A stretch of 31,914 nt of DNA, from positions 1-31,914 of IMG/VR virus record IMGVR_UViG_3300038441_000845; one strand, given 5' to 3'. Source of the stretch: a virus. This document shows, piece by piece, positions 1 to 31,914 of this stretch. Each line of letters opens with the position of its first letter. Positions within the stretch are counted from its first letter, which is position 1. The notes under the pieces were generated by a model that saw nothing but the letters and a program-made list of their open reading frames with translations, was not told the origin of the DNA and ran no database searches. The position numbers were made by a program, and so were the translations under genes.

Positions 1-1
1 C

Positions 2-379
2 GCGCAGGAATCCAAAGATTGGGCGTATCGTCGCCAGATGGGTAACGGGCCTGCGCGCGGCTTCTGGCAGTTTGAGAAGAACGGCGGTGTCAAAGGCGTG
101 ATGGAACACCCCCTCAAGACTGTGCGCGACCTTGCCCGTCAAGTATGCGCCGCACGTGACTGCCCATGGGATCGCGAAACCATTTGGAACAACTTGGAAC
201 ATGACGACGTGCTGGCCGCTGCGTTCGCCAGGCTCAACCTGTACGGCGATCCCTTCCCGCTCCCGGCAGTCGGCCAGTGCAACGCAGCATGGGAACTCTA
301 CCTGCGCGTGTGGCGACCTGGGCGCCCCCATCCAGAAGAATGGGAGGCGCGTTACGACGCGGCTGTAAATGCGGTGTAA
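2..379 (+). CDS. Lysozyme-like phage protein, 5' end outside the window
   Basis: The reading frame is open from base 2, so the gene begins upstream of the window; the ATG at 38 is internal. The first residues read AQESKDWAYRRQ, followed by a GPARGFWQFE segment and a GGV turn. I recognise this pattern from phage peptidoglycan-degrading proteins, where the Glu after the Gln (QES) would be the catalytic acid. The visible part is about 125 residues and ends at TAA 377-379. The HNH gene overlaps its end by 11 bases, and the spanin genes follow, so the context is a lysis cassette and the protein is a candidate endolysin. A virion-associated lysozyme is the alternative. The family call rests on motif memory, not a search. 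Confidence 0.72.
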   Translation, partial: AQESKDWAYRRQMGNGPARGFWQFEKNGGVKGVMEHPLKTVRDLARQVCAARDCPWDRETIWNNLEHDDVLAAAFARLNLYGDPFPLPAVGQCNAAWELYLRVWRPGRPHPEEWEARYDAAVNAV

Positions 380-902
380 GATCGCTAAAGCCGCGTATGA
401 CAAGCGCAGGCGTGAGGCTAAGGCTGTTGAACTCAAGACCTACGATAAGGTCAGGAATGCGTTGAGGCGAGCTGACCCAGCGTATGCTGAGGCTCAGCGA
501 AAACGCAAAGCTGACTGGCGGTTAAACAACCGTGAAATGTATTTGACGACAAACCGTGAGTATGACGCGAAACAGCTACGCGAGAACCTACAACGGCGAA
601 TTTCAAAGAATTTGCGGCACCGTTTACGTAAAGCAATGCTGGGGCAGACTCGGGGTCTTTCAGCCGTTCGCGACTTGGGGTTGTCAATAAGTGAATTTCG
701 CCAATACATGGAAGGTTTATTTTCCGATGGTATGACTTGGGGGAATTACGGCGAATGGGAAATAGATCACGTTAAGCCGCTGGCACTTTTTGACTTGTCG
801 ATTGATGCTCAGGTGCTGATAGCCTGCAACTACAAGAACCTACAACCTCTGTGGGCTGCGGACAACCGCAAAAAGCACGCCAACTATGGGGGTGTTGTAT
901 GA
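369..902 (+). CDS. HNH-family endonuclease, probably a free-standing homing-type enzyme
   Basis: This 177-residue protein has a very basic N-terminal half (residues 1-90, many Arg and Lys). Its C-terminal HNH core is visible as EIDHVKPLALF with D133 and H134, then NYKNLQPLWAADNRKK with N154, N157 and N166. That is the metal-binding beta-beta-alpha fold that cuts DNA. The Cys pairs that brace many HNH domains are absent. The gene starts inside the end of the lysozyme-like gene and its stop overlaps the Rz start (ATGA at 899-902). The stretch is visibly more AT-rich than its neighbours (TTA codons, A/T third positions), which suggests recent insertion between lysis genes. The alternative is an HNH protein acting in packaging, but the genuine terminase genes lie far away. 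Confidence 0.85.
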   Translation: MRCKIAKAAYDKRRREAKAVELKTYDKVRNALRRADPAYAEAQRKRKADWRLNNREMYLTTNREYDAKQLRENLQRRISKNLRHRLRKAMLGQTRGLSAVRDLGLSISEFRQYMEGLFSDGMTWGNYGEWEIDHVKPLALFDLSIDAQVLIACNYKNLQPLWAADNRKKHANYGGVV

Positions 903-1378
903 TCGCCCCGGCGTGGGTTGCCGCTGCAGCGTTCGCAGTCGGGTTGGGTGCGGGTGCCTGGCTCGCTGACAACGCGCTGAGCGCTGAGCATGAGCAATAC
1001 AAGGCCAGCGTGGCCAAGGACGCAGAAGACCGAGCCTTAGCGGTGCTGCTGGCCCTGCAGTCGGCCGGTGAGCGCGTCAAGGCCGGTGAGGCTGCCGTAT
1101 CCCAACAGAGAGAAGAGAATGCCAAAGCAGATGCAGAAGTTGACCGGCTTAATCGTTGCCTCAAGTCTGGCACTTGCGGGCTGCGGGTCGCGGCAAAGTG
1201 TCCCGGTGTGCCCAACCCCACCAGCGGTGACGGTGCCAGTCGAGATACTGCAGCCGGTGCAAGACTTGATGCCGCTGCTGAATCAAATTATTTGGAGTTC
1301 CGACGACGATACGCCGCACAGCTCGCAACCTTGAAGCTCTGCAAGGTGTACGGTGAAACGCAAAAGCCCCTCAATTGA
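899..1378 (+). CDS. Rz: Inner-membrane spanin (Rz-like)
   Basis: The start is ATG 899, sharing ATGA with the HNH stop and preceded by a GGGGG Shine-Dalgarno; an in-frame ATG at 851 lies inside the HNH gene and is less likely. The 159-residue product opens with a hydrophobic Ala/Val/Gly-rich segment (about residues 4-21) that serves as a signal anchor. A long charged helical region rich in Ala, Glu, Gln and Lys follows, predicted periplasmic and coiled-coil. This is the i-spanin layout. The Rz1-like lipoprotein is encoded in another frame inside it, the classic nested pair. Together they would fuse inner and outer membranes in the last step of lysis. The stop codon lies inside the stem of the terminator at 1367-1382. 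Confidence 0.85.
   Translation: MIAPAWVAAAAFAVGLGAGAWLADNALSAEHEQYKASVAKDAEDRALAVLLALQSAGERVKAGEAAVSQQREENAKADAEVDRLNRCLKSGTCGLRVAAKCPGVPNPTSGDGASRDTAAGARLDAAAESNYLEFRRRYAAQLATLKLCKVYGETQKPLN
1119..1334 (+). CDS. Rz1: Outer-membrane spanin lipoprotein (Rz1-like), nested in Rz
   Basis: This 71-residue protein is read in a shifted frame wholly inside Rz. ATG 1119 is chosen because AGAGAAGAGA lies just upstream and because it gives a standard lipoprotein signal: a basic start (MPKQMQK), a hydrophobic stretch (LTGLIVASSLALA) and the lipobox LAGC. The mature part is Pro-rich (VCPTPPAVTVPVEILQP), as in other Rz1 proteins. The lipidated Cys would anchor it in the outer membrane, where it meets the Rz ectodomain. 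A farther upstream start in the same frame would put charged and Pro residues before the signal peptide and is less plausible. Nesting plus lipobox make the assignment strong. Confidence 0.88.
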   Translation: MPKQMQKLTGLIVASSLALAGCGSRQSVPVCPTPPAVTVPVEILQPVQDLMPLLNQIIWSSDDDTPHSSQP

Positions 1379-1389
1379 GGGGTTTATTT
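1363..1389. terminator. Bidirectional intrinsic terminator after the lysis cassette
   Basis: CCCCTCAATTGAGGGG (1367-1382) is a perfect palindrome with an A tract before it and a T-rich tract after it. It would end transcripts from the lysis genes (plus) and from the two small minus-strand genes. The Rz stop codon TGA (1376-1378) lies in the stem. Confidence 0.8.
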
Positions 1390-1611
1390 AATCCCGTTCT
1401 CTTTCCAGTGTCGCTCAATAACCTGCAGCAAACGTTGCAGTGCAACGGCTCTACCCTCACCAATATTTGCTTGCGCGCCATTCGGGTAAAAACCATCGGG
1501 ATAGATTACGCGATATAGACCGTCAACAAATTCGAATTTTGCGCACATTGGATGCGCTTCAATCTCAGCAATCAAAGCCTTTACGCGTTCTGCATTTTGT
1601 TGTGGGGTCAT
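1384..1611 (-). CDS. Small hypothetical protein (75 aa)
   Basis: I do not recognise a family. The product is 75 residues, mostly helical in appearance, starting MTPQQNAERVKALIAEIEAH and ending in a basic helix. A central YRVIYPDGFYPNG segment looks like a small beta hairpin. Its ATG shares the ATGA overlap (1608-1611) with the stop of the upstream minus-strand gene, so the two are translationally coupled and transcribed from the promoter at 1818-1846. The stop abuts the bidirectional terminator. The pair is an isolated minus-strand unit between lysis and structural genes and is somewhat AT-richer than its surroundings, a typical place for a small accessory gene. Confidence 0.65.
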   Translation of the reverse strand: MTPQQNAERVKALIAEIEAHPMCAKFEFVDGLYRVIYPDGFYPNGAQANIGEGRAVALQRLLQVIERHWKENGIK

Positions 1612-1790
1612 TGTTTAGCCTCCTGATTAATCCGTGCCAGGTACGTCGCCGCTGTTTCAATCACTACTTTTTCAGGGTCGAACATTGCAACATTTGAGTG
1701 CTCATAAAACTCACCAACGACACGACCGTCAGACCTGCGCGTTATGACCCAGCTATTACAGTGGTGCTCAAGTTCTGGAATGTGATCCAT
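1608..1790 (-). CDS. Small hypothetical protein (60 aa)
   Basis: ATG at 1790 is chosen because GGAGG sits 7-8 bases upstream (minus strand); an in-frame ATG at 1829 would leave no such site and would overlap the predicted transcript start. The 60-residue product contains NSWVITRRSDGRVVGEF, which looks like a short beta-hairpin unit, then a C-terminal helix. No family is recognised. It is the first gene of a two-gene minus-strand operon and ends in a 4-base overlap with the next gene. The leader from the predicted transcript start (about 1811) is only about 20 bases. Confidence 0.65.
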   Translation of the reverse strand: MDHIPELEHHCNSWVITRRSDGRVVGEFYEHSNVAMFDPEKVVIETAATYLARINQEAKQ

Positions 1791-1817
1791 GTTAGGTGCC
1801 TCCTTGGGTGTGAGCGA

Positions 1818-1846
1818 ACAATAGACCACTATTTACGGTGGGTCAA
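1818..1846 (-). promoter_or_regulatory. Sigma70-like promoter with operator-like dyad (minus strand)
   Basis: On the minus strand TTGACC (1846-1841) and TATTGT (1823-1818) are separated by exactly 17 bases. The end of the spacer and the -10 form AATAG-TGGT-CTATT, an inverted repeat with a 4-base centre. The same layout recurs at 12011, 14914, 15544 and 19040. It drives the two small genes at 1790-1384. Confidence 0.75.
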
Positions 1847-1894
1847 CAAATTCTTTTAGCGCAAACTATGGGCTCACTCAAAACGAGGTGCATC

Positions 1895-2749
1895 ATGGTC
1901 ACGAGCAACCCGCTACAACTCATCAATACCCCGCAGGTGTTCCCGGTTCCCGGTGGGATTTCCGGCAGCGCGCAACTACTCATTCAATTTGAAACCGCCC
2001 CGACCGCTGGCACCGTCACAGTGGAACGTCGTGCGCCTGGCGTGGCAGCGTGGTCACCGCTGGTCAAAGGCACCGCCAAGAGCATCACAAGCGGCGCTCT
2101 AAGCTTGCGCGTTGACGGCGTTGTGGGCTCTCTGCGTGTGACGTTCACCGGGTTGACTGGTGGCGCTGCACCAATCTTGTGGGTCGACACCAACCCAACG
2201 CCGCAAGGTCTGTTCAATGGCCTGGCAGCGGTCACCACGCAGCCCTATACCGAAGCGAACGTAAAGAACGGGGTGCAGTTCAACGTGCGCGCAGTTTGGC
2301 CGCTGGGTGATGTCATCGCCCCTGCAGGTATCAAAAAGATTTGGTTTAAGACTGGTGCAAAGCAGGTCATCGTCAAGCTGCGTGAGGTGCAGTACGTAGC
2401 AGAAGAGTTAAAGCTTGAACTGTTCAAGACGCCAACCGGCGTGACTCTTGGCACTGACCTCACCGTGCACAACTACAACGGGGTGTCGCCAGTCGCAACA
2501 ACGGTGCTCGCCAAGAAGAACGTTACGACTACAACCAACGGAACTGCGTTTGATAATGGTGACCCCGAATACTTTTTTGGGTCAGCAAACGCACCGCAGC
2601 GCGCAGCCGCATCAATCCCTCAAGGTCGGGAGCGCATCCTGCCTGCTAACTCTGAGTTCTTGATTGTCATCACCAACACCGGGACCGGTGACGCCCGCGT
2701 CCAATACTTCCTTGATTGGTACGAGGGCGACTCTGATATCCCGCTTTAA
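1895..2749 (+). CDS. Putative virion structural protein (284 aa)
   Basis: ATG 1895 is chosen over 1838 or 1868 because of an ACGAGG site with good spacing (TGCATC before ATG). The product is beta-rich, with repeated Thr/Val/Gly strands, a Pro-rich opening (TPQVFPVPGGISGSAQ) and few Cys. The end reads VQYFLDWYEGDSDIPL. This composition is typical of phage tail, fibre-base or decoration proteins. I recognise the general style but not a named family, so structural protein is an inference. It stands alone on the plus strand, between the small minus-strand unit and the replication block. Its stop codon overlaps the stop of the convergent DNA polymerase gene in the shared TTAA at 2746-2749. Confidence 0.6.
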   Translation: MVTSNPLQLINTPQVFPVPGGISGSAQLLIQFETAPTAGTVTVERRAPGVAAWSPLVKGTAKSITSGALSLRVDGVVGSLRVTFTGLTGGAAPILWVDTNPTPQGLFNGLAAVTTQPYTEANVKNGVQFNVRAVWPLGDVIAPAGIKKIWFKTGAKQVIVKLREVQYVAEELKLELFKTPTGVTLGTDLTVHNYNGVSPVATTVLAKKNVTTTTNGTAFDNGDPEYFFGSANAPQRAAASIPQGRERILPANSEFLIVITNTGTGDARVQYFLDWYEGDSDIPL

Positions 2750-4689
2750 CGAACGCCGATAGTCCCAAGCATTTTGTAAGCTTCGCGCTCATAAAATGCA
2801 TAGTCGATGTCATCCGGCAGCGTGCTTGGTAACCGCATGCATGGCACGCTGCCGGTGCTTCCCGCAACCATGTTGCCCACGGTCTGGCCGTTGCGCAGTT
2901 TGGTTGACCTGATGGCGTGGGTTGAGTTCTTGCCGTAATACCACCGCACCGTCTTGCCGAGCACTTCGCCGGTCCCTTCCCAATACCCGCCACCTGAGCA
3001 CGTGGCAACCGTTAGAAACTTCCTGATGTCAGTGCACCCCCTGATGGTCGTATAGAGCGGGGTGCCCCTGGCAAGGAACGCAATCACCGCGTCTGAGCAG
3101 ATATCAATGTCAGGGTTCTTGCCGGTCGGGCTTGCCTCGGGCGATACGCCAGACTCACCAAAGCAACCCTTGGCCTTGTGCGTGCCGTCAGGTTTGAAGG
3201 CGATGTAATTGTTGACGTCGCGGCTGAATACGGCGGTGTATTTGGTTTCCTCGGTTTCCAGGCCGGTGGCCGCTTCCCATGCGCGCAGGATCGCGTCACG
3301 GGTCGCCTCAAGCCCTGCAGGTGTCTTGACGATAATGCCGTCTGTGTTGGCCGACACGACCGGGATACCCGCCAGTTCCATGTCTTCAATGAGCATGAGC
3401 AGCGCAAGTTGCCCGGTGATGGTGGTCCTGATAAGTAGCTCAGGGGCAAACAGAATTGAGTATTTCGAGCCGAGTTTGCCGAACGCGCCGTTGAGTACAA
3501 TCTTGAGACTGTCTGCGATGGTCTTCCAACGCTTAGCACCCTCGGTGTCGCCGGCCTTCTTGCAGGCGCTGGCCATGTTCTTAGCGTGCAAACGCTCAAC
3601 ATACACGCTGCGATAGATCGCCCCGAACGCCTCACCGATTGCACCGGGATACATGTTCATCAACAGGATGAGTGACGGGTAATAACTCGCAACGTCGTGG
3701 TCTGACAGCGACCACTTGCCCGGTTCCGTCAGGTGAAATATTGACTTCTCTTGGCTGTGCAACCCACCTATGCCGAACTTGTAGACGCTTGAGCCCATCG
3801 CAGGGCGCAGCGCGGCAACGGCTGGGGGAATGATGATCCCCGTTTTGATCTTGCGGCCGTCAGCGTCTAGAACCTCATCGGTGTCACCTGGCATCTTGAG
3901 CTGGTCGACGTCGTTGACGGTGAAGGCATTCGTCAGCACCGTGGCCAACACTTGCTGCATTTGCTGGGTTCTAAACTTGATGAACGGCGGGGCTTGGTAG
4001 TGGAACTGATACCCGTGCGGGTAGCTCACCTTCTGCGGTCGGTAGCCGAGCTTTGCAATGATTGTGGCTTCACTGATTTGGGCGTCTGACTTGCTCATGA
4101 CGTCAACACCGAGGTCTGCCGATATCTGGCGGCGTAGCTCAAGGCGACCCTTGATGGTTTCCTGCAGCCCTTTGGTGCCGGCCAGGTCGTTTCCGCAGTA
4201 GTTCTCGGTGATATCCATTTCATCAACGGTGAGGTTGGCCATTGGGTCAACCGGCAGGTCTTGCAGGGTTTCAGAGTGCATGCGCCCCATGTACATCTTG
4301 AGACCGATGCCCACGCCTGGGGCCACCTCAAACAAGTCGATGTGCTTGAGCCAGTTGAGTTCTGGAATGTTGTTCTGCTTGTAGAACTGCCAGCCCCTCA
4401 CGCGCCCAACGATAATGCTGTCACTGTAAGCCTTGAGGCTTGCGCACAGGTCGCGGCTCGTGATGTTCGGGTTGCTCGTGATGAGGTGCAGGCAGGCAGC
4501 AATCATCGGCACGTCATAGTGGTTGCCGTTGAACGTGACGATTTCGTTAGCGGCCAGGAAGAACCGCAGGCCCATCACATTGGGCACCTGCCAGTGCGGG
4601 CGAACCTCAAAGCTGTAGCCGGGGGCTTTGACCAAGAAATAATTGCGGTAACACTCAACGTCTGTCTGCGCCTGGGGGTAATTGCCCAT
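2746..4689 (-). CDS. Family B DNA polymerase with 3'-5' exonuclease domain
   Basis: This 647-residue replicative polymerase is compact for family B. Exonuclease motifs: Exo I DVE (D10, E12), Exo II NGNHYD (N54-D59), Exo III YCGND (Y164, D168). A GGLH element near residues 308-311 links to the polymerase domain. Motif A is D332 in DVASYYPSL, motif B is KIVLNGAFG (K396, N400, G404), and motif C is SANTDGI (D450). Motif C carries Asn where most family B enzymes have Asp (DTDS). All exonuclease acids are present, so proofreading should work. It is the last gene of the minus-strand replication block and is preceded by a terminator-like hairpin (4706-4729). The start codon has only a weak GAG-type ribosome site, so expression may be low or coupled. 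Confidence 0.92.
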   Translation of the reverse strand: MGNYPQAQTDVECYRNYFLVKAPGYSFEVRPHWQVPNVMGLRFFLAANEIVTFNGNHYDVPMIAACLHLITSNPNITSRDLCASLKAYSDSIIVGRVRGWQFYKQNNIPELNWLKHIDLFEVAPGVGIGLKMYMGRMHSETLQDLPVDPMANLTVDEMDITENYCGNDLAGTKGLQETIKGRLELRRQISADLGVDVMSKSDAQISEATIIAKLGYRPQKVSYPHGYQFHYQAPPFIKFRTQQMQQVLATVLTNAFTVNDVDQLKMPGDTDEVLDADGRKIKTGIIIPPAVAALRPAMGSSVYKFGIGGLHSQEKSIFHLTEPGKWSLSDHDVASYYPSLILLMNMYPGAIGEAFGAIYRSVYVERLHAKNMASACKKAGDTEGAKRWKTIADSLKIVLNGAFGKLGSKYSILFAPELLIRTTITGQLALLMLIEDMELAGIPVVSANTDGIIVKTPAGLEATRDAILRAWEAATGLETEETKYTAVFSRDVNNYIAFKPDGTHKAKGCFGESGVSPEASPTGKNPDIDICSDAVIAFLARGTPLYTTIRGCTDIRKFLTVATCSGGGYWEGTGEVLGKTVRWYYGKNSTHAIRSTKLRNGQTVGNMVAGSTGSVPCMRLPSTLPDDIDYAFYEREAYKMLGTIGVR

Positions 4690-4705
4690 GTCGGTGCACT
4701 CAAAG

Positions 4706-4729
4706 AAAACCCCGGACTTGCCGGGGTTT
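4706..4729. terminator. Terminator-like hairpin between ssDNA-binding protein and polymerase genes
   Basis: CCCCGG (4710-4715) pairs with CCGGGG (4721-4726) around ACTTG, flanked by A and T runs on both sides. Read on the minus strand, a TTTTCTTT tract follows the stem, 17 bases before the polymerase ATG. It would reduce read-through from the abundant ssDNA-binding protein gene into the polymerase gene. Confidence 0.7.
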
Positions 4730-4747
4730 GGTGGTTGGGAGGTTGGG

Positions 4748-5995
4748 TTATGCGACTTGCATCATACCCGCTGCGATCAACTGTTGGTCGGTCATGCCTG
4801 GCTGCGTCAGCCACTGTTCACGGGTGTAGCCTTGCGCGGCTGCCGTCATGATGTAGGTTGGTGCAATGGCCGCTTGGGTGAACTGTGGGTTCGGGGTAGC
4901 CATCTGCATTACAGGCTGCTGAGGTGCCGGGTTGATAGGCGCCTGCATCTGCGGTTGATTGCCCATCGGCGCAGGCTGCTGCATTTGCATCTGCGGTTGA
5001 TTGCCCATCGGCGCAGGCTGCTGCATTTGCATCTGCGGTTGAGGCGCCGGGGCTTGCATCTGCATTACAGGTTGTTGCGGAGCTGGTGCGGCCATCTGAG
5101 GTGCAGGGGTGCTGATGGTCATATAACCGTTAGTGACCAACCACGTATCATCCTGGCCGTTGGCGTTCCACTGTTCGCGGGTGTGGCCTTGAGCCAACGC
5201 GGTCATTGTGTAGACCGGTGCGGCAGGGGCCTGCATCTGCATTTGTGGTTGCTGCACCATCTGAGGCTGCGGCGCTGGGGTCATTGCCGGCTGCTGGCCT
5301 TGTGGGGCTGGTTGGCCAGGCATTGCGATAGACGCAACCGGCGCAGTGGTCGACATGCCTGGCGGGATGTAGCCGGCAACCGGTGCTGCGAACATGGTAG
5401 CAGCGTCTGGCCCGCTGGTGATCTTGGCACCGTGGCCAACCAGTTGGCAGCCGTCAGGGTTCACGAACAGACCCGGCTTGCTGTTGCCCTGGCCCGTCCA
5501 GCCGTTACCCTTGATATCCAGCGAGACACGAACGAATTTGCCGGTATGGATTTGTTCCATTTCGGTGATTGGGGTGTTGTTGGCCAGGCCGTCATAGCAG
5601 CGAACCGGTGCAGCGTAGGTGCTGACCTGCACGATGTAGCAGCCGGCCCATCCTTCTTTGTTGGCGTGAGGTTTGCCGTTGAGGTCAACGCCGTCACCAT
5701 CCTTGACCTTGAAGGCGAAATCGGAACGCACGCAACCCTCATTGGTGGCGTTCGGGTTCCAGCCTTGCGGGAAGAGCTGCGGGAACGTCGCTGCCGCTTC
5801 CTGCTTGATCGCGCAAATCATCGGCCAGGTTTCAGGGTCGCGTTTATCGAACGCAACGTTGAACCACCAGTTGAAGGACGGTTGCCCATCGTTGCCGGTC
5901 TTTTGGGTCTTGCCGTCGTCCATCATCACAGGCGACTTGTACAGCGGGTTACCTTGAACGATACGGCCAACAGGGGAGAGCATTTTGATAGGCAT
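4748..5995 (-). CDS. DUF2815-like ssDNA-binding protein with repetitive C-terminal tail
   Basis: ATG 5995 is the second ATG of an ATGACAATG start; AAGGA (6009-6005) sits 9 bases before it but only 3 before the first ATG. Residues 1-200 resemble the phage DUF2815 ssDNA-binding family: an opening GRIVQGNPLY, WWFNVAF, a conserved aromatic/Gly-rich barrel, and FVRVSLDIKGNGWTGQG. Residues 200-415 are a Pro/Gln/Met/Ala-rich tail holding two related motifs (YTMTALAQGHTREQW and YIMTAAAQGYTREQW, each followed by a Leu-x3-Gly-Tyr/Met-Met end). Between them lie 14-residue QMQMQQPAPMGNQP repeats. The likely role is coating ssDNA during replication and recombination. It sits between a Cas4-like nuclease and the polymerase, which fits. 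The tail motifs may contact partner proteins (inference). Confidence 0.78.
   Translation of the reverse strand: MPIKMLSPVGRIVQGNPLYKSPVMMDDGKTQKTGNDGQPSFNWWFNVAFDKRDPETWPMICAIKQEAAATFPQLFPQGWNPNATNEGCVRSDFAFKVKDGDGVDLNGKPHANKEGWAGCYIVQVSTYAAPVRCYDGLANNTPITEMEQIHTGKFVRVSLDIKGNGWTGQGNSKPGLFVNPDGCQLVGHGAKITSGPDAATMFAAPVAGYIPPGMSTTAPVASIAMPGQPAPQGQQPAMTPAPQPQMVQQPQMQMQAPAAPVYTMTALAQGHTREQWNANGQDDTWLVTNGYMTISTPAPQMAAPAPQQPVMQMQAPAPQPQMQMQQPAPMGNQPQMQMQQPAPMGNQPQMQAPINPAPQQPVMQMATPNPQFTQAAIAPTYIMTAAAQGYTREQWLTQPGMTDQQLIAAGMMQVA
4945..5042. repeat. Tandem 42-bp repeats in the ssDNA-binding protein gene
   Basis: A 42-base unit starting GCATCTGCGG repeats exactly at 4945-4986 and 4987-5028, then breaks off in a third partial copy to about 5042. 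It encodes 14-residue Gln/Met/Pro-rich repeats. Exact identity suggests recent slippage or recombination. Confidence 0.9.
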
Positions 5996-6001
5996 TGTCA
6001 T

Positions 6002-7159
6002 TTATCCTTGGTTAAAAAGTTTGTCAGCGTGATTGTCTGCCAGGCGTCTCAATTTGAGGCTGCCAGGTTTGCGCACTGTGAAACCATCAAGCACAGTGCC
6101 GGGTATTTTCGCCTTGGCCTGGGTGGGTGTCAAAGCGGTTAGCGGTTTAGCGATGTCCACGCCCAACACTTTGGCGAGCGCAATAGCCTGTTCGGCCTTG
6201 CCATCAATCCAAGCGAGCTTGCCGGTGCCACCGCTGTATTCAAAGTTGCGGTGTACGAACCCCTCTTTCTGGATTGCGTGGGTCAACTTGCCTTCAAGGC
6301 CAGCTTGTCGGGCTTCCATCACCTTGATAGCGCGGTCCAACCTGCGAAGCTCTGCGGCAGCCTGGTCGGCTGTCAGCTCAAGTGCACCGTGGTCAGTCGA
6401 TACGTCGATCAGTTGTAGCGATGCCGCCTGCAGTGTCGCGCAGTTGGCGTTGGCCGAGCAGTTGAGGCAATGAGGGCCTGCAGTAAATGCGCCCTTTTCG
6501 CTGCCAACAGTCAGGCTGTACTTGCCATCCCGATACGCAATCGCGTGCTCTGCTGCAGTGCGCAGGCGGTGCATGTAAGGAATCAGCTTTTCACTGTTGA
6601 CGCGCCAGGTCTTCACTGTGTCGTGACCGTAGCCACGTGGCTGCACAATGGTCATTTCAACCATAAAGTGTTCGGTGAAAGGTCCGTGAATCGCCTGCAG
6701 ATAATCCAGCACCCCACGCACATAGGCCAGCAACTGCCAAAGCTCGAAAGGGTCAACCGGCACATAGCCAAGCTTCAAGTCAGCAACCCGCATGATGCGC
6801 TTCACAGCGTCCCAAGACCAAGCGTCAACGGTGCCCCCGCATTCCTTATGAATGCTTGGAATTGCAACCTGCGACTCAAGGTAAACCGGCGAACCCCAAG
6901 ACCGCAGAACCGCCAGGTACTCAGCCACGCCGTCTAGAATTTCCTCAGTCAGCTCAACGCCGTTGGGTGCTATCGTACCTTCTGGAACGGGGCGGTTGTT
7001 GCCAATCTCGTACGCCGCCCAATGCCCTGCAATCCCTTCCTCACGAACCTCGTTGTCATTGGGGAGTTCGGGAAAGCGAGCCGCCAAAGTGGCATAGCCC
7101 GCGCACCGAACCCACAACCCAGCCGCGCTGGGGCGCAAAGTGAATTGTGGGGTGCTCAT
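6002..7159 (-). CDS. Cas4-like PD-(D/E)XK nuclease with predicted 4Fe-4S cluster (DUF2800 type)
   Basis: This 385-residue protein matches the DUF2800 phage nuclease layout. The N-terminus reads RPSAAGLWVRCAG (C19), then GHWAAYE with H46, GTVDAWSW with D112, VADLKLG with D127 and K129, and Q142 in WQLLAYVRG. These give the H...D...DxK...Q active-site set of RecB/Cas4-type nucleases. C19 plus C231, C234 and C240 (CX2CX5C) match the 4Fe-4S ligand spacing of Cas4 and AddB nucleases. The C-terminal part is a long helical region (AELRRLDRAIKVMEARQ). It precedes the ssDNA-binding protein and polymerase genes, so a role in DNA end processing or recombination-dependent replication fits. The ribosome site is weak; coupling to the upstream gene (stop 7162) is likely. 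Confidence 0.82.
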   Translation of the reverse strand: MSTPQFTLRPSAAGLWVRCAGYATLAARFPELPNDNEVREEGIAGHWAAYEIGNNRPVPEGTIAPNGVELTEEILDGVAEYLAVLRSWGSPVYLESQVAIPSIHKECGGTVDAWSWDAVKRIMRVADLKLGYVPVDPFELWQLLAYVRGVLDYLQAIHGPFTEHFMVEMTIVQPRGYGHDTVKTWRVNSEKLIPYMHRLRTAAEHAIAYRDGKYSLTVGSEKGAFTAGPHCLNCSANANCATLQAASLQLIDVSTDHGALELTADQAAAELRRLDRAIKVMEARQAGLEGKLTHAIQKEGFVHRNFEYSGGTGKLAWIDGKAEQAIALAKVLGVDIAKPLTALTPTQAKAKIPGTVLDGFTVRKPGSLKLRRLADNHADKLFNQG

Positions 7160-7161
7160 GA

Positions 7162-8076
7162 TTACATTGCCGCCAGTTGGGCGGTGAACGCTTGGTGCAG
7201 CCAGACAACCGCGTCAGGGCGCTGAGCAACCAGCGAGAAGTCACCCGCACCGTTGACGTCAACAATGTTGCACTGACGGCAGAAGTGCTCAACGTGTGCG
7301 GTGCTCAGCTTGCCGCCCGAGCCTTCCAAGTTCGGGGCCAGCCATTGGGCCAGCTCGGCAAAGGTGGTTGGCGTTGCTGCAGGCTGAGGCATCGGTGCAG
7401 GCATCGGCGCAACGTTAGGCGCCAGTACCGGGGCACCGGTCGGCATTGGTGCGATGGTTGGGGTTACCGGTGCTTGCACAATTGGTTGAGCCACAAACGC
7501 GTTCGGGTCGTTCGGCAGCGGCACGGCTTCCTGATGCGGCACGTTGACCGGGTTGCCGAGCACGCCACCGGCTGGCAGACCTGCAGGCGGGGCAGCGTGG
7601 CCAACTTGAGCGGCCATCAGGTTCTGCAGCTCTTTGGTGACGTTGGAGACGGTGAGGTCATCAACACCTTTGCGCTTGGCCCACACGCCGGCTGCGGTCT
7701 TCTTGTACGAGCCGTCATCGTTCTTGCCGCCCGAGTGGATACGGACGTCCCACGGGATGCCGTTCTTGTCCAGCTCGACACCGGCAGGGCCATTCGTGGC
7801 AGGGGTAGCCGATGCCACTGCTATAGGGGCAATCGTAGGGTTTGGGAATTCAGCGACCTGCGCAGGTGCTGCAGCAGCCGGTGATTGGTTGACCGTCGAA
7901 CTTGCAGCCTCTTGCTGTGCAGCGAGCGGCGTTTGTGCACCCAAGGCAGGCGTATTGCTGGCCGTTTGGGCGCTTGCGACGTTTGGGGAACTCTTAACGC
8001 CGTAAACGGCATCGACCACACGGGTGACGTCAACGTGATTGTCTTCTGCTGGGCTGAAACTGAGAGAAATTTGCAT
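7162..8076 (-). CDS. Unknown phage protein with IPWDVRIHSGGK motif and long Ala/Pro linkers
   Basis: ATG 8076 is chosen for AGGAAC about 8 bases upstream; an in-frame ATG at 8151 would include improbable N-terminal sequence. The 304-residue product has a short ordered N-terminus, about 75 residues of Ala/Pro/Thr/Gln linker, then a compact module GIPWDVRIHSGGK...KRKGVDDLTVSNV. I have seen this (L/I)PWD-RIH-K-RKGV module in many phage proteins of unknown role. A second Pro/Ala/Met linker follows, and then a C-terminal domain (TFAELAQWLAPNLEGSG to the end) resembling a small helical fold. As the first gene of the minus-strand replication operon it may be a DNA-binding or replication accessory factor, but this is context only. 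Function is not known to me. Confidence 0.72.
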   Translation of the reverse strand: MQISLSFSPAEDNHVDVTRVVDAVYGVKSSPNVASAQTASNTPALGAQTPLAAQQEAASSTVNQSPAAAAPAQVAEFPNPTIAPIAVASATPATNGPAGVELDKNGIPWDVRIHSGGKNDDGSYKKTAAGVWAKRKGVDDLTVSNVTKELQNLMAAQVGHAAPPAGLPAGGVLGNPVNVPHQEAVPLPNDPNAFVAQPIVQAPVTPTIAPMPTGAPVLAPNVAPMPAPMPQPAATPTTFAELAQWLAPNLEGSGGKLSTAHVEHFCRQCNIVDVNGAGDFSLVAQRPDAVVWLHQAFTAQLAAM

Positions 8077-8110
8077 TGCTGGTGTTCCTGTGGGGTTGTG
8101 ATGGGAGGTG

Positions 8111-8139
8111 AGATTAAGCATAATTAACGCCGGTTGCAA
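8111..8139 (-). promoter_or_regulatory. Promoter for the minus-strand replication operon
   Basis: On the minus strand TTGCAA (8139-8134) and TAATCT (8116-8111) are separated by 17 bases in the gap between the divergent genes at 8076 and 8167. The spacer contains GTTAATTATG. The transcript would begin near 8104, about 28 bases before the start codon. It lacks the TAG-N4-CTA dyad of the other promoters. Confidence 0.6.
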
Positions 8140-8166
8140 ATACTTTTTCACGGGGAAATTTAACGC

Positions 8167-9969
8167 ATGGCGAATTTACGGGGCTTCCAACAAGAAGCGA
8201 ACGACAAGACCCGTCACGCTCACAGTATCTTGCCAGCCGGCAGGCGCAACGTGATGGTAGTGATTCCCACGGGTGGCGGTAAAACAGTCTGTATGGGGGA
8301 CATGGCCCGCAACCACGACGGGTGGGGCGTGTCGATGGCGCACCGCAAAGAGCTGGTCGGGCAAATCTCAAAAGCCTTTGCACGTGAGGGGATTGTGCAC
8401 TCGGTGGCCGCGCCCAAGGCAACGGTGGCTGATATCCAGACTGAGCACTATGAGGAATTCGGCCGCAGCTTTATCAACCAGAACCGCGCAGATTGGACCA
8501 TCGCCAGCGTGGACACCGTGAAGTCCAAAAACTCTGATTGGGGTGATCGCTTCAAGCGCGCAACGCTCGGCGTAATTGATGAGGGGCACCACGCGCTCAA
8601 GAAAAACAAATGGGGTGAGGTGTTTAGCAACTTTTCACCTTTCGTTGCCGGCCTGCTGTACACCGCCACGCCGTGCCGTGCGGACGGTAAGGGCCTGGGG
8701 CGTGAGTTTGACGGGATCGTTGACCAGATGATTGAAGGTCCCGGCATGCGCTGGTGCATCGACAACGGCTATCTGACGGACTACGACTATCGCGGCTTCA
8801 AGGTTTCCGACCTCGACATGCGCAAGGTGAAGACCACCAGCACCGGGGAACTCAGCAAAGAGGAAGCGGCCGCGCTCATGCGTAGCTCCAAATTCTTTGT
8901 CGGTGAGGTTGTCGGAACCTACGTCAGTGAGGCTATGGGCAAGCTCGGTGTGTGCTTCGCGCAGAACATTGAGGAAGCGCAAAAGCTTACCGACAAGTTC
9001 AACGCCTCGGGCGTACCTGCAGCCCTGGTGACTGCCGACACGCCGAGCGCCGAGCGCCGCAACATCCTGCGCCGGTTCCGTGAGCGTCAGTTGCTGATGC
9101 TGGTAAACGTCGACCTGTTCGGTGAGGGGTTCGACCTGCCAGCCATTGAAATTGTGATCATGGCCAGGGCAACCGCGTCATTCTCGCTGTATGCACAGCA
9201 GTGGGGGCGTGTGCTGCGTCTGATGATTTCCCCAATCCTGGCTGCAGCTTGGGACACCTACACGCCGCTGCAACGCTTGATGCTTATCAGTCAGTCTGAG
9301 AAACCGCGCGGCATTGTGCATGACCACGTGGGCAACCTCATCAGGCACGGTGGACCACCAGACCAACACAAGCTGTGGACCCTGGCCAACCGCAGCCGCT
9401 CCAATGGTGCTGACGACGGTATCCCGCTGCGCACGTGTGACCGCAAGTTTGCTGATGACGGTGTGACGCGCAAGGTCTGCGGGCGAGCGTTCGAACGCAT
9501 CAAGCACACGTGCCCGCACTGCGGCAAACGACAAGACCCACCAGCCATTCGCGAAGGCTCGGGGCCTGAGTTCGTTGACGGGGACATTTACCTGTACAGC
9601 GATGAGGAACTTGCAAAGCTGCGGGGCGACATCAAGAAGTTGGACGGGCCGCAATTCATCGCCAAGGAGCACCAAGGCACGGGGATTGGCCGCAACATCG
9701 CGATTGCGCAGGCAGCCACACAACGTGAGCAGCGCAACGTTCGGCACGCAATGAACTGTTGGGCGGGCATGTACCCGCGTGAGGGCCAGGAAGAGCTAAC
9801 AATGCGGTTCTTCCACACCTTCAAGCTCGACGTTCTCACGGCAATGACGCTCAAGTCTCAGGACGCCAAAGAGCTGCGCGAACGCATCACCGCAAAAATG
9901 TTGATTGCGGGGTACGTTATTAATGATCTACCATTCCCGGACACCAACCAAGCGGAGCAAGCAGCATGA
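8167..9969 (+). CDS. SF2 (DEAD/DEAH-type) DNA helicase with zinc ribbon
   Basis: This 600-residue protein starts 9 bases after a GGGGAAA site. Helicase motifs in order: Walker A PTGGGKT (34-40), SMAHRKEL (motif Ia region), Walker B DEGHH (138-142), TATP (166-169, motif III), FGEGFDLP (318-325, motif V region), QQWGRVLR (344-351, motif VI arginine finger). Cys at 424, 438, 449 and 452 (last pair in CPHCGK) form a likely zinc ribbon in the C-terminal third. It would unwind or translocate on duplex DNA during replication or recombination. It heads a three-gene plus-strand operon; its stop overlaps the next start (ATGA, 9966-9969), and a VRR-NUC-type nuclease follows two genes later. The pairing of this helicase with that nuclease is common in phages. 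Confidence 0.93.
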   Translation: MANLRGFQQEANDKTRHAHSILPAGRRNVMVVIPTGGGKTVCMGDMARNHDGWGVSMAHRKELVGQISKAFAREGIVHSVAAPKATVADIQTEHYEEFGRSFINQNRADWTIASVDTVKSKNSDWGDRFKRATLGVIDEGHHALKKNKWGEVFSNFSPFVAGLLYTATPCRADGKGLGREFDGIVDQMIEGPGMRWCIDNGYLTDYDYRGFKVSDLDMRKVKTTSTGELSKEEAAALMRSSKFFVGEVVGTYVSEAMGKLGVCFAQNIEEAQKLTDKFNASGVPAALVTADTPSAERRNILRRFRERQLLMLVNVDLFGEGFDLPAIEIVIMARATASFSLYAQQWGRVLRLMISPILAAAWDTYTPLQRLMLISQSEKPRGIVHDHVGNLIRHGGPPDQHKLWTLANRSRSNGADDGIPLRTCDRKFADDGVTRKVCGRAFERIKHTCPHCGKRQDPPAIREGSGPEFVDGDIYLYSDEELAKLRGDIKKLDGPQFIAKEHQGTGIGRNIAIAQAATQREQRNVRHAMNCWAGMYPREGQEELTMRFFHTFKLDVLTAMTLKSQDAKELRERITAKMLIAGYVINDLPFPDTNQAEQAA

Positions 9970-10964
9970 CAACGCAATCAATCTTTAAAGGTTTTGGTTC
10001 AAACTGGAAATGGGCCAGCCGTACCGCTGGTGGCATAGCTCGACTGCATACAATCCTCCCAACTATAACGACTGACGGGGTGTTGGCCTACAACCGCAAC
10101 AGGTCGAATTGCGTTCGCTGCGAAGCGTTTGACCATCGGGAAGTACCTCAAGATGCAGCGTGTGTTATTTGGGAACGCACCGATTTCGCCAACGGGCCAG
10201 ACTATGCAACTGACGCGTTCGGCCTGGCCTTGTATGAAGACGAAGCAGATACACCTGTTGTGGTTGATGCAGTGCGCGCCCGCCGTGGCGATTGCGCTGA
10301 GGATGGTTGCGAAAACGAGCGGGGTGTATTTGGTCAGTATTGCCAGTTCGCCCCGTCAATGCCTGTTGCACCACCTCCCCCACCAGCACCAACGCAAACC
10401 CGACTCACAACCGATGAGGCTGAGAACGGGATGCTTTGGGCGTTCGCTCGGTCTTATGAGGATCGTGTGCACGTTGACTCGCTCGGCGGTGTTTACTTCG
10501 ACATCGAGGCGCAGGGTGTTGGCGCGGGTCGCTTCGCGATGGATGTTCATGTTGACGGCGTGATCAGCCCAATCACCAGAACCCGCAGCACCCCACACCC
10601 GGCACCTGCAATGCCTGTGGGTTACGCCGAGCCTATAGCTGACCGCAACCCACAGGCATTGCCCGTTGAAGAGCACACCGCGTTACTGCAGGCCGAAGTG
10701 ATCAAGCACGCCAATTGGGGCCACAACCCCGAGGGTTACAGCGAGTACGACAAGGGTATTGCCAACGGTCTTGAACTGGCCATTGCGCTGATTAACAAGC
10801 GCTCACCAAACTTTGCGCACACCCCAATGCAACACGAGCCTGCGCCGGCAGTGCTCAAAGCCAAAGCGCACGCCAAGCACCTGATGCGGCAGGCTAACGT
10901 TGATGGGTCTGAGCAACTCACCGCTGTGCAATACATGGCGATCTTTGGCGAGCTGCCAGAATGA
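9966..10964 (+). CDS. Hypothetical protein with Cys-rich N-terminus (332 aa)
   Basis: I do not recognise this family. Residues 1-130 are Cys- and acid-rich (RSNCVRCEAF, DCAEDGCENERG, GQYC), possibly a metal-binding domain. A Pro linker (PVAPPPPPAPTQ) follows, then a Glu/Asp-rich middle, and a C-terminal half (about 225-332) that looks helical with EHTALLQAEVIKHANWG and GIANGLELAIALIN. It is wedged between the SF2 helicase and the VRR-NUC gene with 4-base overlaps on both sides, so it is translated with them and may belong to the same complex. The coding sequence contains a perfect 16-bp inverted repeat (10608-10662) that encodes the segment PAMPVGYAEPIADRNPQALP. Codon usage looks like that of its neighbours. 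Confidence 0.65.
   Translation: MTTQSIFKGFGSNWKWASRTAGGIARLHTILPTITTDGVLAYNRNRSNCVRCEAFDHREVPQDAACVIWERTDFANGPDYATDAFGLALYEDEADTPVVVDAVRARRGDCAEDGCENERGVFGQYCQFAPSMPVAPPPPPAPTQTRLTTDEAENGMLWAFARSYEDRVHVDSLGGVYFDIEAQGVGAGRFAMDVHVDGVISPITRTRSTPHPAPAMPVGYAEPIADRNPQALPVEEHTALLQAEVIKHANWGHNPEGYSEYDKGIANGLELAIALINKRSPNFAHTPMQHEPAPAVLKAKAHAKHLMRQANVDGSEQLTAVQYMAIFGELPE
10608..10662. repeat. Perfect 16-bp inverted repeat inside a coding region
   Basis: GCAATGCCTGTGGGTT (10608-10623) is the exact reverse complement of 10647-10662, with a 23-base loop. There is no T tract, so it is not a standard terminator. Confidence 0.95.
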
Positions 10965-11440
10965 TCTTGCGCACCTGGGCGGCACGGCACGGGGTGACGA
11001 TGAGCGCGGTGCTTGAGCTTGAGGAGTTGATGGGCGTGGACAACGCGCCCGCCATCGTCGTTGAGGGTGAGCCAGGCAGTGAGGGGCGGCAAACCTCACT
11101 GCTGCGCCTTCGGGCTGAGGAACTGGGGGTTCGCCTGTACCGCAACAACGTTGGGGCACTGCAGGATAAAACCGGCCGATTGGTTCGCTATGGCCTGGCC
11201 AACGAGTCAAAGAAGCAAAACGAACTCACCAAGTCTGCAGACCTCATCGGCTGGCAGCCCCTGGTTATTCAACCCTGGATGGTTGGCTACAAGGTCGCGC
11301 AGTTCCTGAGCGTTGAAATGAAACACGAGGGGTGGACGCCAACCGGCGATGAGCACTATGAGGCGCAGCAGGCTTGGGCTGACTTGGTGACGGCTGACGG
11401 TGGGCGGGCGATATTTGCCACCGGTCCCGGTAGTCTGTAA
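10961..11440 (+). CDS. VRR-NUC-type PD-(D/E)XK nuclease
   Basis: This 159-residue protein carries the VRR-NUC layout. An Arg/Tyr/Asn segment (GVRLYRNNVG) comes first, then the acidic motif KSADLIGW (D in SADLIG), the core LSVEMK (E and K of the ExK), and the late motif AQQAWADLVTADGGRA (conserved Gln and Trp, Gly-Gly). These enzymes cut branched or nicked DNA, and phage members often act in recombination or replication repair. Length is normal for a stand-alone phage VRR-NUC protein. It starts with a 4-base overlap (10961-10964) with the preceding gene and ends the helicase operon. The predicted promoter for the next gene lies in its last 30 bases. Confidence 0.82.
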   Translation: MILRTWAARHGVTMSAVLELEELMGVDNAPAIVVEGEPGSEGRQTSLLRLRAEELGVRLYRNNVGALQDKTGRLVRYGLANESKKQNELTKSADLIGWQPLVIQPWMVGYKVAQFLSVEMKHEGWTPTGDEHYEAQQAWADLVTADGGRAIFATGPGSL

Positions 11441-11443
11441 AGT
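11415..11443 (+). promoter_or_regulatory. Sigma70-like promoter for the double-HTH regulator
   Basis: TTGCCA (11415-11420), a 17-base spacer, then TAAAGT (11438-11443). The transcript would start near 11450, giving a short leader with an AGGAGG ribosome site before ATG 11474. The -10 is identical to that at 18810-18815. The TAG-N4-CTA dyad is absent. Confidence 0.65.
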
Positions 11444-11473
11444 GTGCGTTACTTACGCTTAGGAGGTTGCGCG

Positions 11474-11989
11474 ATGCAACGCGACACAAAACAGGAACTG
11501 CTTGTTAAAGGGCACGCGCTAGCCGTGAAATACGGGCTCGGTCATTTGACCAGCAGCACAATGAAAGAAGAAACCGGGTTCTATCGGTTCGCCGTGACCA
11601 ACCACTTTGGTACCGTGGGGGCCTTTCGTGATCAGGTGAAAGCCTACGGTATCAAGAAAGGTTCGTGGGGTGCTGACGTTGTTGTGCGTTGTCCACGCCT
11701 CACGCCTGCTGAGCGCAAGGCTGAGATACTTGAAGAGGCTTATGCGCAGGCAGCGGCTGACGGTCTGGCCGCTGTGACGCGTATCAGCGTGGCTGAGAAG
11801 CTGGGGGTCAGTGACGGGTTGATCAGTCGCTACTTTGGTACGGTTCTCGGTCTGCGTGACGCGGTGCTGGCGCAAGCTGTGGTTAACGGCAACGCTGACA
11901 TCGTGGCCGATGCGCTTGAGCTGCAGATGAATACGCACCACGTTCCGCCCGACATAGTGACCCAAGCCCGCGAAATCCTAGCCGCCTAA
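11474..11989 (+). CDS. Regulator with two tandem TetR-type HTH domains
   Basis: ATG 11474 is selected because TAGGAGG lies 7 bases upstream. The 171-residue product contains two copies of a TetR N-terminal DNA-binding module about 75 residues apart. The first (about 6-60) ends HFGTVGAFRDQV. The second (about 82-139) has TRISVAEKLGVSDGLISRYFG and ends YFGTVLGLRDAV. FGTV-x3-RD-x-V is shared, showing internal duplication. The second copy has the better HTH; in the first the recognition helix is altered (KEETGFYRFAVTNHFG). No ligand-binding domain follows, only about 30 helical residues. One chain may therefore act as a pseudo-dimer. It has its own promoter and terminator and precedes the dyad-bearing promoters, which are its most natural candidate targets (inference). 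Confidence 0.78.
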   Translation: MQRDTKQELLVKGHALAVKYGLGHLTSSTMKEETGFYRFAVTNHFGTVGAFRDQVKAYGIKKGSWGADVVVRCPRLTPAERKAEILEEAYAQAAADGLAAVTRISVAEKLGVSDGLISRYFGTVLGLRDAVLAQAVVNGNADIVADALELQMNTHHVPPDIVTQAREILAA

Positions 11990-12002
11990 CAAGCGGCTTT
12001 TT
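11980..12002 (+). terminator. Intrinsic terminator after the double-HTH regulator
   Basis: AGCCGC (11980-11985) pairs with GCGGCT (11993-11998) around CTAACAA and is followed by a T tract. The gene's stop codon is inside the loop. The next promoter begins 9 bases later. Confidence 0.85.
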
Positions 12003-12010
12003 AATACCCG

Positions 12011-12039
12011 TTGACAGACCATAATTAGTGTTCTATCGT
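12011..12039 (+). promoter_or_regulatory. Sigma70-like promoter with operator-like dyad
   Basis: TTGACA (12011-12016), 17 bases, TATCGT (12034-12039). The spacer ends ATAATTAGTGTTC, giving TAG-TGTT-CTA across the -10 edge, and TTCGCC follows the -10. This matches the family at 1818 (minus), 14914, 15544 and 19040. Confidence 0.8.
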
Positions 12040-12071
12040 TCGCCGTACTTAACGCACAAGGAGCAATGACA

Positions 12072-13028
12072 ATGCACATCAACACACCGCTCATGATTAC
12101 AGGCGACGGCACCCGCTGGTCAACTTGTGCCAAGTGCCGCAAGGTATTTGGTCTGTCTGACGGCATGCTTGAGGGTTCGCACATTTGCTGTGGTGGTTGC
12201 GGTCAAAACCTGTTGCTCAAGAAAATGAGCAATGTCGAGTGGGAAGCTTTGAGCGAGCAGTTCCCGCAGCCGGCAAGTCCGGTGATGACGACCTATGTTC
12301 GCGGCTCTCACAACATTGAAACCGGTGAAGTGATTGAACCCCTGCACAAGCGCGTTGGTTTGCTGGATGCTGCAACCGGCGTGATGCACAGCGAACGCGA
12401 CTCTGCAGAAGCTGACGCCGCGCAAGAGCTGTTTGTTGAGTGTGGCGTAAAGGTCAGCGTACTTGAGAACTTGTGCGCCGAACCAGTCTCGTTGGTTACA
12501 ACCCTGCAATGGTGGCCAAAGGGTGGTTTTAAAACTATTGGCGCCGAGTTCGGCAAGCAGTTGCGCCCGAGCCAAATGCCAATGTGGGATTTGGCGCCTG
12601 TGGGTGGCGGCAAGACTGTTGTAATTGAGCGCGCACTTGGCGCGGTTGCAGCCCTGTACGATGTGCCTTTTGATCGTTTATTGGGTCATAAGGCCGCGCT
12701 CAACGCCAAGTACGGCCGTTTCAATAACGACCTTGCAGAATATTGGGATCGTATTGCAACTGCACAAGTTGACTCATTACGTGATGAAATTGAGAACGGC
12801 GCTAAACGTTACAACGCTGCGCGTGAGAAAGCTGTTCTCGGCTGTGTTGCTCAAGCGGCTTTCAAGTTGGGCGATAACGAGCGACGCTATTTAATGCGCA
12901 ACGAGCGAAACCGTGCTAACAGCAAAGTTAAAAGAATCTTGGCTAAAGAGTTGCGGGCGTGCGGTTTGTCTTACAGCCAACTTGAAATCATTGTATCTAA
13001 CGTAGTTGAGAGCGTGCGCAATGTTTGA
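12072..13028 (+). CDS. Hypothetical protein with N-terminal zinc ribbon (318 aa)
   Basis: The start is the second ATG of ATGACAATG: AAGGAG (12058-12063) is 8 bases from ATG 12072 but only 2 from ATG 12066. Near residues 18-50 the protein has CAKC and CCGGCG, a likely zinc ribbon. The middle contains an APVGGGKT segment that looks like a Walker A loop, but no Walker B or other ATPase motif follows, so I do not call it an ATPase. The C-terminal third is basic and helical (RNERNRANSKVKRILAKEL). No family is recognised. It is the first gene of a six-gene operon ending at the terminator at 14872 and has a strong promoter of the shared type. Highly expressed early protein is a plausible reading; the function is unknown. 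Confidence 0.68.
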   Translation: MHINTPLMITGDGTRWSTCAKCRKVFGLSDGMLEGSHICCGGCGQNLLLKKMSNVEWEALSEQFPQPASPVMTTYVRGSHNIETGEVIEPLHKRVGLLDAATGVMHSERDSAEADAAQELFVECGVKVSVLENLCAEPVSLVTTLQWWPKGGFKTIGAEFGKQLRPSQMPMWDLAPVGGGKTVVIERALGAVAALYDVPFDRLLGHKAALNAKYGRFNNDLAEYWDRIATAQVDSLRDEIENGAKRYNAAREKAVLGCVAQAAFKLGDNERRYLMRNERNRANSKVKRILAKELRACGLSYSQLEIIVSNVVESVRNV

Positions 13029-13314
13029 ACTCATGATGACTTATTGCTTGGTGGGCCAGCCTTGCGCAGTTGAGAGCGTGGCCAACTTCCCGCAGTACGA
13101 CGTAGGCCGCAGCATCTGTGAGCTTGCCAAGCCTGGTGTTGAGCTGGGTGTTCGTGAGCGTGCACCGCGCGGAACCCGCATCACCTTCGAATGCAAACAG
13201 CCGGTGCGTGAGGTGGAGTACGAATATCAAACCCCCAGCCGTGAGCGGTCACCTGATCTTTTAGAGCAAGTGTTGCCACGGGTGATGCAGGAAGCTGGGC
13301 GGTACTTGCGATGA
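13021..13314 (+). CDS. Hypothetical protein (97 aa)
   Basis: ATG 13021 lies inside the end of the preceding gene (8-base overlap) and has an AGAG-type site upstream; an ATG 15 bases earlier (13006) is possible. The 97-residue product begins MFELMMTYCLVGQPCAVESV, continues with VGRSICELAKPGVELGVRER, and has a short Glu/Tyr-rich strand region (VREVEYEYQ) before a helical end. It might be a small mixed alpha/beta protein. No family is recognised. It ends with a 4-base ATGA overlap with the next gene, so its translation is coupled. Confidence 0.62.
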   Translation: MFELMMTYCLVGQPCAVESVANFPQYDVGRSICELAKPGVELGVRERAPRGTRITFECKQPVREVEYEYQTPSRERSPDLLEQVLPRVMQEAGRYLR

Positions 13315-13553
13315 GTACGGTGAGCCACGTGAACTACGCGCGGCATGACGCACTACGGGCACTTCGGTTGCACCACTATCAGGCAATGCTGCGGTTGCGC
13401 TCTTATGCCGATGACGCGGACATGCGAAAGAGCGATTCGCAGCACTACAACAAGCGCGCCAACGTGCACTTGGGGTTTGTTCAAACCCTCAACGAGTTCT
13501 TTCCGATTGACGATACAGCAGAGCGAGACAACGACAATGAGCAAGCAATGTAA
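13311..13553 (+). CDS. Hypothetical protein, His/Arg/Asp-rich (80 aa)
   Basis: It starts at ATG 13311 sharing ATGA with the previous stop. The 80-residue product is mainly helical and rich in His, Arg, Tyr and Asp (NYARHDALRALRLHHYQAML, then SDSQHYNKRANVHLGFVQTL). No Cys, signal peptide or membrane segment is seen. No family is recognised. The following gene begins 17 bases before its end in another frame. It is a coupled member of the 12072-14882 operon. Confidence 0.62.
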   Translation: MSTVSHVNYARHDALRALRLHHYQAMLRLRSYADDADMRKSDSQHYNKRANVHLGFVQTLNEFFPIDDTAERDNDNEQAM

Positions 13554-13830
13554 CTGTAACAGTGTTTTCCTCGACAAAGTTAAAGAGCACATCAAGGCAA
13601 AGGCGCCCAATGGCTCTGAGCGCCTTGATATTTCAATGCCGCAAGTGCGGTTTGCTTTTACGGACAAAGGTTTGAAAGACTTGGTTGTTATGGACGTAAA
13701 GGGTGAATACTTCACGCCAAAGAAAGCAGGCGGTTTCAAGCGCGTTAAAGTTGACACTTTCATTTCTGCAAACTATTGCCCGTTCTGCGGCGTATCGCTT
13801 AAGGATGCTGACAATGCAACCAACCTTTAA
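13537..13830 (+). CDS. Small Cys-rich, probable zinc-binding protein (97 aa)
   Basis: ATG 13537 (GACAATG context) is chosen because upstream in-frame starts would give an implausible Cys/Thr/Ser-rich leader that is only the shadow of the previous gene. The product starts MSKQCNCNSVFLDKVKEHI and ends near NYCPFCGVSLKDA. The N-terminal CNC and C-terminal CPFCG could together bind one zinc. The middle (DISMPQVRFAFTDKGLKDLV) has beta character. I have seen similar small phage proteins with a C-terminal CPFCG knuckle, without known function. It overlaps both neighbours, so it is part of the same operon. Confidence 0.66.
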   Translation: MSKQCNCNSVFLDKVKEHIKAKAPNGSERLDISMPQVRFAFTDKGLKDLVVMDVKGEYFTPKKAGGFKRVKVDTFISANYCPFCGVSLKDADNATNL

Positions 13831-14653
13831 ATCCATGCGCCGTGACGGTGCTATCAAACGCGGTGAAGCCAACGCGGTGCGCCTTGAGGACATCCACGAG
13901 GAACCCGGCTTTAACGAGCTGGCGCGTGACTATGATGCTGACGACGAACAGGCCATTGCCGAGCTTGCCGCGTTCATCAAAGCGGGTGGCATCTACCCGG
14001 CGCTTGAAGTGCGCCCGCGTGCTGAGGGTGGTGTCTGGCTGGTTGACGGTCACTTGCGTTCTCGGGCGCTGCGGCTGCTTGATGCTGCTGGCGACCTGCC
14101 GCGCACGCCGAACAAAGAAGACCCGAAAGTGCTTGAGGCTTGGGTGAATGTTACGCCGTTCGTTGGCAATGACGCTGAGCGCATCTTGCGGCTAGATACC
14201 AGCTCGCAACGCAAAGACCCTGGTGACCTGGCGCGCGGCCGCATCTACTCGGCTCTGCTGGCGCACAACTGGACACCTCAACAGATAGCCACGCGCACAG
14301 GCAAGCCGCTTGCAACCATTCAACGCATCCTGACCCTGGCCAGCGGCAACACTGACGTGCACGAAATGGTCAAGGCTGGTGAGGTCAAACCAACCATCGC
14401 AGCGCAGGCGGTGAAGACTCACGGCGACAAGGCCGGGGCGGTGCTCGGTGCCGCTCTTGTTGAGGCCAAGGCGATTGGCAAGACCCGCGTGACCAACGCC
14501 GTGCTCAAACCCAAGCGCATCCCTGAGAGCCTGGTAGAGCGGTTGATTGCAAGCCTGCGCGTGTGCAGTGATACGCACGAGCCTTTGCAAGAAGCGTTGG
14601 ACGCGGCACGTGCGCTACTCAAAGAGATTGAAGAGGTGCGCGGCAATGGCTGA
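13814..14653 (+). CDS. ParB-like nuclease/partition-fold protein with HTH domain
   Basis: ATG 13814 has AAGGA 7 bases upstream and lies inside the end of the previous gene. The 279-residue product contains a ParB N-terminal fold: NAVRLEDIHEEPGFNELARD, an ELAAFIKAGGIYPALEVRP strand, then VWLVDGHLRSRAL, the DGH-x-R-x3-L signature of the ParB/sulfiredoxin superfamily. An HTH follows (WTPQQIATRTGKPLATIQRI), as in KorB/ParB proteins, and then helical C-terminal sequence. In ParB, this fold binds and hydrolyses CTP or acts as a nuclease; in phages it is also found in transcription regulators. No ParA-type ATPase gene is visible, so partition is not supported. A regulatory or DNA-modifying role is more likely here. 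Confidence 0.78.
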   Translation: MQPTFKSMRRDGAIKRGEANAVRLEDIHEEPGFNELARDYDADDEQAIAELAAFIKAGGIYPALEVRPRAEGGVWLVDGHLRSRALRLLDAAGDLPRTPNKEDPKVLEAWVNVTPFVGNDAERILRLDTSSQRKDPGDLARGRIYSALLAHNWTPQQIATRTGKPLATIQRILTLASGNTDVHEMVKAGEVKPTIAAQAVKTHGDKAGAVLGAALVEAKAIGKTRVTNAVLKPKRIPESLVERLIASLRVCSDTHEPLQEALDAARALLKEIEEVRGNG

Positions 14654-14882
14654 GCGCTTCCAGGGCAAGGTGTGCAAGAAGCACCCCGAGCTGCAGGGTG
14701 AGCGCTTTCGCCGCAACCACGCGTGCCCTGAGTGCCAGAACGGGTACACCAAGGAACGCAACCAGCTCATACGCGACAAGGCCAAGAAGTTTGACACCCT
14801 GGCCGCTGCGGTGCGCGACTACCTTGACGACCCTTCAAGCCTGCGAGCCATAGCGCTGCGTCAGATGGTTGAGCCCTCCTAG
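14646..14882 (+). CDS. Small zinc-finger-like protein (78 aa)
   Basis: ATG 14646 overlaps the end of the ParB-like gene by 8 bases. The 78-residue protein begins MAERFQGKVCKKHPELQGER and continues RRNHACPECQNGYTKERNQL, giving a C-x2-H...C-x2-C arrangement typical of a small treble-clef or zinc-ribbon finger. A basic helix follows (ERNQLIRDKAKKFDTLA). It may bind nucleic acid. It is the last gene of the operon starting at 12072, and its stop lies in the loop of the terminator at 14872. No exact family is recognised. Confidence 0.68.
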   Translation: MAERFQGKVCKKHPELQGERFRRNHACPECQNGYTKERNQLIRDKAKKFDTLAAAVRDYLDDPSSLRAIALRQMVEPS

Positions 14883-14894
14883 TGAGGGCTTTTT
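14872..14894 (+). terminator. Intrinsic terminator after the 12072-14882 operon
   Basis: AGCCCTC (14872-14878) pairs with GAGGGCT (14884-14890) around CTAGT, followed by TTTT. The TAG stop of the last gene lies in the loop. The next promoter starts 19 bases after. Confidence 0.88.
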
Positions 14895-14913
14895 ACTATC
14901 CGATGAATGGGCC

Positions 14914-14941
14914 TTGTAGACCGTCAATAATGTACTAGTCT
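14914..14941 (+). promoter_or_regulatory. Weak promoter of the shared family
   Basis: TTGTAG (14914-14919), a 16-base spacer (ACCGTCAATAATGTAC), then TAGTCT (14936-14941). The dyad is degenerate (TAATGTACTA). A CCGGC/GCCGG hairpin (14950-14965) lies in the leader before the ribosome site. Confidence 0.5.
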
Positions 14942-14988
14942 GTTAGTTACCGGCACCTTCGCCGGCTTGATGATAGGGGTACGTGACA

Positions 14989-15507
14989 ATGCGCCTTGAA
15001 CTTGCAACGATCTTTAACCGGATCAACAAAACCCATGTATCTATGGAAACAACCGCAGCTCAGATTATTGAGGTGCTTAAACTTAACGACGTTAACACCC
15101 TGGACAAGCTCAACGAGATTGTTGCAGCAGCGTACGACCGCAACGGCTGGTCAAGCAGGCAAGGGCGCCCGCGCCCCGGCGATGTCTCAGCACCAAGCGC
15201 TGTGCAAGTCTATGTGTCCACGCTGCGTAGGGCGTACCGGATGGGGATCAAGGTACTCAAGCTCAACAGCATTGAAGAGGTGCGCCGGGAGATACGCAAA
15301 GCGAACCGTGGCCATCAGGACGGTGAAGGGCCAAAGGGTGTGCGGCTGACAGCCACCGGCAGCTTTAACGGTGACCTGCGGCATGACATCCTGCTACTTT
15401 GGGAAGTTATCCCGGATGAGGAACGCACAGCGCTTGAGGCATCGGTGCAGCGTCTGTATGACAAGTACGTCAAGAAGGCACCGCCCGCGTTACGACTCGT
15501 AGCCTGA
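14989..15507 (+). CDS. Hypothetical early protein (172 aa)
   Basis: ATG 14989 has AGGGGT upstream and a GTGACAATG context; an in-frame GTG at 14983 is possible but spaced worse. The 172-residue product is helical and basic with VEMETT-like repeats absent: it opens MRLELATIFNRINKTHVSME, has an EVLKLNDVNTLDKLNEIVA helix pair, a basic stretch SSRQGRPRPGD, and later RREIRKANRGHQDGEG. The first half (TTAAQIIEVLKLN) could be an HTH-like unit, but I cannot make the match firm. It is transcribed alone between its own promoter (14914) and terminator (15514), like several genes here. No family is recognised. Confidence 0.66.
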   Translation: MRLELATIFNRINKTHVSMETTAAQIIEVLKLNDVNTLDKLNEIVAAAYDRNGWSSRQGRPRPGDVSAPSAVQVYVSTLRRAYRMGIKVLKLNSIEEVRREIRKANRGHQDGEGPKGVRLTATGSFNGDLRHDILLLWEVIPDEERTALEASVQRLYDKYVKKAPPALRLVA

Positions 15508-15513
15508 TTCACA

Positions 15514-15538
15514 AGCCCCGTTAGCTCGGGGCTTTTTA
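15514..15538 (+). terminator. Intrinsic terminator
   Basis: AGCCCCG (15514-15520) pairs with CGGGGCT (15527-15533) around TTAGCT, followed by TTTTATTTT. A promoter of the shared family begins at 15544. Confidence 0.9.
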
Positions 15539-15543
15539 TTTTG

Positions 15544-15572
15544 TTGACAGGGCATTAATAGCGGTCTATTGT
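15544..15572 (+). promoter_or_regulatory. Sigma70-like promoter with perfect operator-like dyad
   Basis: TTGACA (15544-15549), 17 bases, TATTGT (15567-15572). AATAG-CGGT-CTATT forms a perfect inverted repeat across the -10 edge and TTCGCT follows. This is the strongest member of the family and closely matches the minus-strand copy at 1818. Confidence 0.82.
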
Positions 15573-15607
15573 TCGCTCAACAGAAACGAACAACGGAGCA
15601 AGACGAG

Positions 15608-15838
15608 ATGAACAATTTCAACCGCATGACCATTCGCGAAAACGGCACAGTGTTCTCAGTCTTCAAGATGAAATCTCAGCAGGTCGGCGGCTGGACTACT
15701 GACATGGCGGCAAAGAAGTTTTCTTGGTTTGTCAGTCGAATTGCTGCTCCGCGCTTTACCGGTACTTATGCAGAGTGCACCAGATTTATTGAAAGTGAGG
15801 GAGCTGAGTTCATGAGTGAGCATGGCATAGCCTGCTAA
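15608..15838 (+). CDS. Small hypothetical protein (76 aa)
   Basis: ATG 15608 follows CGGAGC with 9-base spacing and starts after the predicted transcript start (about 15580). The 76-residue product is compact, with MTIRENGTVFSVF and FSWFVSRIAAPRFTGTYAEC suggesting a small alpha/beta fold; a lone Cys is near the end (GIAC). No family is recognised. It is a single-gene transcription unit with its own promoter and terminator. Such short, strongly promoted phage genes often encode host-takeover or anti-defence proteins, but nothing in this sequence identifies the target. Confidence 0.66.
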   Translation: MNNFNRMTIRENGTVFSVFKMKSQQVGGWTTDMAAKKFSWFVSRIAAPRFTGTYAECTRFIESEGAEFMSEHGIAC

Positions 15839-15855
15839 CCAACCCCGCCCACCTC

Positions 15856-15878
15856 AAGCCCCTTAATTGGGGCTTTGC
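15856..15878 (+). terminator. Probable weak intrinsic terminator
   Basis: AAGCCCC (15856-15862) pairs with GGGGCTT (15869-15875) around TTAATT, but only TTTG follows. No promoter is seen before the next gene, so leakage through this stem may feed the 15904-18812 chain. Confidence 0.65.
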
Positions 15879-15903
15879 CAGTACAAAACACGAGGATTTG
15901 ACA

Positions 15904-16245
15904 ATGCAAATTCACAAGCACCCGAATGAAACAGAGGAACAATTCCGCACACGTGCATTCCGCTGGAATCGCCTAGTTGGTGAAGCGTTCGCACGCCGCC
16001 AGGCTCGTTACTCGGCCACCCCGGCAACTGCTGAAAAGCTGCAGACGCGCACCAAGCTGGTTGAGTGCGGGGATCAGTTGTTGGTTGTGCCGGCCGATAC
16101 TGGGGCAACGCGCATCAACGCACCGCTCGGCATGCCTCACCAGCCTGTCAGCCGTATGAGTCGTGTGCGGGCTGCGTGGTACGGCTCGGGGTTGGTTGGC
16201 GCTGTGGCTCTTGTAGCCGTGGCAGTTATGGTTCTGCCGGGATAA
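15904..16245 (+). CDS. Small protein with C-terminal membrane segment (113 aa)
   Basis: ATG 15904 has GAGG 9 bases upstream (TTGACAATG context). Residues 1-85 are polar and basic with a helical start (HKHPNETEEQFRTRAFRWN), and a central stretch with ECGDQLLVVPADTG looks like strands. The last 20 residues (GLVGAVALVAVAVMV) form one strongly hydrophobic segment ending in Pro-Gly, so the protein is probably tail-anchored with the N-terminus in the cytoplasm. No family is recognised. It opens the chain of overlapping small genes up to 18812. Confidence 0.66.
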   Translation: MQIHKHPNETEEQFRTRAFRWNRLVGEAFARRQARYSATPATAEKLQTRTKLVECGDQLLVVPADTGATRINAPLGMPHQPVSRMSRVRAAWYGSGLVGAVALVAVAVMVLPG

Positions 16246-16251
16246 TCTGCC

Positions 16252-16380
16252 GTGGCTAAATTAATTCATGTAGGGCTCATAGTCGGTGCGATGCTCACTG
16301 CACCTGATGTAGTCGACCTTCACCGGTTCTTTATTGGTGCGCTGATTGTGTCTGCGTGCTTTGTGTTTCGGGGTCGCTGA
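16252..16380 (+). CDS. Possible 42-aa membrane protein (GTG start)
   Basis: This 42-residue reading frame fills the gap between its neighbours exactly. It starts at GTG 16252, six bases after the previous stop, and its TGA shares a base with the next ATG (TGATG). The product has two hydrophobic segments, KLIHVGLIVGAMLTA and FFIGALIVSACFVF, joined by a polar PDVVDLHR turn and ending in FRGR, so a small two-pass membrane protein is likely. The ribosome site is weak (GGGATAA). The tight fit supports a real gene. No family is recognised. Confidence 0.5.
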   Translation: MAKLIHVGLIVGAMLTAPDVVDLHRFFIGALIVSACFVFRGR

Positions 16381-16688
16381 TGGCTATGTTCGTGAGCGGT
16401 TCAAAGTACCGCACCCTTGAGTTCAAATTGCTTGCCGCCGAGCTGCAGGTTCAAGATTTGCAGCAGCGGCTCAACGCCAAGATTGAAGAGTGGAACGAGC
16501 TTGTCGGGCGCATCAACCGTCGTGGCGGTGAGAGCTTCCTCACCTACGGGGTAACGATTGATAAGATCCCTGCCCCGCAGTTCACACCGGATGAGTTGAA
16601 GACACTGTTGTTGCTTTGCCATCCAGACAAGCACGGCGGGAAAGACAGCGCGGTGCGCATCACTCAAAAGTTGTTGGAGTTGCGCTGA
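16380..16688 (+). CDS. Coiled-coil protein with J-domain-like HPDK motif (102 aa)
   Basis: ATG 16380 overlaps the previous stop. Residues 12-46 form a heptad-like helix (LEFKLLAAELQVQDLQQRL). Residues 68-102 read TPDELKTLLLLCHPDKHGG and on to ITQKLLELR: a helix, the HPD tripeptide at 81-83, then a Lys/Gly turn and a second helix. This is helix II, the HPD loop and helix III of a DnaJ J-domain, without the first helix. J-domains stimulate DnaK-type ATPases, so the protein might recruit the host DnaK (inference). Similar short HPD proteins occur in other phages as unknowns. A chance HPD is the alternative, but the flanking helices fit. Confidence 0.68.
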   Translation: MAMFVSGSKYRTLEFKLLAAELQVQDLQQRLNAKIEEWNELVGRINRRGGESFLTYGVTIDKIPAPQFTPDELKTLLLLCHPDKHGGKDSAVRITQKLLELR

Positions 16689-17044
16689 TGGCTGTTAAGA
16701 AGACAAACGCGGACTACAAGCGCGAGCAGTACCAGCGCGCCAAAGAAGCCGCCGAAAAGCTGGGGATCATCAACCGCACGTTGCCGCTGCCGGCCAGTGT
16801 GAGCGCTCAACTTGATGAGCTGTGTGAGCGTCACGAGTTCACCGACTGGCGGGAGCTGGTTATCACAATGATTCGGGTTGCCCACGCGGGTGCGGTTGAG
16901 CTGGTTGCTATCCCTTCAAGCGGGTTCGTGCCGAGCGAGAAGCAGTTACGCAAGGTTGGTAAGCGACAAGCCTGTATGTGGTGCGGCGATACGAAATTTA
17001 CAATAACCGGGGATGACTGCCCCGAGTGCGAAGGGGTTGAGTAA
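16688..17044 (+). CDS. Small protein with C-terminal zinc ribbon (118 aa)
   Basis: ATG 16688 shares TGATG with the previous stop. The N-terminus is basic (KKTNADYKREQYQRAKEAA). A middle section, LPLPASVSAQLDELCERHEF followed by WRELVITMI, resembles a ribbon-helix-helix or small helical DNA-binding unit. The end has CMWCGD and CPECEG, a CX2C-CX2C zinc ribbon. DNA-binding is a fair inference but the family is not recognised. It ends with the one-base TAATG-type overlap with the following gene at 17044. It belongs to the coupled chain of small genes. Confidence 0.66.
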   Translation: MAVKKTNADYKREQYQRAKEAAEKLGIINRTLPLPASVSAQLDELCERHEFTDWRELVITMIRVAHAGAVELVAIPSSGFVPSEKQLRKVGKRQACMWCGDTKFTITGDDCPECEGVE

Positions 17045-17247
17045 TGGCAAGGTTTGCAGTTACAGACAACAGCAAGATTGGCGGTGAGCGTGAGGTTTCG
17101 CAACTTGAGGCTGTAACTCCGCGCCTTGAGGATTGCCCCGATGCAATGGGCGAGCTGCTTGACCTCTTGGTTAAAAAGGGTGTTATCGAAATTTACGAGG
17201 CGATTGATATTTCCGGAACTGGTGCATATGAGGGTTACACATCATGA
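17044..17247 (+). CDS. Small acidic hypothetical protein (67 aa)
   Basis: It starts at ATG 17044, on the last base of the previous stop. The 67-residue product is acidic with a single Cys, a central amphipathic helix (AMGELLDLLVKKGVIEIYEA) and a flexible end. No metal motif, signal or membrane segment is seen. No family is recognised. The stop overlaps the next start by 4 bases (ATGA, 17244-17247). Confidence 0.6.
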   Translation: MARFAVTDNSKIGGEREVSQLEAVTPRLEDCPDAMGELLDLLVKKGVIEIYEAIDISGTGAYEGYTS

Positions 17248-17660
17248 AAACTACACGTCACTGGCTGCACATTCTGTTGTGCTTCCCAACCTGCGGGCTT
17301 TGGTTGCCGGTCTATTTGATCCTGCTGGCAACCCGTGAAGAGTACAACCGTGGGCACCGCGTAGGTAAAGCGGCTGGTCGGGTTGAGCGTCAGAACGAGA
17401 TTGACGGCGCTGAGTTTGAGCGTGCCGTGCATGGTCAGCAGGGTTTGGACCCTGTGAAGTTTTACGGCTCTGCAGATGCGCCGCGCACGTTCTCGGGCTT
17501 CGCCAGCACTGCGGACCCTGACCATGTTGCCGATGTTATGCGCCGCACCACTAGCAGAGTTGACCGCTTTGCCGAACTGGCAGACCGCAACCGCACCGTT
17601 GGCTTGGACATGCACGAGCGCGCCGAGTACACCCAACTACGCCAGGAACTGAGCCAATGA
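17244..17660 (+). CDS. Membrane-anchored hypothetical protein (138 aa)
   Basis: ATG 17244 shares ATGA with the preceding stop. Residues 6-29 (WLHILLCFPTCGLWLPVYLI) form a hydrophobic N-terminal segment after a short basic head, a likely membrane anchor. The rest is soluble and charged, with FYGSADAPRTFSG and a C-terminal helix RVDRFAELADRNRTVGLDM. The anchor has two Cys and Pro, so it could also be a short hairpin. No family is recognised. It ends in a 4-base overlap with the coiled-coil gene that follows. Confidence 0.64.
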   Translation: MKTTRHWLHILLCFPTCGLWLPVYLILLATREEYNRGHRVGKAAGRVERQNEIDGAEFERAVHGQQGLDPVKFYGSADAPRTFSGFASTADPDHVADVMRRTTSRVDRFAELADRNRTVGLDMHERAEYTQLRQELSQ

Positions 17661-17950
17661 GTGAAGTTACCCAACTCGCTGCTTTGCGGGAAGAGCTGGC
17701 AAACAGAACGGATCGAGTAGCAGAGCTAGCACAGCAACGTAATGACCTCCAACAGCGCCTTGCGGACGCCGAGCGGCGGAATGGATTACTCGAATCTCAA
17801 GTGCTGCACAAAGATGCCGGTATTGAATTCCGTGACGCGCTGATTAATGCGGTTCGCATGTCGTCTAAAGAACTGTTGATGGCGTGGGTTCCTTCTGACT
17901 GGGAATCTAAGCGCGCCGCCATCAACAAACCCCAAGAGGCCAAGTCATGA
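17657..17950 (+). CDS. Coiled-coil hypothetical protein (97 aa)
   Basis: ATG 17657 shares ATGA with the preceding stop. Residues 5-45 (LAALREELANRTDRVAELAQ, then QRNDLQQRLADAERRNGLLE) show clear heptads and predict a coiled coil, so the protein is probably a dimer. The C-terminal part has SSKELLMAWVPSDWESK, an aromatic-rich short helix. No family is recognised. It is part of the coupled small-gene chain. Confidence 0.64.
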   Translation: MSEVTQLAALREELANRTDRVAELAQQRNDLQQRLADAERRNGLLESQVLHKDAGIEFRDALINAVRMSSKELLMAWVPSDWESKRAAINKPQEAKS

Positions 17951-18309
17951 GCATTGGAACAATCAAACCCCTCGTAACCGCTGATGATGTGCAGGCGCTG
18001 CCGAACGCCGAGCTGCAGCTTGTAGCACGCGCAGCCCTGGCCGCTGGTTACACTGTGGACGTTCGCCACATTCGCTATGAGTATATGGTGTTCGCGAACG
18101 GCAAGCACTTTCACCCGCTCACCAACTGGATGCAGTGCGTGCGCCTGGTGGTTGATACTGACCAAACATTCAGCATTGACGGGCGTATCTCGCTAAAGGT
18201 TGGCGACTCGCAAGAGCATGAGGTACGCAAGCCAACCACCGATGCCGAGTATTACAGCCAGATGTGTGAAGCCGTGGTAACCAACACGGCTAAGGGGTTC
18301 CCGGTTTGA
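17947..18309 (+). CDS. DUF2591-like small phage protein (120 aa)
   Basis: ATG 17947 shares ATGA with the preceding stop. The product has a helical start, ELQLVARAALAAGYTVDVRH, then the segment FANGKHFHPLTNWMQCVRL followed by a conserved-looking VVDTDQTF strand. The F-x-PLTN(W/D)-x2-C-x-RL pattern resembles the DUF2591 family found in many phages and prophages, whose function is unknown. The C-terminus is a short helix ending in Pro-Val. It is the last gene before three RMF-like mini-proteins. Confidence 0.62.
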   Translation: MSIGTIKPLVTADDVQALPNAELQLVARAALAAGYTVDVRHIRYEYMVFANGKHFHPLTNWMQCVRLVVDTDQTFSIDGRISLKVGDSQEHEVRKPTTDAEYYSQMCEAVVTNTAKGFPV

Positions 18310-18479
18310 AGCCACCGCGTGAGTATTACCAAGGTGAGAAAGCCAGGGTTGACGGCGTTGGCAAGCTCACCAATCCCAACGCTTATATGCAGTGGGCCTG
18401 GTCGTGGTGGTTGGCCGGCTGGAACGACAAAGATAAGGAACTGATAGATGCAAAACGAGAAGCCAAGCAACACACGTGA
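18306..18479 (+). CDS. RMF-like mini-protein 1 (57 aa, TTG start)
   Basis: The TTG start at 18306 is supported by AAGGGG 7 bases upstream and by overlap with the previous stop; the only internal ATG would cut off the front half. The product reads MKPPREYYQGEKARVDGVGK, then TNPNAYMQWAWSWWLAGWND and KDKELIDAKRE. The layout G-x2-A-x3-G, NP-x-Y/N, then W-x2-GWNDKD is the pattern of ribosome modulation factor and related small phage proteins. RMF dimerises ribosomes in stationary cells, so a phage version might act on host ribosomes (inference). It is basic and rich in aromatic residues, as expected for RNA or ribosome binding. Below the usual gene-finding length limit. Confidence 0.62.
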   Translation: MKPPREYYQGEKARVDGVGKLTNPNAYMQWAWSWWLAGWNDKDKELIDAKREAKQHT

Positions 18480-18648
18480 GCAATGCGCTTTTGACCGGGG
18501 TGTGTACAACAAAAAGCTTGCAGTTCAAGCGTGCCAAGCAAACCTTGCAAAAGTCGGGGTGGTTGATAAGTGGCGCGAAGTGCACAACCCGCACAAGAAG
18601 GGTTCGGCGGAACACAAGTTTTGGAATGAGGGGTTTGACAGCGTATGA
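18448..18648 (+). CDS. RMF-like mini-protein 2 (66 aa)
   Basis: ATG 18448 has AAGGA 9 bases upstream and overlaps the previous gene by 32 bases. The 66-residue product contains QCAFDRGVYNKKLAVQACQA and later HNPHKKGSAEHKFWNEGFDS. The NP-x(2-3)-GS-x-EH-x-FW-x-GF ending is the core signature of the RMF/CrpP-like small proteins. It is basic. The nearest relatives in the same chain are the genes at 18306 and 18645, and the three look like diverged copies of one gene. Function is inferred from the signature only; a ribosome effect is the leading possibility. Confidence 0.62.
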   Translation: MQNEKPSNTREQCAFDRGVYNKKLAVQACQANLAKVGVVDKWREVHNPHKKGSAEHKFWNEGFDSV

Positions 18649-18812
18649 CACAGACACGGTGGTATCACAGCGGGGCCACGCAGCGCCGCAACGGCAAACC
18701 CTGCGCACCGGCACCAGCCTGCAAAGAATGGGAACGCCGCCAGTGGCAGCAGGGTTGGAACGACAAAGACGAGGCACTTAAGGTAGTTGACAGCCCCACA
18801 CCGGTTGCGTAA
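18645..18812 (+). CDS. RMF-like mini-protein 3 (55 aa)
   Basis: ATG 18645 overlaps the preceding stop by 4 bases (ATGA) and has GAGGGG about 11 bases upstream. The 55-residue product is basic: MTQTRWYHSGATQRRNGKPC, APAPACKEWERRQWQQGWND, then KDEALKVVDSPTPVA. It ends in the GWNDKD signature shared with the 18306 protein. Its last 26 bases overlap the promoter at 18787, so the promoter evolved inside the coding end. Three RMF-like products in a row is unusual. Short enough to be missed by standard gene finders. Confidence 0.6.
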   Translation: MTQTRWYHSGATQRRNGKPCAPAPACKEWERRQWQQGWNDKDEALKVVDSPTPVA

Positions 18813-18815
18813 AGT
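18787..18815 (+). promoter_or_regulatory. Consensus-like sigma70 promoter inside the end of a gene
   Basis: TTGACA (18787-18792), exactly 17 bases, TAAAGT (18810-18815). The -35 is perfect. The transcript would begin near 18822 and meets a strong terminator only about 60 bases later, so it feeds a short RNA, not a gene. Confidence 0.75.
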
Positions 18816-18821
18816 CGCCCG

Positions 18822-18884
18822 TGCATTGTCACTGCTTGGCTGTACCTGAGCCCCGCAAGCCTCCCCAGCTTGCGGGGCTTTTCT
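18822..18884 (+). ncRNA. Possible small RNA (about 60 nt)
   Basis: This is the interval between the promoter at 18787 and the terminator at 18849. The leader is TGCATTGTCACTGCTTGGCT and the rest is the terminator hairpin with an 11-bp perfect stem. It encodes no convincing peptide. The combination of strong promoter and strong terminator around a noncoding stretch is the usual signature of a small RNA. The alternative is a promoter that acts only when the terminator is overridden. The exact 5' end is an estimate. Confidence 0.5.
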
Positions 18885-18885
18885 T
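18849..18885 (+). terminator. Strong intrinsic terminator
   Basis: AGCCCCGCAAG (18849-18859) pairs perfectly with CTTGCGGGGCT (18869-18879) around a 9-base loop, followed by TTTCTTT. It ends the small-gene chain 15904-18812 and the possible small RNA. Confidence 0.92.
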
Positions 18886-19015
18886 TGCGTGGTCTAGTGT
18901 GGCTTCACGTGACTGCATCCAAACCAAGCATGAGGGTGACACCATGTAACCTGACAGCGCGCCGGGGCCTTCCAACAGCGGCAACGCCTATGAGCTTCGA
19001 ATTGGTAGCGACATA
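18886..19015 (+). other. Noncoding interval with no convincing gene
   Basis: The interval begins GCGTGGTCTAGTGTGG, a partial match to the shared promoter family (GTGGTC and a TAGTGT -10 at 18895-18900) but with no good -35. It holds ATGTAA (18944-18949), a start codon directly followed by a stop, preceded by AGGGTG. A 28-codon frame from ATG 18930 to TAA 19016 has no ribosome site and no recognisable product. I see no tRNA, repeat or operator here. Confidence 0.4.
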
Positions 19016-19042
19016 AAAAGCCCTCACAGTTGAGGGCTTTTT
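19016..19042. terminator. Bidirectional terminator
   Basis: AAAAGCCCTCA (19016-19026) pairs with TGAGGGCTTTT (19031-19041) around CAGT. Its T tract overlaps the -35 of the promoter at 19040. Confidence 0.9.
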
Positions 19043-19068
19043 AATGCCCATAATTTGTGGTCTACTGC
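19040..19068 (+). promoter_or_regulatory. Promoter of the shared family, ahead of the hairpin RNA and primase gene
   Basis: TTTAAT (19040-19045), 17 bases, TACTGC (19063-19068). The spacer CCATAATTTGTGGTC matches the other members of the family almost exactly, while the -35 is weak. Transcription would start near 19075, ahead of the hairpin at 19094. Confidence 0.65.
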
Positions 19069-19074
19069 CTGCGC

Positions 19075-19172
19075 CAAGTTCGAATCAATCAGTAAAAAGC
19101 CCGTAGCAATCTGGGCAGGGGTACTGACCCCTGTGAGCTTGGCAGCCATCCAGATTGCTACGGGCTTTTTCG
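19075..19172 (+). ncRNA. Structured leader or small RNA with 21-bp hairpin
   Basis: AAAAAGCCCGTAGCAATCTG plus one G (19094-19114) is the exact reverse complement of 19150-19170, a 21-bp perfect stem ending in TTTTT. Inside it is a second hairpin: CAGGGGT-ACTG-ACCCCTG (19116-19133), followed by a 15-base strand. The 3' T run makes the whole a terminator or attenuator. With the promoter at 19040 the product would be an RNA of about 97 bases, ending 20 bases before the primase start. It could be a regulatory RNA, an attenuator for the primase-helicase gene, or part of the origin. The exact symmetry also gives open reading frames on both strands, which I do not count as genes. Confidence 0.7.
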
Positions 19173-19190
19173 CATATAAGGCAAATGACA

Positions 19191-21812
19191 ATGCTTGCAA
19201 CAGCTTTGGCGGGAATGACCGCCGTAAATCAATGGTTCGTGTGGCGCCTGTCACCGGACCCTAAAAAGCCGGGGAAATACCAAAAGGTGCCGGTGCACCC
19301 TGATGGTCGAATTGAGTTTGATGAACAAGGAAAGCTCAAGGGTATTGACGCCCAAAAGCCGTACGCGTGGACATCATACGAGGTGGCCACGGCTCAACTT
19401 GCTGTGCATATGGGGAGGCTTGACGGTTATGTCTACACGCTCGGTTTTATGGTTACTGCTGGTTGTGGCTACTGGTTCCTTGATGTTGACAGTTGTGTTG
19501 ACTCTGCTGGTGCTCTTTCACCCTGGGCAGCCTGGTTCTACCAAAACCTGCCCGGGGCGTTTTTTGAGTACAGCTCATCCGGCAAGGGCATTCACCTCAT
19601 CGGCCGTGGTTGCCCTGCAGCCGGTCACCGCACCCGACCAACGCAAGAATGGGTAGCCGCCAACCCTGGCGTTGACCTTGAGTTCTATACAGGCGGTCGG
19701 GGTATCGCGTTCGGGTTGAATGGGCAGGCTTGGGGGTCTGCTGATACACACCTATTGGGTCAAACCGAGTACATCGTTGAGCACATCTTTAAGCGTGAGC
19801 AGGGTGTTGCGCTGGCGGTGGGTGACGGACCTCGTGCGGATTGGCGCGGACCTGAGAGCGATGACGAACTGATCAGGCGCGCTCTGCAGTCGCGCAGTGC
19901 CGGTGCCATGTTTGGCGGAAAGGCAACGTTTGCTGACCTGTGGACCTGCAACCTACCGGTGCTGGCTGAGCACTACCCTGACCCCGGCCGCTCAGATGAC
20001 TTGCCGTACGATGGCACCGGGGTTGATTTCGCCCTGGCGTCCCACCTGGCGTTCTGGACGGGCTGCGATGCCGAGCGCATGACGCGGCTTATGTGGCGCT
20101 CAGGGTTGGTGCGCGATAAGTGGACGTCGCACCACACGTACCTATCTGAGCTGACAGTGCTCAACGCCTGCCGCCAGACCCGCAACGTCTGCCAGGACAA
20201 GGAGACAGTAGCCAAGCTTGATGCCTCGGTAACCCTTGAGGCTGGCATGAGCAGGCAGCAATACTTTGACTTGATAATGGCGTGCAACGATGACGCCGAG
20301 CTGCGCAACGATGTGCTGCCGCAGATATCAGGTGACCGTGCGATTGCCGCGCTTGACCGGGATTGGCTGGCCGCTGCAGTAAAGAAGCGCATGAGTGAAT
20401 GGGGGTTCCCGGTTGGCATCAACGACTGCAAGGCTATGGTGCGCCTGCAGGCGGTTGAGGATGAGGACGGCGGGGTTATTCCTGAGTGGGCCAACCGCCA
20501 CGTGTACGTCAAAGCTAACGACTGCTTCTTTAATCTGATGAGCGCCGAAATGATGACGCGCACGTCGTTCAATGCGGACTTTGAGCGCATGATGCCTCAG
20601 AAGCCCAACGGCGACCGTGAGGATGCAGCCAAGTGGTGCTTGCAGCGCTGGAACATGAGCACCGTGGCCAACTACATGTACCTGCCTGGACGTGACCCAA
20701 TTTTCAATCATGAGGGTCGCTGGTACGCAAACCTGTACAGCCCGAGCAGCGTGCCCGAAATCGCCCTTGGTTACACACAGGGTGGGGTTGATGCCATCCA
20801 AGCGTTCTTGCGCCACCTGCAGGCGCTGTGCGGCAACCGGACCGAGGTTTATCTAAACCTGCTTGACTGGATGGCCTGGTGTGCGCAGAACCCTGGCAAG
20901 AAGTGCCGCTATGCACCAATCATCAAGGGTATGCCCGGTGATGGTAAGTCGATGATCATCAATATCATGCAGGCCGTGATGGGCTTTGCGAACGCCACCA
21001 GTGTTGGCGCCAAACTCGTGTGCTCAGATTTCGGTGACTGGCAAGAGGGTTCGTGTGTCACCGCGTTTGAGGAACTGATGATTACCGGTGCCAAGCGCTA
21101 TGCCGTGGCCAACGCCATCAAGGAGCCCATCACCAACAACACGCTCAAGATTAACCGCAAGGGTCAGCCGGCCGGTGCGTCAATCATTAACGTCACTAAC
21201 TACATCGCCTTCACAAACTTTGTGGACGCGGTGCCGCTTGAAGACAATGACCGCCGTTGGTGGGTGATCTTTTCCCCGTTCGATAGCCTGCACAGCCTGG
21301 CAGCAGCGCTGAGCCTTACAGAAGACGGCTTGACCAAACACTACGATTTCATCTTTGACAGTCTGCAGGGTGCGCAGCGTGGCGAGTGGCGCAAGTTCTT
21401 CCTTGAGTATCAGGTGAGCGAGAATTTCAAACCGAACGCCAAAGCACCACACACCAGTGAGAAGGCTGAAATGCAAGCGGGCGGGGAAGACGCTCACGAG
21501 GCCGTGGCGCGTCAATGTATCGAAAGTGGGGCCATCGGTGTAGGCCAGTTCGTTTTAAGCTCCAGCGCGCTAGCAGCGGCTATGAGGACCATATGCGTGC
21601 AGGATGGGATGGACATCCCAAAAACTTCTGCAGTTAGCCACATGCTCACCCGTCTCGGGTTCTCGCCAAAGGGTGTGATCAAGTGGGACGGCAAAGCGCA
21701 CCGTGTGTGGTGGAAGCGTGGCAAGGTGGCGAACGATGACAACGAGACTCTGCGGTCCTTGCTTGAACTCACGAAAATTCAGCACATGGCGCAGCTCACA
21801 GCAACTGGTTAA
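19191..21812 (+). CDS. Primase/polymerase-SF3 helicase replication protein
   Basis: The start is the second ATG of ATGACAATG; AAGG (19178-19181) is 9 bases away. The 873-residue protein has an N-terminal primase-polymerase (AEP-type) domain: LDVDSC with D98 and D100, SSSGKGIHLIG with H135, and an acidic/strand motif DLEFYTGGRGIAFG. The middle is a linker of helical domains. The C-terminal helicase domain carries KGMPGDGKS (Walker A, K586), AFEELM (Walker B near 626-629) and the sensor NYIAFTN, as in SF3/D5-type helicases. This matches the primase-helicase style seen in NrS-1-like and P4-like replication proteins, which recognise repeats at their own origin and open it. The iteron array follows directly. 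Confidence 0.9.
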   Translation: MLATALAGMTAVNQWFVWRLSPDPKKPGKYQKVPVHPDGRIEFDEQGKLKGIDAQKPYAWTSYEVATAQLAVHMGRLDGYVYTLGFMVTAGCGYWFLDVDSCVDSAGALSPWAAWFYQNLPGAFFEYSSSGKGIHLIGRGCPAAGHRTRPTQEWVAANPGVDLEFYTGGRGIAFGLNGQAWGSADTHLLGQTEYIVEHIFKREQGVALAVGDGPRADWRGPESDDELIRRALQSRSAGAMFGGKATFADLWTCNLPVLAEHYPDPGRSDDLPYDGTGVDFALASHLAFWTGCDAERMTRLMWRSGLVRDKWTSHHTYLSELTVLNACRQTRNVCQDKETVAKLDASVTLEAGMSRQQYFDLIMACNDDAELRNDVLPQISGDRAIAALDRDWLAAAVKKRMSEWGFPVGINDCKAMVRLQAVEDEDGGVIPEWANRHVYVKANDCFFNLMSAEMMTRTSFNADFERMMPQKPNGDREDAAKWCLQRWNMSTVANYMYLPGRDPIFNHEGRWYANLYSPSSVPEIALGYTQGGVDAIQAFLRHLQALCGNRTEVYLNLLDWMAWCAQNPGKKCRYAPIIKGMPGDGKSMIINIMQAVMGFANATSVGAKLVCSDFGDWQEGSCVTAFEELMITGAKRYAVANAIKEPITNNTLKINRKGQPAGASIINVTNYIAFTNFVDAVPLEDNDRRWWVIFSPFDSLHSLAAALSLTEDGLTKHYDFIFDSLQGAQRGEWRKFFLEYQVSENFKPNAKAPHTSEKAEMQAGGEDAHEAVARQCIESGAIGVGQFVLSSSALAAAMRTICVQDGMDIPKTSAVSHMLTRLGFSPKGVIKWDGKAHRVWWKRGKVANDDNETLRSLLELTKIQHMAQLTATG

Positions 21813-22126
21813 AATTTGATCAGGTTACGAGGTTACAAGGCTGTTTGAGCTTGTAACCTCACTTGTAACCCTCTGAGAGCCCCGGTTTTACTGGATTTCT
21901 ATCTCTAAAGGTTACAAGTTACAAGATAATTAAAAATCTAGCTGTATGTGAGTTGATAGGTATGTGTATAGGTGGTCATCATGAGTCATGTCGTATGTTC
22001 CGTTTTTATGTGTATTTAAATTTTTTCCACTTGTAACCCGTAACCTTTTCTCTGCAGGCCACGGTTTATAAGGGCTGTAGAGGTTACGAGCTTGTAACCC
22101 TAACTTGTAACCTTTTGGGTGAATTT
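21813..22126. repeat. Iteron array in AT-rich noncoding DNA: candidate replication origin
   Basis: About ten copies of GGTTAC(A/G)AG or its complement CTTGTAACC lie in 290 bases. Plus orientation: 21823, 21831, 21910, 22082, and AGTTACAAG at 21917. Reverse orientation: 21850, 21862, 22030, 22091, 22104, and a partial copy near 22038. Several are in pairs, and GGTTACGAG-CTTGTAACC (22082-22099) abut as a palindrome. Between the two groups lies an AT-rich stretch (about 21926-22028), with runs such as TTTAAATTTTTT. Iterons flanking an AT-rich unwinding region, directly after a primase-helicase gene, is the layout of plasmid and P4-type origins. Other readings are repressor operators or a centromere-like site. 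Confidence 0.8.
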
Positions 22127-22885
22127 ATGAAAAAGAAGAATTTGAGCAAGCTAGAGGCTCTCTTTGTCAAAAAACTCGTTGAGTGTGGCAAACCTGCTGA
22201 TGCGTACCGCGCAGCTTTCAGTTGTGCAGGGCTCTCAGATTTACAGATTTCGTCACGTGCTGGGACTGTGAAGGCTCGCAAGCACGTAAAAGCTGCGCTT
22301 GACGCTGCGAAAAAAACTGTTGAGAAAGAATTGAAATTTGGAATTCAAGACATCGTTGAGATTTGGACGGACATTGCTACCGCTGATCCTAACGAGTTGA
22401 TGAGCAATTTGCGGCGGTGCTGCCGCCACTGCTACGGCCGTGGTCACCATTACCAGTGGAAGGACGAGAACGAATTTGCCTATGCGCTCGGCCAGGCTCT
22501 CAAGGCCAAGGGTAAGCAGACCATCCCGAGCGATGAGGGCGGCTATGGGTTCAACTTCACGTTTCGGCCGCACCCTGAGTGCACCGAGTGCAAAGGTGAG
22601 GGCCACCTTGATACGTTCTTTGCTGACACCCGGAAATTGAGCAGGGCAGGGCGCCGGCTGTACGCTGGTGTCAAGCAGACCGCTCAGGGCATGCAGGTTA
22701 TGACGCGCGACCAAGATGCAGCGCTTGCCAACCTGGCCAAGTTCTTTGGAATGATGCCTGACAAATTGCAGGTTGCAGGGGCTGACGGTGGACCGTTATT
22801 AAGTGCTACTATGCCACTGCCCACCGACCCGGTGGAAGCTGCGAACCTTTACGCGCAGTTCATTAAAAGCAACGCAAGGGGATGA
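22127..22885 (+). CDS. terS: Terminase small subunit with zinc-finger insertion
   Basis: ATG 22127 has GGGTGA six bases upstream; the in-frame TTG at 22115 is less likely. The 252-residue product begins with the terminase_2-type HTH region: LSKLEALFVKKLVECGKPAD, AYRAAFSCAG and a helix to about residue 60. Then comes KFGIQDIVEIWTDIATADP. An inserted region has CRHCYGRGH and CTECKGEGH, two CX2CXGXG motifs of the DnaJ zinc-finger type, with QWKDENEFAYALGQALKAKG between them. The C-terminus ends with the helix VEAANLYAQFIKSNA. The protein would recognise the packaging site and hand DNA to TerL. It directly follows the iteron array, so the repeats could alternatively be its packaging (pac) site. 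Confidence 0.85.
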   Translation: MKKKNLSKLEALFVKKLVECGKPADAYRAAFSCAGLSDLQISSRAGTVKARKHVKAALDAAKKTVEKELKFGIQDIVEIWTDIATADPNELMSNLRRCCRHCYGRGHHYQWKDENEFAYALGQALKAKGKQTIPSDEGGYGFNFTFRPHPECTECKGEGHLDTFFADTRKLSRAGRRLYAGVKQTAQGMQVMTRDQDAALANLAKFFGMMPDKLQVAGADGGPLLSATMPLPTDPVEAANLYAQFIKSNARG

Positions 22886-22887
22886 CA

Positions 22888-23355
22888 ATGCAAAAGTACA
22901 CAGTGAACGAGAACCCGCACTGCCCCGAAGGCACAAGCGACGAAATATCGCAATACCTGCCAGCGGGAACCGTGCTCTATGCGGCTGCGGGCGTTGATGC
23001 TGAGATTGAATCGCTCAAGTTGATGAGCGTGGCAAACGTTCTGTTGGATGCAACGTTGGGTGATGACAGCTTTCAGAGCGCGCAAGCAAAATCTGTCGAT
23101 GAGGTAAACGATAGGCTGAGGGGGTTAGAGGATCTGGTGGCAACATTGGAGGGTGAGCTTGCTGAGGCTAACGCGCAGCTAACAGAGCGCAACCGCGAGT
23201 TTGGCAAAGTGTCGTCTGAGGCTATCACCCTGCGCGATGTGCTGGCCTTGTTGGCGCCTGACCTCAAAGCAATGGCAATCCTGTACGCGCAGAAGGGCGA
23301 CCACCAACGCAGCCAGGCGCTCAACAACATTTGCAAATCTGTTGGGGTGGTGTGA
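22888..23355 (+). CDS. Coiled-coil hypothetical protein (155 aa)
   Basis: ATG 22888 is chosen because AAGGGG (22876-22881) is 6 bases upstream; the first ATG of the ATGACAATG (22882) would leave no gap. Residues 1-45 are a small folded start (CPEGTSDEISQYLPAGTVLY), and residues 70-110 form a long coiled coil (LRGLEDLVATLEGELAEANA). The end (AILYAQKGDHQRSQALNNIC) is helical. No family is recognised. It lies between the two terminase genes and is coupled on both sides (ATGA with terS, TGATG with the next gene). Confidence 0.64.
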   Translation: MQKYTVNENPHCPEGTSDEISQYLPAGTVLYAAAGVDAEIESLKLMSVANVLLDATLGDDSFQSAQAKSVDEVNDRLRGLEDLVATLEGELAEANAQLTERNREFGKVSSEAITLRDVLALLAPDLKAMAILYAQKGDHQRSQALNNICKSVGVV

Positions 23356-23585
23356 TGGCTCGACAACTGGACCACCTCAACTATGAGGATGACGGTTTTA
23401 AAACGCTGCAAGACGCTATTGAATTCTGCAAAGGCCGCTCGGGCATCACACGCGCATGGATTGGTAAGCGTGAGCGGTTCCACGTGTTTGTTGCGGCCAT
23501 TGAACACCATCGGCGTTTTTACCATGTCGTTGCTGATTATGTGATGCACCCGACAATCACGTATCGAGAAGAGGCCGACCAATGA
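23355..23585 (+). CDS. Small hypothetical protein (76 aa)
   Basis: ATG 23355 overlaps the preceding stop (TGATG). The 76-residue product has alternating helix and strand (DGFKTLQDAIEFCKGRSGIT) and a segment RFHVFVAAIEHHRRFYHVVA of beta character. It is basic and His-rich. No family is recognised. It ends in an ATGA overlap (23582-23585) with the next gene. Confidence 0.6.
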   Translation: MARQLDHLNYEDDGFKTLQDAIEFCKGRSGITRAWIGKRERFHVFVAAIEHHRRFYHVVADYVMHPTITYREEADQ

Positions 23586-23857
23586 ACAACGATGAGCGCA
23601 AAGACGTTGAGTATCTGAAAGAGCTGTTGGCGTCTGTCAAGGTTCCAACCCTGTGCGGTTCTTGCGGTGCGAACCTTGACTATCACCAATGCTTTTGTGC
23701 TGGTAAGCAGCAACCACTGCACCGTGACAATGACGGCCTTGATGCGTACCGTGAGCCCGTGGCCATCGCTCACGTTTGCGAGCTTGGTGAGAACTGCCGG
23801 TGCGTTAAGGGTGATGAGCCTGGTTGCTGGAACTGGATAGAGAAGGTGGAGTTATGA
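23582..23857 (+). CDS. Small Cys-rich protein (91 aa)
   Basis: ATG 23582 shares ATGA with the preceding stop. The 91-residue product has eight Cys: LCGSCGAN, then QCFC and AHVCELGENCRCVKG, and a final C in EPGCWNW. A zinc-binding knuckle is likely. The start is acidic and helical (DERKDVEYLKELLASV). No family is recognised. Its stop overlaps the next start by 4 bases (23854-23857). Confidence 0.62.
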   Translation: MNNDERKDVEYLKELLASVKVPTLCGSCGANLDYHQCFCAGKQQPLHRDNDGLDAYREPVAIAHVCELGENCRCVKGDEPGCWNWIEKVEL

Positions 23858-23961
23858 GACGTCTATCATTCAACATCGTTGCTGTTATTCAGCGTGCGCA
23901 TATGCTGATTGTCGTCACGCGAATTCGTGACGTTCCTATCACGCCAGGTGACTTGCGATGA
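23854..23961 (+). CDS. Possible 35-aa hypothetical protein
   Basis: The 36-codon frame starts at ATG 23854 in ATGA with the preceding stop and ends in ATGA with the next gene. The product MRRLSFNIVAVIQRAHMLIV continues VTRIRDVPITPGDLR. The hydrophobic stretch is amphipathic and broken by Arg/His, so a full membrane segment is doubtful. Its existence rests on the perfect overlaps on both sides. No family is recognised. Confidence 0.45.
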   Translation: MRRLSFNIVAVIQRAHMLIVVTRIRDVPITPGDLR

Positions 23962-24080
23962 TAACCATTGCTGCGTATTTGGTTCTTGACATGACTGTTG
24001 CCAATTGGAGCGGTTGGCTATTGGTTCTGCCGGTGCTATTGGACCTGGCGATAATCGGCAGCATTGCTAAGGATCGCTGA
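23958..24080 (+). CDS. Possible 40-aa membrane protein
   Basis: The 41-codon frame starts at ATG 23958 in ATGA with the preceding stop, and its TGA shares a base with the terL ATG (TGATG). The product has the segment ITIAAYLVLDMTVAN and then WLLVLPVLLDLAIIGSI, one or two membrane passes, ending KDR. Tight overlap with terL suggests translational coupling. No family is recognised. Confidence 0.5.
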   Translation: MITIAAYLVLDMTVANWSGWLLVLPVLLDLAIIGSIAKDR

Positions 24081-25669
24081 TGGATTGGAAGCAGCCCGAT
24101 TACCGGGGCATCCTGCAAGAGCGGCTAGACAACCTGGCCGCTATTCGCAAGAAGCCTGAAATCATCCCCGCGCTAAAGCTGCACTATCGCGAGAACCCTG
24201 CCGACTTTATCAGTGATTGGGGCATTACTTATGACCCCCGGTTGATTGAGCGCGGGCTTTCGCCGGTCGTGCCAATGATCCTATTCCCAAAGCAGCTTGA
24301 TTTTATTGAGTGGGTGCTTGAGCGCTGGCGAGCCGGTGAGTCTGGCGTTGCACCCAAGTCGCGGGACATGGGTTTATCGGTGGTCTGTCAGCAGCTCGGT
24401 GCAACGCTGTGCTTGATGCGCAACAACATGAGCATCGGCTACGGCTCACGCAAGGAGGACTTGGTAGACAAGGTGGGCGACCCGTCAACCCTCTTCTATA
24501 AAGGGCGGATGTTTATCGACCACTTGCCCGAGGAATTCCGGGGCGGTTTCAAGTCGACCAACAAGGACCACTCAAGCCACCTGAAAATCTACATTCCCGA
24601 AACGCAGAGCATCATGATTGGTGAGGCTGGTGACAACATCGGTCGGGGTGGTCGTACCGCCCTGTTCTTTGACGATGAATCAGCCTTTCAGCCGCGCCCG
24701 CAACTCATTGACGCTGCATTGTCAGCAACGACCAACTGCCGAATATCTGTCAGCTCTGTGAACGGCCGCGACAACCCGTTTGCTGACAAGGTGCACAACT
24801 GGCCTGAGCGCCGGGTGTTTCGCTTCCACTGGCGAGACGACCCGCGCAAGGATGACGAGTGGTACGCCAAGAAGTGTGAGGACTTGGACAACCCAATCAT
24901 CATTGCGCAAGAAATTGACCTCAACTTCACAGCGTCCAAGTCGGGGATTCTCATCCCTAGCGAGTGGGTGCAGGCTGCAGTCAATGCGCACATCAAGCTT
25001 GGCATCAAGCCAACCGGTGAGCGACGTGGTGCGCTTGACGTTGCTGACGAGGGTATTGACCTCAACGCCTTTGGCTGGCGACACGGCGTGGTCATGCAGG
25101 GCATTGAAGCCTGGTCGGGCGTTGGGTCTGACACGTTTGCCACGGCTGCGCGCGCCTTTAACCTTGCCGACGCTAACCATTTAAACGATTGGGACTTTGA
25201 CAGTGACGGCTTGGGTGCTGGCATTCGCGGTGACGCCAGGGTACTCAACGAGAAGCGCGCCAAGAACAAGCAGAAGGTGAGTCCTTTCCGGGGCTCGGGT
25301 GCGGTCATTGACGCAGAGAAAGAAATCATCAAGGGTGAGCATGGTGTGAAGGGTCGCACCAACGAGGATTTCTTTGCGAACCGTAAAGCGCAAGAATGGT
25401 GGCGCCTGATGACTCGCTTCAAGCTCACCTATCGCGCCGTTGTCCAGGGGCTGCCGTACGACCCTGACGAAATTATCAGCCTTGATAAAGACGCGATGGA
25501 AAAGAAAGCGTTTGATAAGTTGTGCCAGGAACTCAGCCAACCAACATGGATGCAGAACGGTAGTGGTAAGATCCTGATTGACAAGGCGCCGCAGGGCTCA
25601 CGCTCGCCAAACTATGCTGACGCCTGCATGATTCTATATTCCAAGCGGGCACGCCGCTCAGGCTTCTAA
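24080..25669 (+). CDS. terL: Terminase large subunit
   Basis: This 529-residue packaging motor has an N-terminal ATPase and C-terminal nuclease. The Walker A loop is the atypical form APKSRDMGLSVV (Lys early, then R-x-MG-x-S), seen in several terminase groups, followed by QLGATLCLMRNNMSIGYGSR. Walker B is TALFFDDESAF with D-E, and SSVNGRDNPF follows. The nuclease domain begins ALDVADEGIDLNAFGW with the first acidic residues, then FDSDGLGAGIR, and ends RSPNYADACMILY. It translocates DNA into the procapsid and cuts it. It starts right after the tiny membrane gene and is followed by the portal gene 11 bases later. Confidence 0.93.
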   Translation: MDWKQPDYRGILQERLDNLAAIRKKPEIIPALKLHYRENPADFISDWGITYDPRLIERGLSPVVPMILFPKQLDFIEWVLERWRAGESGVAPKSRDMGLSVVCQQLGATLCLMRNNMSIGYGSRKEDLVDKVGDPSTLFYKGRMFIDHLPEEFRGGFKSTNKDHSSHLKIYIPETQSIMIGEAGDNIGRGGRTALFFDDESAFQPRPQLIDAALSATTNCRISVSSVNGRDNPFADKVHNWPERRVFRFHWRDDPRKDDEWYAKKCEDLDNPIIIAQEIDLNFTASKSGILIPSEWVQAAVNAHIKLGIKPTGERRGALDVADEGIDLNAFGWRHGVVMQGIEAWSGVGSDTFATAARAFNLADANHLNDWDFDSDGLGAGIRGDARVLNEKRAKNKQKVSPFRGSGAVIDAEKEIIKGEHGVKGRTNEDFFANRKAQEWWRLMTRFKLTYRAVVQGLPYDPDEIISLDKDAMEKKAFDKLCQELSQPTWMQNGSGKILIDKAPQGSRSPNYADACMILYSKRARRSGF

Positions 25670-25680
25670 GAGGGTTCACC

Positions 25681-27540
25681 ATGTTCAAACGTTTGTGGCG
25701 CTGGTTACTTGGTCCAACCGCCGACCCTATCCCCGCTGATGAGCCCGATGAGCCGGCACCACGCCGCTCTAAGATGTTCACGACTGACGCACTGCCAGCC
25801 GGCGAGCCGACCAAGAGCGTTGGTGAATACCTGGGCTCACTGTTCGCGGTGGCTCCAAAGCCTGTGAAGACCGGCACCGTGGATAACGGCATTGACTCCG
25901 CTGAGGGTCAAGGAACGGGGTTCATCAAAAGCGGCTATGGGGTTGGCAGTGACGGCGCGGGCGGGATGCCTGCTGCTATTACTGACTGGTTCTTGAGCCA
26001 AACGTTTATCGGTCACCAACTTGCGGGCCTGGTTGCGCAACACTGGCTGATTGATAAGTGCTGCTTGGTGCCAGCGCGTGATGCTGTTCGCCACGGGTTC
26101 GACATCCATGCCCCTGACGGCGGTGACCTTGACGCACCCGAAGTGCTTAACCTGATCAAGCGTCTAGACAAGCGTTTCAAGTTGCACAAGAACCTTGTTG
26201 AGCTGATCTACAAGGGTAAAATTTTCGGCATTCGCATTGCGTTCTTTCAGGTTGACAGCACTGACCCGCAATACTACGAGCTGCCGTTTAACATCGACTC
26301 GGTGACGCCTGGCAGCTACAAGGGGATTGTGCAGGTCGACCCATATTGGTGTATCCCCGAGCTGGACACGCAGGGGAGCGGTGACCCATCGAGCATGCAT
26401 TTTTATGAGCCCAAATATTGGGTGATTAATGGCAAGCGCTATCACCGTTCACACTTGGTGATTTACCGGGAAGGGGACGTTATCGACATCCTCAAACCTG
26501 CGTACCTGTACGGTGGTATCCCGGTTCCGCAAAAGCTGCTTGAGCGGGTCTACGCTGCAGAGCGCACCGCCAACGAGGCGCCACAACTCGCCTTGACCAA
26601 GCGTACGATGATCCTGCAAACCGAGCTTGAAGAGGGTATCGCCCTCGGTCCCAAGTACGGCGCGCGCCTGGCCGAAGTGTCGGAACTGCAGAGCAACTAT
26701 GCGGTGACCATTGGCGACACAGAGGACAAGTACACCCAGTTTGACACGACCCTGGCAGACCTTGACGTTGTGATCATGTCGCAGTTCCAGTTGGTCGCGG
26801 CCACTGCCAACGTGCCAGGCACCAAGCTGTTGATGACCGCACCAAAGGGTTTCAACGCAACCGGTGAATACGATGAGGCGAGCTACCACGAGGAACTTGA
26901 GTCAATCCAGTCAGGCGCCCCAACTGAGCTTGCTGAGCGTCATCATCAGCTCTTGATGTACAGCGTGGTACTTCCGGCCATGCGCAAGCGTGACGTTGAG
27001 TGGCAGCCGCTGGAAACGGTGATCAGTTGGGCGCCGCTGGACTCCCCGACCGCCAAAGAGTACGCAGAAATCAATCTTCTCAAAGCACAGACAGGCCAAG
27101 CCCTGGTTACGTCTGGCGCCCTGGACGGCTACGACGAACGCGACCGCGTGCGGGCTGACAAGGATAGCGGTTACACCGGGATCGCTGAGGCGCTGCGTCC
27201 TGATGAGGATGCAGACGGCGAACCTGACGCACCCAAGGTTGGCGCCCCGGTGGCACCAGCACAGCCAGGCTTTGACGCTGCTGAGGATGAACCGCAGCTA
27301 ATCACCAACCAACTGCGCCTTGACCCTGCGATTGTCGAGGGCAAGCGGGGTACTCAGGATTACGACGTACAGGTGAGCCCGGTGATTATGGATGTTGTGA
27401 CCGGCAAGAAATACCGCGTGGTCATCGACGGCCACCACTCGCTTGAGGCTGCGCGTCTGGACGGTGTGCCACCTCAGTTGATTGAGGGCGGTTATGGTGA
27501 GTCGGATTATTTTGACGCTGACAGCGGGTCGCCCCTGTGA
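25681..27540 (+). CDS. Portal protein (DUF1073 type) with C-terminal ParB-like segment
   Basis: ATG 25681 follows AGAGGG. The 619-residue product starts with a basic/aromatic tail (MFKRLWRWLLG). The core resembles the DUF1073 portal group: GFIKSGYGVGSDGAGGMPAA, then WLIDKCCLVPARDAVRHG, LVELIYKGKIFGIRIAFF, NATGEYDEASYHEELESI. The ring would connect head and tail and bind the terminase. The last about 80 residues are unusual: DYDVQVSPVIMDVVTGKKYR, then VVIDGHHSLEAA, a D-G-H-H signature of the ParB/sulfiredoxin superfamily. It overlaps the next gene by ATGA (27537-27540). I am sure of the portal, less of the tail domain's role. Confidence 0.88.
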   Translation: MFKRLWRWLLGPTADPIPADEPDEPAPRRSKMFTTDALPAGEPTKSVGEYLGSLFAVAPKPVKTGTVDNGIDSAEGQGTGFIKSGYGVGSDGAGGMPAAITDWFLSQTFIGHQLAGLVAQHWLIDKCCLVPARDAVRHGFDIHAPDGGDLDAPEVLNLIKRLDKRFKLHKNLVELIYKGKIFGIRIAFFQVDSTDPQYYELPFNIDSVTPGSYKGIVQVDPYWCIPELDTQGSGDPSSMHFYEPKYWVINGKRYHRSHLVIYREGDVIDILKPAYLYGGIPVPQKLLERVYAAERTANEAPQLALTKRTMILQTELEEGIALGPKYGARLAEVSELQSNYAVTIGDTEDKYTQFDTTLADLDVVIMSQFQLVAATANVPGTKLLMTAPKGFNATGEYDEASYHEELESIQSGAPTELAERHHQLLMYSVVLPAMRKRDVEWQPLETVISWAPLDSPTAKEYAEINLLKAQTGQALVTSGALDGYDERDRVRADKDSGYTGIAEALRPDEDADGEPDAPKVGAPVAPAQPGFDAAEDEPQLITNQLRLDPAIVEGKRGTQDYDVQVSPVIMDVVTGKKYRVVIDGHHSLEAARLDGVPPQLIEGGYGESDYFDADSGSPL

Positions 27541-28379
27541 AAAAGAAAGTTCGCCTTGTGCGCAAGGTCGACCCGCTGGGCACTGAGTCCAAGCGGGCGC
27601 TAACCCTCAAGCCCTCGGTGAGCGTGGGTGCTGCCTATGCTCGTGAGCTTGAGGCGCTGGTTGCGGAAATGCACAAGGAAGTGGAGCAGGCAGTTTTAGC
27701 CGAGTTTAAAAATACTGCTGCGGCAGACGCAGAAGAGGATTTTTGGTCACGGTTGCGCAAGAAGCTGGCCAACAAGTTTGCGAAGGTTGCAGGCCCGTTG
27801 GCCACGGGGTTTCTAACGCGGGTCGACCGCAACGCAACCACCAACCTTGAGCGCTCGTTGAAGTCCACAAGCGCTGACCTGACGTTGAACATGAAAAACA
27901 CGCCGAAGGTCAAGAAGGCTATCAAGTGGCGCATTGATGAGAACGTTGACCTGATCACCCGCATCCCGGCTGAGTTCTTGGACAAGGTGAAAGAAGACGT
28001 CAACAATTCGCTCACCAAAGGCAAAGGACTTGCCGACCTGCAGCCCGCGATGGAAAAGCGGTATGGTGAAGCCAAGCGACACGCTCAGCTTGTGGCCCTG
28101 GATCAGACGCGCAAGGCTTATACTGCGATCAACACCGAGCGTATGCGGGCCAATGGGGTCACCAAGTTTGAGTGGGTACATACCGGGGGAAGCCAAGAGC
28201 CGCGCCCATATCACCTGCACACGCCTGCACAGGGTGGGTTGAACGGCGGGATATTCGACATCAATGACCCGCCTGTCATTGACCAGAGAACAGGTGAGCG
28301 CGGATTGCCTGGTGACGATTACAACTGCCGCTGTACAATGCGACCAATAGTTACGTTCGACGATGAGGACGACGAATAA
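27537..28379 (+). CDS. Mu gpF-like head morphogenesis protein
   Basis: The 280-residue product starts in ATGA with the portal stop. A basic helical N-terminus is followed by a helical middle (WRIDENVDLITRIPAEF, KGKGLADLQPAMEKR). The end has KFEWVHTGGSQEPRP, a His turn, and the GLPGDDYNCRCTMRP motif (Cys-x-Cys) that marks the Mu gpF/SPP1 gp7 family. These minor head proteins enter the capsid or assist assembly and DNA delivery. Position after the portal and before the protease is standard. The stop overlaps the next gene by one base. Confidence 0.88.
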   Translation: MKKKVRLVRKVDPLGTESKRALTLKPSVSVGAAYARELEALVAEMHKEVEQAVLAEFKNTAAADAEEDFWSRLRKKLANKFAKVAGPLATGFLTRVDRNATTNLERSLKSTSADLTLNMKNTPKVKKAIKWRIDENVDLITRIPAEFLDKVKEDVNNSLTKGKGLADLQPAMEKRYGEAKRHAQLVALDQTRKAYTAINTERMRANGVTKFEWVHTGGSQEPRPYHLHTPAQGGLNGGIFDINDPPVIDQRTGERGLPGDDYNCRCTMRPIVTFDDEDDE

Positions 28380-29527
28380 TGCCAAGCACGCAACGCATTG
28401 AAGACTTCAACGGATGGTTTGAAGTTGCGCGCAACCCAATCAGCCGTGCCGGTGTTTTCCCATACCTGGGCTCAAGCCTGGGTGAAGACATGATCAAGCA
28501 ACACAGCTTGGACCCTGAAAAGGTCTACATGGTGTTGCGCCCTGCTGAGGAACTGGCCAAGCCTGAGTTTCTTTTTAGTTGCTCGCTGCTGCCGTGGATC
28601 AATGACCACACCATGCTTGGTGGTGATGAGTCTGGCTACATGCGCCCCGAGCAAAAAGGCATTGGTGGTGTGACGGGTGAGCAAGTTGTGTTTGACGACA
28701 CAGACGATACGGTCTATTCAAACATCAAGTTGTTTTCCGAAGCTCACCGCAATGAAGTTGAAAACGGCAAGACCCCGTTGTCACTCGGTTACCTGTGCGC
28801 TTACGAATGGGCACCGGGTGAGTACAAAGGCGAGAAGTATGATTTAATACAAAGGAATCTGCGTGGCAACCACTTAGCGTCAGTTGATGACGGGCGGATG
28901 GGGCCAACCGTTGCAGTTCTTGACCACAACGACACTAAAGGTATTCCCGCGATGGATGAAATCCTGAAACTCTTGGCTGCACTCGGTGAAGCCATCAAGA
29001 AAATGGCACCGCCTGCTGACCCGGCTAACGTCGTTGTTGAAGACGAAGACCCGGAAACCCCAGCGGCCGACGCCGACCCTGAAACACCTGCAGCGGACGA
29101 AGACCCGGAAACCCCAGCGGCCGACGCCGACCCTGAAACACCTGCAGCGGATGCAGACCCGGAAGTTCCAGCCAAGGATGCTGCCGCCGACGTTGCCGCA
29201 ATGGATGCTGCGGTTGAATCCCGCGTCAGGAAACAGTTCCAAGCTATCCAGCGCGGCGCGGCACTGGCTGCCAAGCTGAAACCCCATGTCGGTGTGTTCG
29301 ACCACTCCAACAAGACCGAAGCCGAGATTGCCGCGTACGGCGTCAAGAAGCTTGGTCTTAACGTCGACAAGGGTTCGGAAATTCCAACCCTCAAGGGCTA
29401 CCTGGCTGCGAAGGGTGACCCGAGCAAAGACACCACCGTGCGCAACGGGATGGTTGCTGCACAAGACGCCGCCGACGCGAAACCATCGCTGATGGCTACC
29501 AAACTGGCCGAACGGAGCAAAGCATAA
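28379..29527 (+). CDS. Prohead protease/scaffold (DUF2213 type) with acidic repeats
   Basis: The 382-residue product starts at ATG 28379, sharing a base with the previous stop. The N-terminal part fits the DUF2213 protease group: NDHT with H77, the nucleophile candidate S135 in PLSLGYLCAYEW, and RGNHLASV with H165. The C-terminal half carries five DPE(T/V)PA(A/K)D repeats (about 223-270) and a helical scaffold-like tail. It would be cut out of the prohead as the head matures, a single-gene protease-scaffold fusion. The acidic repeat may serve as a spacer or binding arm. Catalytic assignments are inferred from position and motif, not proven. Confidence 0.82.
   Translation: MPSTQRIEDFNGWFEVARNPISRAGVFPYLGSSLGEDMIKQHSLDPEKVYMVLRPAEELAKPEFLFSCSLLPWINDHTMLGGDESGYMRPEQKGIGGVTGEQVVFDDTDDTVYSNIKLFSEAHRNEVENGKTPLSLGYLCAYEWAPGEYKGEKYDLIQRNLRGNHLASVDDGRMGPTVAVLDHNDTKGIPAMDEILKLLAALGEAIKKMAPPADPANVVVEDEDPETPAADADPETPAADEDPETPAADADPETPAADADPEVPAKDAAADVAAMDAAVESRVRKQFQAIQRGAALAAKLKPHVGVFDHSNKTEAEIAAYGVKKLGLNVDKGSEIPTLKGYLAAKGDPSKDTTVRNGMVAAQDAADAKPSLMATKLAERSKA
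29045..29152. repeat. 54-bp direct repeat in the protease/scaffold gene
   Basis: A 54-base unit starting GAAGACCCGGAAACC is repeated at 29045-29098 and 29099-29152, differing only at the last base (C/T). A partial third copy follows. Each unit encodes two copies of the 9-residue acidic repeat. Confidence 0.92.
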
Positions 29528-30048
29528 TGTTTCAGCAAACCGTGAACAAAGATATTGGTGTTGGCATTCCCGGCGAGCTGGCATTTGACGGCCCGCTGCG
29601 CGTGACCCCTGGCACCATCGACCCTGCAGCCACCGCAGCTAACTGCGTGCTCGGCCGCTACTTCACCAAGAACCGCGACACCGGCTTGTACGGTCCTGGC
29701 GGCGACACTGCGGGCAACGTCGACCTGCAGTTTGGTGGTATCGCAGGCAACCCAAAAGAGCTGATCAACTACGGCACCGCAGCCGGTGGTCCACTGGCCC
29801 CAAGCCTGCTGGTCAAGCCTGGCAGCCTGGCAAGCTTTACCGAAATGGGCATGGTGTGGGTGTCTGTTGCCGCCCCGGCTCAAATCAGCGACAAGGTTAT
29901 TTACACCATCGCAACCGGTGTGATTGCAACCGTACCTGCTGAAACCGCAGTGCCTGCCTTGAGCCTGGCCGTTCCGAATGCCGTTGTTTACCGCATCGGT
30001 ACTGACCTGGCTGGCGGCGACGTCATCTGCATCAAACTGACCAACTAA
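29527..30048 (+). CDS. Putative head decoration/cement protein (173 aa)
   Basis: ATG 29527 shares a base with the previous stop (TAATG); GGAG lies about 10 bases upstream. The product is Gly/Ala/Val-rich and beta-structured: VGIPGELAFDGPLRVTPG, GRYFTKNRDTGLYGPGG, then a strand-rich C-terminus. Its position between protease and major capsid gene, and this composition, match the small cement proteins of many tailed phages that stabilise the mature capsid. I recognise the class but cannot name the exact family. Confidence 0.7.
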   Translation: MFQQTVNKDIGVGIPGELAFDGPLRVTPGTIDPAATAANCVLGRYFTKNRDTGLYGPGGDTAGNVDLQFGGIAGNPKELINYGTAAGGPLAPSLLVKPGSLASFTEMGMVWVSVAAPAQISDKVIYTIATGVIATVPAETAVPALSLAVPNAVVYRIGTDLAGGDVICIKLTN

Positions 30049-30062
30049 GGGACGCCGCGAAC

Positions 30063-31178
30063 ATGGCACATCTGCAACCGAGCCGCATCCGCTCTACCAC
30101 CCACGCCCGGAATGTTGGCGTGATGAACATCACCCCTGACGAAATCCGCGCTCACGGTATTCAAGGCTTGGGCCTGGATTCCATCGGCGTTGGTATCACC
30201 GCGCACGACATCACCCGCATGGTTGTTGCGATGGACGGCAACATGATTACCACGCCGTCGTCTGCGACCCTGCTGCAGTTCACGCAGGCGTGGTTACCTG
30301 GCACCATTCGCATTCTCACGGCCGCTCGTAAAATTGACGACCTGCTGGGTGAGCGTGTTGTGGGCTCGTGGGAAATGGGCTCTGTGGTTCAAAAGATCAT
30401 GGAAAGTGTCGGCGCCGCGCAGCCGTACAGCGACCACGGCAACGTGCCGTTTTCCAGCTACAACCCAACCTTTGAAGAACGCGACATTGTGCGTTACGAG
30501 CAAGGTTTTCAGGTTGGCGCTTTGGAAGACGCCCGTGCCGCACTGATGCGTGACAACGCTGCCGGTGAGAAGCGTGACGCGGCCATGATGGCGCTGGAAA
30601 TCTCCCGCAACCGCCTGGGGTTCTTCGGCTACAACAACGGCAGCAACCGCACCTACGGCTTGCTCAATGACCCGGGTCTGTTGGCCTATGCCACCGTGCC
30701 GGCCGGTGCTGGCGGTTCCACCAAGTGGATGGATAAAACCTTCCTCGAAATCATCCGCGACCTGCGTACCGGTTTCGCGGCTCTGCGTACCCGCTCGGGC
30801 GGCAACATCGACCCGAAAAAGGCGCCTATCACCCTGGCTACCGGCACCAGCGTCATCGAGTTCCTGAGCATCCCTAACGAACTCGGCACCACCACCGTGG
30901 GCGAATGGCTCAAGGAAAACTACCCGAACGTTCGCACTGAGGACGCGCCAGAACTTGACGCAGCCAACGGCGGTGCGAACGTGGCGTACCTGTACGCTGA
31001 AAAGGTAGAGTCGACCGGTGATGACGCCGGCCAAGTCATCCAACAACTGATCGCGTCCAAGGTTACCCCGCTGGGTATCGAGAAGCGCGTAAAGACCACT
31101 GTTGAAGACTACACCAACGCCCTGGCCGGTGTGATGGTGACCCGTCCGTTCGCCGTGTATCGCTACACTGGCGTTTAA
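30063..31178 (+). CDS. Major capsid protein (DUF2184-type)
   Basis: The 371-residue product starts after AGGGACGCC; an in-frame ATG 20 codons later (MNITPDEIRAHG) is a second possible start. It shows the capsid composition: LPGTIRILTAARKIDDLLGE, SVGAAQPYSDHGNVPFSS, then RYEQGFQVGALEDARAA, which match my memory of DUF2184 capsid proteins with the HK97 fold. The C-terminal domain has PELDAANGGANVAYLYAEK and VMVTRPFAVYRYTGV. Codon usage is strongly biased to C/G third positions, as expected for a highly expressed gene. It forms the capsid shell and is followed by small head genes. Confidence 0.85.
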   Translation: MAHLQPSRIRSTTHARNVGVMNITPDEIRAHGIQGLGLDSIGVGITAHDITRMVVAMDGNMITTPSSATLLQFTQAWLPGTIRILTAARKIDDLLGERVVGSWEMGSVVQKIMESVGAAQPYSDHGNVPFSSYNPTFEERDIVRYEQGFQVGALEDARAALMRDNAAGEKRDAAMMALEISRNRLGFFGYNNGSNRTYGLLNDPGLLAYATVPAGAGGSTKWMDKTFLEIIRDLRTGFAALRTRSGGNIDPKKAPITLATGTSVIEFLSIPNELGTTTVGEWLKENYPNVRTEDAPELDAANGGANVAYLYAEKVESTGDDAGQVIQQLIASKVTPLGIEKRVKTTVEDYTNALAGVMVTRPFAVYRYTGV

Positions 31179-31187
31179 CAAATCGTC

Positions 31188-31213
31188 AAGGGCGTGCTAT
31201 GTTGGGCGCCCTT
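31188..31213 (+). terminator. Weak hairpin after the capsid gene
   Basis: AAGGGCG (31188-31194) pairs with CGCCCTT (31207-31213) around 12 bases. No T tract follows, so termination is doubtful; it may protect the capsid mRNA 3' end or attenuate partially. Confidence 0.35.
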
Positions 31214-31238
31214 ACTTCAATAACAGCAGGGCTTTGAC

Positions 31239-31655
31239 ATGCCATTGATTTTTTCGACTATGACCGGTTCTGTGACCTATACAGACTGGAAACTCTCCCC
31301 CGGTGGTCTGAGCATTGCCGGCCGCGAAGTCACCATTAAAGGTGGCGCGAACGTCGCAGACCGCCGCACCATTCTGACCCCGCGCGGTATCGGCACCCAA
31401 GTCAGTGAAGAGGATTATGAATTCCTCAAGACCGACCCAACTTTCATCATGCACGAGAAGAACGGTTTCATCACCATTGACGCCGTTGCTGACATCCGTG
31501 ACGCCGACCTGGCAGCCGCTGGCATGGAAGGCCGCGACGACTCGGCACCCGACACCCCGAACGACTACATTGCAGAAGGCGTTGCAGCACCGACAACCAC
31601 CCCCGTGGTCATCGAAACCCCTGCCCCAACCGGCAGCCGTCGCAACCGTAAATAA
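31239..31655 (+). CDS. Small head-module protein (138 aa), unknown family
   Basis: ATG 31239 has AGGG about 10 bases upstream. The 138-residue product starts with a beta region (TGSVTYTDWKLSPGGLSIAG, VTIKGGANVADRRTI), continues QVSEEDYEFLKTDPTFIMHE and ends in a Pro/Thr-rich flexible tail with a basic tip (GSRRNRK). Proteins of this size between the capsid and the DUF4054 adaptor are common in this phage type and are often called head or neck proteins. No firm family is recognised. Confidence 0.62.
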   Translation: MPLIFSTMTGSVTYTDWKLSPGGLSIAGREVTIKGGANVADRRTILTPRGIGTQVSEEDYEFLKTDPTFIMHEKNGFITIDAVADIRDADLAAAGMEGRDDSAPDTPNDYIAEGVAAPTTTPVVIETPAPTGSRRNRK

Positions 31656-31666
31656 GGTGTCTCATC

Positions 31667-31914
31667 ATGGCCGAACATACTTTTGATTCGGTCGCCTTTC
31701 GTGCACAGTTTCCAGCGTTCACGAGTACAACCAAATACCCGGATGAGCAATTATCCGGGTATTTTACTATGGCGACCGCGTACATTTATCCCAAGGATTG
31801 GGGCGGCATCTGCGGTGCACAACTGCAGCTCGCTCTAAACCTGCTGACCGCGCACCTGACATACCTCAACGCGCTCATTGTTGCGGGCAACACCAGCGCC
31901 GCCCCGGTGACCGG
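31667..31914 (+). CDS. DUF4054-type head-tail adaptor, 3' end outside the window
   Basis: The frame is open from ATG 31667 (AAGGTG 9 bases upstream) to the window end, 82 codons. The product begins MAEHTFDSVAFRAQFPAFTS, has YFTMATAYIYPKDWGG and LNLLTAHLTYLNALIV. The FRAxFPAF opening and the AHL helix match the DUF4054 head-tail connector family. Next in order after the capsid genes is the expected position. The 5' part contains a 12-bp hairpin (31733-31764). Confidence 0.75.
   Translation, partial: MAEHTFDSVAFRAQFPAFTSTTKYPDEQLSGYFTMATAYIYPKDWGGICGAQLQLALNLLTAHLTYLNALIVAGNTSAAPVT
31733..31764. repeat. 12-bp perfect hairpin near the start of the adaptor gene
   Basis: AAATACCCGGAT (31733-31744) pairs exactly with 31753-31764 around GAGCAATT. 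TTTA follows the A/T-rich end, so it looks like a terminator placed inside a gene. Confidence 0.85.

Follow-up and report, generated by a model that had tools for sequence, protein, structure and literature searches.

What is a long hairpin doing between a promoter-like sequence and the primase gene of this virus? In the window, that is, the whole 31,914-nt stretch of viral DNA that we analyzed, the first-pass annotation had described a perfect 21-bp inverted repeat that holds a second hairpin, ends in five T and lies between a promoter and the primase start, and had offered an attenuator, a stable regulatory RNA or an origin element as its possible roles. Our analysis confirmed both hairpins as described (long stem S1 and inner hairpin H in Table 1), together with the five T at the stem end. 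The hairpin does lie between a promoter-like word and the primase start, which may be either 19185 or 19191 in the same frame, and the AAGG of the primase gene starts 7 bases 3′ of the stem end. The annotated extent, 19075-19172, holds as a location, while the conserved RNA is predicted to start slightly further upstream, at G19073. Of the seven inverted repeats in the window with arms of at least 16 nt within 120 nt, only this one is perfect. A second long inverted repeat, with 19-nt arms that are 95% complementary, is found at 10608-10662 within the ORF 9966-10964. When folded as RNA, the 131 nt between 19060 and 19190 reached −61.2 kcal/mol, whereas shuffled versions averaged −36.4 (z = −6.93); none of 200 shuffles was as low. 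The loop of S1 also contains a 16-nt strand (19134-19149) between H and the 3′ arm.

Table 1. Features of the leader and its surroundings (window coordinates).
Feature	Position	Strand	Basis or remark
Intrinsic terminator of the preceding unit	18848..18880	+	Terminator scan
Second terminator-like hairpin, GCCCTCACAGTTGAGGGC-TTTTT, A run on 5′ side, immediately before the promoter	19016..19044	.	Sequence; d = 29.1
Promoter-like word ATTTGTGGTCTACT, extended −10 (TG 19058-59, TCTACT 19061-66)	19053..19066	+	Predicted
Element A, GCCAAGTTC	19073..19081	+	Invariant 12/12; predicted +1 = G19073
Element B, TCAGT, complementary to L	19089..19093	+	CCAGT in one member (L026)
5′ arm of long stem S1	19094..19114	+	Inverted repeat, covariation
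Inner hairpin H, 6 bp (19116-19121/19128-19133)	19116..19133	+	Covariation: 3/6 pairs doubly changed, 100% paired
Loop element L, ACTGA	19123..19127	+	Invariant 12/12
Element A′, GAGCTTGGC plus AGC	19135..19146	+	9-bp complementarity to A
3′ arm of S1 with a paired, U-rich end	19150..19170	+	Inverted repeat, covariation, A-U/U-A counts
Shine-Dalgarno-like AAGG of the primase gene	19178..19181	+	Sequence; conserved in relatives
Primase-polymerase-helicase gene, NrS-1 HBD domain and DUF5906	19185..21812	+	ORF, domain search

Relatives were sought in viral contigs with the primase and with sequence patterns. This yielded 12 distinct full copies, namely those of the window, L003, L004, L005, L006, L007, L009, L010, L011, L026 (the same as L035), L036 and L043, and a partial copy in L008. 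The elements of L006, L009, L010 and L011 hardly differ, so the copies represent closer to eight or nine independent lineages. A covariance model matched 12 of the 24 records searched, at one place per record, although it was built from the 12 alignment rows and their matches hold by construction. With this model the RNA was found neither in the more distant primase relatives L046-L051 and L055 nor in the phages Psp6, Silvanus, Scuro, SppYZU01 and PEi21 (0 of these 12 records), nor was there a match at the L052-L054 loci. Among the pattern matches, those in L013, L017, L019, L024, L027, L033 and L034 were discarded for having no stem, as judged by eye, and those in L060, L104 and L137 had just 9-pair chance stems. 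Just before position 6001, L046 and L047 carry the promoter word together with a leader that opens with GCCAACGATCC..., in which GCCAA is kept at the start and the hairpin is absent; given these two records, the RNA may have been gained or lost within the same leader. The element lies directly before the primase gene in ten of the 12 members, while one extra gene intervenes in the other two (L003:4535-5001 and L005:2190-2642). Its protein contains MLIISATGHRPDKLGG / MIIAATGHRPDKLGG, and in both records an AAGG..ATGACAATG start context is repeated before the extra gene and the primase.

Covariation in related phages, which the first-pass annotation had named as a test, strongly supported the structure. 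In the 12-row alignment (A3) the 27 pairs of S1 and H make up 323 cells, 99.4% of which hold standard pairs; 18 of the 27 pairs have double compensatory changes, in 52 cells altogether. None of 500 shuffles matched the observed covariation on any measure, pairing fell to 30-50% in a sliding partner control, and RNAalifold recovered S1 and H unaided, plus small extensions. The two unpaired cells both fall on column pair 51/97, in L036 and L043, where we think that the alignment misplaces the bulged (or longer) stem tops. With G-U counted, the stem has 21-22 pairs in ten members and 25 in L043, whereas L036 has 19 continuous pairs and then a bulge. The arms have a mean pairwise identity of ~70%. 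A mobile element was discarded, as each record has the RNA at one place and in the same context, with stems diverged by compensation; a tRNA search found none.

The wobble pairs tell which strand is selected. Read in the primase sense, S1 and H have 11 G-U cells, which represent five distinct column/type cases, as against 0 A-C cells; this argues that selection acts on the plus-strand RNA. Such a pattern would be unexpected for a double-stranded DNA palindrome and, taken alone, would still be compatible with an ssDNA hairpin of one strand. Full-length copies scored 99-124 bits with the covariance model on the plus strand vs. 29-41 on the minus strand. An RNA of the minus strand was discarded on these scores, on the lack of A-C wobbles, and on the consensus scan, which lists no minus-strand promoter-like site in 13000-31914 and which also missed the plus-strand promoter word. 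Judged from the alignment, the element is a conserved structured plus-strand RNA and no chance palindrome.

A different kind of repeat lies on the other side of the primase gene. Right after the primase stop, the region 21813-22115 is non-coding and AT-rich and contains 8 copies of GTTACAAG on either strand. Such an array lies 3′ of the primase in all 12 members, with 5-8 copies of an 8-mer that is common to the copies within each record and differs between records: GTCCCAAG in L005, L006 and L011, GTCACAAG in L007, GTTACAGG in L009, GGTAACAG in L010 and CATACAAG in L036. A concerted iteron array next to a replication gene is the usual picture of an initiator-bound origin, and from its sequence the array at 21813-22115 is likely the replication origin. 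Iteron specificity would then switch between close relatives, perhaps together with the primase-helicase. The array directly downstream of the primase makes an origin role of the hairpin unlikely. It also bears on the proposal of a DNA element, either a hairpin or inverted recognition sites, that would serve the NrS-1-like primase-polymerase as part of a replication origin. The NrS-1 polymerase requires an 8-nt template sequence, once per strand (PMC7102993), and here A and A′ form inverted copies beside such a polymerase gene. Nevertheless, the wobbles are all G-U and on one strand only, the 5′ end of the element coincides with the predicted transcription start and the AT-rich, origin-like array sits just 3′ of the gene in every member, so we consider this proposal most improbable.

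As for the 5′ end, a word resembling ATTTGTGGTCTACT is present in 11 of the 12 members, being degenerate in L026, and it recurs in relatives, often 3′ of terminators. Element A starts 6-7 bases 3′ of the −10 word (TCTACT/TTTACT/GACACT) in all 12, and this is the usual distance from a −10 element to +1. We infer that transcription starts at G19073, so that A would be the 5′ end of the RNA. The promoter and the start site are treated as predictions here, given a weak −35 region that lacks conservation (L011) and the absence of the ATTTGTGGTCTACT promoter from the listing of the sigma-70 consensus scan. Further upstream, 18942-18990 includes a piece of 37-49 bases that is 86-97% identical to a stretch in the Pseudomonas syringae phages Medea1, phiPSA1, psageB2, psageK9, PSA-2T, Orimi01 and Orisa01-03. 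No feature is annotated at the counterpart in the first five phages; in the Ori phages a hypothetical protein covers it. A terminator-like hairpin follows the piece in the window, Medea1 and phiPSA1. This arrangement suggests a further small RNA, flanked by a promoter-like word on one side and its terminator on the other.

The predicted 3′ end of the RNA resembles that of a terminator. The first-pass annotation had noted a stem length well beyond the needs of a terminator, and this applies to all 12 records: S1 has 19-25 continuous pairs vs. 8-13 in the strongest other terminators of the scan. The five bottom pairs, however, comprise 50 A-U, 0 U-A, 7 G-C/C-G and 3 G-U, with A never on the 3′ strand, whereas the remainder of S1 flips freely (35 A-U, 33 U-A). 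This bias indicates that U is retained on the 3′ side, in terminator-like fashion, and makes a terminator role possible despite the length of the stem. The T run described by the annotation is itself paired, and where a U is lost its partner has changed as well (AGAAA/TTTCT, AAAAC/GTTTT); the stem-end helix appears to be important, and so does the U run. In the seven members with an interrupted U run (TTTCT, GTTTT), the sequences look as if the kept feature is the helix and not the U run. A terminator score was positive in all 12 members (3.8-44.1), with the 3.8 in four of those with an interrupted U run, and it ranged from 24.0 to 51.1 in 24 other terminators. The GC-rich stem and U run of an intrinsic terminator are thus found throughout the family, weakly (3.8) in four members.

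An ordinary bidirectional terminator that merely insulates two units would account for the A run and U run flanking the stem, and similar terminators lie just upstream. It would, though, separate the nearest promoter-like site from its primase, and it would explain neither a stem so much longer than those of the scan's strongest other terminators nor the invariant words outside the stem and the covarying internal hairpin; we regard it as very improbable.

The words outside S1 and H behave differently from the stems. Apart from the invariant A and L, mean pairwise identity is 98.6% for A′ plus AGC and 96.7% for B. A and A′ are complementary over 9 bp in all 12 members, without compensatory change: eight of the nine pairs never vary and one shows a one-sided change. 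The A:A′ pairing is therefore a prediction, and the two words could be protein sites instead. The 5 bp between B and L can form in 11 of the 12 members, with a mismatch in L026 and a sixth pair broken in L036 and L043; in our reading of the nascent folds of the latter two, the B:L helix is shifted, with 6 and 7 bp. A coding leader or peptide attenuator was rejected, as frame 0 (AKF..ISKKPV...) is open in only six of the 12 members.

Fold predictions outlined two successive structures, using a program that models neither pseudoknots nor kinetics. With the RNA cut before the last arm, A:A′ had a probability of at least 0.88 at every pair in 12/12 members, and B:L was part of the nascent minimum-energy fold in seven (L006, L007, L009, L010, L011, L036 and L043). 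With the last arm present, S1 plus H was the nested minimum-energy fold in all 12. Among 20000 mononucleotide shuffles, 15 produced an A:A′ helix of at least 9 bp with a nested second helix of at least 5 bp; by itself, a 9-bp helix is no rarity (809/20000, or 352/20000 with a shorter 5′ piece). A:A′ and S1 cross in pseudoknot order, and the linker is constant at 11-12 nt. Geometrically, the two would coexist only if this linker spanned the 21-25 bp stem near full stretch, and by the same reasoning B:L would be incompatible with the full stem. By pairing rules A:A′ leaves the S1 bases free, so it would be no classical antiterminator and would have to act by trapping.

The same stem and clamp could instead serve the maturation of the messenger. 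With its two helical turns, the stem would then be a substrate of RNase III, and A:A′ would shield the 5′ end from 5′-dependent decay, which would set the stability of the primase messenger with no stop of transcription. An RNase III site is about two turns of near-perfect duplex, and the continuous pairs of S1 provide this in 12/12 members. Consistent with this, the stem stays at about two turns while its sequence drifts freely, compensation reaches into its A-U base and the predicted 5′ end is flush with the A:A′ helix. Still, maturation does not account for the constancy of the words A, B, L and A′, nor for U being kept on just one side of the stem end, and we consider it rather unlikely. 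Invariant exposed words and a terminator-like end would also suit a small RNA that ends at the stem and acts in trans, binding a host or phage target through A′/L (or A/B), with the primase reached by read-through or from other promoters; the unit before it also resembles a small RNA, one common to other Pseudomonas phages. Yet there are just 98 nt from the predicted start to the stem end, the RNA always sits directly before the ribosome site of the replication operon and no target for the exposed words was identified, all of which makes a role in trans improbable.

We favor, at a probability of roughly 45%, a structured 5′-leader RNA of the NrS-1-type primase-polymerase operon, ~98 nt long from G19073 to U19170, that would act as a transcription attenuator. 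This reading is preferred as it fits the position, the start, the end, the folding order and the invariance of the RNA. Of the roles offered at the outset, a functional RNA is thus supported by covariation, an attenuator is its best fit on present sequence evidence and an origin is disfavored by the wobbles and the iterons. In the attenuator, transcription would start at G19073 and put A at the 5′ end of the RNA. While the last arm is untranscribed, A would pair with A′ (and B could pair with L), and the 5′ arm of S1 would be held inside a closed loop. Once the 3′ arm emerges, S1 and H would take over as a terminator-like hairpin that ends in U and lies 7 bases 5′ of the ribosome site. The lifetime of A:A′ would choose between read-through to the primase and premature termination, and the balance might be set by whatever binds A, A′, B or L, be it a protein of the phage or the host or another copy of the RNA. 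A more specific and doubtful form of the model is a new kind of two-state, pseudoknot-capable switch in which the 5′-terminal A:A′ clamp, helped by B:L, would block the 5′ arm of the terminator topologically and not by base competition. The block would last until the 11-12 nt linker stretches along the two-turn helix or a ligand releases the clamp, and the switch would time the expression of the primase-polymerase.

The attenuator can be compared with known leaders. In the rep leaders of pT181 and pIP501, an antisense RNA acts as the trigger, and the pre-emptor base-pairs with the 5′ arm of the terminator itself (PMC5703833). Our RNA likewise forms a structured leader immediately before a replication-initiation gene, with a terminator-like stem by the start codon, and the predicted A:A′ may be a counterpart of their competing pairing. 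Unlike in those leaders, A:A′ would here enclose the arm, and we found no sequence relation. As to an antisense trigger, the consensus scan that missed the plus-strand promoter word listed no minus-strand promoter-like site in 13000-31914. The proposed mechanism thus resembles rep-leader attenuation by analogy, with no claim of membership.

A long co-directional operon runs from the primase to the head genes, and the RNA could instead resemble put of HK022, binding RNA polymerase as it emerges after the promoter so that pauses and terminators are ignored across that operon. It begins at the predicted +1, occurs at one place per record, is strongly folded and has invariant unpaired words. As with put, a phage transcript would fold immediately 3′ of its promoter. 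However, put is an RNA of ~70 nt with two stem-loops that have indents and bulges (PMC9378689), while ours has one long stem holding an inner hairpin, with a possible crossing A:A′ and no side-by-side stem-loops. Moreover, the consensus scan of 19.2-31.9 kb lists weak terminator-like sites only, which leaves little to suppress, and the terminator-like end would go unexplained. We find a put-like action unlikely.

Two further comparisons concern helix order and position. HDV-like ribozymes have the helix strand order P1-P2-P3-P1′-P2′, a P4 and a short P3. If A:A′, S1 and H coexist, our RNA would have the same strand order; unlike those ribozymes, it would have no upstream substrate if +1 is G19073, P4 and the short P3 are absent, and the Rfam HDV models gave no match at gathering or at E ≤ 10. 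The P4 CI and P1 c4 RNAs are immunity leaders of a primase-helicase operon with complementary words, a feature that our RNA shares. Its words, in contrast, are identical in all members, contrary to an immunity-specificity system. This type of immunity was discarded, and no integrase (PF00589) or HTH_3 repressor (PF01381) was found in the eight records searched.

Rfam 15 gave 0 matches at gathering in the window, and the 16 sub-threshold matches were all below the gathering score. A search of 50,697 phage and 72,556 plasmid records returned no relevant match to the element, only unrelated or chance ones, and literature searches found no publication on this RNA. It appears to be a previously undescribed phage RNA family with strong covariation support.

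To our knowledge, gene control has not been worked out in phages with an NrS-1-type primase-polymerase, and this RNA is placed where it could control their switch into DNA replication. If A:A′ does trap the terminator arm in a loop, the attenuator would be of unusual design, and the family alignment and the covariance model make the reading testable. The RNA is probably a switch that decides whether the gene for copying the DNA is on.

Follow-up and report, generated by a model that had tools for sequence, protein, structure and literature searches.

In the virus sequence analysed here (the window, 31,914 nucleotides of an incomplete linear virus record), a gap packed with short repeats separates the gene for a primase-polymerase/helicase from terS, and it raises the question of what the repeats do and which protein reads them. 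The gap is bounded by the primase stop (21812) and the terS ATG (22127), with an in-frame TTG at 22115 as a possible terS start, and its GC content is 0.39 compared with 0.56 for the window. The sequence-only reading had described about ten repeats, in both orientations, around an AT-rich core after the primase-helicase gene; a count of 11 units around a core of 31% GC confirms this description. We find that the array is very probably a replication origin, with the protein encoded directly upstream as its cognate initiator, acting via a C-terminal winged helix.

Units of the form GGTTAC(A/G)AG occupy 21823-22112, nine of the 11 exact and two with one mismatch. Five are in forward orientation (starting at 21823, 21831, 21910, 21917, and 22082) and six in reverse (21850, 21862, 22030, 22037, 22091, and 22104). 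From the left, two forward units (GGTTACGAG at 21823-21831 and, 8 bp further on, GGTTACAAG at 21831-21839) are followed by two reverse units 12 bp apart (21850-21858 and 21862-21870, both CTTGTAACC on the plus strand) and by an inner left pair of forward units 7 bp apart (GGTTACAAG at 21910-21918 and AGTTACAAG at 21917-21925). Beyond a 104-bp core lies an inner right pair of reverse units, also 7 bp apart (CTTGTAACC at 22030-22038 and CCCGTAACC at 22037-22045, as read on the plus strand), then a forward unit (GGTTACGAG at 22082-22090) abutting a reverse unit at 22091-22099, with which it forms an 18-bp near-palindrome, and one further reverse unit at 22104-22112. The densest 9-mer family in 21813-22126 comprises 10 non-overlapping copies; 500 dinucleotide shuffles gave at most four, and the other 314-bp stretches of the window, apart from those overlapping the array, hold no more than five copies of their best family. 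Outside the array, the window contains a single exact GGTTACRAG, at 17971.

The core between the converging inner pairs (21926-22029, GC 0.31) is a candidate unwinding region. In alignments with close relatives it retains a non-repeat block, GTATAGGTGGTCATCAT (21966-21982, plus strand), which differs at two or three positions in L003 and is missing from L038. This block includes GTGG at 21972-21975, a motif at which the NrS-1 primase starts primers (PMC8718748), and the GTGG of the core is perhaps a priming start. GTGG is present in the core of 22 of 33 loci compared with 10.5 expected, an enrichment that is suggestive at most, because the loci are related and a 4-mer proves little. A second, non-iteron repeat is present as copy A (CTCTGAGAGCCCCGGTTT, 21871-21888), which is kept in close relatives, and copy B (CTCTGCAGGCCACGGTTT, 22050-22067), 78% identical to it, of which CCACGG or CCCCGG followed by TTTATAAGGG is kept in most close relatives. 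This repeat (..GAGAGCCCCGGTTT or ..GCAGGCCACGGTTT, then TATAAGGG in relatives) sits in both reverse-forward spacers and is possibly a host-factor site. No Rfam match was found in 21000-23000, and no GC-skew switch was seen at the array or mid-genome in Pseudomonas phage Psp6 and phage Silvanus, so that GC skew lends an origin here no support. A stem-loop origin as in pRN1 was rejected, since the window core contains no stable hairpin and folds no better than shuffles; a hairpin with a z of -3.2 is present in one marine relative (L084) and in none of the others.

The gene upstream of the array (19155-21812, plus strand) encodes 885 amino acids comprising an archaeo-eukaryotic primase (AEP) domain, an NrS-1-type helix-bundle domain (HBD), an SF3/DUF5906 helicase, and the C-terminal winged helix. 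It starts at TTG 19155 or ATG 19191; residue numbers given here count from the TTG and are 12 lower if the ATG is used. Pfam matches (NrS1-1_pol-like_HBD, 9e-17; DUF5906, 3.4e-13), the PHROG annotation (DNA primase), and the best PDB sequence matches (NrS-1 primase chains) agree on the protein family. For the modelled helicase and winged helix together, the best fold match is the C-terminal region of NrS-1, followed by African swine fever virus PrimPol, poxvirus D5/E5, the SaPI5 primase-helicase, and PriRep1. The winged-helix region (residues 795-856, 21537-21722, plus strand; AlphaFold pLDDT 89-91) is the proposed reader of the repeats. Its predicted recognition helix (residues 824-833, 21624-21653) has T824 as its N-cap in the AlphaFold model, and its predicted wing of two strands (residues 836-854, 21660-21716) includes residues 843-850. 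Taken by itself, the winged helix has Orc1/Cdc6 bound to origin DNA as its best Foldseek match (E 2.8e-3). The fold scores for this domain are middling (Z about 7), and therefore its relatives cannot be named from the fold alone; the matches listed for it did not include the structure of P4's own domain.

The sequence-only reading had pointed to related phages as a place to look for the same repeat array, and it is indeed found in all ten near relatives retrieved with the primase (80% to 88% identity). Each has it in the interval after the primase stop and before the following gene; unit positions are nearly unchanged, and the non-repeat blocks are shared. A profile search and the inclusion of named phages brought the total to 76 loci. 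An array could be assigned right after the primase gene in 59 of these, down to about 30% identity, and in the other 17 none was assigned. Converging inner pairs with a core of 62 to 112 bp were located automatically in 33 representative loci. While the layout is conserved, the repeat word differs by lineage, and all copies within one phage switch together. Read by eye off the inner pair, in knowledge of the hypothesis, the word is GGTTACAAG in the window, L002, L003, and L011, GGTTACAGG in L008, GGTAACAGG in L007 and L009, GGTCCCAAG in L004, L006, and L010, and GGTCACAAG in L005; further words across the 76 loci include GGTTCGAAG, GGATCGAGG, GGTTCCAAG, AGATCCAAG, GCTCTCAGG, and CCATACAAG. The gene that comes after the array is terS in the window group, an endolysin gene in Silvanus, a small ORF and then an HNH gene in Psp6, and a late activator gene in PCA1. 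Because this next gene varies between phages, the array belongs with the primase. Four of the phages (L014, L016, L017, and L018; Scuro, SppYZU01, B2, and PEi21) have primases without the conserved KWxG wing and no comparable array after the gene. Many distant relatives (L013, L015, and L044-L073 among others) have a conserved TAAGTTGTTGATT block that lies ahead of the inner pair, between it and the outer units, and is missing from the window group.

All copies of the word change in concert, and therefore a trans-acting reader must change alongside them. To identify the protein residues that track the word, its distance between phages was compared with the divergence of the proteins encoded at the locus. 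Among the ten near relatives, word distance follows the divergence of primase residues 822-851 (rho 0.84, a value reached in none of 20,000 permutations), and the primase body and TerS both trend weakly in the wrong direction. Across 808 sliding 30-residue windows, the best value was 0.91 at residues 831-860, compared with 0.60 for the best window outside the winged helix and 0.19 for the best in TerS.

Individual columns (about 689) were ranked in 46 non-redundant primases, with overall distance controlled for. The top columns are A848 for word letter 3 and R850 for letters 5 and 6, both in the predicted wing, and T824 for letter 8 (0.47 compared with 0.20 for the next column). K843, also in the wing, is the top column for letter 2; since letters 1, 2, 7, and 9 rarely vary, this assignment comes from two phages only (L038 and L042, both with K843 changed to W), and the choice of register for these two affects it. 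Other columns lead for letters 1, 4, 7, and 9 and are harder to interpret. In an independent-pairs test, with the winged helix left out of the tree, A or G at letter 8 varied with T or another residue at position 824 in the same direction in seven to eight pairs and never in the opposite one (p 0.008 to 0.016), and letter 3 agreed with residue 848 in five of five pairs. Exceptions to the letter rules are L007 and L009, which have T824 but ..CAGG, and L008, which has T at residue 826 but GGTTAC. The covariation signal is concentrated in single top-ranked residues; mean association for the whole winged helix relative to the rest is weak (p 0.07), and for the recognition residues p is 0.014. Locus L059 has the helix of one class, the wing of another, and a word to match, and looks like a natural chimera. 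The HBD was also considered as the reader of the array and rejected, with a mean association of -0.01.

Two features are looked for in an iteron origin: near-identical short repeats beside an AT-rich stretch, and an adjacent initiator matched to the repeat word. The gap has the repeats and the stretch, and covariation of the word with winged-helix residues ties it to the protein encoded next door. The conserved array and this covariation support the main proposal of the sequence-only reading, namely an iteron origin of the P4 kind to which the adjacent primase-helicase binds.

The position of the array also invites other explanations. The terminase small subunit (22115-22885, plus strand; Pfam Terminase_2, 1e-7) is encoded right after it, and small terminases can bind repeats near their own gene, so that the array could be a packaging (pac) site read by TerS, as the sequence-only reading had offered as an alternative. 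The comparison of phages contradicts this, making a pac site highly improbable: TerS identity does not follow the word (rho +0.23, with no TerS window above the 0.19 given above), phages with different words share TerS of up to 93% identity, and the array keeps with the primase in loci where terS lies elsewhere. The variety of downstream genes, from terS to endolysin, HNH, and late activator genes, likewise argues against packaging. The same setting between an early gene and terS, with late activator (PCA1) or lysis (Silvanus) genes after the array in other phages, would suit an operator array, through which the primase-helicase or another regulator controls terS and the late genes, or the primase gene itself. 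Initiators often also autoregulate. We consider this quite improbable, given that the gene after the array varies and that eleven sites in a fixed layout around a 104-bp AT core are more than an operator needs. Nor is there a convincing promoter near the array, where matches are close to chance (one weak promoter-like match and two terminator-like ones, compared with an expected 0.7 for either kind). A pure operator array thus explains less than a replication origin does.

The third alternative comes from satellite phage P4 itself. P4 alpha combines a primase, an SF3 helicase, and a C-terminal winged helix in one protein and binds the repeats at its origin via the winged helix (PMC4234260). 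In the P4 annotation, the array beside the alpha gene is crr, a required cis element, whereas synthesis begins elsewhere, at an ori that carries these repeats too. Because the array next to alpha is crr and not the start site, an accessory role is a live rival here as well: the primase-helicase would bind the array, and first-strand synthesis would start at a second site outside the partial genome. P4 is so arranged: its crr directly follows alpha, its ori lies 2 kb past the opposite end of that gene, and both contain type 1 repeats. The 31.9-kb record of the window is itself incomplete. However, the complete genomes of Psp6 and Silvanus each have the array only once, and the converging pairs of the array enclose its own AT-rich core, so that we regard a purely accessory role as improbable.

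The parallel with P4 drawn in the sequence-only reading holds for the layout, which is the same in crr, and crr too directly follows its initiator gene. Read in the direction of alpha, crr has two reverse units and then two tandem forward units (AAAGGTGAACAGTGTGAACA), and the P4 word GGTGAACAGT is close to GGTTACAGG and GGTAACAAG. Pfam (DUF5906), AlphaFold, and the fold matches likewise predict an initiator with an SF3 helicase and a C-terminal winged helix, as in P4. In contrast, P4 has a Toprim/DnaG-type primase and the window protein AEP with an NrS-1-type HBD; P4 has two separated arrays (ori and crr) and the complete relatives Psp6 and Silvanus have one, the window being incomplete; and the P4 type 1 iteron GGTGAACAG agrees only partially with the window unit GGTTACAAG, in a group where words switch between lineages. 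With a different primase type, a single array, and another word, the window system falls outside the P4 system.

SaPI Rep and SCCmec Cch2 each use a C-terminal domain to bind iterons that lie just beyond the 3' end of the respective gene (PMC7581432). The window resembles both in having short iterons directly downstream of a helicase gene, and SaPI-type Rep-ori also in that iterons flank an AT-rich core (in the window and 33 loci); the structures of SaPI5 and PriRep1 are among the fold matches noted above. Unlike the window system, those elements have primase and polymerase as separate proteins; they also differ from it in host range and in iteron words. The HBD, the helicase, and the C-terminal region place the window protein in the family of the polymerase of deep-sea phage NrS-1, with AEP, HBD, and SF3 helicase in one protein. 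The NrS-1 polymerase forms hexamers (PMC7102993) and primes de novo at TTTGGTTA or GTG(G) (PMC8718748), and the site known for it, the single-strand template word TTTGGTTA, has two copies per genome (PMC8718748, PMC7102993). This word has no match in the window, and unlike that site, the window array tracks the winged helix and not the HBD. The ORF904 protein of the archaeal plasmid pRN1 shares AEP, SF3 helicase, and winged helix with the window protein, and its origin also lies directly 3' of the gene (PMC4234260); that origin is a 100-nt stem-loop without iterons, whereas the window core is without a stable hairpin. The array is thus best read as a P4/SaPI-like iteron-type origin run by an NrS-1-type PrimPol-helicase. 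No earlier description of it was found in the open-licence papers searched.

For such an origin we infer the following mechanism. In double-stranded DNA, the C-terminal winged helix would recognise each 9-bp word, some letters being read by the recognition helix and others by the wing. Protein bound to the converging inner pairs (21910-21925 and 22030-22045), aided by the outer copies, would load two helicase rings facing the core, and these would melt its AT-rich DNA. The N-terminal AEP primase would then begin synthesis bidirectionally on the melted strands, possibly at the conserved GTGG. Tentatively, and with rather less than even confidence, we extend this to NrS-1-type PrimPol-helicase phages at large: they may share one origin architecture, in which the word has repeatedly been rewritten via a readable residue-to-base code in the winged helix, with mutually exclusive replication specificities as the outcome, and in which the same protein binds, melts, and primes without a host primase.

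The start site of NrS-1-type replicases and the loading of their helicase ring on closed DNA were left open in the papers cited here. The tail domain of NrS-1 has been called novel, and the sites known for NrS-1 are ones that most helicases cannot access (PMC7102993). A double-strand iteron array read by the tail domain would be a concrete answer to both questions. The switched words would be naturally occurring variants of specificity, with single bases predicted from single residues (824, 843, 848, and 850), and an array after the primase gene offers a simple way to locate putative origins in many unannotated phages. The array also questions the published proposal of stem-loop assembly for proteins with such a domain make-up, advanced for Bordetella phage BIP-1, in which a stem-loop was invoked and iterons were dismissed (PMC4234260).

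In Bordetella phage BPP-1 (L118, 24000-31000), read on the primase strand, tandem GTTTGCCTC units face GAGGCAAAC units across an AT-rich gap; they lie about 470 to 570 bp beyond the primase stop, with a divergent small ORF in between. These are a possible iteron origin in a phage with a proposed stem-loop origin. Repeats are also present near DR0530-like primase genes. In Burkholderia phage AH2 (L113), 14 copies of AGGTCCGAA come just after the primase stop at 2637, directly following a DR0530-like primase at the genome end. Seven copies of TCCTAGTTG are found near such a gene in AXY1 (L114) and ten of CACTGTCAC in Clavibacter phage 33 (L112), and in Salmonella phage YSD1 (L109) six copies of CTTGTAACC lie beyond a divergent HTH gene. 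Judging from these repeats, the origin type may extend to the Casjensviridae. Elsewhere in the window, a gene at 13703-14653 encodes a ParB-like protein (phrog_1033, with a weak Pfam match to HTH_ParB), which is also annotated in Psp6.
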